A stretch of 64,000 nt of DNA. Origin: Porpolomopsis calyptriformis (Eukaryota > Basidiomycota > Agaricomycetes > Agaricales > Hygrophoraceae). Positions 1-64,000 of the stretch are shown piece after piece. The notes under the pieces are model-generated. The model saw only the letters and a list, made by a program, of their open reading frames with translations, made no database searches and was not told the DNA's origin. The position numbers and the translations under genes were made by a program. Each line of letters starts with the position of its first letter. Positions within the stretch are counted from its first letter, which is position 1. The DNA is taken from NCBI GenBank assembly GCA_951640195.1, contig CATOCQ010000002.1:1-64000 (forward strand). Reading direction: 5' to 3'.

Positions 1-828
1 GCCGGTGCCGCTCTCCATCCCTCGCCTGCGGTTTTTCATTCGGAGGAGGACAAAAAGTACAGTATACTTTTCCTCTGCCGCTATGTTTTTTTAATCACGA
101 TCTTGGAACATTTTCGTAAAGGTTCCAGGAAATCTTGGCCTTACACACAACAATCACGCGGTCATGACGGATTTGATACAATGCTCTGCCATCCAAAGGA
201 TAGCAGGGTTCTCGAACGGGCTGTTTGCAGCTTGGGCACCACGCCTGTACAAGTACTACTCTACCACGATGTCGGGGCTCCTAGGCCACCATCCACAGCT
301 TAGGATGAACTTCAAAAATAGCGTCTGGAGTGCTATGACCTTCAACTTTGGTCCTAAGACGATATGTCTGCCTCATCGCGACTTCTCGAACCTTGCCTTT
401 GGGTGGTGTGCTATTACTGCGTTAGGAGACTTTGATCCGAAAAAAGGAGGCCACCTTTTACTTTGGGATATTAAGTTGGCGATAGAGTTTCCCCCCGGTT
501 CCACGGTGCTTATCCCTTCCGCAATATTCTGTCACTCCAACACCAAGGTGCAGGCACACGAGACCCGTGTTTCGTGTACACAGTATGCAGCTGGAGGGCT
601 GTTCAGATGGGTCGAGCATGGATATCGGACAGCGAATGATTTCATGATGCAGGATCCGATTGGGAAACTAGCCTGCGACTTGCAATCCTCCCCACGATGG
701 AAGAGGGCATCGGAACTTTTCTCTACCTATTCAGAGCTAAGAGGGGTAAGCAACTTTCCATACTGCGACTCTTGCATGGCTCCGTTACCCAACAACAACT
801 TTTTCAGGAATCTCCCTCCGGTTCATAG
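1..828 (+). CDS. TET/JBP-like 2OG-Fe(II) dioxygenase, 3' part
   Basis: This is the C-terminal part of a dioxygenase gene whose complete form lies at 48,289-50,109. Exon pieces are about 1-56, 122-745 and 808-828, with introns starting GTACAG and GTAAGC. The main exon contains the 2-oxoglutarate/iron facial triad: HRD near 374-382, a second His in the CHSNT motif, and the 2OG-binding Arg in HETR. The flanking GHLLLWD and GLFRWV blocks are typical of the fungal branch of the TET/JBP family. Known TET/JBP enzymes oxidise the methyl group of modified pyrimidines in DNA. That this protein does so is inferred from family membership. It is cut only by the window edge, with no internal stop. Confidence 0.82.
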
Positions 829-907
829 CAGCATATCTACTGTATAGAGGCTATGTCGCAGTGAAATATGTTTAGATTTTGATTTTTTACAAAGCTACTT
901 CTTCGTT

Positions 908-1010
908 GTATACAGTATGGAACGCAAGATTTGCCTGCTAAGAAAACTTTAAATGCCGTCAACCTGTCAATCTATGACATGCCGAGGTAAAGGACCTTGG
1001 GTACACTGTA
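908..1010 (+). repeat. Dispersed ~100-bp repeat, copy 1
   Basis: This segment just downstream of the dioxygenase gene matches 35,216-35,310 in the same orientation. Both contain the string gcctgctaagaaaacttta followed by aatgccgtcaa and a related GGTACAC end, with a short deletion in the second copy. It may be a fragment of an unrecognised transposon or a carried-over 3' flank. Another copy sits at 50,189-50,291 inside the long repeat. Confidence 0.75.
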
Positions 1011-2198
1011 TGATATTTACTGTTTGAAGTATAGTAATACATGACAATCCGAACAGAAAAAAAAAAAACCTACACCTTCGCGCTCACGCGAGTATGAGAG
1101 ACGCGCCCCGATCAAACGATTGAGCTGAACCCGCTCCTTTCGTTTCTGACCATATCGGTGACGAAACTTTGCGGGAAAGTTAGCGCGAAGGAGAATCCCA
1201 CGTTTAAAAAAAACTCACTGGAAGAATTTGCGGGAAACGCGGATAAAAAATCGCGCGGCACGGACGGTGAGTGTTTTGAGGAAATGGGCTGGGTCCGAAG
1301 GATTTTTACGCGTGACAAATGGCTCGGGGGGATGCTCCGGGAGATGGATGTTAAGAATGTCACCTCCAGCTAAGTAGAGGTTGCATTGATTGAACTGAAT
1401 GGCGGACATGGCGGTGGTGAAGCGGGATAGGGCAGCGCAAGAAAGAAAGGTGGTGTGTAATAGAAAAACAAAGACTTGCTCGCTGTACTCTTTGCAATGT
1501 CCCTGCATTGTATGAATGTATGCACTTCGAGTTTCATTGAGGTAGTGATATTCTCATCCTAATACTCCCTTGATAAACTTGAGCCTGTTATGTCCCATAC
1601 AGCTTGTAGTTGAGGAGGAAAGTGTCTGATTCTGTTAGCCAAGTAGGTTCCTTGGCTGTAGTGTCTGCACTTTACACAGTGATCAGCATGAGCACGAAGG
1701 GTTGACGAATGACTCGATGCCTAGAAGTTAGAGTTGTAGCCATTCTTTAGTGCGTTTCACTGCAATCAGGGTGCTGGTTGAAGTTTCCTGACTTAGTCAT
1801 TCACTCGTGCCCACTTCAACACAAAGCAGCAATTGAACGACCATCCAGCTCACAAGTATCGGCTTCGAAACTCACTGAGAGACCTCCAGGTTAACCTAGA
1901 GATTGGTTGGTTCACCATGCAAGGCTAATTCAATAGCAATCTGCAACTCAAGCTCAAATAACCATTACAACGAAAAGAAATTAAATTTGGAGATTAAAGT
2001 GAGGTATCTGAATTAAATAAAGGGAATGAAAGCGTACGAGAGTATACGTGCATGAGTATGATTGAGTGTGCGAGAGTGTATCTAGGAGAACGTATGTGCG
2101 AGGAGCGCCGTGCGTATGAAAGCATATGTAAAAGAGCTGTGGATGTGAGAGCATATGTACGAGAGCAATTATTCAAAGGACATACATGCGGATTGGGA
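1011..2198. other. Intergenic, no gene supported
   Basis: There is a short A-run near 1057-1068 and a run of GCATATG/ACGAGAG-like short repeats near 2030-2170. Small open frames exist on both strands but overlap one another, lack splice-consistent partners and show no recognisable motif. Confidence 0.6.
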
Positions 2199-3272
2199 TT
2201 ACAGTCCGAGAGACGTCAAGGAGATGCTCATATTAGTGAGCTCGCGGTCATCGTTCATCGCTGCTGCTTTTGCTGCCGCTTTTTCGTCTTCGGCTTCCCG
2301 CAGCATCTGTTCAAGCGATACACCAAAGCGGGGTGCCTTACCAGCTTTTGCCTTGGGGAGACCTTCCGGAATGTAGTAGCGACAGAATCTATTGCAAAGG
2401 TGATCATCGGTGAAATGTTGAAAACAGGCCCCTATGTTGCCACCAGCGAAGAGGTTTCCGGAGAGTTCACTAAATATCATTCCATGAGTAAAATTGATGT
2501 GTGAGCATGCAACAAAATTTACGGGGCTGTTATGATTTGGGGATCAGAAAGTAGTGATGTACCACCTATTCTCAGGAAATAATCAGAATGCGGAATCAGT
2601 TAAATGCGAAAACAAACCTTGAACATCTGAAACGAAAGCCAACTTTTGAGTCTTCACATATTGAACATGCTGAGCGAAGGCGAGAAATTCGCCTATCTGT
2701 TGTCGCTCAAGGTTGTTGGGGTGGGAAAGAGGAGAGCTACGGTCGTTATTGATGTACTTGAGAAACTCGCCGTCGGTGTCCTCATCAATACACTCCTCAA
2801 TCAAGAAAGTATGCCGCTCTTTATCGTCTGCAACGGCTAGGGCTACCCGAACGAAACGCAATCGAGGAATCGGGAACGATGGAGGACCGCGTTGTGCATT
2901 CTCCTGCTCCACAAAGTCATACGCGAGTTGCATCAAAGCTGCACCCCATGTCGCACAGTACGACTCTACCGTCAACTTCTTTAATTGGGTATGGCTATTA
3001 TAAACAATGCGGGATGGTGCACGACCGAGCGCCCCATCAGCATCATGATAAAAGCATTGCTTGACGCACACTTTTGTGGAGGATGAAGTCGACTGGAAGA
3101 TAGGGATATTGGTATGACCGATGTGTGCAACTTTGAAGGCACCGGCCTTTGGTTTCATCTTTGGATTGAATGTGATTGTAGCTCGAATGGGGGGTTCTTT
3201 TATAACTGTCGCAACGAGACCGTAAGCATGCGGCCATAGGACTCTTACAGCATGGCCCGACCTCCAGTCCAA
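2199..3272 (-). CDS. Alpha-kinase family protein, N-terminus unresolved
   Basis: Model: complement(join(2199..2469, 2523..2565, 2618..3272)). The 53- and 52-base introns restore the frame across the conserved core. In order the exons carry FLIEECI, KYINN, AFAQHVQYVKT, FVSDVQG, then GTSLLSDPQIITA, then GNLFAGGNIGACF and DHLCNRFCRY. The last block resembles the His/Cys zinc-binding end of MHCK/EF2K-type alpha-kinases, and CVKQ may hold the ATP-binding lysine. The C-terminal tail is charged and Ala/Glu-rich. No ATG opens the first exon: a stop lies directly upstream at about 3273, so a further 5' exon is expected. Alpha-kinases phosphorylate Ser/Thr residues, and they are multicopy in Agaricomycetes. 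The substrate is unknown. Confidence 0.85.
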
Positions 3273-3539
3273 TTATCTCTCCCGGGACGGGATGCGAGGG
3301 ATAGTCATGTATTCAGCGATGCTCATGTCTCACTCCACCGGGCAAGTATTACCTCCCGACGCTAGCTTCATTCACTGTGATGATGCCCTGCCTATGCCCT
3401 ACCAGCGTTATGCGTGGTTCACAACTCCACTGTGGCCATCACCCTTCCAACCTCAATAATGATCAAGTATCAGCGGATATTCAGCACCTGTCTCCTTGCG
3501 GTGAACAGGGGGAATGGGAATCACCATCAAGTTACTGAG
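3273..3539. other. Upstream of alpha-kinase, no exon resolved
   Basis: This stretch should contain the missing 5' exon(s) of the alpha-kinase gene on the minus strand, but no open frame with family similarity could be identified. Confidence 0.4.
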
Positions 3540-4340
3540 CCATGGCTGAAATGAACGAATTCTGTTGGAAGTTAGTGTGGGAGAGGGGTCTACACAGTTT
3601 CAGTGAACTCCTTCTGAACCCCTCTGTTCCGAACAGAGTGGACTTGACCAAAATGTGGTTCGGTTCCTTGTACAGCCACAATTGTGCTCTTTGTGGTGCG
3701 GTGAAGCAGCTTAGCAATACCAGTTAAGCTGGCGCAGTCTGCTACACTTTTACGCTGGCAAAGTTAGCCACGCTACCTTACTGTCTAGGCCTCAAGGCAG
3801 TAAGGTAGCGTGGCCAGAACCAAGCCAATCGACGGTGAATGGTAGTATAGCACTATGCAACACCCAGTGGTTGCATAGCACTCGGTGTTCGCTGACGGGA
3901 CATGACCCCAGTCTGAAAACTAAGAGGAAAGAAAACCAAGCCAACCAACAGGTGAATGTAGCATAATGCCACGTTACATCTGCTGACTGCATAGCGCATT
4001 CGCCATTCGCCATTCATTCGGTGTTCACCTACGGAATGTGAACCTACCCGTGTGAAGTAAATCAACAAGCCAAAAAATCGAGTGATGAACGGCGGCATAA
4101 GACGTGTTACACCCACTGATTGCATCACGCATTTATTCAGTGTTAGCCAACAGGACATGAACTTACCGCAGTCTGAAACTAACAGGTCAGTAACACACAC
4201 TGAGTACATAAGAGTCAGTGTTCGCCGACAGCACGTGAGCGGTCTATAAACTAGGAGGCGAGAAAACCAAGCCAATCAACAACTGAACGGTGCAACACCA
4301 GCTGAGTGCATAGCGCCGACAGGATATGAACTTACCGAGG
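3540..4340 (+). repeat. Dispersed element, also present inverted at 38.9-39.3 kb
   Basis: The string ctgaaatgaacgaattctgt and the 17-base near-palindrome ctctgttccgaacagag, then phrases such as gaaaaccaagccaatcaac, reappear as diverged reverse complements at about 38,935-39,275. The 3' half grades into the tandem array that follows, with degenerate units recognisable by actgattgcat and gtgttc blocks. The open frames here are short and repetitive and are not treated as genes. Confidence 0.7.
3767..3814. repeat. Perfect 17-bp inverted repeat (hairpin)
   Basis: The arms 3767-3783 (gccacgctaccttactg) and 3798-3814 are exact reverse complements around a 14-base loop. It sits inside the dispersed element just before the satellite. 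It is duplicated at 53,048-53,095. It could be a recombination by-product or a transposon-end structure. Confidence 0.85.
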
Positions 4341-6030
4341 TCAGAAACCAAAAAGCCAGACATTCAACCCAATCGACGGCCAACGATAGCATGACGCCGC
4401 GTCGAACCCACTGATTGCATAACGCAGTTATCAGTGTTCATCGAGAGGAGATGAATGTACACCGGTCTGCGAATCAAGATGTCAGACAGTGAACGGTGCA
4501 ACACCGACTGAGTGCATAGCGCATTCGGTGTCCGCCGACAGAATATGAACTTACCGAAGTCAGAAACCAACAAGCCAGACATTCAACCCAATTGACGATC
4601 CAACGATGGCATGACGCCGCGTCGAACCCACTGATTGCATAACGCAGTTATCAGTGTTCATTGAGAGGAGATGAATGTACACCGGTCTGCGAATCAAGAT
4701 GTCAGACAGTGAGCGGTGCAACACCGACTGAGTGCATAGCGCATTCAGTGTCCGCCGACAGAATATGAACTTACCGAAGTCAGAAACCAACAAGCCAGAC
4801 ATTCAACCCAATTGACGATCCAACGATGGCATGACGCCGCGTCGAACCCACTGATTGCATAACGCAGTTATCAGTGTTCATCGAGAGGAGATGAATGTAC
4901 ACCGGTCGGCAAGCCAATCGACAAGTGAGCGATGCAACACCCGTTGACTACAGAACGCATTCAGTGTCCGCCGACAGAATATGAACTCACCGAGGTCAGA
5001 AACCAACAAGCCAGACATTCAACCCAATTGACGATCCAACGATGGCATGACGCCGCGTCGAACCCACTGATTGCATAACGCAGTTATCAGTGTTTCATTG
5101 AGAGGAGATGAATGTACACCGGTCTGCGAATCAGGATGTCAGACAGTGAACGGTGCAATACCGACTGAGTGCATGGCGCATTCAGTGTCCGCCGACAGAA
5201 TATGAACTTACCGAGGTCAGAAACCAACAAGCCAGACATTCAACCCAATTGACGATTCAACGATGGCATGACGCCGCGTCGAACCCACTGATTGCATAAC
5301 GCAGTTATCAGTGTTCATCGAGAGGAGATGAATGTACACCGGTCTGCGAATCAAGATGTCAGACAGTGAACGGTGCAACACCGACTGAGTGCATAGCGCA
5401 TTCAGTGTCCGCCGACAGAATATGAACTTACCCAGGTCAGAAACCAACAAGCCAGACATTCAACCCAATTGACGAGCAAACAATGGCATGACACCGTGTC
5501 GAACCCACTGATTGCATAACGCAGTTATCAGTGTTCATCGAGAGGAGATGAATGTACACCGGTCGGCAAGCCAATCGACAAGTGAGCGGTGCAACACCTG
5601 TTGACTACAGAACGCATTCAGTGTCCGCCGACAGAATATGAACTCACCGAGGTCAGAAACCAACAAGCCAGACATTCAACCCAATTGACGATCCAACGAT
5701 GGCATGACGCCGCGTCGAACCCACTGATTGCATAACGCAGTTATCAGTGTTTCATTGAGAGGAGATGAATGACACCGGTCTGCGAATCAAGATGTCAGAC
5801 AGTGAACAGTGCAACACCGACTGAGTGCATAGCGCATTCAGTGTCCGCCGACAGAATATGAACTTACCGAGGTCAGAAACCAACAAGCCAGACATTCAAC
5901 CCAATTGACGAGCAAACGATGGCATGACGCCGCGTAAACCCACTGATTGCATAACGCAGTTATCAGTGTTCATCGAGAGGAAATGAATGTACATCGGTCT
6001 GCAAATCAAGATGTCAGAAACCGACGGGTG
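4341..6030 (+). repeat. ~219-bp satellite with 657-bp higher-order period
   Basis: The phrase tcagaaacca recurs at 4341, 4560, 4780, 4996, 5217, 5437, 5653 and 5873, giving spacings of 219, 220, 216, 221, 220, 216 and 220. The 216-bp variant carries ggtcggcaagccaatcg at 4904 and 5561, exactly 657 bp apart, so every third unit is of this type. Open frames of 72-80 codons on the minus strand are a consequence of the repeat and are not considered genes. Confidence 0.93.
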
Positions 6031-6721
6031 AACGAACAGTTGTATAACGCCGCACACTCACCACCTGCATCCCCAACCCGCTGGCCAATCTGTGTTTCCT
6101 GAGGATGGGTAGGCACTGCTTGCGTATTCCCGGGCGCGAGTATTCGCGCAGTGGTTGAACCCAGAGCCAGAGGAGCGCCTCCTGACTGGACTGTCTGCAT
6201 CTCGCATTCAGTAAGAATCGGGAGGGCATAAACAGAGTCGAAATTTTTTCGAACTCAGCCGCCGGGACAAAATGCTTTGTATTATCTTGTTTACGAATCA
6301 TTCCATTTTCGTAGAGCGTGAAAGGGGCAGTATATCTCCCGCAGCTTCTTGCTGTCAGCCACCACCTCTCCACTGAGCAGCCTCAGCGGTAACGCGAGAG
6401 GGCACTAAATGAGCAGGCCTTAGGGCGTGTCTATCATTTGAGGCAGCCTGCTGCAACCGACCCCCTTATCCGCCGATACTCCTACCCCTCTCCACCTCCT
6501 AGAGGGGTCAGAGGACTCAAGGTGGTTCACAACGCTGAACTCAAACTCAACCGAGAATCGCGGAGAGATGGATGTAATCGCCGATTAGTTTAATGGATCA
6601 GAAACACTGATTTAATATTAATCGTGGGGCCATCTTGATTTGAAATTTCAGCGATGGGTATATCTTCTCAACTTTCAAAGATCGGATACACTTACAGAGT
6701 TGCAAAGTTCACATTGAAATC
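6031..6721. other. No gene supported
   Basis: The sequence after the satellite contains overlapping short frames on the minus strand with no recognisable motif. Nothing else stands out apart from gattagtttaatgg-like AT-rich sequence near 6580-6620. Confidence 0.5.
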
Positions 6722-8830
6722 ATGGCTACCGCTGATGTTGGCGAGCTCAAAGCAATCGAAAATCAATTTTACGGCCCGATTCTCATTGCGGGTTTGTGAC
6801 TTAACCCATCCGCCTCTCGTCTGGTGCTAATTGTGTGGGGACGAAGAGTACTTCACTTTTGCGTGCGTCTGACCGTTCCGATTTGAACACACTTTTTGAT
6901 TGGACACAATATAACAGTCTGTTTGGCATAATATATCTCCAAGTGTATCAGTACTTCTTTTCGACTAGAGGACTGGTTAAAGATCCCTTCCACATGAAGT
7001 TCCTGGTGAGTGATCACCTCGTCATGTCTCCCCTGATAATTGCTCATTTTCAGGTGGGATTTCAATGGAAAGTAATGCCTTGAGTATGACGGTCGAGCTT
7101 ACACCCTCCTAGGTGTCTTGAATGCGTGATTACTGCTGCAATCGCCCATGTGGGCTACACCTTTCTCGTTACAAACTTTGGAGACCCTGCGGCCCTTGCT
7201 ACGCCATTCTGGTATGATCTACGCCCTCAGCATTCACAATTCTCCGTAACTCCGATTGATGATTCGATAGGAGTTTCGATGTAGGTGATAGTCTGCTTCA
7301 TTATTATTTTATTTTATTACTTTGCACTTTAAATCGATGGTCCCACAGGTGATATATGCTGTGAGGGTGGGTACTTCCGTGATCCTGGCCATGCCGTTGA
7401 TATTTACTTGAATGGGATTAATGGGTAGGAACTTCAGATGTTTTGCACACGATGGTGCGCAATACATGGTTGAAAATGTCCTCGTTACTCACTTTGCGAT
7501 GGCAGCATGTTCTTGCGTCGACTGTTCATCAGCAAGTGGGCCTCTATAAGCCCACCTACTCCTTCCGCTGATGTTAAAATGATAGTGAGCAAAGGGAGCA
7601 TAGTTTTAACAGCGTGGATTGTAAATTCACCAGTTCTTCTCATCGAGACGTTGCTCATGCCTGTTTAGGTAGCCTGGTCGTTAGCCGAGTTCGGTGAGAC
7701 GTTAGGGTTAACAAGAGCCACGACACCTAACGAGCAGGTTTCTTTGCAGCGATCGGGACAAGTACGTTCCACTCTCAAATTGATATGATAGGAATCTAAT
7801 AGGAGTGGCAGCCATCACTGTGCAGCTGTTTGTTTCGGAAAATGTTCTTGATGGATCCATGTCGTGATGATTAATTTCCATCTAGCTTTGGTTTCCGGAC
7901 CCTTGTGTCGTACCCCAAAGTAAGCAGCAGGTCTAGGACGATTCCAAGATGACCGCTGTGCGCCCTTCTAACTTATTAATAAATTCACCTTCTTCTCCAG
8001 GAGTTTTATAACCTTGCGATTGCGGGTCAAACTTCCTTGTTGGTGGCAGACATAAGCCTCGCTATTGCGCTGTGCTACTATCTGTACAAATCAAGAACTG
8101 GGTTTAGGCGGTGCGCTGCGCCGATTTTATTGTTCGAGCGTTACGCACCTGATAATCTACCTTCAGGATGGACACAATCCTTCGGGTTTTGATGGTTTAC
8201 ACCGTGAATACCAGTACGCAGAGCTAATGTACATGATTTCTGCCAGTGGTTCACTGTTGCTTATTGCAGCTGTACTCGTCTGGTAAGAAGTTTCTGATCA
8301 GATCAGTTCTGATTTGATGAACCAAGCGGTTTAAAATATAGCATTGCTTCGCTGATCTCGTTCGCATTTGTAGGGAGATTTCTCTGCTCGATTGTGTTAA
8401 ATGATTAATACCTTCGACAGTTCCAACACGCTAACAACTTCGATTGCTGGCCTGGCCTTGTTGCTCAAAACAAACGTGCGTATGCTTTATATCTTGCGAG
8501 ATTGTCTGCGAAAAATGGATCCCATAGTGTACTTCATTTCCTTAATGGCGGGGTGAGTTAAGCGATAATAGATTTGGACCCAAAGCTCATCTCCTTCCAC
8601 CAAGTATAATGGCACGAGAAGATTTCCGTGACCAGCAAAACCTTGAACCGCAGGTGTCGATCTGTCTACCACTCACGATAACTTCAACCACCTGCAGTTC
8701 GCCGATCGTAACGATGGACAGGGTTAGCTATCACTCATTTGTTGATATCCTTTTACTTTTGTTAACTTTTCCAGCCGAACACCCAGATGATGGCTGACGC
8801 CGTTAAAAGGGATATCGATATCGAAAATTA
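6722..8830 (+). CDS. DUF6534-like multi-pass membrane protein, perhaps degraded
   Basis: The first exon, 6722-6795, joins 6918 onward to give a glycine-rich helix followed by LFGIIYLQVYQYFFSTR. This is the usual first two transmembrane helices of the basidiomycete DUF6534 family (a seven-helix protein of unknown function). Further downstream come VITAAIAHVGYTFLVTNFGDP, an ADISLAIALCYYLYKSRTGF block near 8050, an ILRVLMVYTVNT block near 8175 and IASLISFAF near 8345, in the family order. The joins between the second and third blocks could not be made in frame, and several expected blocks are weak. It may be a pseudogene or have micro-exons not resolved here. Confidence 0.5.
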
Positions 8831-8857
8831 GTTGTTATGTATCAGTGTCGGGTGGTT

Positions 8858-8892
8858 GAAGAAGAAGAAGAAGAAGAAGAAGAAGAAGAAGA
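8858..8892 (+). repeat. (GAA)n microsatellite
   Basis: About twelve uninterrupted GAA units lie at the end of the membrane-protein region. In one frame they would code for a poly-Glu tail ending in a stop shortly after. They may be the 3' end of the preceding gene or non-coding. Confidence 0.9.
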
Positions 8893-9162
8893 TGTTGAAG
8901 TGTATGATGATGTCGAGAAGTAACAGAGAATATCCACTGCTTTGCTTTTCAAATTGTGAAACGACCCTAGGAGATTTGGCAGCTGCAAGCTTCCCGCTGG
9001 CGAAGAGGGGTCAACAAGTGGCTGATTTCAGCTTCTGCAGCAGGATCTTTCGCCCACATCAGCCATGGATGTGTGCAACAATATTGACCTGTCTTGGGAA
9101 GTGGTTATGGGGGAAATATATTACAAATTGGCGATTATAGGTCGCTGTATTAGAAAACGAAC
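8893..9162. other. Intergenic between convergent genes
   Basis: No coding evidence. It separates the membrane-protein region (+) from the small unknown gene (-). Confidence 0.5.
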
Positions 9163-9767
9163 CTAGAAGGGAAGGCCTAAGGGGACACGCAAAACGTCCT
9201 CGGGCAAGCTCCAAAACTTCATCTTGCTTGGGTCCAGGATATTGCCCGTGTTGGCAATGAACCTGTCCCGGATCTCGAGATCTATTGGCATCTCCTTGAA
9301 GCGAAGGTTCGGGTTGTTGATGTCATTGGTACGCCTTGTGATGAAGGCATGGACATGATTTCCACCCTGATCATACCAGTCTGCATTGGGAATTGAATGT
9401 GAGCATGTGGGAGAGGTGGAGGAAAATGTGAGGGACATTGGGGCCATGGAAGCAATGTTTTTAAATCTCCACGTCGTGGCTTTAGGGCTCGCCAGCTCAT
9501 GAAATTCATCCAGGCTTCGGTAACAGTTAACTGGGGTTCTCCAGGGGCAGGGCCCAAGCCTTGGGCATTGAGGAAACGGACAAGTTCATCCTGGTCAATT
9601 GTGTATCCTGCGAAAATTCTGACCATGCTTTGTCCAAATAGATGTAAGATGTGAGATTGAGATGAAATACTATGCTTTCCAGTGTACAAACCTCGGTAGT
9701 GAGTATTGCTGGGGTGTGTAGGTGGGTGGAGGTCGTTGGGAAAGAGGAAGTAGCCTAACATCTGCAA
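9163..9767 (-). CDS. Hypothetical protein, ~171 aa, two exons
   Basis: Model: complement(join(9163..9380, 9473..9767)). The 92-base intron (GTGGAG...TGCAG) restores the frame between a first exon starting MQMLGYFLFPNDLHPP and a second carrying NHVHAFITRRTND and FKEMPIDLEIRDRF, ending FWSLPEDVLRVPLGLPF. Motifs such as MVRIFAGYTIDQDELVRF give it the look of a real, conserved protein. No named domain was recognised. It is convergent with the membrane-protein region and faces away from the gene at 9881. A second, in-frame intron between the HYR and SMVRIF segments is possible. Confidence 0.6.
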
Positions 9768-9880
9768 ATAAACGAGATCAGCTTTATTTGGGCTGACGGG
9801 GACAGACGGTAACGGTAGGTAGTATTCTGTCTTCTTCCTCTTGTTCTGCTGCTACTTCAAAGGATGATTGTTGTCTACAG

Positions 9881-10610
9881 ATGGTTGATTTCGACCCAGA
9901 GGATAGCAGGATTCCACAGAAACTTCGAAATAGAATCGCAAGCTGGGCCACAAAGGTGCCTAGGCTGCAGCGCTCACAGTATGGGCCGATAGACAAGTAC
10001 TTGAACCTCAAGTTCCCAGATGAGATGGTGAAGCCCCAGGGGCTGATTCGGCAGATAATGTCAGAAGAGGAGGTGGAGATGGTGGTGGGGATGGAGGGCT
10101 TGGTAGAGGAGGATGGGCTGTTGGATGTCGGTAACACGAGTATGATGAGTGTTGATTCGACAGGTATGTTGGCTCAGAAGATGTGGATGGCTCTGATTAA
10201 AGAGCTCTGCAGGACAATATGTCTCGAAACGGGAGCAAAAACGGTACCCGGATTTTATCGTGACAAGCTATTACAACGATGAGGAGAAATACGACAAGGT
10301 TCGGCTGATTATTGAAATCGGCTCGGTTTACAAGCGAGAAGGAGAATCATCGGAGAAGGCGAAAGACGAAATTCAAAAGCAATTACACGATTACATGGTG
10401 ATTCTCGGGGAAGAGGGTGCGCGATGGGCAAAAAGTGTGCTTGGTGTGGCGATACTGGGAACTGAGGTTTGTTTTAGTCGGCCACGGAGGCAGGGTGGGT
10501 CGATCGCGTTTACGAAACCTTCGAAGTGGTATAGTTTGTATGACGGGATGTTTGTGAAGGAGATCAACAAGGTAGCGATGATGTGCAAAGAGGACGGGGG
10601 TGAGGATTAG
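9881..10610 (+). CDS. Small protein with nuclease-like (PD-E) motifs
   Basis: Model: join(9881..10163, 10213..10610), about 226 aa. The intron GTATGT...CTGCAG gives the continuous sequence DSTGQYVSKREQKRYPDF. The second exon has YPDFIVTSYYN, then KVRLIIEIGS about 12 residues later, then QLHDYMVILGEEGARWAKS. A Pro-Asp pair followed by a beta-strand ending in Glu-x-x is reminiscent of the PD-(D/E)XK nuclease fold, but the usual lysine is replaced by Gly-Ser. An inactive or structural member is equally possible. The assignment rests on motif spacing only. Confidence 0.55.
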
Positions 10611-11961
10611 GTGTATGTATACGGAGATGGTGTATTTGTACAGCGATGTAAATGTAGGATGTAGGATTTGGATTTGGATTTGGATATGGGTAGCGCAAGA
10701 CAATGAACAGGCGAAGGGGTCGAGCCAACTAAATTATCAGGTTATTGGGAGGGTGTTACTGCGTTTGTTTGCGCTAAGGGCCTCAACGACCCCTGGATCC
10801 ATCATCTGTGATTTTGGATTTTGGTCTAGAACGTTGTCTTTCTCCACACATCCCGCATTATGCCCAGCCCCAGATCCAGTATATCCCGATCCCTCCCCAT
10901 CTGTTTCTGCCCAGTCCAATGCTATCAGGATGAAACCTGCTATCAATATTGGTTCACCAGGCCAACATCTGGCACGACATCCTCGGATGCCTCCCAATAC
11001 GGACTACAACTTGGGAATCTGTGTTAAGGAAGACTCGAGGTCTCTGCCCGAGAATTCAGATTCCGGTCATGCAAATCTCTTGAAGGGAGAGAAAGCACAT
11101 ACTCATAGGAAACTCCGTGAGAAAGAGGACAAGAATGATCTGGAACCTATGCAATCCACAGCTTTGCGAGTGCCTGTGGCCACTGAGCCCACCAATAGGG
11201 TTTTAAATGACCATTCAGCTTACAAGGGTCATGGAAGGTACGCTCAGCAAGTTTCCAAGTGCGTCTTGTCTCTTGTGTTGTTCTTTGACCAGCATTCAAC
11301 ATAAACTATGTCGTACCAAAACCACGATAAACACCCTTTACACTATAGATCCTGCTCACAACGAAGGGTGTGACTTTGCGTACGAGGAAGTTGTGAGAGG
11401 GAAGGAAGACCGACAGAAAATGGATGCGGGAGATTGCAAGAGCTGCCGTGACGTGGGTGCTTCCGCCTTACCATTTCATTGCAGCTGTTGAATTAATCGA
11501 TCTGAAGTATTACGAAGCCATTGGGACCCTTCCAGATAGATTACAGCCTCCACTTTGACGCTCGCGCTCGCCGTCACCTGTATGACGGTGTCAGCATCGC
11601 GGCCTCGCTGCCATTGCTCTAATGGACGTAGATACAAATACGGAGTTTGATGAGGGACGCCAGCGGGCACATAGATGCAGATGGTGCGCGCACGACACTA
11701 GGGTATTGGAATATTGGATTCTTGAATACGCAAGAGGTGTCGGAGATCAACGAAAAAGCGAAAGAGATGCACAGGGTGAAAATGGTGAAGGTAAAAGGGG
11801 AGGTTGTGAGAGGGGCTACACATTTTAGAATAGATATTGTTGACACAGCTCATTCACCGACTTGCCTCCATTGTCATTCCTTCAATGGGACCGAAGTCGA
11901 TCTCAACCTCAATACCTCTCCCCTACCGCATCTGGTCAATCTTCATCTTTTGGAGTACCAT
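10611..11961. other. No convincing gene
   Basis: A 234-codon frame (10,600-11,304) has biased, repetitive composition at its start (GGATTT units near 10,664-10,690) and no motif. It may be transcribed flank of neighbouring genes. Smaller frames overlap on both strands. Confidence 0.4.
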
Positions 11962-11979
11962 TGGCCGGGGGTGATTCAT

Positions 11980-12429
11980 CTACTGGTTATCATGCTAACT
12001 GGCTGTGAGAAACATCTGGGTGCTGACCCCTCCGCGCTTACGCTGGTAATCAATCTTGCATTTATTTACGAGTCGCAAGGACAATATGACAAGGCTGAGA
12101 CCCTTTACAAGCGGGCGTTAGCTGCCTCCGAGGAACACCTGGGTGCCGACCACCCATCCACGCTTGCGTTGGTGAACAACTCATAGCGACAATATGACAA
12201 GGCTAAGACCCTCCACAGGCAGGCATTAGTTGGTTCCAAGCGTTATCTGGATGCTGACCACCCAGACACACTTACATCGCTATCGCTGAACAACCTCGCA
12301 TTTGTTTGCAATTCACAAGAACCACACGACAGGGCTAAGGCACTCTTCAAGTGGGCACCAGCTGGCTGCGAGGAACATCTTGGCGTCAATCACCCATCCA
12401 AGTTTATGTGGCTGGCTATTTGCTGCTGA
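11980..12429 (+). pseudogene. Kinesin-light-chain-type TPR repeat remnant
   Basis: At least three 42-residue TPR units are readable, with signatures such as QGQYDKAETLYKRALAASEE, HLGADHPSTLALVNN, QYDKAKTLHRQAL and HLGVNHPSK. An in-frame TAG at 12,184 interrupts the second unit, and no start or upstream effector domain is present. In Agaricomycetes such repeats usually form the C-terminal half of NLR-like P-loop proteins, so this is probably the broken tail of one. The stop is identical in the second copy (61,465), so it predates the 49-kb duplication. Confidence 0.75.
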
Positions 12430-12564
12430 ATTCATGAAACTCATCCGTGAGCGGTGATCCGGTAGCATGTGGGATTACTCTGTAGCTACAGCAGAAAGAC
12501 AAAGGGCACACACCAAAAGGAATGTACAAAAGAAAGGGTCCGGTCGATCCTTTGTTTATACGGC

Positions 12565-13697
12565 TTAATAACTAGGCGAAAGGCCCCGTTCCTCCTCCAC
12601 CCACCAGCTTTCGAGTATGGCCATCTGTCCCCAGTAGACCCATTTGGCGGTAATGCCCATTCCCTCATGCAGAGTGGCTGCTACGCACGACTCCAGGAGC
12701 ATTGTGATTTCGTCGCTGGTGTCTGTTGTAGACGCACCTGTGGCACTGTCCTTCGAGAGAGTGGGGTAGAACCAGGTATCTTGCCGGTCCCTGCAGAGGT
12801 CAAGTGCCACTTTGCTGAAGGAGCCGCCAAACAATGCACTGGGAAGATCTTGTCCATCATGTCGCTGGTTGAAGTCAGAGATGTCGAGCGGAGTGATTGA
12901 TTTGACCAGCATAAAGGATCCCCCAGAGGTGGATGACGTCAAGCGTTTGTGGAATAAATGGTCCGCTTGACACAGAATGCCCCCCCCCGTCATAATCGCT
13001 CCAACCAAAGCGGGAGCTTCTACAGCAATGTTGGCAATGTAATATGCACGATTAAGGCTGGATTCGCGGGGTGTTTTATGGAGCACGCAGTGTTTTAGAA
13101 GGAACCGGAGGAACAACCACACTAGGCGCAGGAGCACGTCGCACTCGCGTCCGCTGCCGTAGAGAACATAGTTAGTAGAAATAAGAAGTTAGTATAAACC
13201 ATGCTTGCCAATTAACTCTCGCACAAGCAATCAAGAATATTTTGACGTTTGTTTCTAGATCGGCTAGAAAGGAATCGTTTTTCTATGCCATAATCTGTGA
13301 CCCTTCAGCCTCAGGTAGCTGCACCGATTCCCCAATGAAATGGAGAAACTATGGCGCACATGAACAATGAAGATCAGCACAGTAAGACAAGACAAAGAGC
13401 AAAACAAACCTGATCCCACAGAGGTGATGCATTTTTCACAGGGAGGCGGAGGCAGGTCGAATGGGCAAAGAATTGTACGCTTGCATCTGTCACCCGCAAG
13501 CGGACAGGTTTAGTGCGGCTGCTGAAGTACAGATCAACGGACAGACACTTGGAGCGAGGAATAAAGACATACATGTTAGGGCGAACTCTCATTTGATAGG
13601 CGTGAGTCTCCCAGACTTGCCACCAAAGCTGCCCAACAATATCAATATCCCCATTGTAACATCTCGTTCGTCCTGGAACATCATGTTGTGCGGACAT
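12565..13697 (-). CDS. Hypothetical protein, at least two exons
   Basis: The downstream exon (12,565 to about 13,180) encodes TNYVLYGSGRECD, a hydrophobic stretch VLLRLVWLFLRFLL, then AYYIANIAVEAPALVGAIMTGG and a tail ending WVEEERGLSPSY. The upstream exon (about 13,374-13,697) encodes GDIDIVGQLWWQVWETHAYQ and SVDLYFSSRTKPVRLRVTD. Tryptophan-rich, non-repetitive sequence and a GT...AG pair between the exons favour a real gene. The start was not identified and no family was recognised. Confidence 0.45.
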
Positions 13698-14217
13698 GTT
13701 GCAAAGTACTTTCTGGTTGAAAGAGTGTGTAAGAGGAGTTTTATAGTTGCGGGATAAAACAACTGACGGTCACCTTTGATTTTTTGTTGAGTAAGTGACG
13801 GGGAAGAGAAAGTTCTAAATCGCAATGCTCAGACGGTAGCCTTGGTTTTATAGTCACTCGCCGTGCCAAAGCCACCATCCGAACGCTTAAATTAGTAACG
13901 ATGCCACATCACATGTTGGATCTTTCTGTGGACGTTCTGTGGACGTTGGTACATTTTCGGCTCCGAGCCTTCGCCGTATGGTATTTTCTGCATATTGGTC
14001 TGTCCTTTTCATGCCCAGGAACTGCCGCTATCTCTCTTTGAAAGTTGCAGCCTAAGTAGGTGAACATATTTTAAGGGTGGAGCAGTGCAGGTCGAAGCAG
14101 CGTTGATGATCGTTGGATTCTCTTCTTTCGATCTTGCTCTGTGACTCTGTGGCGGTGACGTCAAAGCGTGAGCAATTCAAACAGCTACAACAGTCATCTC
14201 CTTAACTAGCGACGCCC
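13698..14217. other. Upstream region of Crinkler-like gene
   Basis: There is no open frame of note. The stretch ends with a pyrimidine-poor leader before the ATG at 14,218. It presumably holds the promoters of the two divergent genes at its edges. Confidence 0.4.
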
Positions 14218-17200
14218 ATGACAAACGTCACTGACCGGGAACAAGCTCAGCTTGATAAATCTCTGCCTACCCCGTGGTACAATACAAGTGTCGAACAGCT
14301 GGAAGATGAGAAAACCGCCGCCGATCTTCTAGCCGTTGTCGTTCTTAATGCGCGCAATATCTATGCTGCGCACGATCAACCGTTGGATCAGACATACTTG
14401 GATACTTCGGCTTGCAAGAACCTCCTTGCGGACAACCCAGAGCTTCTCATAATGCTCAAAGAAGCCCATTTAATGAAGAAATACCAGAAAATCCGTAACC
14501 ACCGTATGCACCAACCCTGTTACCGCGACCTGTGTTGACTCCATATCTCTTGCAGATTTGCTCAAAAAGATGACAACCCCGACTAATGCGCAATTTCTAC
14601 CCGATGATCTGCCTGAGGCACCGTCGTCGCCCGAAAGGTCACCAATAACCAAACAGCGGATTGTTGGATTTCTGGAGGAGATTGAGTCAGAATTGCGGGA
14701 GTACCTTTTAGGGCAGCGTAAGCTACCCCTGTGGACCCCCGACGACTCATTCGATTGGTCCCGGGATCTTCATTTCAAAGATCTAGCGATCCCCTCGATC
14801 GACGGTTCGCCGAGCTTACTGCTGCATGATCTTGGTAGATGGTCTAGTGGCAAGCATGAAATTTCAGGCCGAATTGACAGAATGTTCAGGAAGAATAGAA
14901 ACATGTCAGTCAAGACTCCTTTCGATGTATTATAATTGACAGCATTTTCCAGCCTACTCTGCAATACTTCAGGCTCGGGCAAGACAAGGTTGATTCTTGA
15001 AGGTCTATCTCATCGTTGGGGCCTTTACTTCACATGCGTTGCCGATCAGTCCACCATTGGTTCTAAGGACGTGACAAATATCATCTCTGACACTCTTGAA
15101 CACACCAGCGGCTTTCACTCACCGCTACCTTTCTTTCTCGGTGGTGATTCTAAAAGATTTCGCGACGCACGCGATCACAATGAAGTCGTGGCCAAACGCC
15201 GGTTCGAACAGGTCCTACTGAGCCGTTTGCTAATCATGGAGAGGTTCCTCGCACTGGCCTATGAAATAGACTCAACATTAACGCAGAATCATCAACGTCT
15301 CTGGCTACTGTTACAAGTGACTCCCACCGCCATATGTTCACGGGATATTTTTCACGAATTTGCGGCAGTCGGTTTGAGGCGGGCTCCCAACGAGGTTCTG
15401 GGGATGATCCAGACTGTCTTTAGCCGCATCATGGCACTAATATCCGAGTCGGCATCATCCGAGGGGTTTTTTTGTGCTATAGATGAAGAAGCCCAGTTCG
15501 CTGCCACTCGACATATGGGTGCGTTTGTATCTAAAGATAAGTATGAAGAAGAGAATTCTCGTGAAGATGGCGATGGCGAAACTAATCAATCTTCGCGGAC
15601 TCCCAAGAAACGCCCAGTCCTGCGAGAGGTCGTGCGGGTGTGGCATGAGGTGCTTCCTCAGGCTACGTTTATTGTTTCAGGGACAGGAATGTCAATCAAG
15701 GTTGTCAACGAATCGTTGTCATCGGGTATCCTCAAGGAGCACAGGTCCTTTGAATTATTTACCGACACGGGATCTTTCGATACCCGTCAGGCTCAGGAAG
15801 AGTACGTGCGAAGGTATTTGCCTTTAGATTCCTGGGAAAACGATACTCGTGAAGAGTTTCTTAGTCGGATCTGGCATTGGCTGCAAGGAAGGTGCTTGCA
15901 CTTCTTTTTGCAGCATGTTCAATATTCGTTTAGGCTCACCATTATTGCACAGGTACCGTTTCACAGCTACATACATCAGCCATCTGTTGCAATACGCGTA
16001 TCATTCACCCCATCGGTTGCTAAATGCATATATTGATGCATGTACGACTTTCACGCCCACCGATTTCCCAGCGTGTGCCGCTGCTGAGCCCGAGGTCCAC
16101 CCTGATGTCATTCACAACAAAATGACTTTTGGCCGGTTCGATTTTGAGAAACTTCACAATAGTATGTTTTGCTTTGTACAACGTCCCCTTTCGATTTATT
16201 TAACCCATGAAACTGTCATAGAGCCAGCCTTGAAAGAAACTATATCGGGCGTCGTTTTTCGATACATCATCCGCCGCAATGTACCTCTGCTGACCGAGGA
16301 AGAGAGGGAACTCATTGAACTTGGATTCGCTCGTTTTGTACACTCAGAAATCAAGGCCGACGAACCATTGGTTATTCTTGCTGCCGCGAACTGGTTGAGT
16401 TCTTCGGGGTTCGACGCACGACATTATCTTGACGGCCAACTTCGTAACAATGAAACGCGACCAGTAGGTCTCGAAGACTACATTGCTTGGAACTTCAGCC
16501 GAGCATTGAAAGAAGTAGGGACTTTGGACAAGCTGTTGATAATGCGTGACATGCCCGATTTCGTGAAGCAGACGGCTGAGGTCGTGGCTTGGACTCTTGG
16601 TAGCGACGGAATGATTCAAGTCTTTCCTACCGACCAACCATCGTATCAAGTGGCTAACACATGTTTGGGGTTCGATGCGACGACTCCAGAAGAAACTCTG
16701 CACTGGTTTCAGGATGCTCGTTGTCTAACCTTCCTTTTTCCTGATAACAACATGGGGCCAGATATTGTTTGCCTTCTGAAGTTGGCAGACAACACTCTGG
16801 TGTGGGTGGTGATCCAAGTGAAAGCCTACCTGTGGGAAAACCTCAAACCGAAGGTCGTGGAAGGTGCCATCAAGGCTACTTCGCCCGACAAATTTTATAT
16901 AAATAAAGTGAGCGAGAACCTCTATCCTGGTGCGGATGACCCTCTGAACTTGGCTTGCCAGAACGGAGAGCCATTCTCCTTCTCTTCGCGTCCCCAACTT
17001 GTGCCCAAACTGAAGCGGTGTCTTGCTGCCATCCCTCGCTCAAATAATATAAAAGGAAAATACAACCTTTTGCGTGTTGTTGCTGCTTACCCTGCTCGTG
17101 CCACTATCAAGGATGATCTCACAGACCCAGATCCCGATTCTCATGCTTTGGCGTCATTGGATATGACTGTTTTCTCGCGGCTAGATTCCTCTGGTATATT

Positions 17201-17288
17201 CACAGCACTGGGGGCTGAGATCTCGGCTAGCCGTCTGACGAAAAGAATTCAACCAAATTTGAAGCGAAAACGTATTCAAGGAGATTAG
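14218..17288 (+). CDS. Crinkler-like P-loop NTPase plus PD-(D/E)XK nuclease
   Basis: Model: join(14218..~14494, 14556..14904, 14953..15891, 15953..17288), roughly 960 aa. Joining the second and third exons restores NILLCNTSGSGKTRLILEGL, a Walker A P-loop. Joining the third and fourth restores WLQGRYRFTATYISHLLQ. The C-terminal exon has GPDIVCLLKL followed by VWVVIQVKAYLWE, i.e. Pro-Asp then Gln-x-Lys, a PD-(D/E)XK nuclease core with Gln at the usual Glu position. This P-loop plus nuclease order is the architecture described for the Crinkler-RHS-type class of eukaryotic effector-like proteins, thought to derive from transposon-like systems. The reading frame is intact with 45-61 base introns. 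A DNA-directed role is inferred. The second copy is cut by the window end. Confidence 0.75.
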
Positions 17289-17989
17289 TGATGTAACCTC
17301 GCTGCCCCCTCACTGGTGAGTGGGCTATCTTCCATGTCACTCCAGACTCTAAACCTCCGACAACGTCCGCCCCCGAAATAGATACCGCCGACTCTCGGGA
17401 CGGTCAAGACTTGGAAGGAAGGGGGGTATTTTTCCCTCGCGCGTAGATGATGTTCTCAACTATCAAGGAGCTCTTTGAATTCCGATGTTTGTACCTCGTT
17501 GGGCACCGCATCCTGTGTCCTTATCTCTTTCTGCAATTATTAATAATTCGGGGAGTCAGGTCATGATATCGATATCGACGTAGTCCAAGAATACCTGAGG
17601 AGATAGTATAAGAGAGTTTCAGGACGAGTGGACGATGACCTACCTTGCCACGGGTCCACTGAGTGTGCTAGTAGTGCTCGATTCCATCGTATTCCCATCC
17701 ATCACAGAAAATAGCATCATCATCAGGGACCCATTATCAACAAAATGACCAAAATGCTGGCACAAAATTAATTCAAAATTCTTTGGGGGATCGTTAGGGC
17801 ATCCCAATAAAATCAGTTTAAGCCATAAATTAAAAAAATCGGCGGTCCCATTCTTGAGATATATGTAAAATACTCCATTTATACCATTATGCAGCCCAGC
17901 TATTGTATTGCACTCTATAAATCACAATTTCATGTCCATTCGATAGGCACAGTGAACTAATGGTGGGCCCACAGAAAATTCCGATTTTT
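17289..17989. other. Intergenic, AT-rich
   Basis: No gene is seen. Composition shifts from moderate GC to AT-rich near 17,750, approaching the tandem array. GATATCGATATCGA near 17,564 is a short palindromic run. Confidence 0.5.
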
Positions 17990-19960
17990 AGAGCATTTGG
18001 TATGTCGTGGTGGAAGATAGTAAGGTTTTAGGAGGAGGCATAAGTATAAGTAGCTATAGACTGCTCTAAAAATCGGGGTTTCATATTCAATCGATAGCCC
18101 CAGTGTCATAGAGGTGGGGAATACAAAAATCCCGATTTATGGACCATTTGGGGTACCGCAATCAGTGATATAAGGGGTATGGGGGGGTATATCTCCAACT
18201 TATCACAGAGCTCTTTAAAAATCAGGATTTTATGTTCAATCGATAGCACTAGTGTCACAGATACTGGGAATACAAAAATCCTGATTTATAGACCATTTGG
18301 GGTACCGCAATAAGCTATATAAGGGGTATGGGGGGGTATATCTCCAACTTATCACAGAGCTCTTTAAAAATCAGGATTTCATGTTCAATCGATAGCAGTA
18401 GTGTCATAGAGGCTCGGAATAACAAAATCCTGATGTATAGGCAGAATAAGGTACCGCAATAAGCTATATAAGGGGTATGGGGGGGTATATCTCCAACTTA
18501 TTACAGAGGTCTTTAAAAACCTGGGTTTTATATTCAATCAATAGCCCCAGTGTCATAGAGGTGGGGAATACAAAAATCCTAAGTTATAGACCATTTGGGG
18601 TACCGCAATCAGTTATATAAGGGGTATGGGGGGGTATATCTCCAACTTATTACAGACATCTTTAAACATCATAATTTCATGTTCAATCAATAGCACTAGT
18701 GTCATAGATGCTCGGAATAACAATATATGGGTAGAATAAGGCACTCCAATAAGGTATATAAAGGGTATGAGGGAGTATATCTCCAACTTATCACAGACCT
18801 CTTTAAACATCACAATTTCATGTTCAATCAATAGCACCAGTGTTATAGATGCTCGGAATAACAATATATGGTCAGAATGAGGTACTGCAATAAGCTATAT
18901 AAGGGGTATGGGGGAGTATATCTCCAACTTATCACAGACCTCTTTAAACATCACAATTTCATGTTCAATCAATAGCACCAGTGTTACAGATGCTCGGAAT
19001 GACAATATATGGACAGAATGAGGCACTGCAATAAGCTATATAAGGGGTATAGGGGGGTATATCTCTAACTTATCACAGAGCTCTCTGAGCATCAGGATTT
19101 CATGTTCAATCAATAGCACCTGTGTTACAAACATTGGGAATAGTCCAATCATCATGTGTAGATAGACTGGGGTGCCGCAAGAAGTATACAGGAGGTAGGG
19201 GGGGGTATACCTTCAAGTTATCACAGAGCTCTCTGAGCATCAGGATTTCATGTTCAATCAATAGCATTAGTGTTATAAACATTGGGAATAGTCTAATCCT
19301 CGTGTATGGATTGACTAGGGTGCCGCAATAAGTATATAAGATATCATGGGGTGGTATACCTTTAACTTATCAGAGAGCTCTCTAAGCATTGGGATTTTAT
19401 GTTAAATCAACAGCATTAGTGTTACAAAGGTCAGGAGTAGTCTAATCCTCATGTGTGGAATGATTGGGGTATAGTATGTAAGAAGTATCGGATGATATAC
19501 CTTCAACTTATCACAGAGCTCTCCGAGTATCAGGATTTTATGTTCAATCAATAGCATGAGTATTACAAAGGTTAGGAATAGTTCAATCATCATGTGTGGA
19601 TTAACTAGGGTGCCGCAATAAGTATACAACAGGTATGGGAGGGTATACCTTCAACTTATCAGAGAGCCCTCTAAGCATCAGGATTTTATGTTCAATCAAT
19701 AGCATTGGTGCTACAAACATCAGGAGTAGTCCAATCCTCATGTGTGGAATAATTGGGGTACCGTAATTAGCATGCAAGAGGTATCAGAGGTTATACCTTC
19801 AACTTCTCACCGAGCTCTCTAACCATCAGCATGTTATGTTCAATCAATAGCATTAGTGTGATAACATCCCAGAATAACCACATCCCCATGGGCAGACTGA
19901 TTGGGGTACCACAATGAGCAGTGTAACACATATAGGTAGAATAGACCTGTGAATATATAA
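17990..19960 (+). repeat. 140-149 bp AT-rich tandem array, ~13-14 units
   Basis: A TATAAGGGGTATGGGGG box followed by tatctccaacttatcacagag and tcatgttcaatcaatagca recurs throughout. The aaggggtat core starts at 18,172, 18,321, 18,470, 18,619, 18,761, 18,901 and 19,042, so units are 149 bp at the left and about 140-142 bp in the middle. Units become more diverged to the right. The array ends within 20 bp of the stop codon of the large minus-strand gene, which suggests a structural link to it. Confidence 0.93.
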
Positions 19961-19976
19961 TCTTCAAATCGATACA

Positions 19977-22900
19977 TTAGCTACTAGATTGCTCTGATCC
20001 TGGCTCATCTGTGTACTCTAATGAATCGGAATCGGAATCAGACTCTAAATCTGCCCGTTCCCTAGCAGCCTTGACTCTTGACTGAGATCTACCTACTATA
20101 TGTCTTCCTGAACCTGAATCTTCTCTCTCCGCATCTTTCCTAGCAGCGTTCATTCTTGACCGAGTTATCCGCACACCACTCACCCCCTTTCTTCCCTCGT
20201 CTTTCTGGGCAGCCTTGGCCTTTGAGCGAGTAACCCTAACCTGTTGCTCTTTCCCGCTCTCTGAACCTGAAGGATTGTTGTCTGCTTTCTGTCTCACAGG
20301 AGGCTTTCGTTTTTGGTAGATTTTGGCAGACTTTCGGCTCCGAATAGGTGGTTTTATCGATCTCCCCAAGGTTTCATCTAGTCGTCTCTGAAGTATATTC
20401 TTTGAAGCATGAGGCCTTTTTAGGACCTGAGTTCGTGGACGCGCAGCCACCTCTTTCCCAATTTCTTCAATCCGATAGAACTTTGAATTCGAAATAAAGT
20501 TGATCTTGCCTGATTTCATCCCCCATATGACTTGTTTCCCCTTTTTATTCGATAGGCCACCTACAGGAAGGCATTGTAACTGGCCAAATATATTGTCCAA
20601 TTCACGGCAGAGCTGATCACCTTCATCCATATCCCAATCCACAAGATATTGGTGGTAAGTGGAGATATATCCTCCAGGCTGGGTGTATGGTTTCCAGACT
20701 GAATTCTCTGGGATCTGGATAGTTTGTTCAGGGAAGAAGGTTGCCCGACGTGCTGAAAATGATAGATCATGGGAGTGACTCAAAGGAAGCTTTCCTTTAA
20801 GGCCACAGCTCGAAGGAAGGAATTGGCAATGGTCAATGCCTATGATATGCTGAATCGCAGGTACCGTCCAAGTCTCCATTGCTTCCTGAACTGTGGTTGG
20901 CTTGGGTAAAACACCTGCTGATGCAAACTGCTCTGCCAGACTTAGCCACAGCTGATGCGTGAACTCAACAAACAACAGCTTTGTGTAAAGCAGTTCAGGA
21001 GCTTCCCAGTCATCATCCAACCTCCATTCCCTAAGGAAAATCTCTGGCTCGGTTTCCAACAGTTTCTGAATTCTTGACCAAGATGGATCAGGACCCCAAG
21101 GGCACGCATCTTGCTGATACATTTGAATAAGGTGATATGGCTGGTTGGCTTGAGTTGCCTGTGGCTTCTTCAAGGACTGTCCATACGCTTGGATAACCTC
21201 AGCTGGATCCTCCTCCGGTAGTTCTCTTAGAGATAGCACTCCTTTCTTCAACTTGAGGTCGTGAAGAAAGAACATTCCGAACCTCCACATTATCGAACTG
21301 AAACGAAGGTCTCGCAACACATCATTCAAGAATGTGTGCTTTATCCTTGGCGTGACCATGGTGTGCTTAATCAGGTGGATGATAAGCGTAGCCATCATCC
21401 CATAGTTGCTTGGTCGATTTCGTGAAAGGTGTAGTTGGACGTTTTGAAACTCTGCTAGCCTTCTTGCCAACAACTTGAAAAAGAGGCTTGACTTGATCCA
21501 AATGATAGGGTCAGACGACATATAGTCTTGTGCCTGGCAATCATTAGACATTTCTAGTTTGCAGTTATTTCGCTGCTTACCTTTTCAGATGCTACATCAA
21601 GAAGCTTTATAATGGCTAACCCACTCCCTCTAACTTCTTCTCTAACGCCGAATGACTGGATTTGAGAAGATTGAAACAGCTTTTTCCAGTGATCACAGCT
21701 AGTCATGAATCGGTCATTTGTCTTGACTGCATCACAGTCATCACATAGGTAGTTCGTTTGGCCAGGAAGTCGCACCACCTCAAAGCAAAGGTTGTAGCTG
21801 GATCGGAAGCAAAGGTGTACAAGCCGACTTTTCTTCAACTTGGTTTCAGCCTGTCTCCCTCCATAAGCTCCAAACATGGCAGTATAATGGGTCATTCCTT
21901 TTTTCATCCCCATAAGGTCGTACGAGTCGTCGATCCTATCTAACCTCCACAGCCCTACCAATGGCTCCTGATCCTCCCTAGAAGGAGGATGGTATGAAAT
22001 CCCAAGATCAAGCAAGAGTTCTCCATGCGATCGGTCCTTCATATAATCCCAGTCCATGTTAGGAATCATCGAACAGAGTGCCTGATATATATTCTCGGTT
22101 GGGTGGTGCTGCTTAGAGAGCAGTTTGATACCTCGAGCATCTACAACAAAGAAAAAGGACCCGAATCGGCCTAGGAGATCGGGCTGGTTATTTATGATGT
22201 CGCAGAGAGTGGTTCGCATGGAAGAAAATGCTTCAGGTGTGAGGGGAATGGTCTTGGTCGTACGTCTTGTCCCTATTTTCCATTGGAGATTACTGACGCT
22301 TGTAGGAAGATACTCCATAATTCCGGTGTAGTTGGCTAAAACCACTGGCAGAGCAGGCATGATCACTTGTGAGAACCACAACTCCTGTACCTCCCTTGGC
22401 ATCAGAGTAGTCATTCTATGCGTTCCTGGGTCTTTCCTAATCATACGAGGGAAGAAGACGTAGGTGTTAAATTGGCCTGATCCTTGACCCATCTGCCCGA
22501 AATGGGTATGTGGCAAGGCACTAAGTGGATACCTTTTAGACCTCTGCCTAGGATTTCGAGTGGTAGGTGGTTGTAGAACCTGGACATAGACATGATTGTT
22601 GATAGAGAATGGAGGTTTGTCGTCTAACAGTGGAAGAAGGTGAATATTGATTGGACCAATGAACTGTGGTTTATGCGTGACCCATATGACGCTGTCGATA
22701 TCCACCGACACTGACACTTCTTCATCGTCCAGGTTTACTCTATCCTTCTCCAAGTCGAAGTAGATGAATTTGTTGTTGCGTGCTTTACCTTTTACAAACA
22801 CACCCTGGCTCTCTGATGTCCCTTCCACCCCTCCCGCCTCATCCAACATATCCTGAGCACCCATCACAGTCACATCTGGGTTGTCCATAGCTGGTAGGGA

Positions 22901-25332
22901 ATTCAGCACCTCAGAAGAATGAGAAGATAACGAGGATGGGTATGCAACTGGAGATGATGGTAAACATCCACTTGCTTGATCACTTGAATCCCAGTGTGGA
23001 AGAAGGTGGTCATTGAGGAGAACCGGTTCCTGGTTATTGAACATAGAGAAAAAATCGGCCTGCAACCTATAGCCTCTATCCCTCCAGATACTCCAGTGCT
23101 TGCCCAATACAAGCATTCCATTGGTGTCAAAGGTCCACGTGTTTGGAATGATATCAGCTTGATCCTCGGAGCAAACCAACATAGCTGATTCGTAGTCATC
23201 AAAAGGCTGCTCATCAACGCTTGTTGCTAATGCTTCTTCACCCCCATTCCCATTTAGCTCAACCTCTGGAAGTTGGATTTCAGGTAGAGACCTTCTGGAA
23301 GGCTGAGGTGGTAGGTTGATTACAATGGAATCATCATCGTTGTCATCATTGTCATTGTCATTGTCATTGTTGTCGTCATTGCTGGCATTGCCATCCTTGT
23401 CGTGACTATCCAGAAGATGGCCTAGTTGATTAATATAGGTAGCCTCTTTAGATTGATTATCACAGGTAATCGGAATGAGATAATACTCACACTTCATACG
23501 AGCAGTTGCAAGCGCAAGTGCTATTACCTCGAAACGCTTGAATTTTAAAAGCCCAGCCTTCATATCATTCACAACCTCAGAATTGGGTTCCATGGAATAC
23601 CGAAGCAGGGTCTGAGTCTTGTTCCAGAAGTCATATGATTTTTGTACAGTTTGAAGCGCAGTGAGAAATATTCTCTCTCGCATCGCATGAACACATTGCA
23701 ATTTGGGTGCAAGTGGGTGTTGGTTAATGTCTGTGGAATACATCCAACCATTATCAAAGATTTCTTGGCAAAGCGATGCCATCCAGGAACCAGTGTCGGC
23801 CTCACTCTGTTGAAATATGTATATGAATATGCTTCTTCTGTATAGAAACGAGATTTTCACCGTATTCCAATTCGGTTCGATTACTTGGGGACCTCGCTCA
23901 TCCAACTCACTACCCAGGATCCACCCAAACACATTAGCAATAGCCCTCCAATAGTAGTTGCCATTCCACTCCGTCCAATCTGAGTACATATTGGTTTCGA
24001 GTGGAGCTCCATGGCTAAAAACAAGAACCTTCTCCTGCTGGTAATCAAATAAAGCTAGCCTTTGGGTTGCAGAAGATTGCCATGATAGTGGAGGGAAAAA
24101 TAACACAGGCTTTTTCGGGATAGCAACGTGAGGTGGAAGAAGGAGAGTTTTATGGATTTCGGTAGACAGGATGTCTTCTTCTTCTCTTATTACCCTGCTC
24201 ACCGTTTCCGAGTCTAGATAGTAGGAATATCTCTGAGATGGCATCTGGGGTTGAATGGACATATACCATGATTTCAAAAGGTAAATTTCTATGACCGCGT
24301 GATCCAGGTGGTTTCCAGGCTTAGCAGATCCCAATGATTGACAAGCTGAAGCCCATATCCTTGGATCTGCTAGCTTCGTGTCTAATATCCTTAATGAGTC
24401 TAATCACCACCAATAATATAAGAACATACCTATAAAAAGCTCTTGCTCAGATCGTGGTAGATTCAATCGAATGGCATTTTTTGCTAGTAAATGAGAATGA
24501 GCGCTGTCACTTTCACTGGATCCAATGAAATCTGATCCGTTATTGCTAGCTGGCGACGATGATCGGCTTGTTGAGCTTCTAAAAGTTTAGTATTTAACCT
24601 AACATTTCGAATGATAGATTTATTCACCGGTGTCTGGTTTCAAATCGCGAGTTGTTCCTTCTAATATCCACCGAAGGCTCTGAAGGAGAGCTATAATCAC
24701 TAAACCTAACCAGTATTAATACGCAAGTATCTTATGATTTCTCTTAAAATACATACCATGCTTTCGCCACCTGGAAAATAAATAAATGTAAGTTATTATT
24801 GTCATAGGTTAATTGAGACATACAGCGTCATTATCCTTTCTACTTATTGTGTTTTGGACCCTTGAAGGACCTGGCTGGGGACCTAAGGGAGCCAATGGAG
24901 GTATCGATATATATTGCTGATCCGAATTCTGGATGTTAAGATGATTTAGGCTAATTAACGTTGTCTGTAATAATGTGAGCACTTTAACCTTGAAAACAGA
25001 TATACACTTACTGAGTATACTGGCTTTTTGTTGATTAATATATGTTTTTTGGAAGGCATATGTTTTTCTCCTAGCATCGGTATTGGCATTGGCATCTTCT
25101 CTGCACAAGGCATATTCAGGATATTACGTATATCACTATCATCTGAACCACTAGAAGTCGAATCCCCTTCCTGGTTTATTATGGTTTTATTAGCCTCGTA
25201 ATGATTTAATTGTGTGAATCGAATTAGATACATAACTACTAGGGATAGGCTTACCTTGGCTAGTGAGGACATAGCTATGATCCTATCTATATCACTGTCA
25301 TAATCTGCACCTTCATTTGCCTGGTTTGCCAT
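19977..25332 (-). CDS. Very large unknown protein (~1,700 aa), many exons
   Basis: Two long frames join through a 47-base intron near 21,538-21,584 (GTAAGC...TTGCCAG) to give SEKAQDYMSSDPIIW. On the 5' side, small exons at 25,255-25,332, 25,012-25,194 and further ones to 24,300 splice in phase, placing the start at MANQANEGADYDSDIDR. The middle has a D/N-rich acidic run (about 23,330-23,400). A well-conserved-looking core includes PHTHFGQMGQGSGQF, TYVFFPRMIRKDPGTHR, FFFVVDARGIKLLSKQ and YLCDDCDAV (a possible Cys pair). The C-terminus is basic with three copies of a TRSKAKAAQKD-like motif. No known transposase or helicase signature was recognised. It shares a 129-bp divergent promoter with the zinc-binding gene. 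Confidence 0.7.
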
Positions 25333-25461
25333 ATTGGAGGTTAAGATCGAGAGCTATGTTTGTGCAATAGTCGAGACAAAGTGTATCTACATTCACGTGA
25401 CATATATATAGCTGTGGGAATATAATACGAATAATCAACATTGGTCCGTAGATTTATTATT
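25333..25461. promoter_or_regulatory. Divergent promoter with central E-box
   Basis: The 129 bp between the ATG of the large minus-strand gene and the ATG of the plus-strand zinc-binding gene contains CACGTGA at 25,394-25,400, almost exactly midway. It is followed by catatatatag, a TATA-like run. Such spacing suggests shared control by a CACGTG-binding bHLH factor. This is inferred from motif position. Confidence 0.5.
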
Positions 25462-26827
25462 ATGGCACCTACAACCGAGGAAAAACAATGGAAATCTGCA
25501 AAAGTCGTAGAATACCTCGAGGTTCCTAATCCAAATGATGGTGAGATATCACCTATGCCTTGTTCTATTTGTTCCGAATCAAAACTTTATAGGCTCTCCT
25601 TGCAAATTCGTTAAGAATGACTTGTAAGTGTTTATCGATAATGCTTGAATAGTAGTCATTTGATTATTTCCCTCAAACACAGCTGCCTCATCCGTCACCT
25701 TGGCCTCCATGCAAAGGAAGAAAATAATATTATAATGGACGACTACTGGAAAGGTTTGATCCTACAAATAAGAAAAACTACTAAGGTGATACACCTGCTC
25801 AAGCTACCCTACCCAATGTTGACAATGTGCTTTAGAACAAGTATCTTGCTAAGGTTTCATGGATGTATACAGCCAAGCAGTTGTTGGAGAGAAGTGATGT
25901 TAAGGCTGATACTAAAAGGTTGCATCTCAAAACCTACTCCTTCTCCTGTCACTCTATGTTCTTCTTACTCTTGACAGGTATATAAACACATTTGGAAAGC
26001 AAGAGCTGTGTGGCTCTGATTCTACAGATATCATTGATGCGCAAGCCTTGGAAGGTGAGGGTTATTATATCGAGAAGCAGATATAAAAGAATGAACTGAA
26101 CTGAACTGAAAATTAAACTGTAGATACAATCGACATTGTTATTATTAAAAATCAGATCGAAGATCAACCTCCAGTAACCGCGTATTACATGCGGTAAGCT
26201 TGACGATAATACCAACCCATCTATTATACTAAAATTTCTATTAGATACTTCTGGGATGGGCATAGGCAGGCATTGAAGGTGCGTTCATTGAACTAAACAT
26301 ATACCCTGTAGTAATCTATTGGGTGGTAGGGCGAGCCAGAAATATGTGGCGCAACTCACTGTTATTCACTTTGGTCCCCCGATACAGAGGAACAACGCTA
26401 CTGCTGGTCCTGCAAAAGATGGTCCCATCTTACTTGCCTAGGAACCCCTGCCAACATTACCCAGCAGCAGTATCTTAACAATCTCTATGCTATAGAGAAG
26501 TTTGCCGACACCCCAAAAATTATACTTCAAGTTGCTTTCCAACCCACAGCTAGGGGAGGTCTCACTTATTTTACAGCCGGAAATATTAGGATCGTGAACA
26601 AGGCTAGAAAGTTGCTTTCTTCACAGGAACGCAGTGTCGTCCAAGCCTCTGGATGGATAGCTGCTCACCTCATTGAGGAGTCTCGGTTAAATATGATAGA
26701 CACTGACTGGGAAAACTGGCTTGAGGCAGAATTCGGCATAGATAACACAGACTCTTATGAGCCATTAGTCGTTACAGACCAAACATACTATACTTGCCCT
26801 CGGTGTAGCTCAGATTTGCTTATTTGA
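25462..26827 (+). CDS. Zinc-binding (BAH/PHD-like) unknown protein
   Basis: The start is MAPTTEEKQWKSAKVVEYLE. Exons 25,462-25,540, 25,593-25,623 and 25,683 onward splice in phase to DGSPCKFVKNDFCLIRHLGL. Later exons give TIDIVIIKNQIEDQPP and YYMRYFWDGHRQAL. The last exon reads EEQRYCWSCKRWSHLTCLG and closes with YYTCPRCSSDLLI. The CxxC...C and CPRC sets look like PHD or zinc-ribbon ligands at the end of a chromatin-reader-like protein, but spacing is not diagnostic. It lies head-to-head with the very large gene and 72 bp upstream of the sirtuin in the same direction. Middle exon borders are not fixed. Confidence 0.55.
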
Positions 26828-26899
26828 TACCTTACCATTCTTCTAGCTTATCTAATACCTACTATCCTTCACCGTGTTACTGCTAAAAACTCAGCTATT

Positions 26900-28050
26900 A
26901 TGTTCCCCTCCACTATAAAACAAAGTGCAACAGATCTAATGGATGGAATACTGAAAGCAAAGAGAATCGTCGTGCTCTGTGGTAAATCGACCCATCATCA
27001 TGTTTCATTCAAATACTTACCTACTCTCTAGGAGCAGGAATATCCGTGGCTGCAGGTATTCCATGTTTTAGAGGACCAGACGGCTTATATACTGGCAACG
27101 CACTATCTGGATTTACCGGAGTCAACCTGACTGATCTGCTTACTAGCTCATCCCTCGTAGTGAGAAATATATGTTCAAGTGAGGATTAGTTGACCAAGTT
27201 AATGTTCTAGACCCAAAAGCAACAATCACTGCATTGTCAGCTCATTGCCACCCTTGCTGAGAAAGCGGCGATCGCACAACCCACTGCCTTCCACCATTTC
27301 CTTCGTGCTCTAGACCTCCAAGGAGTGTTACTCCGTGTTTACACTCAAAATATCGATGGTTTGGAGCTCAAGGCTGGGTTACATATGTCCTCAGAAATTC
27401 ACCCCAGTGATGGACCAGCCCGATGCATTCCATTGCATGGATCCCTAGAGGAACTACGATGCCCTGGCTGCTCCTCCATTTTTATCCTCGAACCATACTA
27501 CCCCTCTTTGAAAGAGGGCCAACTACCAGAATGCACTGAATGTCAAATCAATATGGAAAAGAGGGTAGAGCAGGGCAAACGCAGAACGACTGTGCCTCGA
27601 CTCCGACCCAATATCATTCTTTACGGAGAACCACATCCTCGAGGAGAAGAAATAGCAAACGTGCAGCAAAATGATCTTGGGTTAACTACCACCCCCAGTC
27701 GCCAACTAGATCTTCTCCTTGTGGTTGGCACTAGCTTGAAAGTGAAGGGTACTACTGACTTTATCAAGCAGTCCGCTAGAATCTTAGCAAAAAATTCCCC
27801 CAAATCCAGTTTACAAGCATCGCCTCAAGTTATATATCTCAATAATACCTTTACAAACACAGCTACGTGGGCTGGTATATTCGACGCTTGGATAGACATG
27901 GACTGTGAAGAGTTTGCACGGTTGGCATTGAAAAGGATGGAGGAGATGATTGCGTCAGGTGAAATGCTCGAAAGCAACCACACTCAGGTTCAGGTTCTCT
28001 ATGGAGACAGAAAGCTTAACTACAGACCATCATGGAGGTTATGGTCTTGA
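26900..28050 (+). CDS. Sirtuin-family NAD-dependent deacylase
   Basis: Model: join(26900..26981, 27032..27156, 27211..28050), about 348 aa, both introns in phase. The Rossmann-fold signature GAGISVAAGIPCFRGPDGLY spans the first intron. It is followed by RVYTQNIDGLE, the catalytic-His segment PLHGSLEEL, two zinc Cys pairs (CPGC and CTEC), NIILYGEPHP, LLLVVGTSLKVKG and VIYLNNT. All residues normally needed for NAD binding and catalysis are visible. Sirtuins remove acyl groups from lysines using NAD, commonly on histones. Length and order match small class sirtuins. It follows the zinc-binding gene closely and may be co-regulated. The substrate is unknown. Confidence 0.9.
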
Positions 28051-28518
28051 TAAAATTACTGAATTAGCATCTATTACGCTGCATGCATGTCGCATCAAAC
28101 TTTCCACAAATATTAATCAACTTGTATTGCTGCATTCCAAGCTAGTTACTATATAAGTCTACTACATACGATTTGTGCTAAACCTGTGTAGACATGTTGA
28201 GCTGTGTGCAGGTGTAAATTAGCAAGTTCACATGCGCCACTCCCATCCCATTTTGGTATGCAAATGTGATGTCACGCATAACATATCAAGTTGCTTTGAT
28301 ACTGTATTGATTAACTCCCAGCTATCTTGTCTGTGTATGCGTGAATATCAACTAGCTGTTATGTACTTATGAAGTGATGTGCTATGAAGTGATGTGTGAG
28401 GAGCCTAAGTAGTGATCAAGAGCTGTGACTCACACACGAAACTACTTCCAGCACCACAATGGCTATACGCATGCGATTGAATGAATGCTTATTTTTTCAC
28501 CACATCTAGATAAATTTT
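28051..28518. other. Intergenic
   Basis: No gene is seen. A direct repeat of ctatgaagtgatgtg-like sequence occurs near 28,366-28,398. No terminal inverted repeat matching the far side of the large-gene module could be found by eye. Confidence 0.5.
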
Positions 28519-29669
28519 ATGCTGATTATCTTGTTTTCATGCAGTTATCCACCCACCCCCAAATGTAACTACCCTTGGAACCAAATGATGTGTTCTTCTC
28601 GATGCTTGGATGCGGATAATAATCGGTGGTCGAACGATCGCTCTCCTGTTCCACCAAGCGACACCATCTGGCTCTTTGAGGAAATCAGCCACCCTTTCAC
28701 ACAACCTGACTTGACCCTCAAATTGAACCAGCAAAAGCAGATCATTTTACATGCTTTTTGCAAAAGCAGAAACAAACATCGACACTACACTCTCCCTCTA
28801 TCGACCACACTTCAGATCGCTCTTCTTGACCTTGAATACTGGGCGAATGTTGCTAACCCTCATCCCAGTGCAAATCGTATCACACGTTACCTGGAAAGGC
28901 TCAGGTCTGATCTCTGGGTTGAGTTATCACAAAACCATGGCAGCTTTGGCTCTAGCTTCCAACCTAAAACGACAATACCGTGGGCAGTTAGAATGAATCA
29001 CTTTTTTGGCCACTCTTTCTTCGGCAGACGGGAGTACCTTCAGAAATGCAAGGCAAATGGGTGGACTCCATACACCCATGAAGACCCAACCTTATACCGT
29101 AAGAGGCAGCTTCTGCATACACAAGCTTCCCTTATCTCATCATGCTTTCCAATTCAAACTACATAGAATGGCATACTTTATTCGAAACCCATACAAACTG
29201 GCTAAGCAGGGGGTTCCAGCTATGTCTCCAGCAGCTAGAATCACACACGAAACCTCCCCGGTTTGACAGAGGGCACTCTGTGACCTGTGCGCTTGCTTTG
29301 TTCCTTGGAGTTAACGGTGAGAGTAAATGAAATCAACATCTTGGCTTAGGGATGCTCTAATGCTATATGCTTCTCTTTGCTACTGGCATCAATGAAAATA
29401 CAGCCCAACAGTGGGCTAACGATGTTCAGGAGAAGAATATCAACCCAGATTCCCATGGATACAGTGTAAATACATCATCACCTACCCATGAGGCTGATCT
29501 TGGGTAGGTCTGTAAGACACACATGGTTCACATTCACTCATTGTGATCATTTAGTATTTCACAGCTAGCAATGAATCTTTCAGCTGATAATGATCAGCCA
29601 GTGGGATCCCATGGTGCATTTCATTCAGATGAATTTACCAAGCTGATACTGATCCAAGATCCAAGCTGA
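28519..29669 (+). CDS. Shared-exon-domain protein A (no effector domain seen)
   Basis: The first exon (28,519 or 28,585 to 29,098) carries the repeated domain: LQIALLDLEYW, ITRYLERLRSDLW, then PWAVRMNHFFGHSFFGRREY and a GWTPY segment. It ends at TLY with a phase-1 donor. Downstream pieces, SNYIEWHTLFETHTNWLS, ATGINENTAQQWAND and ADNDQPVGSHGAF, lead to a stop at 29,669. Their joins are plausible but not proved. The domain is paralogous to those at 30.2, 34.1 (-), 39.5 and 43.0 kb (-). No catalytic C-terminal domain is recognised, so it may be a stand-alone adaptor or a decayed copy. Confidence 0.6.
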
Positions 29670-30156
29670 GATAGAGGGGGGGCAGCCTCAATTCTCCGAT
29701 AACAGTGTTACCATTCCTCCACGATTCGAAAGGAAGATGAAGACGAAGATGAAGACGAAGATGATAATGAAAGTTTCTTGATGTTTTTTGTTTTTTTACA
29801 TGCGAACAGCAGCTGCAAGTTACCATGGGACTTACAGATCATTGTAGCCACCTTTCCTCAGCGGTATACCTCACACCTCCACAATCTGTATCCTTCACTT
29901 CAATAAATTATAATGAGGATGATGGTTTTCACCGTAATATTTATAACTCCTTCAACCAGATGAAGGAGTAGTGGAATGAATCAAATGGCAAAGAAAACGT
30001 CAGGGCTTCTTTGTCACCCTCAAACTTGAGAATATGGCATTCATTTATAGCACATGATCTAATCCAAGTCCTGGATAGAATCATATCGTCTTTGTAGCTT
30101 TCAAACTCTTTAATCGAATAAATACCCACGTGACCCCCACACATACGTTCATTATC
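29670..30156. other. Intergenic; GAAGAC/GAT-rich microsatellite and E-box
   Basis: A purine-rich run of agatgaagacgaagatgaag-type units lies near 29,733-29,770. The right end forms the JmjC gene promoter. Confidence 0.6.
30127..30132. promoter_or_regulatory. E-box CACGTG upstream of JmjC gene
   Basis: CACGTGACC lies 25 bp upstream of the ATG at 30,157. The same core occurs close upstream of several other genes in the window. Confidence 0.45.
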
Positions 30157-32836
30157 ATGGCCACCCAACCGATAGCCAACAAAGAAGGAGAGCTATTTGA
30201 TGATGAGGCTTTATGGCCAGCCAAGACATCCACCCTCTTGAATAAACCGTCCAATTTCTGGCGCTTCTCAGAATTATCAACCCAAACAACATTCAAGCTC
30301 TTTTTCTACCACAACAACTCACTGCGATCTCGCGAAATACACATCCATTACCGCTCTATCCTTGCTTTCCTTGACCTGAGTCATCGCCACAGCTGCCTTG
30401 AAGCAGAGAACCAGGTACGACATGCAGGACGAATCAAACAGTACCTCCAGAACCTCTGTTTGGCCGTGCAGCATGAGTTGTGGTTTGAGGATCGTAAACT
30501 GCTCACTCAAGCATCATTGCGATTGAAGACGGTGAAGCAATGGGCCGTCAGAGTCTACCATTCATTTGGACACTCTCAAACAGGTCGCCAACTCTATGCC
30601 GATCGTTGCAAAAACGAGAACCGTCTGCCTTATGAAGATGACGATCCGACTCAATATGGTGAGTAATCTTATCAATATTGGGTGCAACAGCTGATATTAA
30701 ATCGCTCACTGAAGATTGGAAGAGTCACATATCCAGGGTCGTGTCATTTGGGAACGAGATGCTTGCGACCGACACTTGGTCAGACTCTCCAGCGACGGCT
30801 GGCACTTCAAGCGATGCCGCTCAAGAGAAATCTGACTCGCTGCAATATCTTATTGCGATCGGATTCATCAACCATCCCAATGAACTGGGCCAAGGAGTGA
30901 GCGCCGCTAGTCTTCCCCAAAAACGATCTTTGTCCGATGATGAAGAACCCACGAGTCGAAAAAAACATCAACCAGCTACGATATCTGGTATGTGAAGTTA
31001 TTCGCATCGCATCATCCTTATGAAGAAGAAGATAACGCATAACATCAGCACCCCTCACCCAGAATAAGCACGACTACTTTACTTCGTTGAGGGGAGTGAA
31101 CTTTCCCCAGGACGCATCCTCGATTCAATGGGCCAATGGGTCGCAAACCGTACTTCCATGGGTTCACGTTCCGGGCCATCAAAATGCAGTCCGTCCATCA
31201 TTTTGTGCTCGTTCTTGATCAGCTAACTGAAGCTTTGTTAAGGACGCTAAATTAGTTGAGGTGCTTGCCAAATCACCTGATGGTTCATCTGCAACCCATT
31301 CGATAAACAACTGGGACTTGGATGAAACTAACTATGTCGTTATCCCACCAAGAGAACCTTCCCAACCACTTCATGCCATCGATGAAGCCGTGCGACTCCA
31401 TCTCGCTAATCAGCGATGCATTATATTACAGGGTCAACATCTTGAAGGTCCGGAGACGTTTTGTAAGGAGGAGATCGAGGCAGCAAGGGGTCCATTAAGC
31501 CAGCCAGTTCAGTGGCATGGTACGTAAAATCCATCTCTACGATTACTGTGGTTTAATATTGTATAGACGCAAGATTGCGTGCAGTCGGTAGGTCCAAGAA
31601 GGAGTCAGATGGCATCATCCACAGCCACTCTTCCCTGGGGGAGTTTATCGAGGCATCTGAGGATGTAGACATCTGTGGAAATATCCTGGATGCCCCTTCA
31701 CTGAGAAATGCCGCCCCCTCTATTATATGGTAAGAGTGCTGAGAGCTTGTACATTGGCTTATTTCAACAAGTAACCTTAACAGTCGAATAAGTGACGAAG
31801 CACTCGCATTCCAGCTCACAAAACATGAATCATTCGCGAAGTTTTGGAAGCACCCTCCAAAGGACAAGTCGAAGCATCACAAGATGCCGAATACTCGACA
31901 AGAACTAGTCCTTCCAGGGCCACAGGTTATTCGGATGTGCACCTGGCAAATGATGCAGTGGAACCTGCTGATGCATGCTGGCTTCGTAACATTCCCCCAC
32001 AAGGATGCTAACGGCTTGTGTACCTGGATCTATGCGCACGCCGGGATAAAAATTTGGGCCATTATTCGACCTAGATACACAAAAAGTCACAACTCCCGGA
32101 ACAAGTTGCGCAGCCTGCACAAGGATATTTGCTTCAGTCAACTACACCAACTGAATCAACATGCTCAGATTTTCACGACGTTTCTTTCTGCAGGGGAGAT
32201 TCTGTAAGTTTTTATATTATTAACGCTCTAAAAATTGATTACTCATGCTCATATATTGATTCTATGTGTCAGAATTATGCCTCCTGGCATTTGGCATGCC
32301 GTATACACCCCCACGCCAAGCTATTGTTCGGGAGGTCACTTTTATACCTATGAGACGCTTCACCTCACTGAACAATCGCGGGACTTCGACCATATGCATG
32401 GTCATTTTTCAACAAATGCAAATCACCACGTCTCAAGGTTGCTTTCTCGCATGGTTTTAGCGCTTCCACATGTCGCCAAAAGTCGAAGTGAGCACGTGAA
32501 TGAATGATATCCCCTCATTTTTGTTTAAAAGCTAGCTTTCCAGAAATATATCGACGGCCATTCTTGGCGCTGGCCAGAATGATTCTCAAATCGAATGAGT
32601 ACCTTTTGCCGGGTGAGCAGAAAAGGCCAGACCTTCCGATGACCGAGTGGGATGTCCTTTTTCAGGAGGAAGAAGGAGAAATCAACGAGGCCCAGAAACA
32701 GATCAAGGCGATACTAGAAAGGGCAGGAATCAGCCTGACAGCTATGGAGTCAGAAGTACTCGTCAGTGGAGAGCATTGGATGGCGCTCAGTGAAGAAAAA
32801 TGTTTATCCACCGAACTTTTTCTTCCACCGCCATAG
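30157..32836 (+). CDS. JmjC-domain 2OG-Fe(II) oxygenase with shared N-terminal exon
   Basis: Exons about 30,157-30,658, 30,691-30,987, 31,049-31,181, 31,245-31,520, 31,566-31,730 and so on splice in phase to the stop at 32,836. Exon 1 is the repeated domain (LAFLDLSHRH, GRIKQYLQNL, QWAVRVYHSFGHSQTGRQLY), closing with a phase-1 donor after QY. The middle is low-complexity with KRSLSDDEEPTSRKK, probably a nuclear localisation signal. The catalytic part has PGPQVIRMCTWQMMQ, FVTFPHKDANGLCTWIYAH (H-x-D iron ligands), KIWAIIRP and MPPGIWHAVYTP (third ligand His). JmjC enzymes hydroxylate methyl-lysines, chiefly on histones, and that role is inferred here. No disabling lesion was seen. Confidence 0.78.
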
Positions 32837-34079
32837 GGACAGTTTCTATTCATTATCTATTGATGTGCTGCTATCATATGCCTGTACTTTGTTACAGTTT
32901 TACAATCGATACAATTGAGTTGGACTTTGATGCTCATGTCTCACGTGAAAAAAAAAAAACATACATGAATACATACATTACCTTGCCTGCGATGAAACCA
33001 ATTACAACCTCATGTAACCTAGTAGATATGCCGAACACAATCTGCTTTATTTACATATACAGAAAGGTGGCAGCTTCTGGACTCCCTATCCCTTAGGGAG
33101 ATAGAGCCCCACGTTGTACTTGCGGTTAGTGTTTGGCCCAGCAGATGCGCTACACCCTTGAAGCTATTATCTCCCTCGGTTCACCCGTGTGGTTGAATGG
33201 TTGGGTCGCGTCGGTTGGCTGGGTGGGTTGCGCGCAGCTAACTCAGCCTCTGTCTCTCGTAATAGAGCTGCCTTCATTTTCTTCTTTTTATTCCGCTTCC
33301 ACTTGTTTTGTTTGTAGTTTTTCCCTCGTTCAACCTGTGCTGTTGAAGTGGGAGAGAAATAAGAATAAGAATAAGTTAATAAATCAATACGCAATAAATA
33401 AATTCACGTTGAGTAGCCTGCCTACTTGGAGGTTCCGAGGTTCGTACCACGGCCACACGTGTAGATGATTGTCTGCTATACAGTAGTCAAAGGATGCTAA
33501 GTTATCGAGCGGCTGAATGAACTAACTTGTTTGGCTGCACGATGCATGTTGGCAATGGAGCCCTAAGCCTCTGTTCGATTTCGCCTGCGAATGAAGAAGA
33601 AATCTCCTCTGTGGCTGATCATCATCATCAGTCTAGATATTTGATATCTGGTGTGGCATGAGACCCATAGATCCCATTCACGTACCAGCTTTTGAGGTAG
33701 AATGTGCCAATGCGACATCCAATGGTGATTTATCCACATGTGTTGGGTCGATACTTATATCGAACTCAGGGATCTTGACTGTGGCTGATCGTTTAGTCAG
33801 GATATCTGATGTAGCATGAGAGCGATGGATCCCATTCACACACCAGCTTGTTGTGCCAAACAGGTGTCGCCTTTGTCGAGAAGGTCGGCTGCAGAGAGTA
33901 AAACGTTTGAAGGGCCCACAGAGATATGTTCCCTCGCTTTGTTCAGTGCGCTTGCAAGGCTGTCTATAATACGATGACCCGAATTCATCCAGGTATTTTG
34001 TTTTTTATATTTGTTGAAAATATCTGTCCATCCTATTATAGAACGTAGTATAAACCATCAGGACTTTGGGAGCGATTCA
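32837..34079. other. Intergenic, no gene supported
   Basis: This contains an A-run (32,948-32,959) and repeated phrases of the type gtggctgatcgttt...gatatctgatgtggcatgag at about 33,610-33,660 and 33,780-33,820. The last is a local direct duplication of about 45 bp. Short frames show no motif. Confidence 0.5.
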
Positions 34080-34601
34080 TCACGTACGATATTCCAATGG
34101 GTCGCCATGCATATAACTCTCCCAGCCCTGTTCTCTGCATGTGGTGAGATAAGCGTCACGGTCAGGCTTTGAGTGGCCAAAGGAGTGCATCGTTCGAACG
34201 GCCCAAGGCCGGGTACTCCAAGGTTGTTCATTAAAGCTGGAAGGGGGTTCCATTGCGAAGAATTCTTCAAGGAGGTCATCCCTTAGCAGCTCTAAATAGC
34301 GCGACATCGATTTATCTCCAGAAACCAGGCTAGCCCAATATTGAAGATCAAGAAACGCAACCTGTTGGCACAGCATGAATGGCAAGGAAAAGTGGCGAGA
34401 CTGATTCGTGATGATATTAAAGGCAATGAATTCCAATGGAAAATACTTCCAGCGTATCTTTGTGTCGGAACCCATCGGTTTGAACAGGTAGTTCTTTGAA
34501 TTCTCCAATTCAAATAGACACAGCCAGCTGCTTGGTTGAACCTCTGAGATGCCATCCTGCCATCTATGGGTATCGTTGAGAATAAAATCGAGATCTGCCA
34601 T
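34080..34601 (-). pseudogene. Shared-exon-domain protein C, first exon only
   Basis: From the ATG at 34,601 the frame encodes MADLDFILND, QQVAFLDLQYW, MSRYLELLRDDLLEEF and RPWAVRTMHSFGHSKPDRDAY. It ends at LEY with a phase-1 donor at 34,088. No continuation into an effector domain is recognised between 34,080 and 33,000, so the copy may be truncated or its later exons unrecognisable. It stands opposite in orientation to the JmjC gene, 1.2 kb from its 3' end. Confidence 0.6.
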
Positions 34602-35839
34602 TGGATTCGGATTCGGTAGTGCTTTCGGAACTTGTGAATGTTTGTTAATCCTATATTTGGTAGGTGTTCAAATCGAGCCCAGCATAACTTATGCTTGGCT
34701 GCGCACTTCAAAAGAGGCAGTTTGGACAATCGTGAGTGTAATTATAAAAGAAGGATGAACCATAAAATCAAGTGAGATGTTGAGGTCATCTCCATTGGAA
34801 CTAAAATCGATGAAATTTTATCACCGAAGGTCTCTTTTTCTCGTTTGAATAGTAGCGACTTTCTCATTGTATTACAGCATTCGTAACTGAAATTTACTGA
34901 TAAACAGATCAACTGGCACTGATTCGTGGTGATCATGCAATGATTAGATGTACTTTGGGCATGGTGAAGTCAATTTAATGTAGACTAGTCAGCTGCCGCC
35001 TTAGCTAAATGTAAGTTTTCCAATTTGCCAATGATCCGCACCTACAAACCTACTCTGTGGTATTGTTTTTCAGTAACTAGAAATTTTCATCACTGAAAAG
35101 ATGTGAGGGGGTGATTGAGTGATTTAGTTACTGTTTTTCGTTGATTTCCCTTCCCTTCCTTCCAACAGTCTCATTTTGGCAAAGGTTTGCTAATGTCTTC
35201 AACCTTATCGATAGCCTGTATTATGGAACGCAATACTTGCCTGCTAAGAAAACTTTAAATGCCGTCAATCTACGACATGCCAAGGTAAAGGGCCTCGGGT
35301 ACACCTAGTATAGCAACATAAGATTAAAGTACGGCTGAAAGACATCTTTGTGCTTCTTCAGACGACTCAGAATCACTTATTTCTCACTTTGTAATGGAGC
35401 GTGACTGCCATCCTTGATGATGTTGGAGAAGCGGTGAATGGTTTGCACCTTGGTGAGTGGTCATCTGGATACCAACACAAAAGGTCATAATGAAAATTCA
35501 ATTCATAGGGAATATCCGACGTGCGTGAGCAGATGAAATGTAGGAAAAGAGAGTGCGGGAGTGAGAATGGGTACGAGGGCCACCCTGAGAAGAAGGTAAA
35601 GAGGAAGTTGGCTAAGGGAGAACAAGGTGGAATCTACAGACGGGAGGGATGGCAAGGGTCACCATCCATGCTTCTCTACTGCATCCGAGAGATTGCGTGC
35701 CGAATCTTGATAACCATATTATTCAACACAGGGGCCTGATATTCAGATTTTTTAATGAAAGCCTTACCGTTCGATCCCAACCTCAGCATTTCCATCCTCT
35801 CGCCGTAACCGTTTGAAATCGTTTTGATCTCTCTGACCC
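34602..35839. other. Intergenic with dispersed repeat
   Basis: No gene is seen. A 72-codon basic frame at 35,521 lacks support. The dispersed repeat at 35,216-35,310 is described separately. Confidence 0.5.
35216..35310 (+). repeat. Dispersed ~100-bp repeat, copy 2
   Basis: It matches 908-1010 (and 50,189-50,291) in the same orientation: both have gcctgctaagaaaacttta, aatgccgtcaa and ggtacac blocks. It is not attached to a dioxygenase gene here. Confidence 0.75.
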
Positions 35840-36405
35840 CTAACCATCAATCCCATGGCTCTCCGTCGACTGTGGTCCAATGGGGTCATTATCAGTCCCC
35901 GGCTGGGTTGGCGCAGTGACGATCCCACAGTGGATTGTTTGCTGGATCTCTTCGGCTATCTTGCCATCGCCATCCGTTGTCGACTGGGTGTTTACCGACG
36001 GCTCTGCTATGGTTGTCATCTTCGTGTTCTTTGAATTGACATAGACGGTCGGTAGTGTTTCTTCAGTTTCCTCATCCGACAAAAATTTGGCCTTCCATTG
36101 CTTTCTTCTTCTCGGGCTGACAGCTTTGGGGATGTTCATCTCATTCGCCTAACACGTCCCCTCTGTCAACCTGAAAAAAAGGAAAAGAGCAAGCTCACCT
36201 GGTGATGTTGGGCAGCGTGACTTTGATTCCCCGCAGATCCTGGTCCCATGGGGTTTCCCTCACCCTCCATCTGGTCTGAGGTCATAACCCTCTGAGATTG
36301 AGATCTAGTGGCCAAGTGAGGCGACGCGGACACAGTCATGAAGAAGACTGCTGGAGATGGTCGTAGTAGAGGACCGTTCAGGTTCACCCTGTCAAACTGT
36401 GGCAT
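35840..36405 (-). CDS. Small hypothetical protein, two exons
   Basis: The start is MPQFDRVNLNGPLLRPSPAV at 36,405. The first exon ends NQSHAAQHHQ, and the second resumes ANEMNIPKAVSPRRRKQW and runs to the stop at 35,840 (HGIDG). The intron is GTGAGC...GTTAG. It is rich in Ser/Thr/Pro/Gln with a basic patch RRRKQWKAK, consistent with a disordered nuclear protein, but no family is recognised. A CACGTG sits 17 bp upstream of its ATG. Confidence 0.45.
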
Positions 36406-36421
36406 TTTAAGCGACCCTAGC

Positions 36422-36427
36422 CACGTG
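36422..36427. promoter_or_regulatory. E-box CACGTG between divergent genes
   Basis: This lies between the small minus-strand gene (ATG at 36,405) and the plus-strand F-box gene (ATG at 36,521). Confidence 0.35.
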
Positions 36428-36520
36428 AATAATCGATTTTAGTTGAGAGTGAGTCAAAGCGTCGAGGTCGACTTAGTATATAGAGCAGCCGAAAGTCTCC
36501 CAAAACCACCATCATCCATC

Positions 36521-37324
36521 ATGATTTCCCTTCCCATAGATCTGTGGCTCAAAATTATCCCCTACATTCAGAACTCGTCCCAAGATCTGCTCGCACTGGC
36601 ACTAGTAAACAGGAACTTTGCCTCCGTTGTGTTTCCATTCCTGGCCCGATACATGCTTGTCGATCCAATGCCAAAGCCGCAACACCCGATTCGTTTCCTT
36701 GAATTCACCTCCATCAGGAATTGGCACGGCGGTTGGGTTCAGCAAAATTTGAAGAGGGCTGGGAGCAACCTGAGGGTCACCAGGTTGGGATTCAATACGT
36801 CCGGTTGTCAGTGTTTCAGGTTATTCCTATGTGTCTGGGTTTTATCGCTAACCCCGCATGAAGATGACTGCGTCGAACTCACGCACCTAAACTTTTTCCA
36901 CAACGTGTGGCTCAGGGAAGTTACCCTCTCTGGATTACGACTAAGACGGCCGGGTAACGTCAACCTAATCGATATCTCGAGGATATTTGCTGGATGTTCT
37001 ATGGAAGATTTGACCAAGTTCACTCTCGATCTTACACGGGCCAACTGGGATAACTGCATCAAAGTCAATTGGGCCCTCCTCGACGCATATCTTTCCTCGA
37101 GACCTTCCCTTCAATCTGTGCACATTTTAGGCCCTCTGTCTGTGATGGAGGTCAGCGATATCATGCCACTGGTCACCGCGAAGGGCATCCTTGATGTCAC
37201 GTTCAGGCCAACTTTGCCGGAACCATCGGTACCATTGGTACCATGGCCATCTATATCTGGGCGGATACGTAGGAGGAAGTTTCGAAGAAGGAAGGGGAGT
37301 GGAACGGGGCAGGATACAGGTTGA
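36521..37324 (+). CDS. F-box-like protein, right-facing copy
   Basis: A single exon starting MISLPIDLWLKIIPYIQ, an N-terminal F-box-like helix pair, followed by LLALALVNRNFASVVFPFLA and leucine-rich, LRR-like segments (LREVTLSGLRLRRPG, LQSVHILGPLS). F-box proteins recruit substrates to SCF ubiquitin ligases. The target is unknown. The C-terminus is very basic (RRKFRRRKGSG) and is not shared with its paralog at 38,101-38,844, from which it differs throughout by scattered substitutions, with about three quarters of residues identical. It forms the left arm of an inverted pair. Confidence 0.65.
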   Translation: MISLPIDLWLKIIPYIQNSSQDLLALALVNRNFASVVFPFLARYMLVDPMPKPQHPIRFLEFTSIRNWHGGWVQQNLKRAGSNLRVTRLGFNTSGCQCFRLFLCVWVLSLTPHEDDCVELTHLNFFHNVWLREVTLSGLRLRRPGNVNLIDISRIFAGCSMEDLTKFTLDLTRANWDNCIKVNWALLDAYLSSRPSLQSVHILGPLSVMEVSDIMPLVTAKGILDVTFRPTLPEPSVPLVPWPSISGRIRRRKFRRRKGSGTGQDTG

Positions 37325-38100
37325 ATAGGAACGGGGCAATGTTATCCTGTAACAATCTGTTGAAATGGATCCGTTATGACCCTGGCTGATACTGACCAGT
37401 CCGAAGTGGAAGATATTGTCCTCTTGAGACTACCCAAGCCGAAGTCAGAGAACACAGAGAGAGATCGTTGTCATTGTTACTACATACATTTGCATCTGTG
37501 TCTACTTTTTATATGTATGCGACATCAAAGGGGTCAGGGCTTTGTGATCCTTTGATAGCACAATAGCCGATTGGTTGTTTGAAAAGATAGTTGAGACGGG
37601 ATTGGGCCAAATACTTCACCAATAAAGGTGCGGAGCCATAAGGCTTCCTTTGCAGCACGAGTTGCTACATATTTAGCTTTAGGGATCTCTCCGATGGGAA
37701 ATGGCAGGGCGAATCTGCGTGGGTGACAAAAGCAACAGTTCGATATTACTTGCAGCCGCTGCGCAATCCAACAATCTTTCTTCTCAGTAATATCGTGCTA
37801 TCAAAGGATCACAAAGCGCTTCGCTTTGTAGGTTAGACCCCTTCGATGTCGTATACATATAAAAAGTAGACACAGATGCAGCAACAATGACAACGATCTC
37901 TCTCTGTGTTCTCCGCCTTGGGCTTGGGTCGTCTCAAGAGGACGATATCTTCCAATCCAGACTCATCAGTATCAGGCAGGGTCATCATACGCGATCCATT
38001 GCAACAGATGGCTACAGGATAACGTCACCACATTCCCATTCAACCCGTATCCTGCCCCCTTCCACTACCCTTCCTTCTTCAAAACTTCTTCCTGCCTCGC

Positions 38101-38844
38101 TTACATACCCACCCACGATAGGGATGGCCATGGTACCGATGGTTCCGGCAGGGTTGGCATGGATGTCACCCTAAGGATGCCCTTGGTGCCAATCAGTGGC
38201 ATGATATCGTTGACCTCTATCACAAACAGAGGGCCTAAAATGTGCACAGATTGAAGGGAAGGTCTCGAGGAAAGATATGCGTCGAGGAGGGCCCAATTGA
38301 CGTTGACGCAGTTATCCAGGTTGGCCCGTGTAAGATCCAGAGTGAACTTGGTCAAAGCACTCATCAGACATCCAGCAAATATTCTCGAGATATCGATTGT
38401 GTCGTAGTGACCCGGCATTTTTAGTCGTAATCCAGAGAGGGTAACTTCCCTGAGGTATAAGTTGCAGGAAAAGCTTAACCGCTCGAGTTCTAGGCAGTCA
38501 TCTTTATGCGGGATTAGTGATAAAGCCCAGACATATAGGAATAAACTAAAACACTGACATCCGGAGACATCGAATCCCAACCTGGCGACCCACAGGTTAC
38601 TCCCGGCCATCTCCAGATGTTCCTGAACCAAATCGCCGCCCCACTCCGAAATGGCGGTGAACTCAACAAGGTGGATAGGGTGTCGCGGCTGTGGCAATGG
38701 ATTGACAATGGCATATTGGGCCAGGGAGGGCAACACAGCGGAGGAAACATCCCTATTCACTAGGGATAGTGCGAGTAGATCCCTGGGCCTGTCCTGAATG
38801 TGGGAGATTATTTTGAACCACAGCTCTAGGGGAAGGAGGATCAT
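38101..38844 (-). CDS. F-box-like protein, left-facing paralog
   Basis: A single exon starting MILLPLELWFKIISHIQD and keeping the same landmarks as its partner (GCQCFSLFLYVWALSL, LREVTLSGLRLKMPG, LLDAYLSSRPSLQSVHI, MPLIGTKGIL). It ends WPSLSWVGM, shorter than the partner. The frame is open, which with many substitutions between the paralogs suggests both arms have been kept under some constraint. Confidence 0.65.
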   Translation of the reverse strand: MILLPLELWFKIISHIQDRPRDLLALSLVNRDVSSAVLPSLAQYAIVNPLPQPRHPIHLVEFTAISEWGGDLVQEHLEMAGSNLWVARLGFDVSGCQCFSLFLYVWALSLIPHKDDCLELERLSFSCNLYLREVTLSGLRLKMPGHYDTIDISRIFAGCLMSALTKFTLDLTRANLDNCVNVNWALLDAYLSSRPSLQSVHILGPLFVIEVNDIMPLIGTKGILRVTSMPTLPEPSVPWPSLSWVGM

Positions 38845-38934
38845 GATGGATGGTGGGTGGTGGCTTAGGGAGAAAGTGGAGAATTGGGGTCGAGAAAAAA
38901 TGAGGGGATTTTATAGTTTGGATGCCACGATTAT

Positions 38935-39275
38935 TGTGGCTTGTGGCAAACGAGCTCTGCCCACGCTCACTGTCGATTGGCTTGGTTTTCTCGCCCCTTA
39001 ATTCTCAGACCGCGGTAGGTTCATGTCCTGTCAGCGAACGCTGCATGCGTCATACAGTTAGTCAGTGCTACACAGCGCTATGTTACCATTCACCTTCGGT
39101 CGGCCTGGTTCTTGCCTCTTAGCTTCACTGCACCACAATGTATCACCACCTTTTAACCAAGTACACTCTGTTCGGAACAGAGCGGTTCGGTTCAGAGGAG
39201 TACACTGAAACTCTGTTAGACTGCTCTCCAACCTTTGCTTCAAACGGAATGCATTTATTTCAGCCAGGCCTCTAA
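38935..39275 (-). repeat. Inverted diverged copy of the 3.5-4.3 kb element
   Basis: The reverse complement shares the near-palindrome ctctgttc(n)gaacagag, the ctgaaat...cattc boundary and gaaaaccaagccaatc phrases with 3,540-4,340. The 219-bp satellite proper is absent here, so the element can occur without it. Confidence 0.65.
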
Positions 39276-39502
39276 GTGAACGCAAGGGAGAAGGGCAGGT
39301 AGAAGAAGGTGGCAGGATCAGGATCGAATGGCGCAGTGTTATTCCACAGTTGTCCTCTACTTTTTAGCTCAATCTACAGCTCCATCGACTCAATACGGTA
39401 TATGCAGTGAAGTATAGCAGGCGTAGCTGATAAATCTCGACAAACAAACCATACTTGCCCCGATCACTTTAGTGCATCTTGCTAAATCTCTTGATAAAAT
39501 CC

Positions 39503-41509
39503 ATGGAGACTGATTTGCATGCTCTCGAAACTAGCTGGTGGCCTGTTGGAAAGGTCCTGCAGGCCACGGTTCCGCTATCCTCACGATGCTATATCAAAAA
39601 CACCACCCAGGATGGACTCATGTCAGTCCAAGCGGCCCAACATATTTGTTCTCTCCCGATAAAGTGGAGGCCAATATTCACCGTCATTGACTTGTGCCAG
39701 CTTCAGCTGCAATTTCAAAAAGAGGATGGAGGGAGTCATCTTGGAAAGTTGATGGTATGGTATGACATGCTTAGGACGTATATCATAAAGGAAGCGCAAA
39801 GAGAAAAGCCTGCGTCTGGCAGTCTTTGGATTCCTGATGTCGTTCATCGGTTCTGTGTTCGACTGGAGCTAGGGAAGGCCCACCAGCCCAAAAAACTCAA
39901 AGCATTCGAAGCCGAGCTTAGAAGCCATTATTCTTCCAGACAACACTGGTGGTATGGTAAGATATCGATATTTTCAAGGCTAGGCTTGAGTAATAAATGC
40001 TTGTATACCCAGACCTTTTATCCTGGAAGCAGAGCAAAGAATTCTACTGGCTTCCCCAAGTCCTAAAATCCGTTGATCCTTTCAGTGACCGATCGAATTG
40101 CACCACCTGGCTTGACGGTTTCGAAGCAGACTGCATCTTATTTGGGTTCACCAATCGTTTGGAGGCTGTCGCGATCTCCTCCGTGGAACTTGAGCGTGTA
40201 CCTGAGCTTGAACTTGGACCTGGGTATGAACACGAACACGAATATGAACAAGATGATAACGATCAAGGTGAGGGTGAAGGTGAAGGTGTGTGATCCTGAT
40301 GTCAATTCGATAGCTTGTTAAGTACTTATCATTCAATTAATTTCATGAGCTCCAAAAAGGAAGCGAGGACGCCCACGCAAGGACAAGCATGTTGAATTAT
40401 CTAATGATTTCCCCAAAGCACGGATTCTGAGGAGTGGAGAGAGGGTTGCATCTTGCCCTATGGATTTCTTTCAGACCCTCCCTGCATTAACGGGGGGTGA
40501 TGTCCCCAGAAAAAAGGCCATGAGAAAGGTACCGACTATGTTATTTTTCAATGGCGTCATATTCACCATACACAGAGAATTCAAGCGAATACAAAACCAG
40601 AAGCAGAAGCAGGCGTCTCAGCAAAGTCACTACCTGCTTCTCCTGGCAAGGACTTCCAGGTTTGTTTGTAGTTTTATGTTTGTATTTGAATGATTTGTAC
40701 AGGTAAGACGCCCTAAGCAGCCCTCATTGGCAAGGCGTATACCCTCCTCAGCTATACCATCTGTGAATCACCCTCAGCAGGTGGGTCTTATCTTCTTCAT
40801 ACCTAGTCAGAAGCAATGGCGATTTATCCAAGAATTCGTCCAGAAAAATCGAAATCGAAATCTATCCGAAAGCCTGCTTGTAGGTCTGGATCCAGAAATA
40901 GAGGTTGAGAAAAGGAAAAGGGTATAGTATTTTCCCCATCATGTGCCTCGTGTATGCTTATATGTATGTCTCCTAGGATACGAAGGGGAAGGGGCGCGCT
41001 ACAGACACCACTCTGGTGGGTATCAGGCTTGCATTCGAGTCATTCGGAGTACAAGTCCAGATGGATGGTGACGGTAGCCATCCTTTTTCTTCTAGGTCGT
41101 GGATGATGGTCACGATAAGCTAGAACCAGAACCCATCCCACGTTGGGTGAAATTGCTCCTTCAGCCACTCAGCGGTAATGCAGATGACCTCGCAACCCAC
41201 CTCCTTGATCTATCGGATGCAATGAAAGGATACGACAAGAAAGGCATATGGGTCGATTTGTCACACTTTGATGTAGACATGGTATGTCTTTCTGTCGAAT
41301 ATGGGGGTATTGCATCCATCCATTTTTCTGACTAGATCAAGAATCTGGTGATGGAGTGGAAAAAGCGACAAGACTTGGCAAATTTCACTATGTTTGAGGA
41401 CAACGACGAGTTGGTTTTCATGAAGAGAACGTTCAAAGGCATACACGCCCTCATTGCCAAAGGTGCCATGCACAACTTTCATAAGTATGTTGAGGAAATG
41501 ATGAAATGA
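39503..41509 (+). CDS. AT-hook protein with shared N-terminal exon
   Basis: The ATG at 39,503 (METDLHALETSWWPVG) opens the shared domain in diverged form: TVIDLCQLQLQF, LGKLMVWYDMLRTYI, VVHRFCVRLELGKAHQPKKL. It has the same phase-1 donor after WWY at 39,956. Later exons give EFYWLPQVLKS, an acidic EHEHEYEQDDNDQ run, then KRKRGRPRKDK near 40,355-40,390, a canonical AT-hook. They continue through QVGLIFFIPSQKQWRF and PRWVKLLLQPLSGNADD to the stop EEMMK at 41,507. The hook binds the minor groove of AT-rich DNA. The rest is unrecognised. It is convergent with the Ulp1-like gene. Exon borders after the second exon are approximate. Confidence 0.6.
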
Positions 41510-41643
41510 AGACAAGGTTGCGATGCACAAATGAATAGAATGGCTGAATGAACGAATGCTGAACGAATGCTGAATGCTATTACAGCTAATAAAGCTACCC
41601 CATCTTCAGACAAAAACCAGGTGAATAGTACAGTGAGTGTATA

Positions 41644-43251
41644 TTAAGATTCCTTGCGATCGCCAATCCTAAGCTTCCCAGAAACCAGCTCCATGATCAT
41701 CATATTCCGAAAATCAGCAACATCAGCCTCTTCCAAAACTGAAGGTATAGCCATACCGTTGACCAGCCACTTGAGATATTGACAGGTATACACCCCGCAA
41801 TCTGTGGACCCTTTTTGTTGCGGCACAGACATATCTGTTTCGCAATTCCACCCAGAGAGATTATAATTCACCTCAGTGGTGAGATAATCGCTGACAGCCT
41901 TTTTCGACACCTGTCAGCATTTAATCAGGAACTCTGTGGCTTGAAAATCTCACTTTAATAATGCCTGCCCGGGTCTTCGCATTTCCGCATGCAGTCATAC
42001 TATCATAGAACTCCCAGCGTCGATCCGTGAAGTTCATCCTCAGCAGCAGCCAGTGATTTTGGTTTTGGTTTACGGGGATATAAAGGGACTTCAAGGTTTC
42101 CAACGTCTCGTTGATGGAGGACAAAGCAGCTGCATACCATCCACGTTTGACCTTTTGGCCATTCTTGGTAACCTGTCAGATCGATGGAAGGAAGGAAACG
42201 TTTGGGAAAAGGGCTTACCAACTCTGCAGAGAGCAACCTTGTTGCGCCACCATAATCCTTGTGGTCTAGGTTTGATACCTGAGGCCAGAAATATGTCGAT
42301 ATCAGTTTTACTTCTTTATCCTTATTCTGAGCCCGACAGAGATCGATGTATGAGCCTAGGATAGAGTCATCCAATTCGGCGCCTGGGTTAAGCTTTTGTA
42401 GAGCTTTGTGGTCAACGAGGGAGGTGGAGCGTGGGCATACCAAGGATGGGTCTGCAAGCAGACGTATCCAAGGCATCGTGGAATGCTCTTCCTTGGAGAA
42501 AAAGGCATAGATCGGGGTGTCGACAAATTTCAATGGTTTGTTTGCCTCTTTTACACCAAATAGTTAGTCTTCAACAAGCAGAGAAAACGCAATGTCTTAC
42601 CAGCTGCAATAGTACTGCTTGGGCATGCTCGCAAAAACACATGGAATTGCCAGGCGTAAAGTCTTGTCTTTTTCTCTGGGAAGCCTAGGTGGTCTTTTGA
42701 AATTTCTAGCCACCTGGGCAGATAAAGCTGGACACTGGGGGTTTTTAAAGCCCTTTCCCACTCTGCGTGTCAATTAAAATTAAAATCGAAGCGTGAATAA
42801 ATATCTCATTACACTCACCGTCCAGAGAGGGTGCAGGCATGCCTTCATCCTTCCAGGCACCATATCTCTTAATGAGTTCCATAAAGTCATTGCGGCCCTC
42901 TGGGATATGGGTGCATCCACAGAATGTTCGCCATAGCCATGGGGTGAGGACTTCAGGCGAGCGCAAATTATGCCCCTTCACCCCCTTGAAGTAGTCCTCT
43001 ATGGCAGCACGCAACCGAGTGTGGTAGTTGTAGTTATGGCTGCACTGGCCAGTAGCACTTGTATGCCAATACATGTAGTGCGCATCAAAGAGCGCAAGCT
43101 CGAATGCTGGGAGGCCATCATCATGCAATTCGCAGCATATCGTGCCTATCCAGATGAAATTACGTCCAAAGGTCCATTTAGTGAACTTGCTAACGGGGGG
43201 GGTTGTCGACTGATTCCAGAGGCTTTCATCGTTGGCGAAAACTTCAGCCAT
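41644..43251 (-). CDS. Ulp1-like (C48) cysteine protease with shared N-terminal exon
   Basis: The first exon, 42,818-43,251, starts MAEVFANDESLW and carries the shared domain (AFELALFDAHYMYW, TRLRAAIEDYF, LWRTFCGCTHIPEGRNDF). It ends with a phase-1 donor at SLD. Later exons include AWQFHVFLRACPSS, DSILGSYIDLCRAQNKD and the protease core: QNQNHWLLLRMNF (catalytic His), WEFYDSM (Asp), then QQKGSTDCGVYTCQYLKWL (Gln and catalytic Cys), ending at 41,644. Ulp1-family enzymes process or remove SUMO. The full catalytic set is present. Frames between exons agree with GT-AG introns, but two internal borders are not fixed. It is convergent with the AT-hook gene 135 bp away. Confidence 0.75.
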
Positions 43252-43434
43252 TCCTTAATTCCAGCTTAAGTTGATTCGCGTACACTAACGGAACCCACAC
43301 ATAAACACTCACCTCACAAAGCGACTCTATGTGAGGCTTCGGGGTTTCCTAGAAATCCTTATAGGACTAGCCACCAGTTCACTTTACTTCACTTCTTGCA
43401 GCCTTCGTTTGCCTGTCGATTAAATCAAATCACG
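43252..43434. other. Promoter side of Ulp1-like gene
   Basis: No coding signal. It carries the left target-site duplication of the retroelement fragment at 43,422-43,434. Confidence 0.4.
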
Positions 43435-43589
43435 ACACAACTCATGAAACTCACTGCGTGAGCCAAAGCCCTGGGACAACCCACTTATAAGGCTGCGAAC
43501 AAAGTTGCAGAGTTGGTTGTGTATAGTAATATAGAACTAACTAGTGCATCTTAGCGCATACATTTGCTGAATTCAAAAAAAAAAAAAAA
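43435..43589 (+). mobile_element. 5'-truncated LINE tail with target-site duplication
   Basis: About 155 bp ending in a run of about 17 A is bracketed by the 13-base direct repeat aaatcaaatcacg (43,422-43,434 and 43,590-43,602). The inserted sequence (actcactgcgtgagccaaag, then ccctggg) matches the 3' UTR of the element at 47,316-48,199 (gactcactgcgtcacccaaag). This is a dead, severely truncated copy made by target-primed reverse transcription. Confidence 0.88.
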
Positions 43590-43598
43590 AAATCAAAT

Positions 43599-43604
43599 CA
43601 CGTG
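43599..43604. promoter_or_regulatory. E-box CACGTG, 55 bp upstream of PHD gene
   Basis: It lies in TCACGTGAGTCT, directly abutting the poly(A) end of the retroelement fragment. The same 12-base string follows the other retroelement at 48,209-48,220. Confidence 0.45.
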
Positions 43605-43659
43605 AGTCTCTTTTTCCTTAGCGCCGTTACAACAGACTTTTCATACACGATTAGCTGCA

Positions 43660-46600
43660 ATGCCCCATACACAATCAGCGACTAGCAACTTTCATGGGGA
43701 TGATTACTCTGATAGTGATTCCTCCCAAGGCAACCCACCCTCTCCGATGAATATCTCCCCGACCCAAGGCCACACAACCAATCAACCTTCACCACGCTAT
43801 ACCCCTGAACCCAATGAAGGTGGTTGGAATCCCAACGATTTCCTGAACATCTCACCTTCTCCCAAAATTTCTGCACGCGGCATAGAGTATGAACAAACAA
43901 ACAAACATATCTTTATGTCTCTTTATTAACATATCATCACCAACTAGTACGCAGCCAAATGCCCTCATCCACCAACCACCCCTTACCCAAGCCACCCAGC
44001 CTCCTTCCGATCCTGGCCAAGAGCGCCAAGTAGGTGAACAGACCCACCAGTCGGCTCCATCTCCATCTACCTCCACATCTCGGCCCATCGATCTCACGAA
44101 AGACAAGGCCGACTCACACAGGTATGTATTGGATCTGATCTGTGGCATAGCATAATGACCCACATTCTGTGGTAGTCTAGAGCCATTGTTGGCAGCATTG
44201 GAACAGGTGCAAGTCGGAAACAAACTAACGCTCGCAACATTTGAAAATACCGGCAACCAAGCCACCGCCCCAGCCCAGCCCATTCCTGCATCCAAACCCA
44301 CCGCCCCTGCCAAACCCGCCGCCCGAGCCCAAACCACCGCCCCAGCTAAAACCGCCGCCCGAGCCCAAACCACCGCCCCAGCTAAAACCGCCGCCACCGC
44401 CAACCCTGCTGCCCCAGCCAAATCCGCCACTGTCAACCCCACTGCCCCTGCCAAATCCACCGCCCCTGCCAAACCCGCCGCCCCAGCCCAAACCACTGCC
44501 CCAGCCAAACCCGCCGCCACCGCCAACCCTGCTGCCCCAGCCAAATCCGCCCCCCCAGCCAAATCCGCCCCCCCAGCTAAATCCGCCCCCCCAGCCAAAT
44601 CCACCGCCCCTGCGACACCTGCCGCCCCTGCCAACCCTGCCGCCCCAGCCAAGGATACAGCTAATCAACCTGCTGCTGTGATGCGCGGCAGTATAGCAGA
44701 GAACCAGCCCGAGTTCAATTTCGACCTCGGTGACTTGGCAAACATTCCATGTACATCATCCTACATTGTTTCTTTGATGAACAGTTGTTGACATTACACA
44801 CTCTTTTTAAACAAAGCAACCAGCTCGAGCGGAGGCAAGCCAACATCACCTCCACTTCAGGATGAAAACTTCGGCATTGATCCGATGCTCACAGCATCAT
44901 CTTCAATCAACAACCATCTGTTGCCTGCATCCTCCCCCTCCCTGGATCCACCATCTCAACCCAATGCGAAGCATGTGGGTGCAGAGAGGAGGAGTTCGTC
45001 AAGTGGAGCGACGAAAAAACAGACTTCCAACCGTGTGCCCGAGAAGAGGAAGAGGAAGGCTGCTGCAGGTGGCCGTGCAGTGAAGCGACGGCGCTATGGG
45101 TTTCACACGTCAACCTGCATCACGGATGCACTGCCAGGAAACCCTGGCGAAGACTTTCTCCATTCATTGGAGAACATGGATAAACTGACGTCGGAAACGG
45201 CATCATCATCTCAAGATGATGATGAAGCACAAGGCAAGGGGTCGGCAAAGATGGTAAGAAGATGGGAGGAAAAATAATTTATTACGAGTCCCGCTAATAT
45301 GCTGCATGTTTTGGATAGTTTTGCCAATATTGTAGTGATGGTGGGTCATTTGTGGTATGCAGTGAACCAGGGTGTGGTGTCATGCTGTGTGTTTCCTCGG
45401 ACTCGACTGCGTGTGTCCAGTGGGATGTTCCTGAGGGAACTCCATGGTACTGCCTGAGGCATTGTCGCCTCAAAAAAATACTTCCCAAGGTTTGGATCTA
45501 CTTCATGCAAGACAACACCACTGATTTTCCTTCTTCAGTATACAATCAACTCACGAATAAAATCATTCTTCCACGGGGGGAGGGTTATAACCCCCCTCCT
45601 CTACATCCACATATACACATGTGAGGCAAGAATGGTCAAAGAGACACTAACCGCCCCGAATATCGCAGGGCGATTGAAAGACTTTTACAAGCACGAGCAG
45701 GATGACCAGGTGAGGGACGTTTCCTCGAATGACCGAGTGATTTAGGCTTATGGTATTCTATAAACAGCTCCAGACTATATACGTTTACTTGAATAATGGA
45801 CGCACTCTCAAAGCATTGCGCTCACAAGCGGTGGAGTGGATAAAGCGATTCCCGAACTCAGCAGTCCTTGTCGTCCTTGAAGGCCATACTACAGTTCAAA
45901 CGGGGGAGTTAGTCTACGCATTCCCAGGGGCCAAAACCAACCGCCACGCCCACATCACCGAAGTAAGTAGTTGTTGGAGGACTTCATAAGAAGATGCTAT
46001 CGTCGAACTGGAGCTGAACCGGAACCGGTTTCCCCAGATTCTACGCGCTACTATGCAGGATGCATACGATCCCGTGTTTATGCAGAACCCATCAATCAAG
46101 GGCTTGATTGCCCTGTGCTGTGGGCACACATTTCACCACGAGGGAAGTCTACAGTCGTGGAAGTCCCTGGTTGAAAGGTATGCAGGATTTCCCTCTTCCC
46201 CTTCCCCTTTGCGACTTCTGCCCAACAATCAATAAACCGTTTTATCCCTCCTTCTAGTAATATCTTCACTTGGGTCATTGGATTCTCCGCAAAGGTGTTA
46301 TCGCCTATCAAAGTCACATCTGCATTGCCATTATTCGTTGAGCTGGCATTCCTTCAGCAAGAGAAGAACATGCAGGATGTGGAGGAAGCGCTGCATCGGT
46401 CATTTGACCGAGTAGACATCCTCTCACACACACCCGTCCTGCTCATTCGTGCATGGAAGGGATCGGAATCGGAATCAGGAGGTGACATTTCCGTCACGCA
46501 ATTCGCGCTCTCCAACGAGGACTGCCCATGGGGATTGGATCCTCCGGCATGTCCGACATGTGGTGTGGGCTGTTTTGTAACATCAAGCATGCTTGATAAG

Positions 46601-46810
46601 AAGGGCGATTGGTGCCGCCTTTCATGTGGATTCTGCAAGTCGCGTGTGCAGAAGGTTCGTCGACCTAACTTTGTACAGGACTGTGACAAAAAGCACTTGC
46701 GGCCATACAAGTACTGTATTTTGCCGTTCCCTGTGCCACCTGACGCCTGGGCACACGCTAAGTGGAAGGAAGGTGGAAGGAAGAAGGTGGGCGAAACCCA
46801 ATCAACATGA
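43660..46810 (+). CDS. PHD-finger protein with possible caspase/CHAT-like domain
   Basis: Exons 43,660-43,886, 43,948-44,121, 44,176-44,750, 44,817-45,253, 45,319-45,489 and later ones splice in phase. The N-terminus is disordered and contains about 30 Ala/Pro/Lys repeats (PAKSAPPAKSAPPAKS type), then basic KRKRKAAAGGRAVKRRR. A Cys-rich finger follows: FCQYCSDGGSFVVCSEPGCG and TPWYCLRHC, PHD/ADD-like. Next comes TPLLYIHIYTCEA, SAVLVVLEGHTTVQTGELVY, then GLIALCCGHTFHHEG and FTWVIGFSAKVL. A strand ending Gly-His and a later strand ending Cys-Cys-Gly, followed by a VIGF segment, is the order of the caspase/CHAT peptidase fold. A second Cys cluster (CPTCGVGC, CRLSCGFCKSRV) ends the protein. The protease reading is inferred. 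Confidence 0.62.
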
Positions 46811-47300
46811 GTGGTGTGGACCTGCCCATGTATACGACTATATTGTACCACATCTTCCTTTGATACAAGTTGCCTCCTGAGCATGGGGCAGTGTTCGATA
46901 GTATCCTCTGTGTGATCAACAGATAAGACCTTCCTTTGTTGCAAGTCTGAGCATCATCTTTTACAAGCTTCTTCCAAGTTCAGTGTGGCAGAGGCCAGCA
47001 TTTATTGGTCAAAATCTAGTATTTATATATCGGTGGTATGTTGTTCGCAATACAGTATTAGGCCCTGCCTATTCGCCCACACCCATCCTCATTCCCGCCG
47101 TTGACTCTGATCCTCGCCTTGCCTGCTCCTTCTCAATCTTTCTCCCCTCCCGTCATGTATTTGGATAGTATTCTCGGCTACTGCAGCTTAGTAGGCCAAG
47201 TCATTGATACTGATTAACTGAACTGGAACTGAACTGTGACTGGAGGCAAAGAAAGAAGGGAACGTTAATCGAAACATTCCTTTCTACAGCCTTTCTACAG
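46811..47300. other. Intergenic
   Basis: No gene is seen. It may contain the original 5' exon or leader of the dioxygenase gene, now separated from it by the retroelement. Confidence 0.4.
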
Positions 47301-47315
47301 AAATGTGTGTCACGT

Positions 47316-48199
47316 TGCCCTGGAGTCATTCACTGGGCTGTAGCCAACTAGGGAGAAAATCCCTGGTTGGGCTCGAGAGGTCAAAATCCATCGCCGGTGG
47401 GTCTCTGAGAAAGGCAGAGCGTACCCATCCATGTTGTTACCACGTCGGTGCAGTGGTTAGTGTCCGTGTGTGTGTGCAGCTGGGTGTGATCCCCACCTGT
47501 ACCCTTTAGGGAGGTCGTAATGACCAACTCTGCTATTGGACTGTACCTAGCTGGGAGGTCTTTGGACTGCTGGTTTCTTTGCCACACCAATTAGGGAGAC
47601 TTATGTCGACCTGGTCCAGGTAGTACACCTATAGGGGAGATGCTACATCGCTGAGGGCCACACACGTCAAGAAGCATTGCCTTACTGCACTCAGGGTGCC
47701 CACAAGGGACCCTTTAGACGGGTTACAAACGCGAGAACACATAATACAAGAGTGCCCGCAATACGACGAACACCAAAACCTCCTCCGGAAAGCATCAAGA
47801 AATATCTCACTGCCAGAGATCGTTCATACTCAAACCTGGAGCGTTCACCAAGACAGGCAGACCCTATGCCAAACCCAAATCCCCCACGTTCGATGAAGAA
47901 CCCACAGTCCCAGTCCAACAGGATGACGACACAACCGAGGGCAACCTAGCCCAGGAAGGCCAACCTATGGCCACACCCCCAAATGCCGAAAACGGTGCAA
48001 CTCCAGCACAATAAGAAAACACCCAACTCAACCCACAAATCACGAGACTCACTGCGTCACCCAAAGCCCCAGGGATTGACCCCCTCATATGTATATAAAC
48101 AAAGTAGCAGGGCTGGTCATAGATAACCAGCCACCACGTCTTAGCACGTACGCTTGCTTGTTGCGGTATATAAATGCTGAAATCAAAAAAAAAAAAAAA
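47316..48199 (+). mobile_element. LINE-tailed non-autonomous retroelement, 884 bp
   Basis: It is flanked by the 15-base direct repeat aaatgtgtgtcacgt (47,301-47,315 and 48,200-48,214) and ends in about 16 A. The interior has a tRNA-like pol III promoter stretch near 47,440-47,515 (cagtggttagtgtccgtg, then ggtgtgatccccacc). The 3' half has a LINE ORF2 C-terminus in broken frames: LQTREHIIQECPQYDEHQN and LLRKASRNISLPEI, then SFTKTGRPYAKPKSP to a stop at 48,013. This suggests a SINE-like head joined to a LINE tail, or an internally deleted LINE. Intact ends show one integration event. Confidence 0.8.
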
Positions 48200-48209
48200 A
48201 AATGTGTGT

Positions 48210-48215
48210 CACGTG
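48210..48215. promoter_or_regulatory. E-box CACGTG upstream of dioxygenase gene
   Basis: It lies within TCACGTGAGTCT abutting the right end of the retroelement. Confidence 0.4.
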
Positions 48216-48288
48216 AGTCTAAGTTGAAGCCCACTGTGAGTTGCAAAGTCGTCAAGTACTACCCATTCTTAAAGTGAAATGCCTGTGA

Positions 48289-50109
48289 GAGGAACCCCAC
48301 AAGTTCCACAACGAATGCATTGACTCATGGCTAACATTAAAGGATTTGCTACGCAGTAACACATTGTTGGAAGCTTCTGGCATACCGATCCAGACCAACA
48401 TCCTCCTCCTCCCTCGCCTCCAGGCTGCAATTGACATCGAGCAGCATCCAGACTATGACCCGACTGAAGGGCAGGCATTTTTGCCCTATAATCAGCCTCC
48501 TCCGGTAGGGGATATGTCATATATGATAGAACCCAACGATCTCGATGGTAAGGCAGAAATATCGTAACTATTAAATGAAAACATAACATTCCTATACAGG
48601 ACATCCAGGAGATACATGCTGGGGAACAAAGAAAGCCAACCTCTTACCAATGATCAGAGGTATGAACATACTGGCCAATAAGGGACCAAACCCGCCCCTT
48701 TCCCCCCTGCATGTAAGGAAGAGTATTCCCTCTGTCAAAGGTCACCCTCGAACAACTTCAACTGTCAAGAGGTCAAAGAAATCAAGCCACAAGCATCGCA
48801 GGGAGCGACGGCAGGAAGCATCCCTCCACACGATAAAAGTGGGATGCGTCAAGCCTACCAACGTCAGACTGAAACACATCGCGTCATCCATCCCAATATC
48901 GACCACGGTAGCAACGGAGACCCTTCCTGTGACTGGCCCTGGGTTCACAGCTCTGCGGTCAGAGAAGAGCAAGAGGATCGAGATAAAGGAGTATTCTCTG
49001 GAGGATGTGTTGAGAAACGCACCCCAATTTGGGTTTAGAATCCAGGAATGGGATGGCATGTAGGTCGATTTCTACCCAATCAAACAAGATTCTCGATCTG
49101 ATTCGGTGAAAATGTACTGCTAGTCGTGCGACGCCAATCCTCGATTCTGAGGGGCGTGTGGTAGCTCTTCTAGGTGGACGTCCCCAGTCTCCTGAATGGG
49201 AAATCATACACAATGAGGCTGCCCAAAGAATCTCAGAAGCTCGGGGGCTTTGCGAATTTTCTGCAAAGGATGCATCCCACCGCCGGTGCCGCTCTCCATC
49301 CCTCGCCTGCGGTTTTTCATTCGGAGGAGGACAAAAAGTACAGTATACTTTTCCTCTGCCGCTATGTTTTTTTAATCACGATCTTGGAACATTTTCGTAA
49401 AGGTTCCAGGAAATCTTGGCCTTACACACAACAATCACGCGGTCATGACGGATTTGATACAATGCTCTGCCATCCAAAGGATAGCAGGGTTCTCGAACGG
49501 GCTGTTTGCAGCTTGGGCACCACGCCTGTACAAGTACTACTCTACCACGATGTCGGGGCTCCTAGGCCACCATCCACAGCTTAGGATGAACTTCAAAAAT
49601 AGCGTCTGGAGTGCTATGACCTTCAACTTTGGTCCTAAGACGATATGTCTGCCTCATCGCGACTTCTCGAACCTTGCCTTTGGGTGGTGTGCTATTACTG
49701 CGTTAGGAGACTTTGATCCGAAAAAAGGAGGCCACCTTTTACTTTGGGATATTAAGTTGGCGATAGAGTTTCCCCCCGGTTCCACGGTGCTTATCCCTTC
49801 CGCAATATTCTGTCACTCCAACACCAAGGTGCAGGCACACGAGACCCGTGTTTCGTGTACACAGTATGCAGCTGGAGGGCTGTTCAGATGGGTCGAGCAT
49901 GGATATCGGACAGCGAATGATTTCATGATGCAGGATCCGATTGGGAAACTAGCCTGCGACTTGCAATCCTCCCCACGATGGAAGAGGGCATCGGAACTTT
50001 TCTCTACCTATTCAGAGCTAAGAGGGGTAAGCAACTTTCCATACTGCGACTCTTGCATGGCTCCGTTACCCAACAACAACTTTTTCAGGAATCTCCCTCC
50101 GGTTCATAG
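48289..50109 (+). CDS. TET/JBP-like 2OG-Fe(II) dioxygenase, near-complete
   Basis: Exons: frame open from 48,289 to 48,547, then 48,600-49,059, 49,124-49,337, 49,403-50,026 and 50,089-50,109. All four introns are GT-AG and in phase. The joins give DLDGHPGDTCWGTKK, WDGIRATPILDSEGRVVALL and GGGQKVPGNLGLTHNN, typical of the fungal TET/JBP-like family. The catalytic exon has H-R-D near 49,655, a distal His in CHSNT and Arg in HETR. A basic linker (KRSKKSSHKHRRERR) precedes it. The N-terminal exon begins without an ATG after a stop at 48,286 with KFHNECIDSWL, resembling the second half of a RING-H2 finger but lacking the preceding Cys. The first exon is therefore missing, upstream of the retroelement, or lost. 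Oxidation of 5-methylcytosine or a related base in DNA is inferred from the family. Confidence 0.82.
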
Positions 50110-50188
50110 CAGCATATCTACTGTATAGAGGCTATGTCGCAGTGAAATATGTTTAGATTTTGATTTTTTACAAAGCTACTTCTTCGTT

Positions 50189-50291
50189 GTATACAGTATG
50201 GAACGCAAGATTTGCCTGCTAAGAAAACTTTAAATGCCGTCAACCTGTCAATCTATGACATGCCGAGGTAAAGGACCTTGGGTACACTGTA
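50189..50291 (+). repeat. Dispersed ~100-bp repeat, copy in right block
   Basis: Same sequence as 908-1010, carried along in the 49,281-bp repeat. Confidence 0.75.
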
Positions 50292-51479
50292 TGATATTTA
50301 CTGTTTGAAGTATAGTAATACATGACAATCCGAACAGAAAAAAAAAAAACCTACACCTTCGCGCTCACGCGAGTATGAGAGACGCGCCCCGATCAAACGA
50401 TTGAGCTGAACCCGCTCCTTTCGTTTCTGACCATATCGGTGACGAAACTTTGCGGGAAAGTTAGCGCGAAGGAGAATCCCACGTTTAAAAAAAACTCACT
50501 GGAAGAATTTGCGGGAAACGCGGATAAAAAATTGCGCGGCACGGACGGTGAGTGTTTTGAGGAAATGGGCTGGGTCCGAAGGATTTTTACGCGTGACAAA
50601 TGGCTCGGGGGGATGCTCCGGGAGATGGATGTTAAGAATGTCACCTCCAGCTAAGTAGAGGTTGCATTGATTGAACTGAATGGCGGACATGGCGGTGGTG
50701 AAGCGGGATAGGGCAGCGCAAGAAAGAAAGGTGGTGTGTAATAGAAAAACAAAGACTTGCTCGCTGTACTCTTTGCAATGTCCCTGCATTGTATGAATGT
50801 ATGCACTTCGAGTTTCATTGAGGTAGTGATATTCTCATCCTAATACTCCCTTGATAAACTTGAGCCTGTTATGTCCCATACAGCTTGTAGTTGAGGAGGA
50901 AAGTGTCTGATTCTGTTAGCCAAGTAGGTTCCTTGGCTGTAGTGTCTGCACTTTACACAGTGATCAGCATGAGCACGAAGGGTTGACGAATGACTCGATG
51001 CCTAGAAGTTAGAGTTGTAGCCATTCTTTAGTGCGTTTCACTGCAATCAGGGTGCTGGTTGAAGTTTCCTGACTTAGTCATTCACTCGTGCCCACTTCAA
51101 CACAAAGCAGCAATTGAACGACCATCCAGCTCACAAGTATCGGCTTCGAAACTCACTGAGAGACCTCCAGGTTAACCTAGAGATTGGTTGGTTCACCATG
51201 CAAGGCTAATTCAATAGCAATCTGCAACTCAAGCTCAAATAACCATTACAACGAAAAGAAATTAAATTTGGAGATTAAAGTGAGGTATCTGAATTAAATA
51301 AAGGGAATGAAAGCGTACGAGAGTATACGTGCATGAGTATGATTGAGTGTGCGAGAGTGTATCTAGGAGAACGTATGTGCGAGGAGCGCTGTGCGTATGA
51401 AAGCATATGTAAAAGAGCTGTGGATGTGAGAGCATATGTACGAGAGCAATTATTCAAAGGACATACATGCGGATTGGGA
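50292..51479. other. Intergenic, right-copy counterpart of 1011-2198
   Basis: Two of the three observed differences between the long repeats lie here: T at 50,533 and T at 51,390, against C in the left copy, both at CpG. No gene is seen. Confidence 0.6.
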
Positions 51480-52553
51480 TTACAGTCCGAGAGACGTCAA
51501 GGAGATGCTCATATTAGTGAGCTCGCGGTCATCGTTCATCGCTGCTGCTTTTGCTGCCGCTTTTTCGTCTTCGGCTTCCCGCAGCATCTGTTCAAGCGAT
51601 ACACCAAAGCGGGGTGCCTTACCAGCTTTTGCCTTGGGGAGACCTTCCGGAATGTAGTAGCGACAGAATCTATTGCAAAGGTGATCATCGGTGAAATGTT
51701 GAAAACAGGCCCCTATGTTGCCACCAGCGAAGAGGTTTCCGGAGAGTTCACTAAATATCATTCCATGAGTAAAATTGATGTGTGAGCATGCAACAAAATT
51801 TACGGGGCTGTTATGATTTGGGGATCAGAAAGTAGTGATGTACCACCTATTCTCAGGAAATAATCAGAATGCGGAATCAGTTAAATGCGAAAACAAACCT
51901 TGAACATCTGAAACGAAAGCCAACTTTTGAGTCTTCACATATTGAACATGCTGAGCGAAGGCGAGAAATTCGCCTATCTGTTGTCGCTCAAGGTTGTTGG
52001 GGTGGGAAAGAGGAGAGCTACGGTCGTTATTGATGTACTTGAGAAACTCGCCGTCGGTGTCCTCATCAATACACTCCTCAATCAAGAAAGTATGCCGCTC
52101 TTTATCGTCTGCAACGGCTAGGGCTACCCGAACGAAACGCAATCGAGGAATCGGGAACGATGGAGGACCGCGTTGTGCATTCTCCTGCTCCACAAAGTCA
52201 TACGCGAGTTGCATCAAAGCTGCACCCCATGTCGCACAGTACGACTCTACCGTCAACTTCTTTAATTGGGTATGGCTATTATAAACAATGCGGGATGGTG
52301 CACGACCGAGCGCCCCATCAGCATCATGATAAAAGCATTGCTTGACGCACACTTTTGTGGAGGATGAAGTCGACTGGAAGATAGGGATATTGGTATGACC
52401 GATGTGTGCAACTTTGAAGGCACCGGCCTTTGGTTTCATCTTTGGATTGAATGTGATTGTAGCTCGAATGGGGGGTTCTTTTATAACTGTCGCAACGAGA
52501 CCGTAAGCATGCGGCCATAGGACTCTTACAGCATGGCCCGACCTCCAGTCCAA
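51480..52553 (-). CDS. Alpha-kinase family protein, right copy
   Basis: Model: complement(join(51480..51750, 51804..51846, 51899..52553)). The protein sequence is identical to the left copy (2199-3272), including the DHLCNRFC zinc block and the unresolved N-terminus, so both copies have equal coding potential. Confidence 0.85.
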
Positions 52554-52820
52554 TTATCTCTCCCGGGACGGGATGCGAGGGATAGTCATGTATTCAGCGA
52601 TGCTCATGTCTCACTCCACCGGGCAAGTATTACCTCCCGACGCTAGCTTCATTCACTGTGATGATGCCCTGCCTATGCCCTACCAGCGTTATGCGTGGTT
52701 CACAACTCCACTGTGGCCATCACCCTTCCAACCTCAATAATGATCAAGTATCAGCGGATATTCAGCACCTGTCTCCTTGCGGTGAACAGGGGGAATGGGA
52801 ATCACCATCAAGTTACTGAG

Positions 52821-53621
52821 CCATGGCTGAAATGAACGAATTCTGTTGGAAGTTAGTGTGGGAGAGGGGTCTACACAGTTTCAGTGAACTCCTTCTGAAC
52901 CCCTCTGTTCCGAACAGAGTGGACTTGACCAAAATGTGGTTCGGTTCCTTGTACAGCCACAATTGTGCTCTTTGTGGTGCGGTGAAGCAGCTTAGCAATA
53001 CCAGTTAAGCTGGCGCAGTCTGCTACACTTTTACGCTGGCAAAGTTAGCCACGCTACCTTACTGTCTAGGCCTCAAGGCAGTAAGGTAGCGTGGCCAGAA
53101 CCAAGCCAATCGACGGTGAATGGTAGTATAGCACTATGCAACACCCAGTGGTTGCATAGCACTCGGTGTTCGCTGACGGGACATGACCCCAGTCTGAAAA
53201 CTAAGAGGAAAGAAAACCAAGCCAACCAACAGGTGAATGTAGCATAATGCCACGTTACATCTGCTGACTGCATAGCGCATTCGCCATTCGCCATTCATTC
53301 GGTGTTCACCTACGGAATGTGAACCTACCCGTGTGAAGTAAATCAACAAGCCAAAAAATCGAGTGATGAACGGCGGCATAAGACGTGTTACACCCACTGA
53401 TTGCATCACGCATTTATTCAGTGTTAGCCAACAGGACATGAACTTACCGCAGTCTGAAACTAACAGGTCAGTAACACACACTGAGTACATAAGAGTCAGT
53501 GTTCGCCGACAGCACGTGAGCGGTCTATAAACTAGGAGGCGAGAAAACCAAGCCAATCAACAACTGAACGGTGCAACACCAGCTGAGTGCATAGCGCCGA
53601 CAGGATATGAACTTACCGAGG
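52821..53621 (+). repeat. Dispersed element, right copy
   Basis: Counterpart of 3540-4340. It includes the perfect 17-bp hairpin at 53,048-53,095. Confidence 0.7.
53048..53095. repeat. Perfect 17-bp inverted repeat, right copy
   Basis: Arms 53,048-53,064 and 53,079-53,095 are unchanged from the left copy. Confidence 0.85.
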
Positions 53622-55311
53622 TCAGAAACCAAAAAGCCAGACATTCAACCCAATCGACGGCCAACGATAGCATGACGCCGCGTCGAACCCACTGATTGCA
53701 TAACGCAGTTATCAGTGTTCATCGAGAGGAGATGAATGTACACCGGTCTGCGAATCAAGATGTCAGACAGTGAACGGTGCAACACCGACTGAGTGCATAG
53801 CGCATTCGGTGTCCGCCGACAGAATATGAACTTACCGAAGTCAGAAACCAACAAGCCAGACATTCAACCCAATTGACGATCCAACGATGGCATGACGCCG
53901 CGTCGAACCCACTGATTGCATAACGCAGTTATCAGTGTTCATTGAGAGGAGATGAATGTACACCGGTCTGCGAATCAAGATGTCAGACAGTGAGCGGTGC
54001 AACACCGACTGAGTGCATAGCGCATTCAGTGTCCGCCGACAGAATATGAACTTACCGAAGTCAGAAACCAACAAGCCAGACATTCAACCCAATTGACGAT
54101 CCAACGATGGCATGACGCCGCGTCGAACCCACTGATTGCATAACGCAGTTATCAGTGTTCATCGAGAGGAGATGAATGTACACCGGTCGGCAAGCCAATC
54201 GACAAGTGAGCGATGCAACACCCGTTGACTACAGAACGCATTCAGTGTCCACCGACAGAATATGAACTCACCGAGGTCAGAAACCAACAAGCCAGACATT
54301 CAACCCAATTGACGATCCAACGATGGCATGACGCCGCGTCGAACCCACTGATTGCATAACGCAGTTATCAGTGTTTCATTGAGAGGAGATGAATGTACAC
54401 CGGTCTGCGAATCAGGATGTCAGACAGTGAACGGTGCAATACCGACTGAGTGCATGGCGCATTCAGTGTCCGCCGACAGAATATGAACTTACCGAGGTCA
54501 GAAACCAACAAGCCAGACATTCAACCCAATTGACGATTCAACGATGGCATGACGCCGCGTCGAACCCACTGATTGCATAACGCAGTTATCAGTGTTCATC
54601 GAGAGGAGATGAATGTACACCGGTCTGCGAATCAAGATGTCAGACAGTGAACGGTGCAACACCGACTGAGTGCATAGCGCATTCAGTGTCCGCCGACAGA
54701 ATATGAACTTACCCAGGTCAGAAACCAACAAGCCAGACATTCAACCCAATTGACGAGCAAACAATGGCATGACACCGTGTCGAACCCACTGATTGCATAA
54801 CGCAGTTATCAGTGTTCATCGAGAGGAGATGAATGTACACCGGTCGGCAAGCCAATCGACAAGTGAGCGGTGCAACACCTGTTGACTACAGAACGCATTC
54901 AGTGTCCGCCGACAGAATATGAACTCACCGAGGTCAGAAACCAACAAGCCAGACATTCAACCCAATTGACGATCCAACGATGGCATGACGCCGCGTCGAA
55001 CCCACTGATTGCATAACGCAGTTATCAGTGTTTCATTGAGAGGAGATGAATGACACCGGTCTGCGAATCAAGATGTCAGACAGTGAACAGTGCAACACCG
55101 ACTGAGTGCATAGCGCATTCAGTGTCCGCCGACAGAATATGAACTTACCGAGGTCAGAAACCAACAAGCCAGACATTCAACCCAATTGACGAGCAAACGA
55201 TGGCATGACGCCGCGTAAACCCACTGATTGCATAACGCAGTTATCAGTGTTCATCGAGAGGAAATGAATGTACATCGGTCTGCAAATCAAGATGTCAGAA
55301 ACCGACGGGTG
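53622..55311 (+). repeat. ~219-bp satellite, right copy
   Basis: Eight units, with the same unit lengths and 657-bp higher-order period as 4341-6030. One substitution was noticed, A at 54,251 for G at 4970, again at a CpG. Equal unit number in both copies means no expansion or contraction since duplication. Confidence 0.93.
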
Positions 55312-56002
55312 AACGAACAGTTGTATAACGCCGCACACTCACCACCTGCATCCCCAACCCGCTGGCCAATCTGTGTTTCCTGAGGATGGGTAGGCACTGC
55401 TTGCGTATTCCCGGGCGCGAGTATTCGCGCAGTGGTTGAACCCAGAGCCAGAGGAGCGCCTCCTGACTGGACTGTCTGCATCTCGCATTCAGTAAGAATC
55501 GGGAGGGCATAAACAGAGTCGAAATTTTTTCGAACTCAGCCGCCGGGACAAAATGCTTTGTATTATCTTGTTTACGAATCATTCCATTTTCGTAGAGCGT
55601 GAAAGGGGCAGTATATCTCCCGCAGCTTCTTGCTGTCAGCCACCACCTCTCCACTGAGCAGCCTCAGCGGTAACGCGAGAGGGCACTAAATGAGCAGGCC
55701 TTAGGGCGTGTCTATCATTTGAGGCAGCCTGCTGCAACCGACCCCCTTATCCGCCGATACTCCTACCCCTCTCCACCTCCTAGAGGGGTCAGAGGACTCA
55801 AGGTGGTTCACAACGCTGAACTCAAACTCAACCGAGAATCGCGGAGAGATGGATGTAATCGCCGATTAGTTTAATGGATCAGAAACACTGATTTAATATT
55901 AATCGTGGGGCCATCTTGATTTGAAATTTCAGCGATGGGTATATCTTCTCAACTTTCAAAGATCGGATACACTTACAGAGTTGCAAAGTTCACATTGAAA
56001 TC
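55312..56002. other. No gene supported, right copy of 6031-6721
   Basis: Same content as the left copy. Confidence 0.5.
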
Positions 56003-58111
56003 ATGGCTACCGCTGATGTTGGCGAGCTCAAAGCAATCGAAAATCAATTTTACGGCCCGATTCTCATTGCGGGTTTGTGACTTAACCCATCCGCCTCTCG
56101 TCTGGTGCTAATTGTGTGGGGACGAAGAGTACTTCACTTTTGCGTGCGTCTGACCGTTCCGATTTGAACACACTTTTTGATTGGACACAATATAACAGTC
56201 TGTTTGGCATAATATATCTCCAAGTGTATCAGTACTTCTTTTCGACTAGAGGACTGGTTAAAGATCCCTTCCACATGAAGTTCCTGGTGAGTGATCACCT
56301 CGTCATGTCTCCCCTGATAATTGCTCATTTTCAGGTGGGATTTCAATGGAAAGTAATGCCTTGAGTATGACGGTCGAGCTTACACCCTCCTAGGTGTCTT
56401 GAATGCGTGATTACTGCTGCAATCGCCCATGTGGGCTACACCTTTCTCGTTACAAACTTTGGAGACCCTGCGGCCCTTGCTACGCCATTCTGGTATGATC
56501 TACGCCCTCAGCATTCACAATTCTCCGTAACTCCGATTGATGATTCGATAGGAGTTTCGATGTAGGTGATAGTCTGCTTCATTATTATTTTATTTTATTA
56601 CTTTGCACTTTAAATCGATGGTCCCACAGGTGATATATGCTGTGAGGGTGGGTACTTCCGTGATCCTGGCCATGCCGTTGATATTTACTTGAATGGGATT
56701 AATGGGTAGGAACTTCAGATGTTTTGCACACGATGGTGCGCAATACATGGTTGAAAATGTCCTCGTTACTCACTTTGCGATGGCAGCATGTTCTTGCGTC
56801 GACTGTTCATCAGCAAGTGGGCCTCTATAAGCCCACCTACTCCTTCCGCTGATGTTAAAATGATAGTGAGCAAAGGGAGCATAGTTTTAACAGCGTGGAT
56901 TGTAAATTCACCAGTTCTTCTCATCGAGACGTTGCTCATGCCTGTTTAGGTAGCCTGGTCGTTAGCCGAGTTCGGTGAGACGTTAGGGTTAACAAGAGCC
57001 ACGACACCTAACGAGCAGGTTTCTTTGCAGCGATCGGGACAAGTACGTTCCACTCTCAAATTGATATGATAGGAATCTAATAGGAGTGGCAGCCATCACT
57101 GTGCAGCTGTTTGTTTCGGAAAATGTTCTTGATGGATCCATGTCGTGATGATTAATTTCCATCTAGCTTTGGTTTCCGGACCCTTGTGTCGTACCCCAAA
57201 GTAAGCAGCAGGTCTAGGACGATTCCAAGATGACCGCTGTGCGCCCTTCTAACTTATTAATAAATTCACCTTCTTCTCCAGGAGTTTTATAACCTTGCGA
57301 TTGCGGGTCAAACTTCCTTGTTGGTGGCAGACATAAGCCTCGCTATTGCGCTGTGCTACTATCTGTACAAATCAAGAACTGGGTTTAGGCGGTGCGCTGC
57401 GCCGATTTTATTGTTCGAGCGTTACGCACCTGATAATCTACCTTCAGGATGGACACAATCCTTCGGGTTTTGATGGTTTACACCGTGAATACCAGTACGC
57501 AGAGCTAATGTACATGATTTCTGCCAGTGGTTCACTGTTGCTTATTGCAGCTGTACTCGTCTGGTAAGAAGTTTCTGATCAGATCAGTTCTGATTTGATG
57601 AACCAAGCGGTTTAAAATATAGCATTGCTTCGCTGATCTCGTTCGCATTTGTAGGGAGATTTCTCTGCTCGATTGTGTTAAATGATTAATACCTTCGACA
57701 GTTCCAACACGCTAACAACTTCGATTGCTGGCCTGGCCTTGTTGCTCAAAACAAACGTGCGTATGCTTTATATCTTGCGAGATTGTCTGCGAAAAATGGA
57801 TCCCATAGTGTACTTCATTTCCTTAATGGCGGGGTGAGTTAAGCGATAATAGATTTGGACCCAAAGCTCATCTCCTTCCACCAAGTATAATGGCACGAGA
57901 AGATTTCCGTGACCAGCAAAACCTTGAACCGCAGGTGTCGATCTGTCTACCACTCACGATAACTTCAACCACCTGCAGTTCGCCGATCGTAACGATGGAC
58001 AGGGTTAGCTATCACTCATTTGTTGATATCCTTTTACTTTTGTTAACTTTTCCAGCCGAACACCCAGATGATGGCTGACGCCGTTAAAAGGGATATCGAT
58101 ATCGAAAATTA
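56003..58111 (+). CDS. DUF6534-like membrane protein, right copy
   Basis: Counterpart of 6722-8830 with the same blocks (LFGIIYLQVYQYFF, VITAAIAHVGYTFLV, ADISLAIALCYYLY). The unresolved joins are present here too, so any damage predates the duplication. Confidence 0.5.
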
Positions 58112-58138
58112 GTTGTTATGTATCAGTGTCGGGTGGTT

Positions 58139-58173
58139 GAAGAAGAAGAAGAAGAAGAAGAAGAAGAAGAAGA
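58139..58173 (+). repeat. (GAA)n microsatellite, right copy
   Basis: Same unit number as at 8858-8892. An unchanged length at such an unstable locus points to a very recent duplication or an artefact. Confidence 0.9.
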
Positions 58174-58443
58174 TGTTGAAGTGTATGATGATGTCGAGAA
58201 GTAACAGAGAATATCCACTGCTTTGCTTTTCAAATTGTGAAACGACCCTAGGAGATTTGGCAGCTGCAAGCTTCCCGCTGGCGAAGAGGGGTCAACAAGT
58301 GGCTGATTTCAGCTTCTGCAGCAGGATCTTTCGCCCACATCAGCCATGGATGTGTGCAACAATATTGACCTGTCTTGGGAAGTGGTTATGGGGGAAATAT
58401 ATTACAAATTGGCGATTATAGGTCGCTGTATTAGAAAACGAAC

Positions 58444-59048
58444 CTAGAAGGGAAGGCCTAAGGGGACACGCAAAACGTCCTCGGGCAAGCTCCAAAACTT
58501 CATCTTGCTTGGGTCCAGGATATTGCCCGTGTTGGCAATGAACCTGTCCCGGATCTCGAGATCTATTGGCATCTCCTTGAAGCGAAGGTTCGGGTTGTTG
58601 ATGTCATTGGTACGCCTTGTGATGAAGGCATGGACATGATTTCCACCCTGATCATACCAGTCTGCATTGGGAATTGAATGTGAGCATGTGGGAGAGGTGG
58701 AGGAAAATGTGAGGGACATTGGGGCCATGGAAGCAATGTTTTTAAATCTCCACGTCGTGGCTTTAGGGCTCGCCAGCTCATGAAATTCATCCAGGCTTCG
58801 GTAACAGTTAACTGGGGTTCTCCAGGGGCAGGGCCCAAGCCTTGGGCATTGAGGAAACGGACAAGTTCATCCTGGTCAATTGTGTATCCTGCGAAAATTC
58901 TGACCATGCTTTGTCCAAATAGATGTAAGATGTGAGATTGAGATGAAATACTATGCTTTCCAGTGTACAAACCTCGGTAGTGAGTATTGCTGGGGTGTGT
59001 AGGTGGGTGGAGGTCGTTGGGAAAGAGGAAGTAGCCTAACATCTGCAA
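58444..59048 (-). CDS. Hypothetical ~171-aa protein, right copy
   Basis: Model: complement(join(58444..58661, 58754..59048)), identical to 9163-9767. Confidence 0.6.
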
Positions 59049-59161
59049 ATAAACGAGATCAGCTTTATTTGGGCTGACGGGGACAGACGGTAACGGTAGG
59101 TAGTATTCTGTCTTCTTCCTCTTGTTCTGCTGCTACTTCAAAGGATGATTGTTGTCTACAG

Positions 59162-59891
59162 ATGGTTGATTTCGACCCAGAGGATAGCAGGATTCCACAG
59201 AAACTTCGAAATAGAATCGCAAGCTGGGCCACAAAGGTGCCTAGGCTGCAGCGCTCACAGTATGGGCCGATAGACAAGTACTTGAACCTCAAGTTCCCAG
59301 ATGAGATGGTGAAGCCCCAGGGGCTGATTCGGCAGATAATGTCAGAAGAGGAGGTGGAGATGGTGGTGGGGATGGAGGGCTTGGTAGAGGAGGATGGGCT
59401 GTTGGATGTCGGTAACACGAGTATGATGAGTGTTGATTCGACAGGTATGTTGGCTCAGAAGATGTGGATGGCTCTGATTAAAGAGCTCTGCAGGACAATA
59501 TGTCTCGAAACGGGAGCAAAAACGGTACCCGGATTTTATCGTGACAAGCTATTACAACGATGAGGAGAAATACGACAAGGTTCGGCTGATTATTGAAATC
59601 GGCTCGGTTTACAAGCGAGAAGGAGAATCATCGGAGAAGGCGAAAGACGAAATTCAAAAGCAATTACACGATTACATGGTGATTCTCGGGGAAGAGGGTG
59701 CGCGATGGGCAAAAAGTGTGCTTGGTGTGGCGATACTGGGAACTGAGGTTTGTTTTAGTCGGCCACGGAGGCAGGGTGGGTCGATCGCGTTTACGAAACC
59801 TTCGAAGTGGTATAGTTTGTATGACGGGATGTTTGTGAAGGAGATCAACAAGGTAGCGATGATGTGCAAAGAGGACGGGGGTGAGGATTAG
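59162..59891 (+). CDS. Small nuclease-like (PD-E) protein, right copy
   Basis: Model: join(59162..59444, 59494..59891), identical to 9881-10610, with the YPDFIV and LIIEIGS motifs unchanged. Confidence 0.55.
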
Positions 59892-61260
59892 GTGTATGTA
59901 TACGGAGATGGTGTATTTGTACAGCGATGTAAATGTAGGATGTAGGATTTGGATTTGGATTTGGATATGGGTAGCGCAAGACAATGAACAGGCGAAGGGG
60001 TCGAGCCAACTAAATTATCAGGTTATTGGGAGGGTGTTACTGCGTTTGTTTGCGCTAAGGGCCTCAACGACCCCTGGATCCATCATCTGTGATTTTGGAT
60101 TTTGGTCTAGAACGTTGTCTTTCTCCACACATCCCGCATTATGCCCAGCCCCAGATCCAGTATATCCCGATCCCTCCCCATCTGTTTCTGCCCAGTCCAA
60201 TGCTATCAGGATGAAACCTGCTATCAATATTGGTTCACCAGGCCAACATCTGGCACGACATCCTCGGATGCCTCCCAATACGGACTACAACTTGGGAATC
60301 TGTGTTAAGGAAGACTCGAGGTCTCTGCCCGAGAATTCAGATTCCGGTCATGCAAATCTCTTGAAGGGAGAGAAAGCACATACTCATAGGAAACTCCGTG
60401 AGAAAGAGGACAAGAATGATCTGGAACCTATGCAATCCACAGCTTTGCGAGTGCCTGTGGCCACTGAGCCCACCAATAGGGTTTTAAATGACCATTCAGC
60501 TTACAAGGGTCATGGAAGGTACGCTCAGCAAGTTTCCAAGTGCGTCTTGTCTCTTGTGTTGTTCTTTGACCAGCATTCAACATAAACTATGTCGTACCAA
60601 AACCACGATAAACACCCTTTACACTATAGATCCTGCTCACAACGAAGGGTGTGACTTTGCGTACGAGGAAGTTGTGAGAGGGAAGGAAGACCGACAGAAA
60701 ATGGATGCGGGAGATTGCAAGAGCTGCCGTGACGTGGGTGCTTCCGCCTTACCATTTCATTGCAGCTGTTGAATTAATCGATCTGAAGTATTACGAAGCC
60801 ATTGGGACCCTTCCAGATAGATTACAGCCTCCACTTTGACGCTCGCGCTCGCCGTCACCTGTATGACGGTGTCAGCATCGCGGCCTCGCTGCCATTGCTC
60901 TAATGGACGTAGATACAAATACGGAGTTTGATGAGGGACGCCAGCGGGCACATAGATGCAGATGGTGCGCGCACGACACTAGGGTATTGGAATATTGGAT
61001 TCTTGAATACGCAAGAGGTGTCGGAGATCAACGAAAAAGCGAAAGAGATGCACAGGGTGAAAATGGTGAAGGTAAAAGGGGAGGTTGTGAGAGGGGCTAC
61101 ACATTTTAGAATAGATATTGTTGACACAGCTCATTCACCGACTTGCCTCCATTGTCATTCCTTCAATGGGACCGAAGTCGATCTCAACCTCAATACCTCT
61201 CCCCTACCGCATCTGGTCAATCTTCATCTTTTGGAGTACCATTGGCCGGGGGTGATTCAT
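59892..61260. other. No convincing gene, right copy of 10,611-11,979
   Basis: Same content as the left copy, with no additional signal. Confidence 0.4.
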
Positions 61261-61710
61261 CTACTGGTTATCATGCTAACTGGCTGTGAGAAACATCTGG
61301 GTGCTGACCCCTCCGCGCTTACGCTGGTAATCAATCTTGCATTTATTTACGAGTCGCAAGGACAATATGACAAGGCTGAGACCCTTTACAAGCGGGCGTT
61401 AGCTGCCTCCGAGGAACACCTGGGTGCCGACCACCCATCCACGCTTGCGTTGGTGAACAACTCATAGCGACAATATGACAAGGCTAAGACCCTCCACAGG
61501 CAGGCATTAGTTGGTTCCAAGCGTTATCTGGATGCTGACCACCCAGACACACTTACATCGCTATCGCTGAACAACCTCGCATTTGTTTGCAATTCACAAG
61601 AACCACACGACAGGGCTAAGGCACTCTTCAAGTGGGCACCAGCTGGCTGCGAGGAACATCTTGGCGTCAATCACCCATCCAAGTTTATGTGGCTGGCTAT
61701 TTGCTGCTGA
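61261..61710 (+). pseudogene. TPR repeat remnant, right copy
   Basis: It carries the same in-frame stop (61,465) as the left copy. Confidence 0.75.
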
Positions 61711-61845
61711 ATTCATGAAACTCATCCGTGAGCGGTGATCCGGTAGCATGTGGGATTACTCTGTAGCTACAGCAGAAAGACAAAGGGCACACACCAAAAG
61801 GAATGTACAAAAGAAAGGGTCCGGTCGATCCTTTGTTTATACGGC

Positions 61846-62978
61846 TTAATAACTAGGCGAAAGGCCCCGTTCCTCCTCCACCCACCAGCTTTCGAGTATG
61901 GCCATCTGTCCCCAGTAGACCCATTTGGCGGTAATGCCCATTCCCTCATGCAGAGTGGCTGCTACGCACGACTCCAGGAGCATTGTGATTTCGTCGCTGG
62001 TGTCTGTTGTAGACGCACCTGTGGCACTGTCCTTCGAGAGAGTGGGGTAGAACCAGGTATCTTGCCGGTCCCTGCAGAGGTCAAGTGCCACTTTGCTGAA
62101 GGAGCCGCCAAACAATGCACTGGGAAGATCTTGTCCATCATGTCGCTGGTTGAAGTCAGAGATGTCGAGCGGAGTGATTGATTTGACCAGCATAAAGGAT
62201 CCCCCAGAGGTGGATGACGTCAAGCGTTTGTGGAATAAATGGTCCGCTTGACACAGAATGCCCCCCCCCGTCATAATCGCTCCAACCAAAGCGGGAGCTT
62301 CTACAGCAATGTTGGCAATGTAATATGCACGATTAAGGCTGGATTCGCGGGGTGTTTTATGGAGCACGCAGTGTTTTAGAAGGAACCGGAGGAACAACCA
62401 CACTAGGCGCAGGAGCACGTCGCACTCGCGTCCGCTGCCGTAGAGAACATAGTTAGTAGAAATAAGAAGTTAGTATAAACCATGCTTGCCAATTAACTCT
62501 CGCACAAGCAATCAAGAATATTTTGACGTTTGTTTCTAGATCGGCTAGAAAGGAATCGTTTTTCTATGCCATAATCTGTGACCCTTCAGCCTCAGGTAGC
62601 TGCACCGATTCCCCAATGAAATGGAGAAACTATGGCGCACATGAACAATGAAGATCAGCACAGTAAGACAAGACAAAGAGCAAAACAAACCTGATCCCAC
62701 AGAGGTGATGCATTTTTCACAGGGAGGCGGAGGCAGGTCGAATGGGCAAAGAATTGTACGCTTGCATCTGTCACCCGCAAGCGGACAGGTTTAGTGCGGC
62801 TGCTGAAGTACAGATCAACGGACAGACACTTGGAGCGAGGAATAAAGACATACATGTTAGGGCGAACTCTCATTTGATAGGCGTGAGTCTCCCAGACTTG
62901 CCACCAAAGCTGCCCAACAATATCAATATCCCCATTGTAACATCTCGTTCGTCCTGGAACATCATGTTGTGCGGACAT
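61846..62978 (-). CDS. Hypothetical protein, right copy of 12,565-13,697
   Basis: The same two exon blocks, with GQLWWQVWETHAYQ and AYYIANIAVEAPALVGA unchanged. Confidence 0.45.
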
Positions 62979-63498
62979 GTTGCAAAGTACTTTCTGGTTG
63001 AAAGAGTGTGTAAGAGGAGTTTTATAGTTGCGGGATAAAACAACTGACGGTCACCTTTGATTTTTTGTTGAGTAAGTGACGGGGAAGAGAAAGTTCTAAA
63101 TCGCAATGCTCAGACGGTAGCCTTGGTTTTATAGTCACTCGCCGTGCCAAAGCCACCATCCGAACGCTTAAATTAGTAACGATGCCACATCACATGTTGG
63201 ATCTTTCTGTGGACGTTCTGTGGACGTTGGTACATTTTCGGCTCCGAGCCTTCGCCGTATGGTATTTTCTGCATATTGGTCTGTCCTTTTCATGCCCAGG
63301 AACTGCCGCTATCTCTCTTTGAAAGTTGCAGCCTAAGTAGGTGAACATATTTTAAGGGTGGAGCAGTGCAGGTCGAAGCAGCGTTGATGATCGTTGGATT
63401 CTCTTCTTTCGATCTTGCTCTGTGACTCTGTGGCGGTGACGTCAAAGCGTGAGCAATTCAAACAGCTACAACAGTCATCTCCTTAACTAGCGACGCCC

Positions 63499-64000
63499 AT
63501 GACAAACGTCACTGACCGGGAACAAGCTCAGCTTGATAAATCTCTGCCTACCCCGTGGTACAATACAAGTGTCGAACAGCTGGAAGATGAGAAAACCGCC
63601 GCCGATCTTCTAGCCGTTGTCGTTCTTAATGCGCGCAATATCTATGCTGCGCACGATCAACCGTTGGATCAGACATACTTGGATACTTCGGCTTGCAAGA
63701 ACCTCCTTGCGGACAACCCAGAGCTTCTCATAATGCTCAAAGAAGCCCATTTAATGAAGAAATACCAGAAAATCCGTAACCACCGTATGCACCAACCCTG
63801 TTACCGCGACCTGTGTTGACTCCATATCTCTTGCAGATTTGCTCAAAAAGATGACAACCCCGACTAATGCGCAATTTCTACCCGATGATCTGCCTGAGGC
63901 ACCGTCGTCGCCCGAAAGGTCACCAATAACCAAACAGCGGATTGTTGGATTTCTGGAGGAGATTGAGTCAGAATTGCGGGAGTACCTTTTAGGGCAGCGT
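63499..64000 (+). CDS. Crinkler-like gene, right copy, cut by window end
   Basis: Only the first exon and the beginning of the second are inside the window (MTNVTDREQAQLDKS to GFLEEIESELREYL). The P-loop and nuclease parts would lie beyond 64,000 if the repeat continues. Confidence 0.7.

Follow-up and report, generated by a model that had tools for sequence, protein, structure and literature searches.

Genes borne on repeats occur at the chromosome ends of fungi, most of them without a known function, and the Y' elements of yeast are a subtelomeric repeat-borne gene family. Epe1 of fission yeast belongs among the KDM2/JHDM1-type JmjC proteins. Its N-terminal part, distinct from the JmjC domain, is described as being used in limiting heterochromatin (PMC6576747, in extract). 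For Agaricus bisporus var. burnettii and other fungi there are reports of subtelomeric RecQ genes (PMC7473861, in extract). TET/JBP genes have been proposed to help fungal DNA transposons (Kyakuja, Zisupton, Plavaka and others) escape methylation-based silencing (PMC12730594, in extract); a search of its main text for the terms Ulp1, JmjC and AT-hook gave no hit.

The window (the whole stretch of DNA analysed, 64,000 nucleotides) is positions 1-64,000 of the forward strand of Porpolomopsis calyptriformis contig CATOCQ010000002.1, assembly GCA_951640195.1. It contains a tandem repeat with a period of 49,281 bp (unit at 1-49281, no strand assigned), of which 1.3 units lie inside the window. Units on the contig are nearly identical, with 3 mismatches in 14,719 bp and, in a second comparison, 0 in 10,000 bp; copies of the first module exon start at 28519, 77800, 127081 and 176362. 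All five genes headed by the module are on one tandem repeat unit, present dozens of times in the assembly. Fifty-six exon-1 copies lie on the 14 large contigs, 54 of them no more than 350 kb from a contig end; the copies share a common orientation, with a module spacing of ~24-53 kb. A sequence-only reading had described one exon-encoded domain at the head of five genes. That observation stands, but the reading missed the high-copy repeat, located mostly near contig ends, because it is invisible from one window. The telomere-like strings (TTAGGG)4 and (TTTAGGG)3 were sought across the assembly and neither was found; at least two contigs start within a gene of the arrays.

Like the RecQ-like telomere-linked helicases, as the extract describes them, this appears to be a case of protein-coding chromosome-end repeats, some with identical protein sequences. 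It differs in its ~49 kb unit, its chromatin- and SUMO-related genes and its shared new module, and there was no helicase among the 20 window ORFs scanned. With the TET/JBP-bearing fungal DNA transposons it shares, again on the extracted text, a TET/JBP-like oxygenase gene on a fungal repeated element (95-847, + strand; PF12851 E 1.4e-6, 28.1 bits against a cut-off of 34.9). This ORF lies in the same repeat unit as the five genes and was found at 38 places. Here, however, the copies form long tandem arrays, and the same 20 ORFs held no transposase. The unit also includes a Sir2-family ORF (27211-28050, + strand; PF02146 E 1.3e-23) that adjoins gene 1.

Each of the five gene models opens with a module exon, exon A. 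Gene 1 (28585-29507, + strand) has exon A at 28585-29098, exon B at 29167-29316 (or to 29322) and a last exon from 29404, and encodes 255 aa in the short model and 294 aa in that of the gene-model script; none of the 62 copies of the exon-1 stretch has an internal stop. Gene 2 (30157-32836, + strand; 768 aa) has exon A at 30157-30658, exon B at 30715-30987 and six further predicted exons, and is JmjC-like (KDM2-like). Gene 3 (33836-34601, - strand) has exon A at 34601-34088 and exon B from 34032; it gives 236 aa in a short model with its stop at 33836 and 329 aa in a longer one from the script. In gene 4 (39503-40693, + strand) a diverged exon A (39503-39956) is followed by exon B from 40013 and a last exon from 40350, and the gene carries an AT-hook-like KRKRGRPRK motif. 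Gene 5 (41644-43251, - strand; 469 aa) has a diverged exon A (43251-42819), exon B at 42762-42601 and further exons at 42547-42219, 42172-41954 and 41910-41644, with a Ulp1/SENP protease domain.

Read directly, the five donors (slash at the exon end) are TATAC C/GTAAGA in gene 1 (29,098), TATG/GTGAGT in gene 2 (30,658), TATC/GTACGT in gene 3 (34,088, - strand), TATG/GTAAGA in gene 4 (39,956) and GACG/GTGAGT in gene 5 (42,819, - strand). In gene 4 the script favoured an alternative donor at 39989; a relative of this gene, P0010, has Tyr-Gly-Lys at the corresponding site. All five donors are in phase 1, as the sequence-only reading had it. Four of its exon ends agree with ours, and the fifth, given as 42,818, is in fact 42,819. 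Its domain of about 130 residues was too short: the module exon encodes 144-172 residues and the module extends into the next exon.

Do the five exons belong to one family? We compared them by pairwise local scores, with 500 shuffles per pair. Exons 1, 2 and 3 are by this measure clearly related (z 23 for E1-E2, 43 for E1-E3 and 16 for E2-E3; 0/500 shuffles as high in each case). The seven pairs involving E4 or E5 gave weak scores in the same test (z -0.6 to 2.5). Against a first, 11-sequence profile E5 scored 5.5 bits, the best of its own 500 shuffles reaching 4.8, with the caveat that one of 500 E4 shuffles reached 8.9 on this profile. Profile against profile, E5 scored 35.9, above a shuffled-column maximum of 22.5 (0/200 as high). 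A single-copy paralog outside the arrays (C2:3,434,230-3,435,006; one DNA match in the genome) bridges the two groups, matching the profile of E1-3 at E 2e-14 and that of E5 at E 8e-7. From the profiles and this paralog, exon 5 appears to be related to exons 1 to 3.

Exon 4 is a harder case. It scored 2.8 bits against the first 11-sequence profile, within its own shuffles, and was not above controls against the E1-3 profile (152/200 column shuffles as high), the E5 profile (81 of 200) or the two combined (39/150 local and 35/96 global controls as high). Only a later profile, built after these had failed by adding the bridging paralog and second exons, lifted it clear of the controls, with a score of 26.6 where 100 column shuffles reached 18.5 at most and 1/95 global controls were as high. 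Its exon A alone scored 25.7, and the best of 52 other ORFs of the window had 17.9; P0010 alone scored 17.4, within those 52-ORF controls, and the second exon of gene 4 brought no gain. Membership of exon 4 in the family has moderate support only. The proposal that one family heads five genes is therefore borne out at three levels: clearly for exons 1-3, through profiles and the paralog for exon 5, and moderately for exon 4.

The downstream ends were compared with known domains. Gene 5 matches Peptidase_C48 (PF02902) with E 1.5e-20 and 74.4 bits, above the cut-off of 20.7, and shares with Ulp1/SENP proteases the C48 domain and SENP1-like NHW, YDSM and TDCG stretches. In the SENP1 alignment NHW and TDCG fall on HW and SDCG, which we take to be the catalytic His and Cys sites of a SENP-type protease. 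In 23/23 PDB matches the best-scoring stretches lay within residues 316-461, and none lay over the N-terminal module. Gene 2 matches JmjC (PF02373) with E 2.1e-4 and 22.1 bits, just below the curated cut-off of 24. Compared with KDM2/JHDM1-type proteins by best PDB match only, it aligns best with KDM2A, its HKD and WHAVYTPT falling on HxD and HAVYTPT; this HxD...H is presumably the Fe(II) ligand pattern. Unlike in KDM2 and Epe1, the N-terminal module here is without a library match and is shared with non-JmjC genes. In gene 4, KRKRGRPRK resembles, by eye, the R-G-R-P core with flanking basic residues of an AT-hook; Pfam gave no hit to an AT-hook at E 1. No effector domain was recognised in genes 1 and 3. 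Of the three ends originally proposed, the Ulp1 protease stands above its cut-off, the oxygenase is JmjC-like below its cut-off, and the AT-hook is AT-hook-like by eye. Together with the Sir2 and TET/JBP-like ORFs, these ends suggest a set that fits chromatin or SUMO biology.

The module itself is a newly noticed family without a match in the libraries searched. All 17 alignment members were scanned, and none was above a curated cut-off in Pfam (best BBS1, in 2 members, E 0.0048) or NCBIfam (best E 0.031, in 1 member). It has no PDB-sequence match, and the predicted E1 fold (pLDDT 81.6) gave no confident fold match; the suspicion of a possibly undescribed domain family thus held up. Since the fold has no confident match, docking is argued from architecture alone, and a putative targeting or adaptor part is plausible. 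Three residues (D, R, H) are invariant and one W nearly so; these might just as well form part of an active site. The pI of the two-exon module ranges from 5.5 to 9.0, with no sign of a common DNA-binding surface.

Perhaps this is an ordinary family of paralogs in a fast-evolving region at the chromosome ends, its effectors acquired by chance fusion, with no common docking role and with a module that may be an enzyme, or else a scaffold whose partners differ from gene to gene? The common intron inside the module, the members without a recognised effector (the off-array paralog, which also has no Pfam match, among them) and the absence of a fold match all fit. So does weak constraint in some module exons: pooled pN/pS against diverged copies is 0.82 for the gene 2 module exon and 0.89 for that of gene 5, values based on few changes and consistent with weak constraint. 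Against it, each of the three ends that were recognised or suggested fits chromatin or SUMO biology, and the Sir2 and TET/JBP-like ORFs lie in their unit. We consider this reading unlikely on balance, though a serious contender.

A second possibility is that the arrays represent a repeat that is inert or in decay, its frames kept intact by recent copying and gene conversion and not by function. Copies of exon 1, of a 949-aa ORF and of the JmjC exon are indeed 97-100% identical, and stops occur in 22/218 full copies of exons 3, 4 and 5 and the JmjC exon (row count). However, the stop-bearing copies fall mainly at seven diverged places (15/28), and are rare elsewhere (7/190). The last Ulp1 exon of gene 5 has no stop at any of its 54 listed places (51 full copies at 95-99% and three that are relic, partial or remote); even in an 88% identical relic of gene 5 it is stop-free, while the other four exons carry 4, 2, 1 and 2 stops. 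Other sources hold eight relatives for E1-E3 and four for E4/E5, and among these are open frames at 36-78% identity. An inert repeat is quite improbable.

The sequence-only reading had suggested exon-shuffled modules. Under shuffling, one 5' exon would have been recombined through the phase-1 intron onto differing 3' exons. Similarity runs past the shared donor: the next exon opens x-W in genes 1, 2, 3 and 5, and across these four its start is conserved (in 20,000 shuffles, 0 as high for the first 6 residues, 0 for the first 10 and 6 for the first 20), a count that omits gene 4, where DLLSW opens the next exon. The off-array paralog fits this start and has an intron at the identical place and phase. 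In these four genes and the paralog, the module border does not coincide with the intron. Because similarity continues past the donor, the phase-1 intron lies inside a two-exon module of ~200-260 residues, which favours an inherited intron over shuffling; the evidence points to inheritance and not to a shuffling border. Shuffling is very improbable, even though donor place and phase are identical in 5/5 genes, full-length second exons are not significantly alike (best pair reached by 57/1000 shuffles) and exon B of gene 4 contributes nothing to the module match, for the effector domains of genes 2 and 5 also lie further downstream, beyond additional introns in the models.

We tentatively prefer, at somewhat short of an even chance, a repeat-borne paralog family whose shared two-exon module docks different chromatin effectors that oppose silencing. 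What the DNA itself shows is that the genes are homologous (with moderate support for gene 4), where the intron lies, how far the module extends in genes 1, 2, 3 and 5, which effectors are matched, how many copies there are and that they lie near contig ends. The five genes would be paralogs that inherited exon A, the phase-1 intron and exon B from a common ancestor, in a family that also includes the single-copy chromosomal member with no recognised effector. Downstream of the module, three genes would have gained a further part: in gene 2 a KDM2-like JmjC oxygenase, in gene 5 a SUMO protease and in gene 4 an AT-hook-like tail. We infer nuclear docking, its target and the anti-silencing effect: the module most likely docks effectors at a shared site. 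This site is probably chromatin, and possibly the arrays of the repeat itself, and removal there of histone methyl marks and of SUMO would oppose silencing. The effector-less genes 1 and 3 may be partners or competitors of the effector-bearing members.

A bolder version of this docking explanation, which we think doubtful, is that a selfish chromosome-end repeat carries the genes for a chromatin-editing kit of its own (a histone demethylase, a SUMO protease and a DNA binder, beside a sirtuin and a TET/JBP-like oxygenase), with an undescribed docking module steering the enzymes to the repeat and so keeping it expressed and spreading. On a repeat with dozens of copies, proteins as different as a JmjC-like oxygenase, a SUMO protease and one with an AT-hook-like end have a module in common, and this offers a new domain family to seek in other fungi and a testable handle on whether chromosome-end repeats control their own chromatin. 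A shared module with fused ends on a contig-end repeat hints at a repeat with its own chromatin-editing tools.

Five genes in the window, at 28585 (+), 30157 (+), 34601 (-), 39503 (+) and 43251 (-), here genes 1 to 5, had been proposed to share a first module exon (exons 1 to 5) ending at a phase-1 splice donor. Reading the donors directly in the sequence, we found that all five exons are real and that a whole codon plus one base precedes each GT, which makes all five donors phase 1: C/GTAAGA at 29,098 (+), G/GTGAGT at 30,658 (+), C/GTACGT at 34,088 (-), G/GTAAGA at 39,956 (+) and G/GTGAGT at 42,819 (-). Four of these positions agree with the sequence-only reading; the fifth had been placed at 42,818. 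Counted from a plausible first Met, exon length is 144 to about 171 residues. For gene 4, our splice-and-frame script favoured a different donor, 39,989; we took 39,956 because the outside relative P0010 has Tyr-Gly-Lys there. Of the 12 outside relatives, 9 (P0001-P0008 and P0010) have R, G or S after the module's final Tyr, judged by eye from the protein letters, as would be expected from read-through of a phase-1 N/GT donor. P0012, with C-K after Ser, may fit this pattern; P0009 and P0011 showed no clear fit.

Are the five exons one family? Exons 1, 2 and 3 were plainly related (z of 23 for 1-2, 43 for 1-3 and 16 for 2-3, against 500 shuffles). For exons 4 and 5 we turned to profiles. The protein collection held eight relatives of exons 1-3, the same eight being returned by a second search round, and four of exons 4 and 5. 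Comparing the exon-5 family with that of exons 1-3 gave a score of 35.9, and none of 200 column-shuffled controls exceeded 22.5; a separate comparison gave P 5.5e-5. A module gene outside the arrays (C2:3,434,230-3,435,006), whose DNA occurs at one place in the genome, was first detected by exon 5, weakly (34%, E 0.011). This paralog matched both the exon 1-3 profile (E 2e-14) and the exon-5 profile (E 8e-7). Hence, it ties the two groups together.

Exon 4 did not rise above controls in the first profile. Controls scored as high in 152 of 200 cases against the exon 1-3 family, in 81 of 200 against the exon-5 family, and in 39 of 150 (local) and 35 of 96 (global) against the two families joined. 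Against a profile with the paralog and the second exons added, it scored 26.6 (maximum 18.5 in 100 shuffles; globally, 1 of 95 as high). The first exon of gene 4 alone scored 25.7, and 52 other window ORFs reached at most 17.9; the second exon of gene 4 therefore contributes nothing to the match. P0010, the exon 4 relative, scored 17.4 alone, inside the controls of those 52 ORFs, and the reversed pair scored 13.1. The comparisons give moderate support for exon 4 as a distant family member, the weakest of the five. Across the 17 aligned members, three columns are fixed (D63, R120 and H127 in exon 4 numbering) and one Trp is nearly invariant.

None of these 17 members came near any cut-off in Pfam or NCBIfam; the best library matches were Pfam BBS1 in two members (E 0.0048) and an NCBIfam entry at E 0.031. 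This supports the earlier suggestion of an undescribed domain family. AlphaFold modelled exon 1 (pLDDT 81.6, pTM 0.76) as three strands with a group of helices, and a fold search with this model gave no confident match; a weak match is no proof of a new fold.

The common donor had been taken as a point of exon shuffling. However, conservation runs across it. The next exons begin QWHTLF (gene 1), DWKSHI (gene 2), RWTDIF (gene 3) and EWERAL (gene 5), at acceptors where the script's top models, which ignore homology, agree with our choice by eye. The observed score was reached by 0 of 20,000 shuffles for the first 6 residues, 0 of 20,000 for the first 10 and 6 of 20,000 for the first 20; gene 4, whose second exon starts DLLSW, was left out of this test. 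Compared pairwise at full length, the second exons were not significantly similar, and conservation is thus concentrated at their start. An intron of 50 nt interrupts the paralog at the matching position and in the same phase; it has a GC donor (TATG/GCAAGT), and DWHNFI follows. The acceptor of this intron was picked by eye, knowing the motif, and the AG next upstream also keeps the frame and would put 3 more residues before the W. We conclude that the common donor is not the module's border, that exon shuffling there is not supported, and that the simplest reading is a two-exon module, 198-258 residues across the five gene models, inherited together with its intron.

Behind this module the ends do differ, as had been claimed. 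Gene 5 (469 aa) carries a Peptidase_C48 domain (E 1.5e-20) with SENP1-like NHW, YDSM and TDCG stretches. In gene 2 (768 aa), a match to JmjC (E 2.1e-4) scores 22.1 bits, below the cut-off of 24; the best solved relative is KDM2A, with HxD and the second His aligned. Gene 4 has an AT-hook-like KRKRGRPRK, spotted by eye and without a Pfam match. The short model and the top model of the script give 255 and 294 aa for gene 1, and 236 and 329 aa for gene 3; the longer models and the paralog had no Pfam match except one at E 0.22.

All five genes lie on a high-copy repeat. The window starts contig C16 (219,000 bp; assembly of 33.5 Mb, 17 contigs), a tandem array of period 49,281 bp whose two window copies show 3 mismatches over 14,719 bp, with 0 in 10,000 bp further along. 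At least 62 copies of the exon-1 stretch are present, 98-100% identical and all free of stops (150 of 184 candidates scored); the copy list that exon 1 shares with exons 2 and 3 holds at least 30 rows for the exon-2 module and at least 58 for exon 3. Exon 4 occurs full length in 54 places at 93-100%, plus one 79% relic and one fragment; exon 5 in 46 at 91-100%, plus five partial, relic or remote rows; the JmjC exon in 60 at 97-100%, plus eight weak or partial rows; and the last Ulp1 exon in 51 at 95-99%, plus three relic, partial or remote rows. The distance between adjacent exon-1 copies varies from array to array, examples being 24.0 kb (C8), 25.1 kb (C2), 29.3 kb (C5), 49.3 kb (C16) and 52.0-52.6 kb (C1).

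The unit also carries a Sir2-family ORF, a TET/JBP-like ORF scoring below cut-off (38 places, one an 86% relic) and, directly upstream of the Sir2 ORF and possibly one gene with it, a weak PHD-finger match below cut-off (26330-26827, +). An alpha-kinase family match at 2583-3272 (-) exceeds the curated cut-off (E 2.4e-8). Two big adjoining ORFs at 19977-24403 (-), of 949 and 535 aa, had no Pfam match, nor the larger a PDB match; near-identical copies of the 949-aa ORF occur at 48 or more places (48 of 75 candidates scored). ORFs at 14477-17288 (+) contain a P-loop-like SGSGKT stretch, reminiscent of Crinkler-type NTPases; two scanned there had no Pfam match.

Small contigs hold 6 of the at least 62 exon-1 copies: four are on C16 and two on C15 (111,872 bp). 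Of the 56 copies listed for the large contigs C1-C14, two (C1:3,554,617 and C9:546,875) are deeper, and the other 54 sit no more than 350 kb from an end of their contig. Gene 1 points to the near end in 50 of the 54 (exceptions C9:1,862,591, C9:1,913,206, C9:1,994,019 and C13:1,525,259). Neither of two kinds of telomeric repeat was found in the assembly, and C6 and C1 begin within array genes (C1 by eye); hence, we only infer that the arrays are subtelomeric. For both P0006 (exon-1-like) and P0012 (exon-5-like), the longest contig listed is 48,285 bp, so these two genes may be linked in another fungus too.

Two classes of copy can be told apart, a main one and a diverged one, the latter at seven places (C1:3.55 Mb, C4:0.1 Mb, C7, C8:2.1 Mb, C9:0.53 Mb, C9:1.98 Mb and C15:0.07 Mb). 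In the four diverged copies fetched (C9:0.53 Mb, C1, C4 and C7), unit positions 35,338-49,281 plus 1-3,201, about 17 kb, are inverted and 92-97% identical, and the adjoining segment carrying genes 1-3 shows about 99% identity, a difference that fits ongoing homogenisation of the collinear part. When the two end regions were compared by short words, no match exceeded 10 bases. One stretch per fetched copy aligns with both of two weakly F-box-like ORFs, 36443-37324 (+) and 38101-38910 (-), at about 74% and 93%; they therefore look like an old inverted duplication. The JmjC exon has further weak matches (E 0.006-0.15; identity 29-31% across some 53 residues) at C7:24643, C9:518816, C9:1965995, C8:2111472, C4:87719, C15:56941 and C9:614703. 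Six of these lie roughly 9 kb past exon 4 in a diverged unit, and the matches are perhaps another JmjC-like gene of the diverged class.

Counting the copies listed for exons 3, 4 and 5 and the JmjC exon, we found stops in 15 of 28 full copies in the seven diverged places versus 7 of 190 elsewhere. A C11 relic retains an open last Ulp1 exon, with 4, 2, 1 and 2 stops in the other four gene-5 exons. Pooling the window against the four fetched diverged copies, pN/pS of the module exons was 0.48 (gene 1), 0.24 (gene 3), 0.29 (gene 4), 0.82 (gene 2) and 0.89 (gene 5), from few changes that are common to copies.

To the sequence-only reading our analysis adds the module's second exon, the bridging off-array paralog and the high-copy repeat carrying all five genes. 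One N-terminal module before three different ends that fit chromatin or SUMO biology, together with members that lack a recognised effector, suggests that the module docks and the effectors are exchangeable. The module may instead be a scaffold with gene-specific partners, or an enzyme, and the arrays may be an amplified repeat without function. TET/JBP genes of fungal transposons have been proposed to aid escape from methylation-based silencing (PMC12730594), and the repeat unit here has its TET/JBP-like ORF. The fission yeast JmjC protein Epe1 limits heterochromatin partly via a separate N-terminal part (PMC6576747). By analogy with both, we propose that the proteins of these genes may act on chromatin, possibly that of the arrays themselves.
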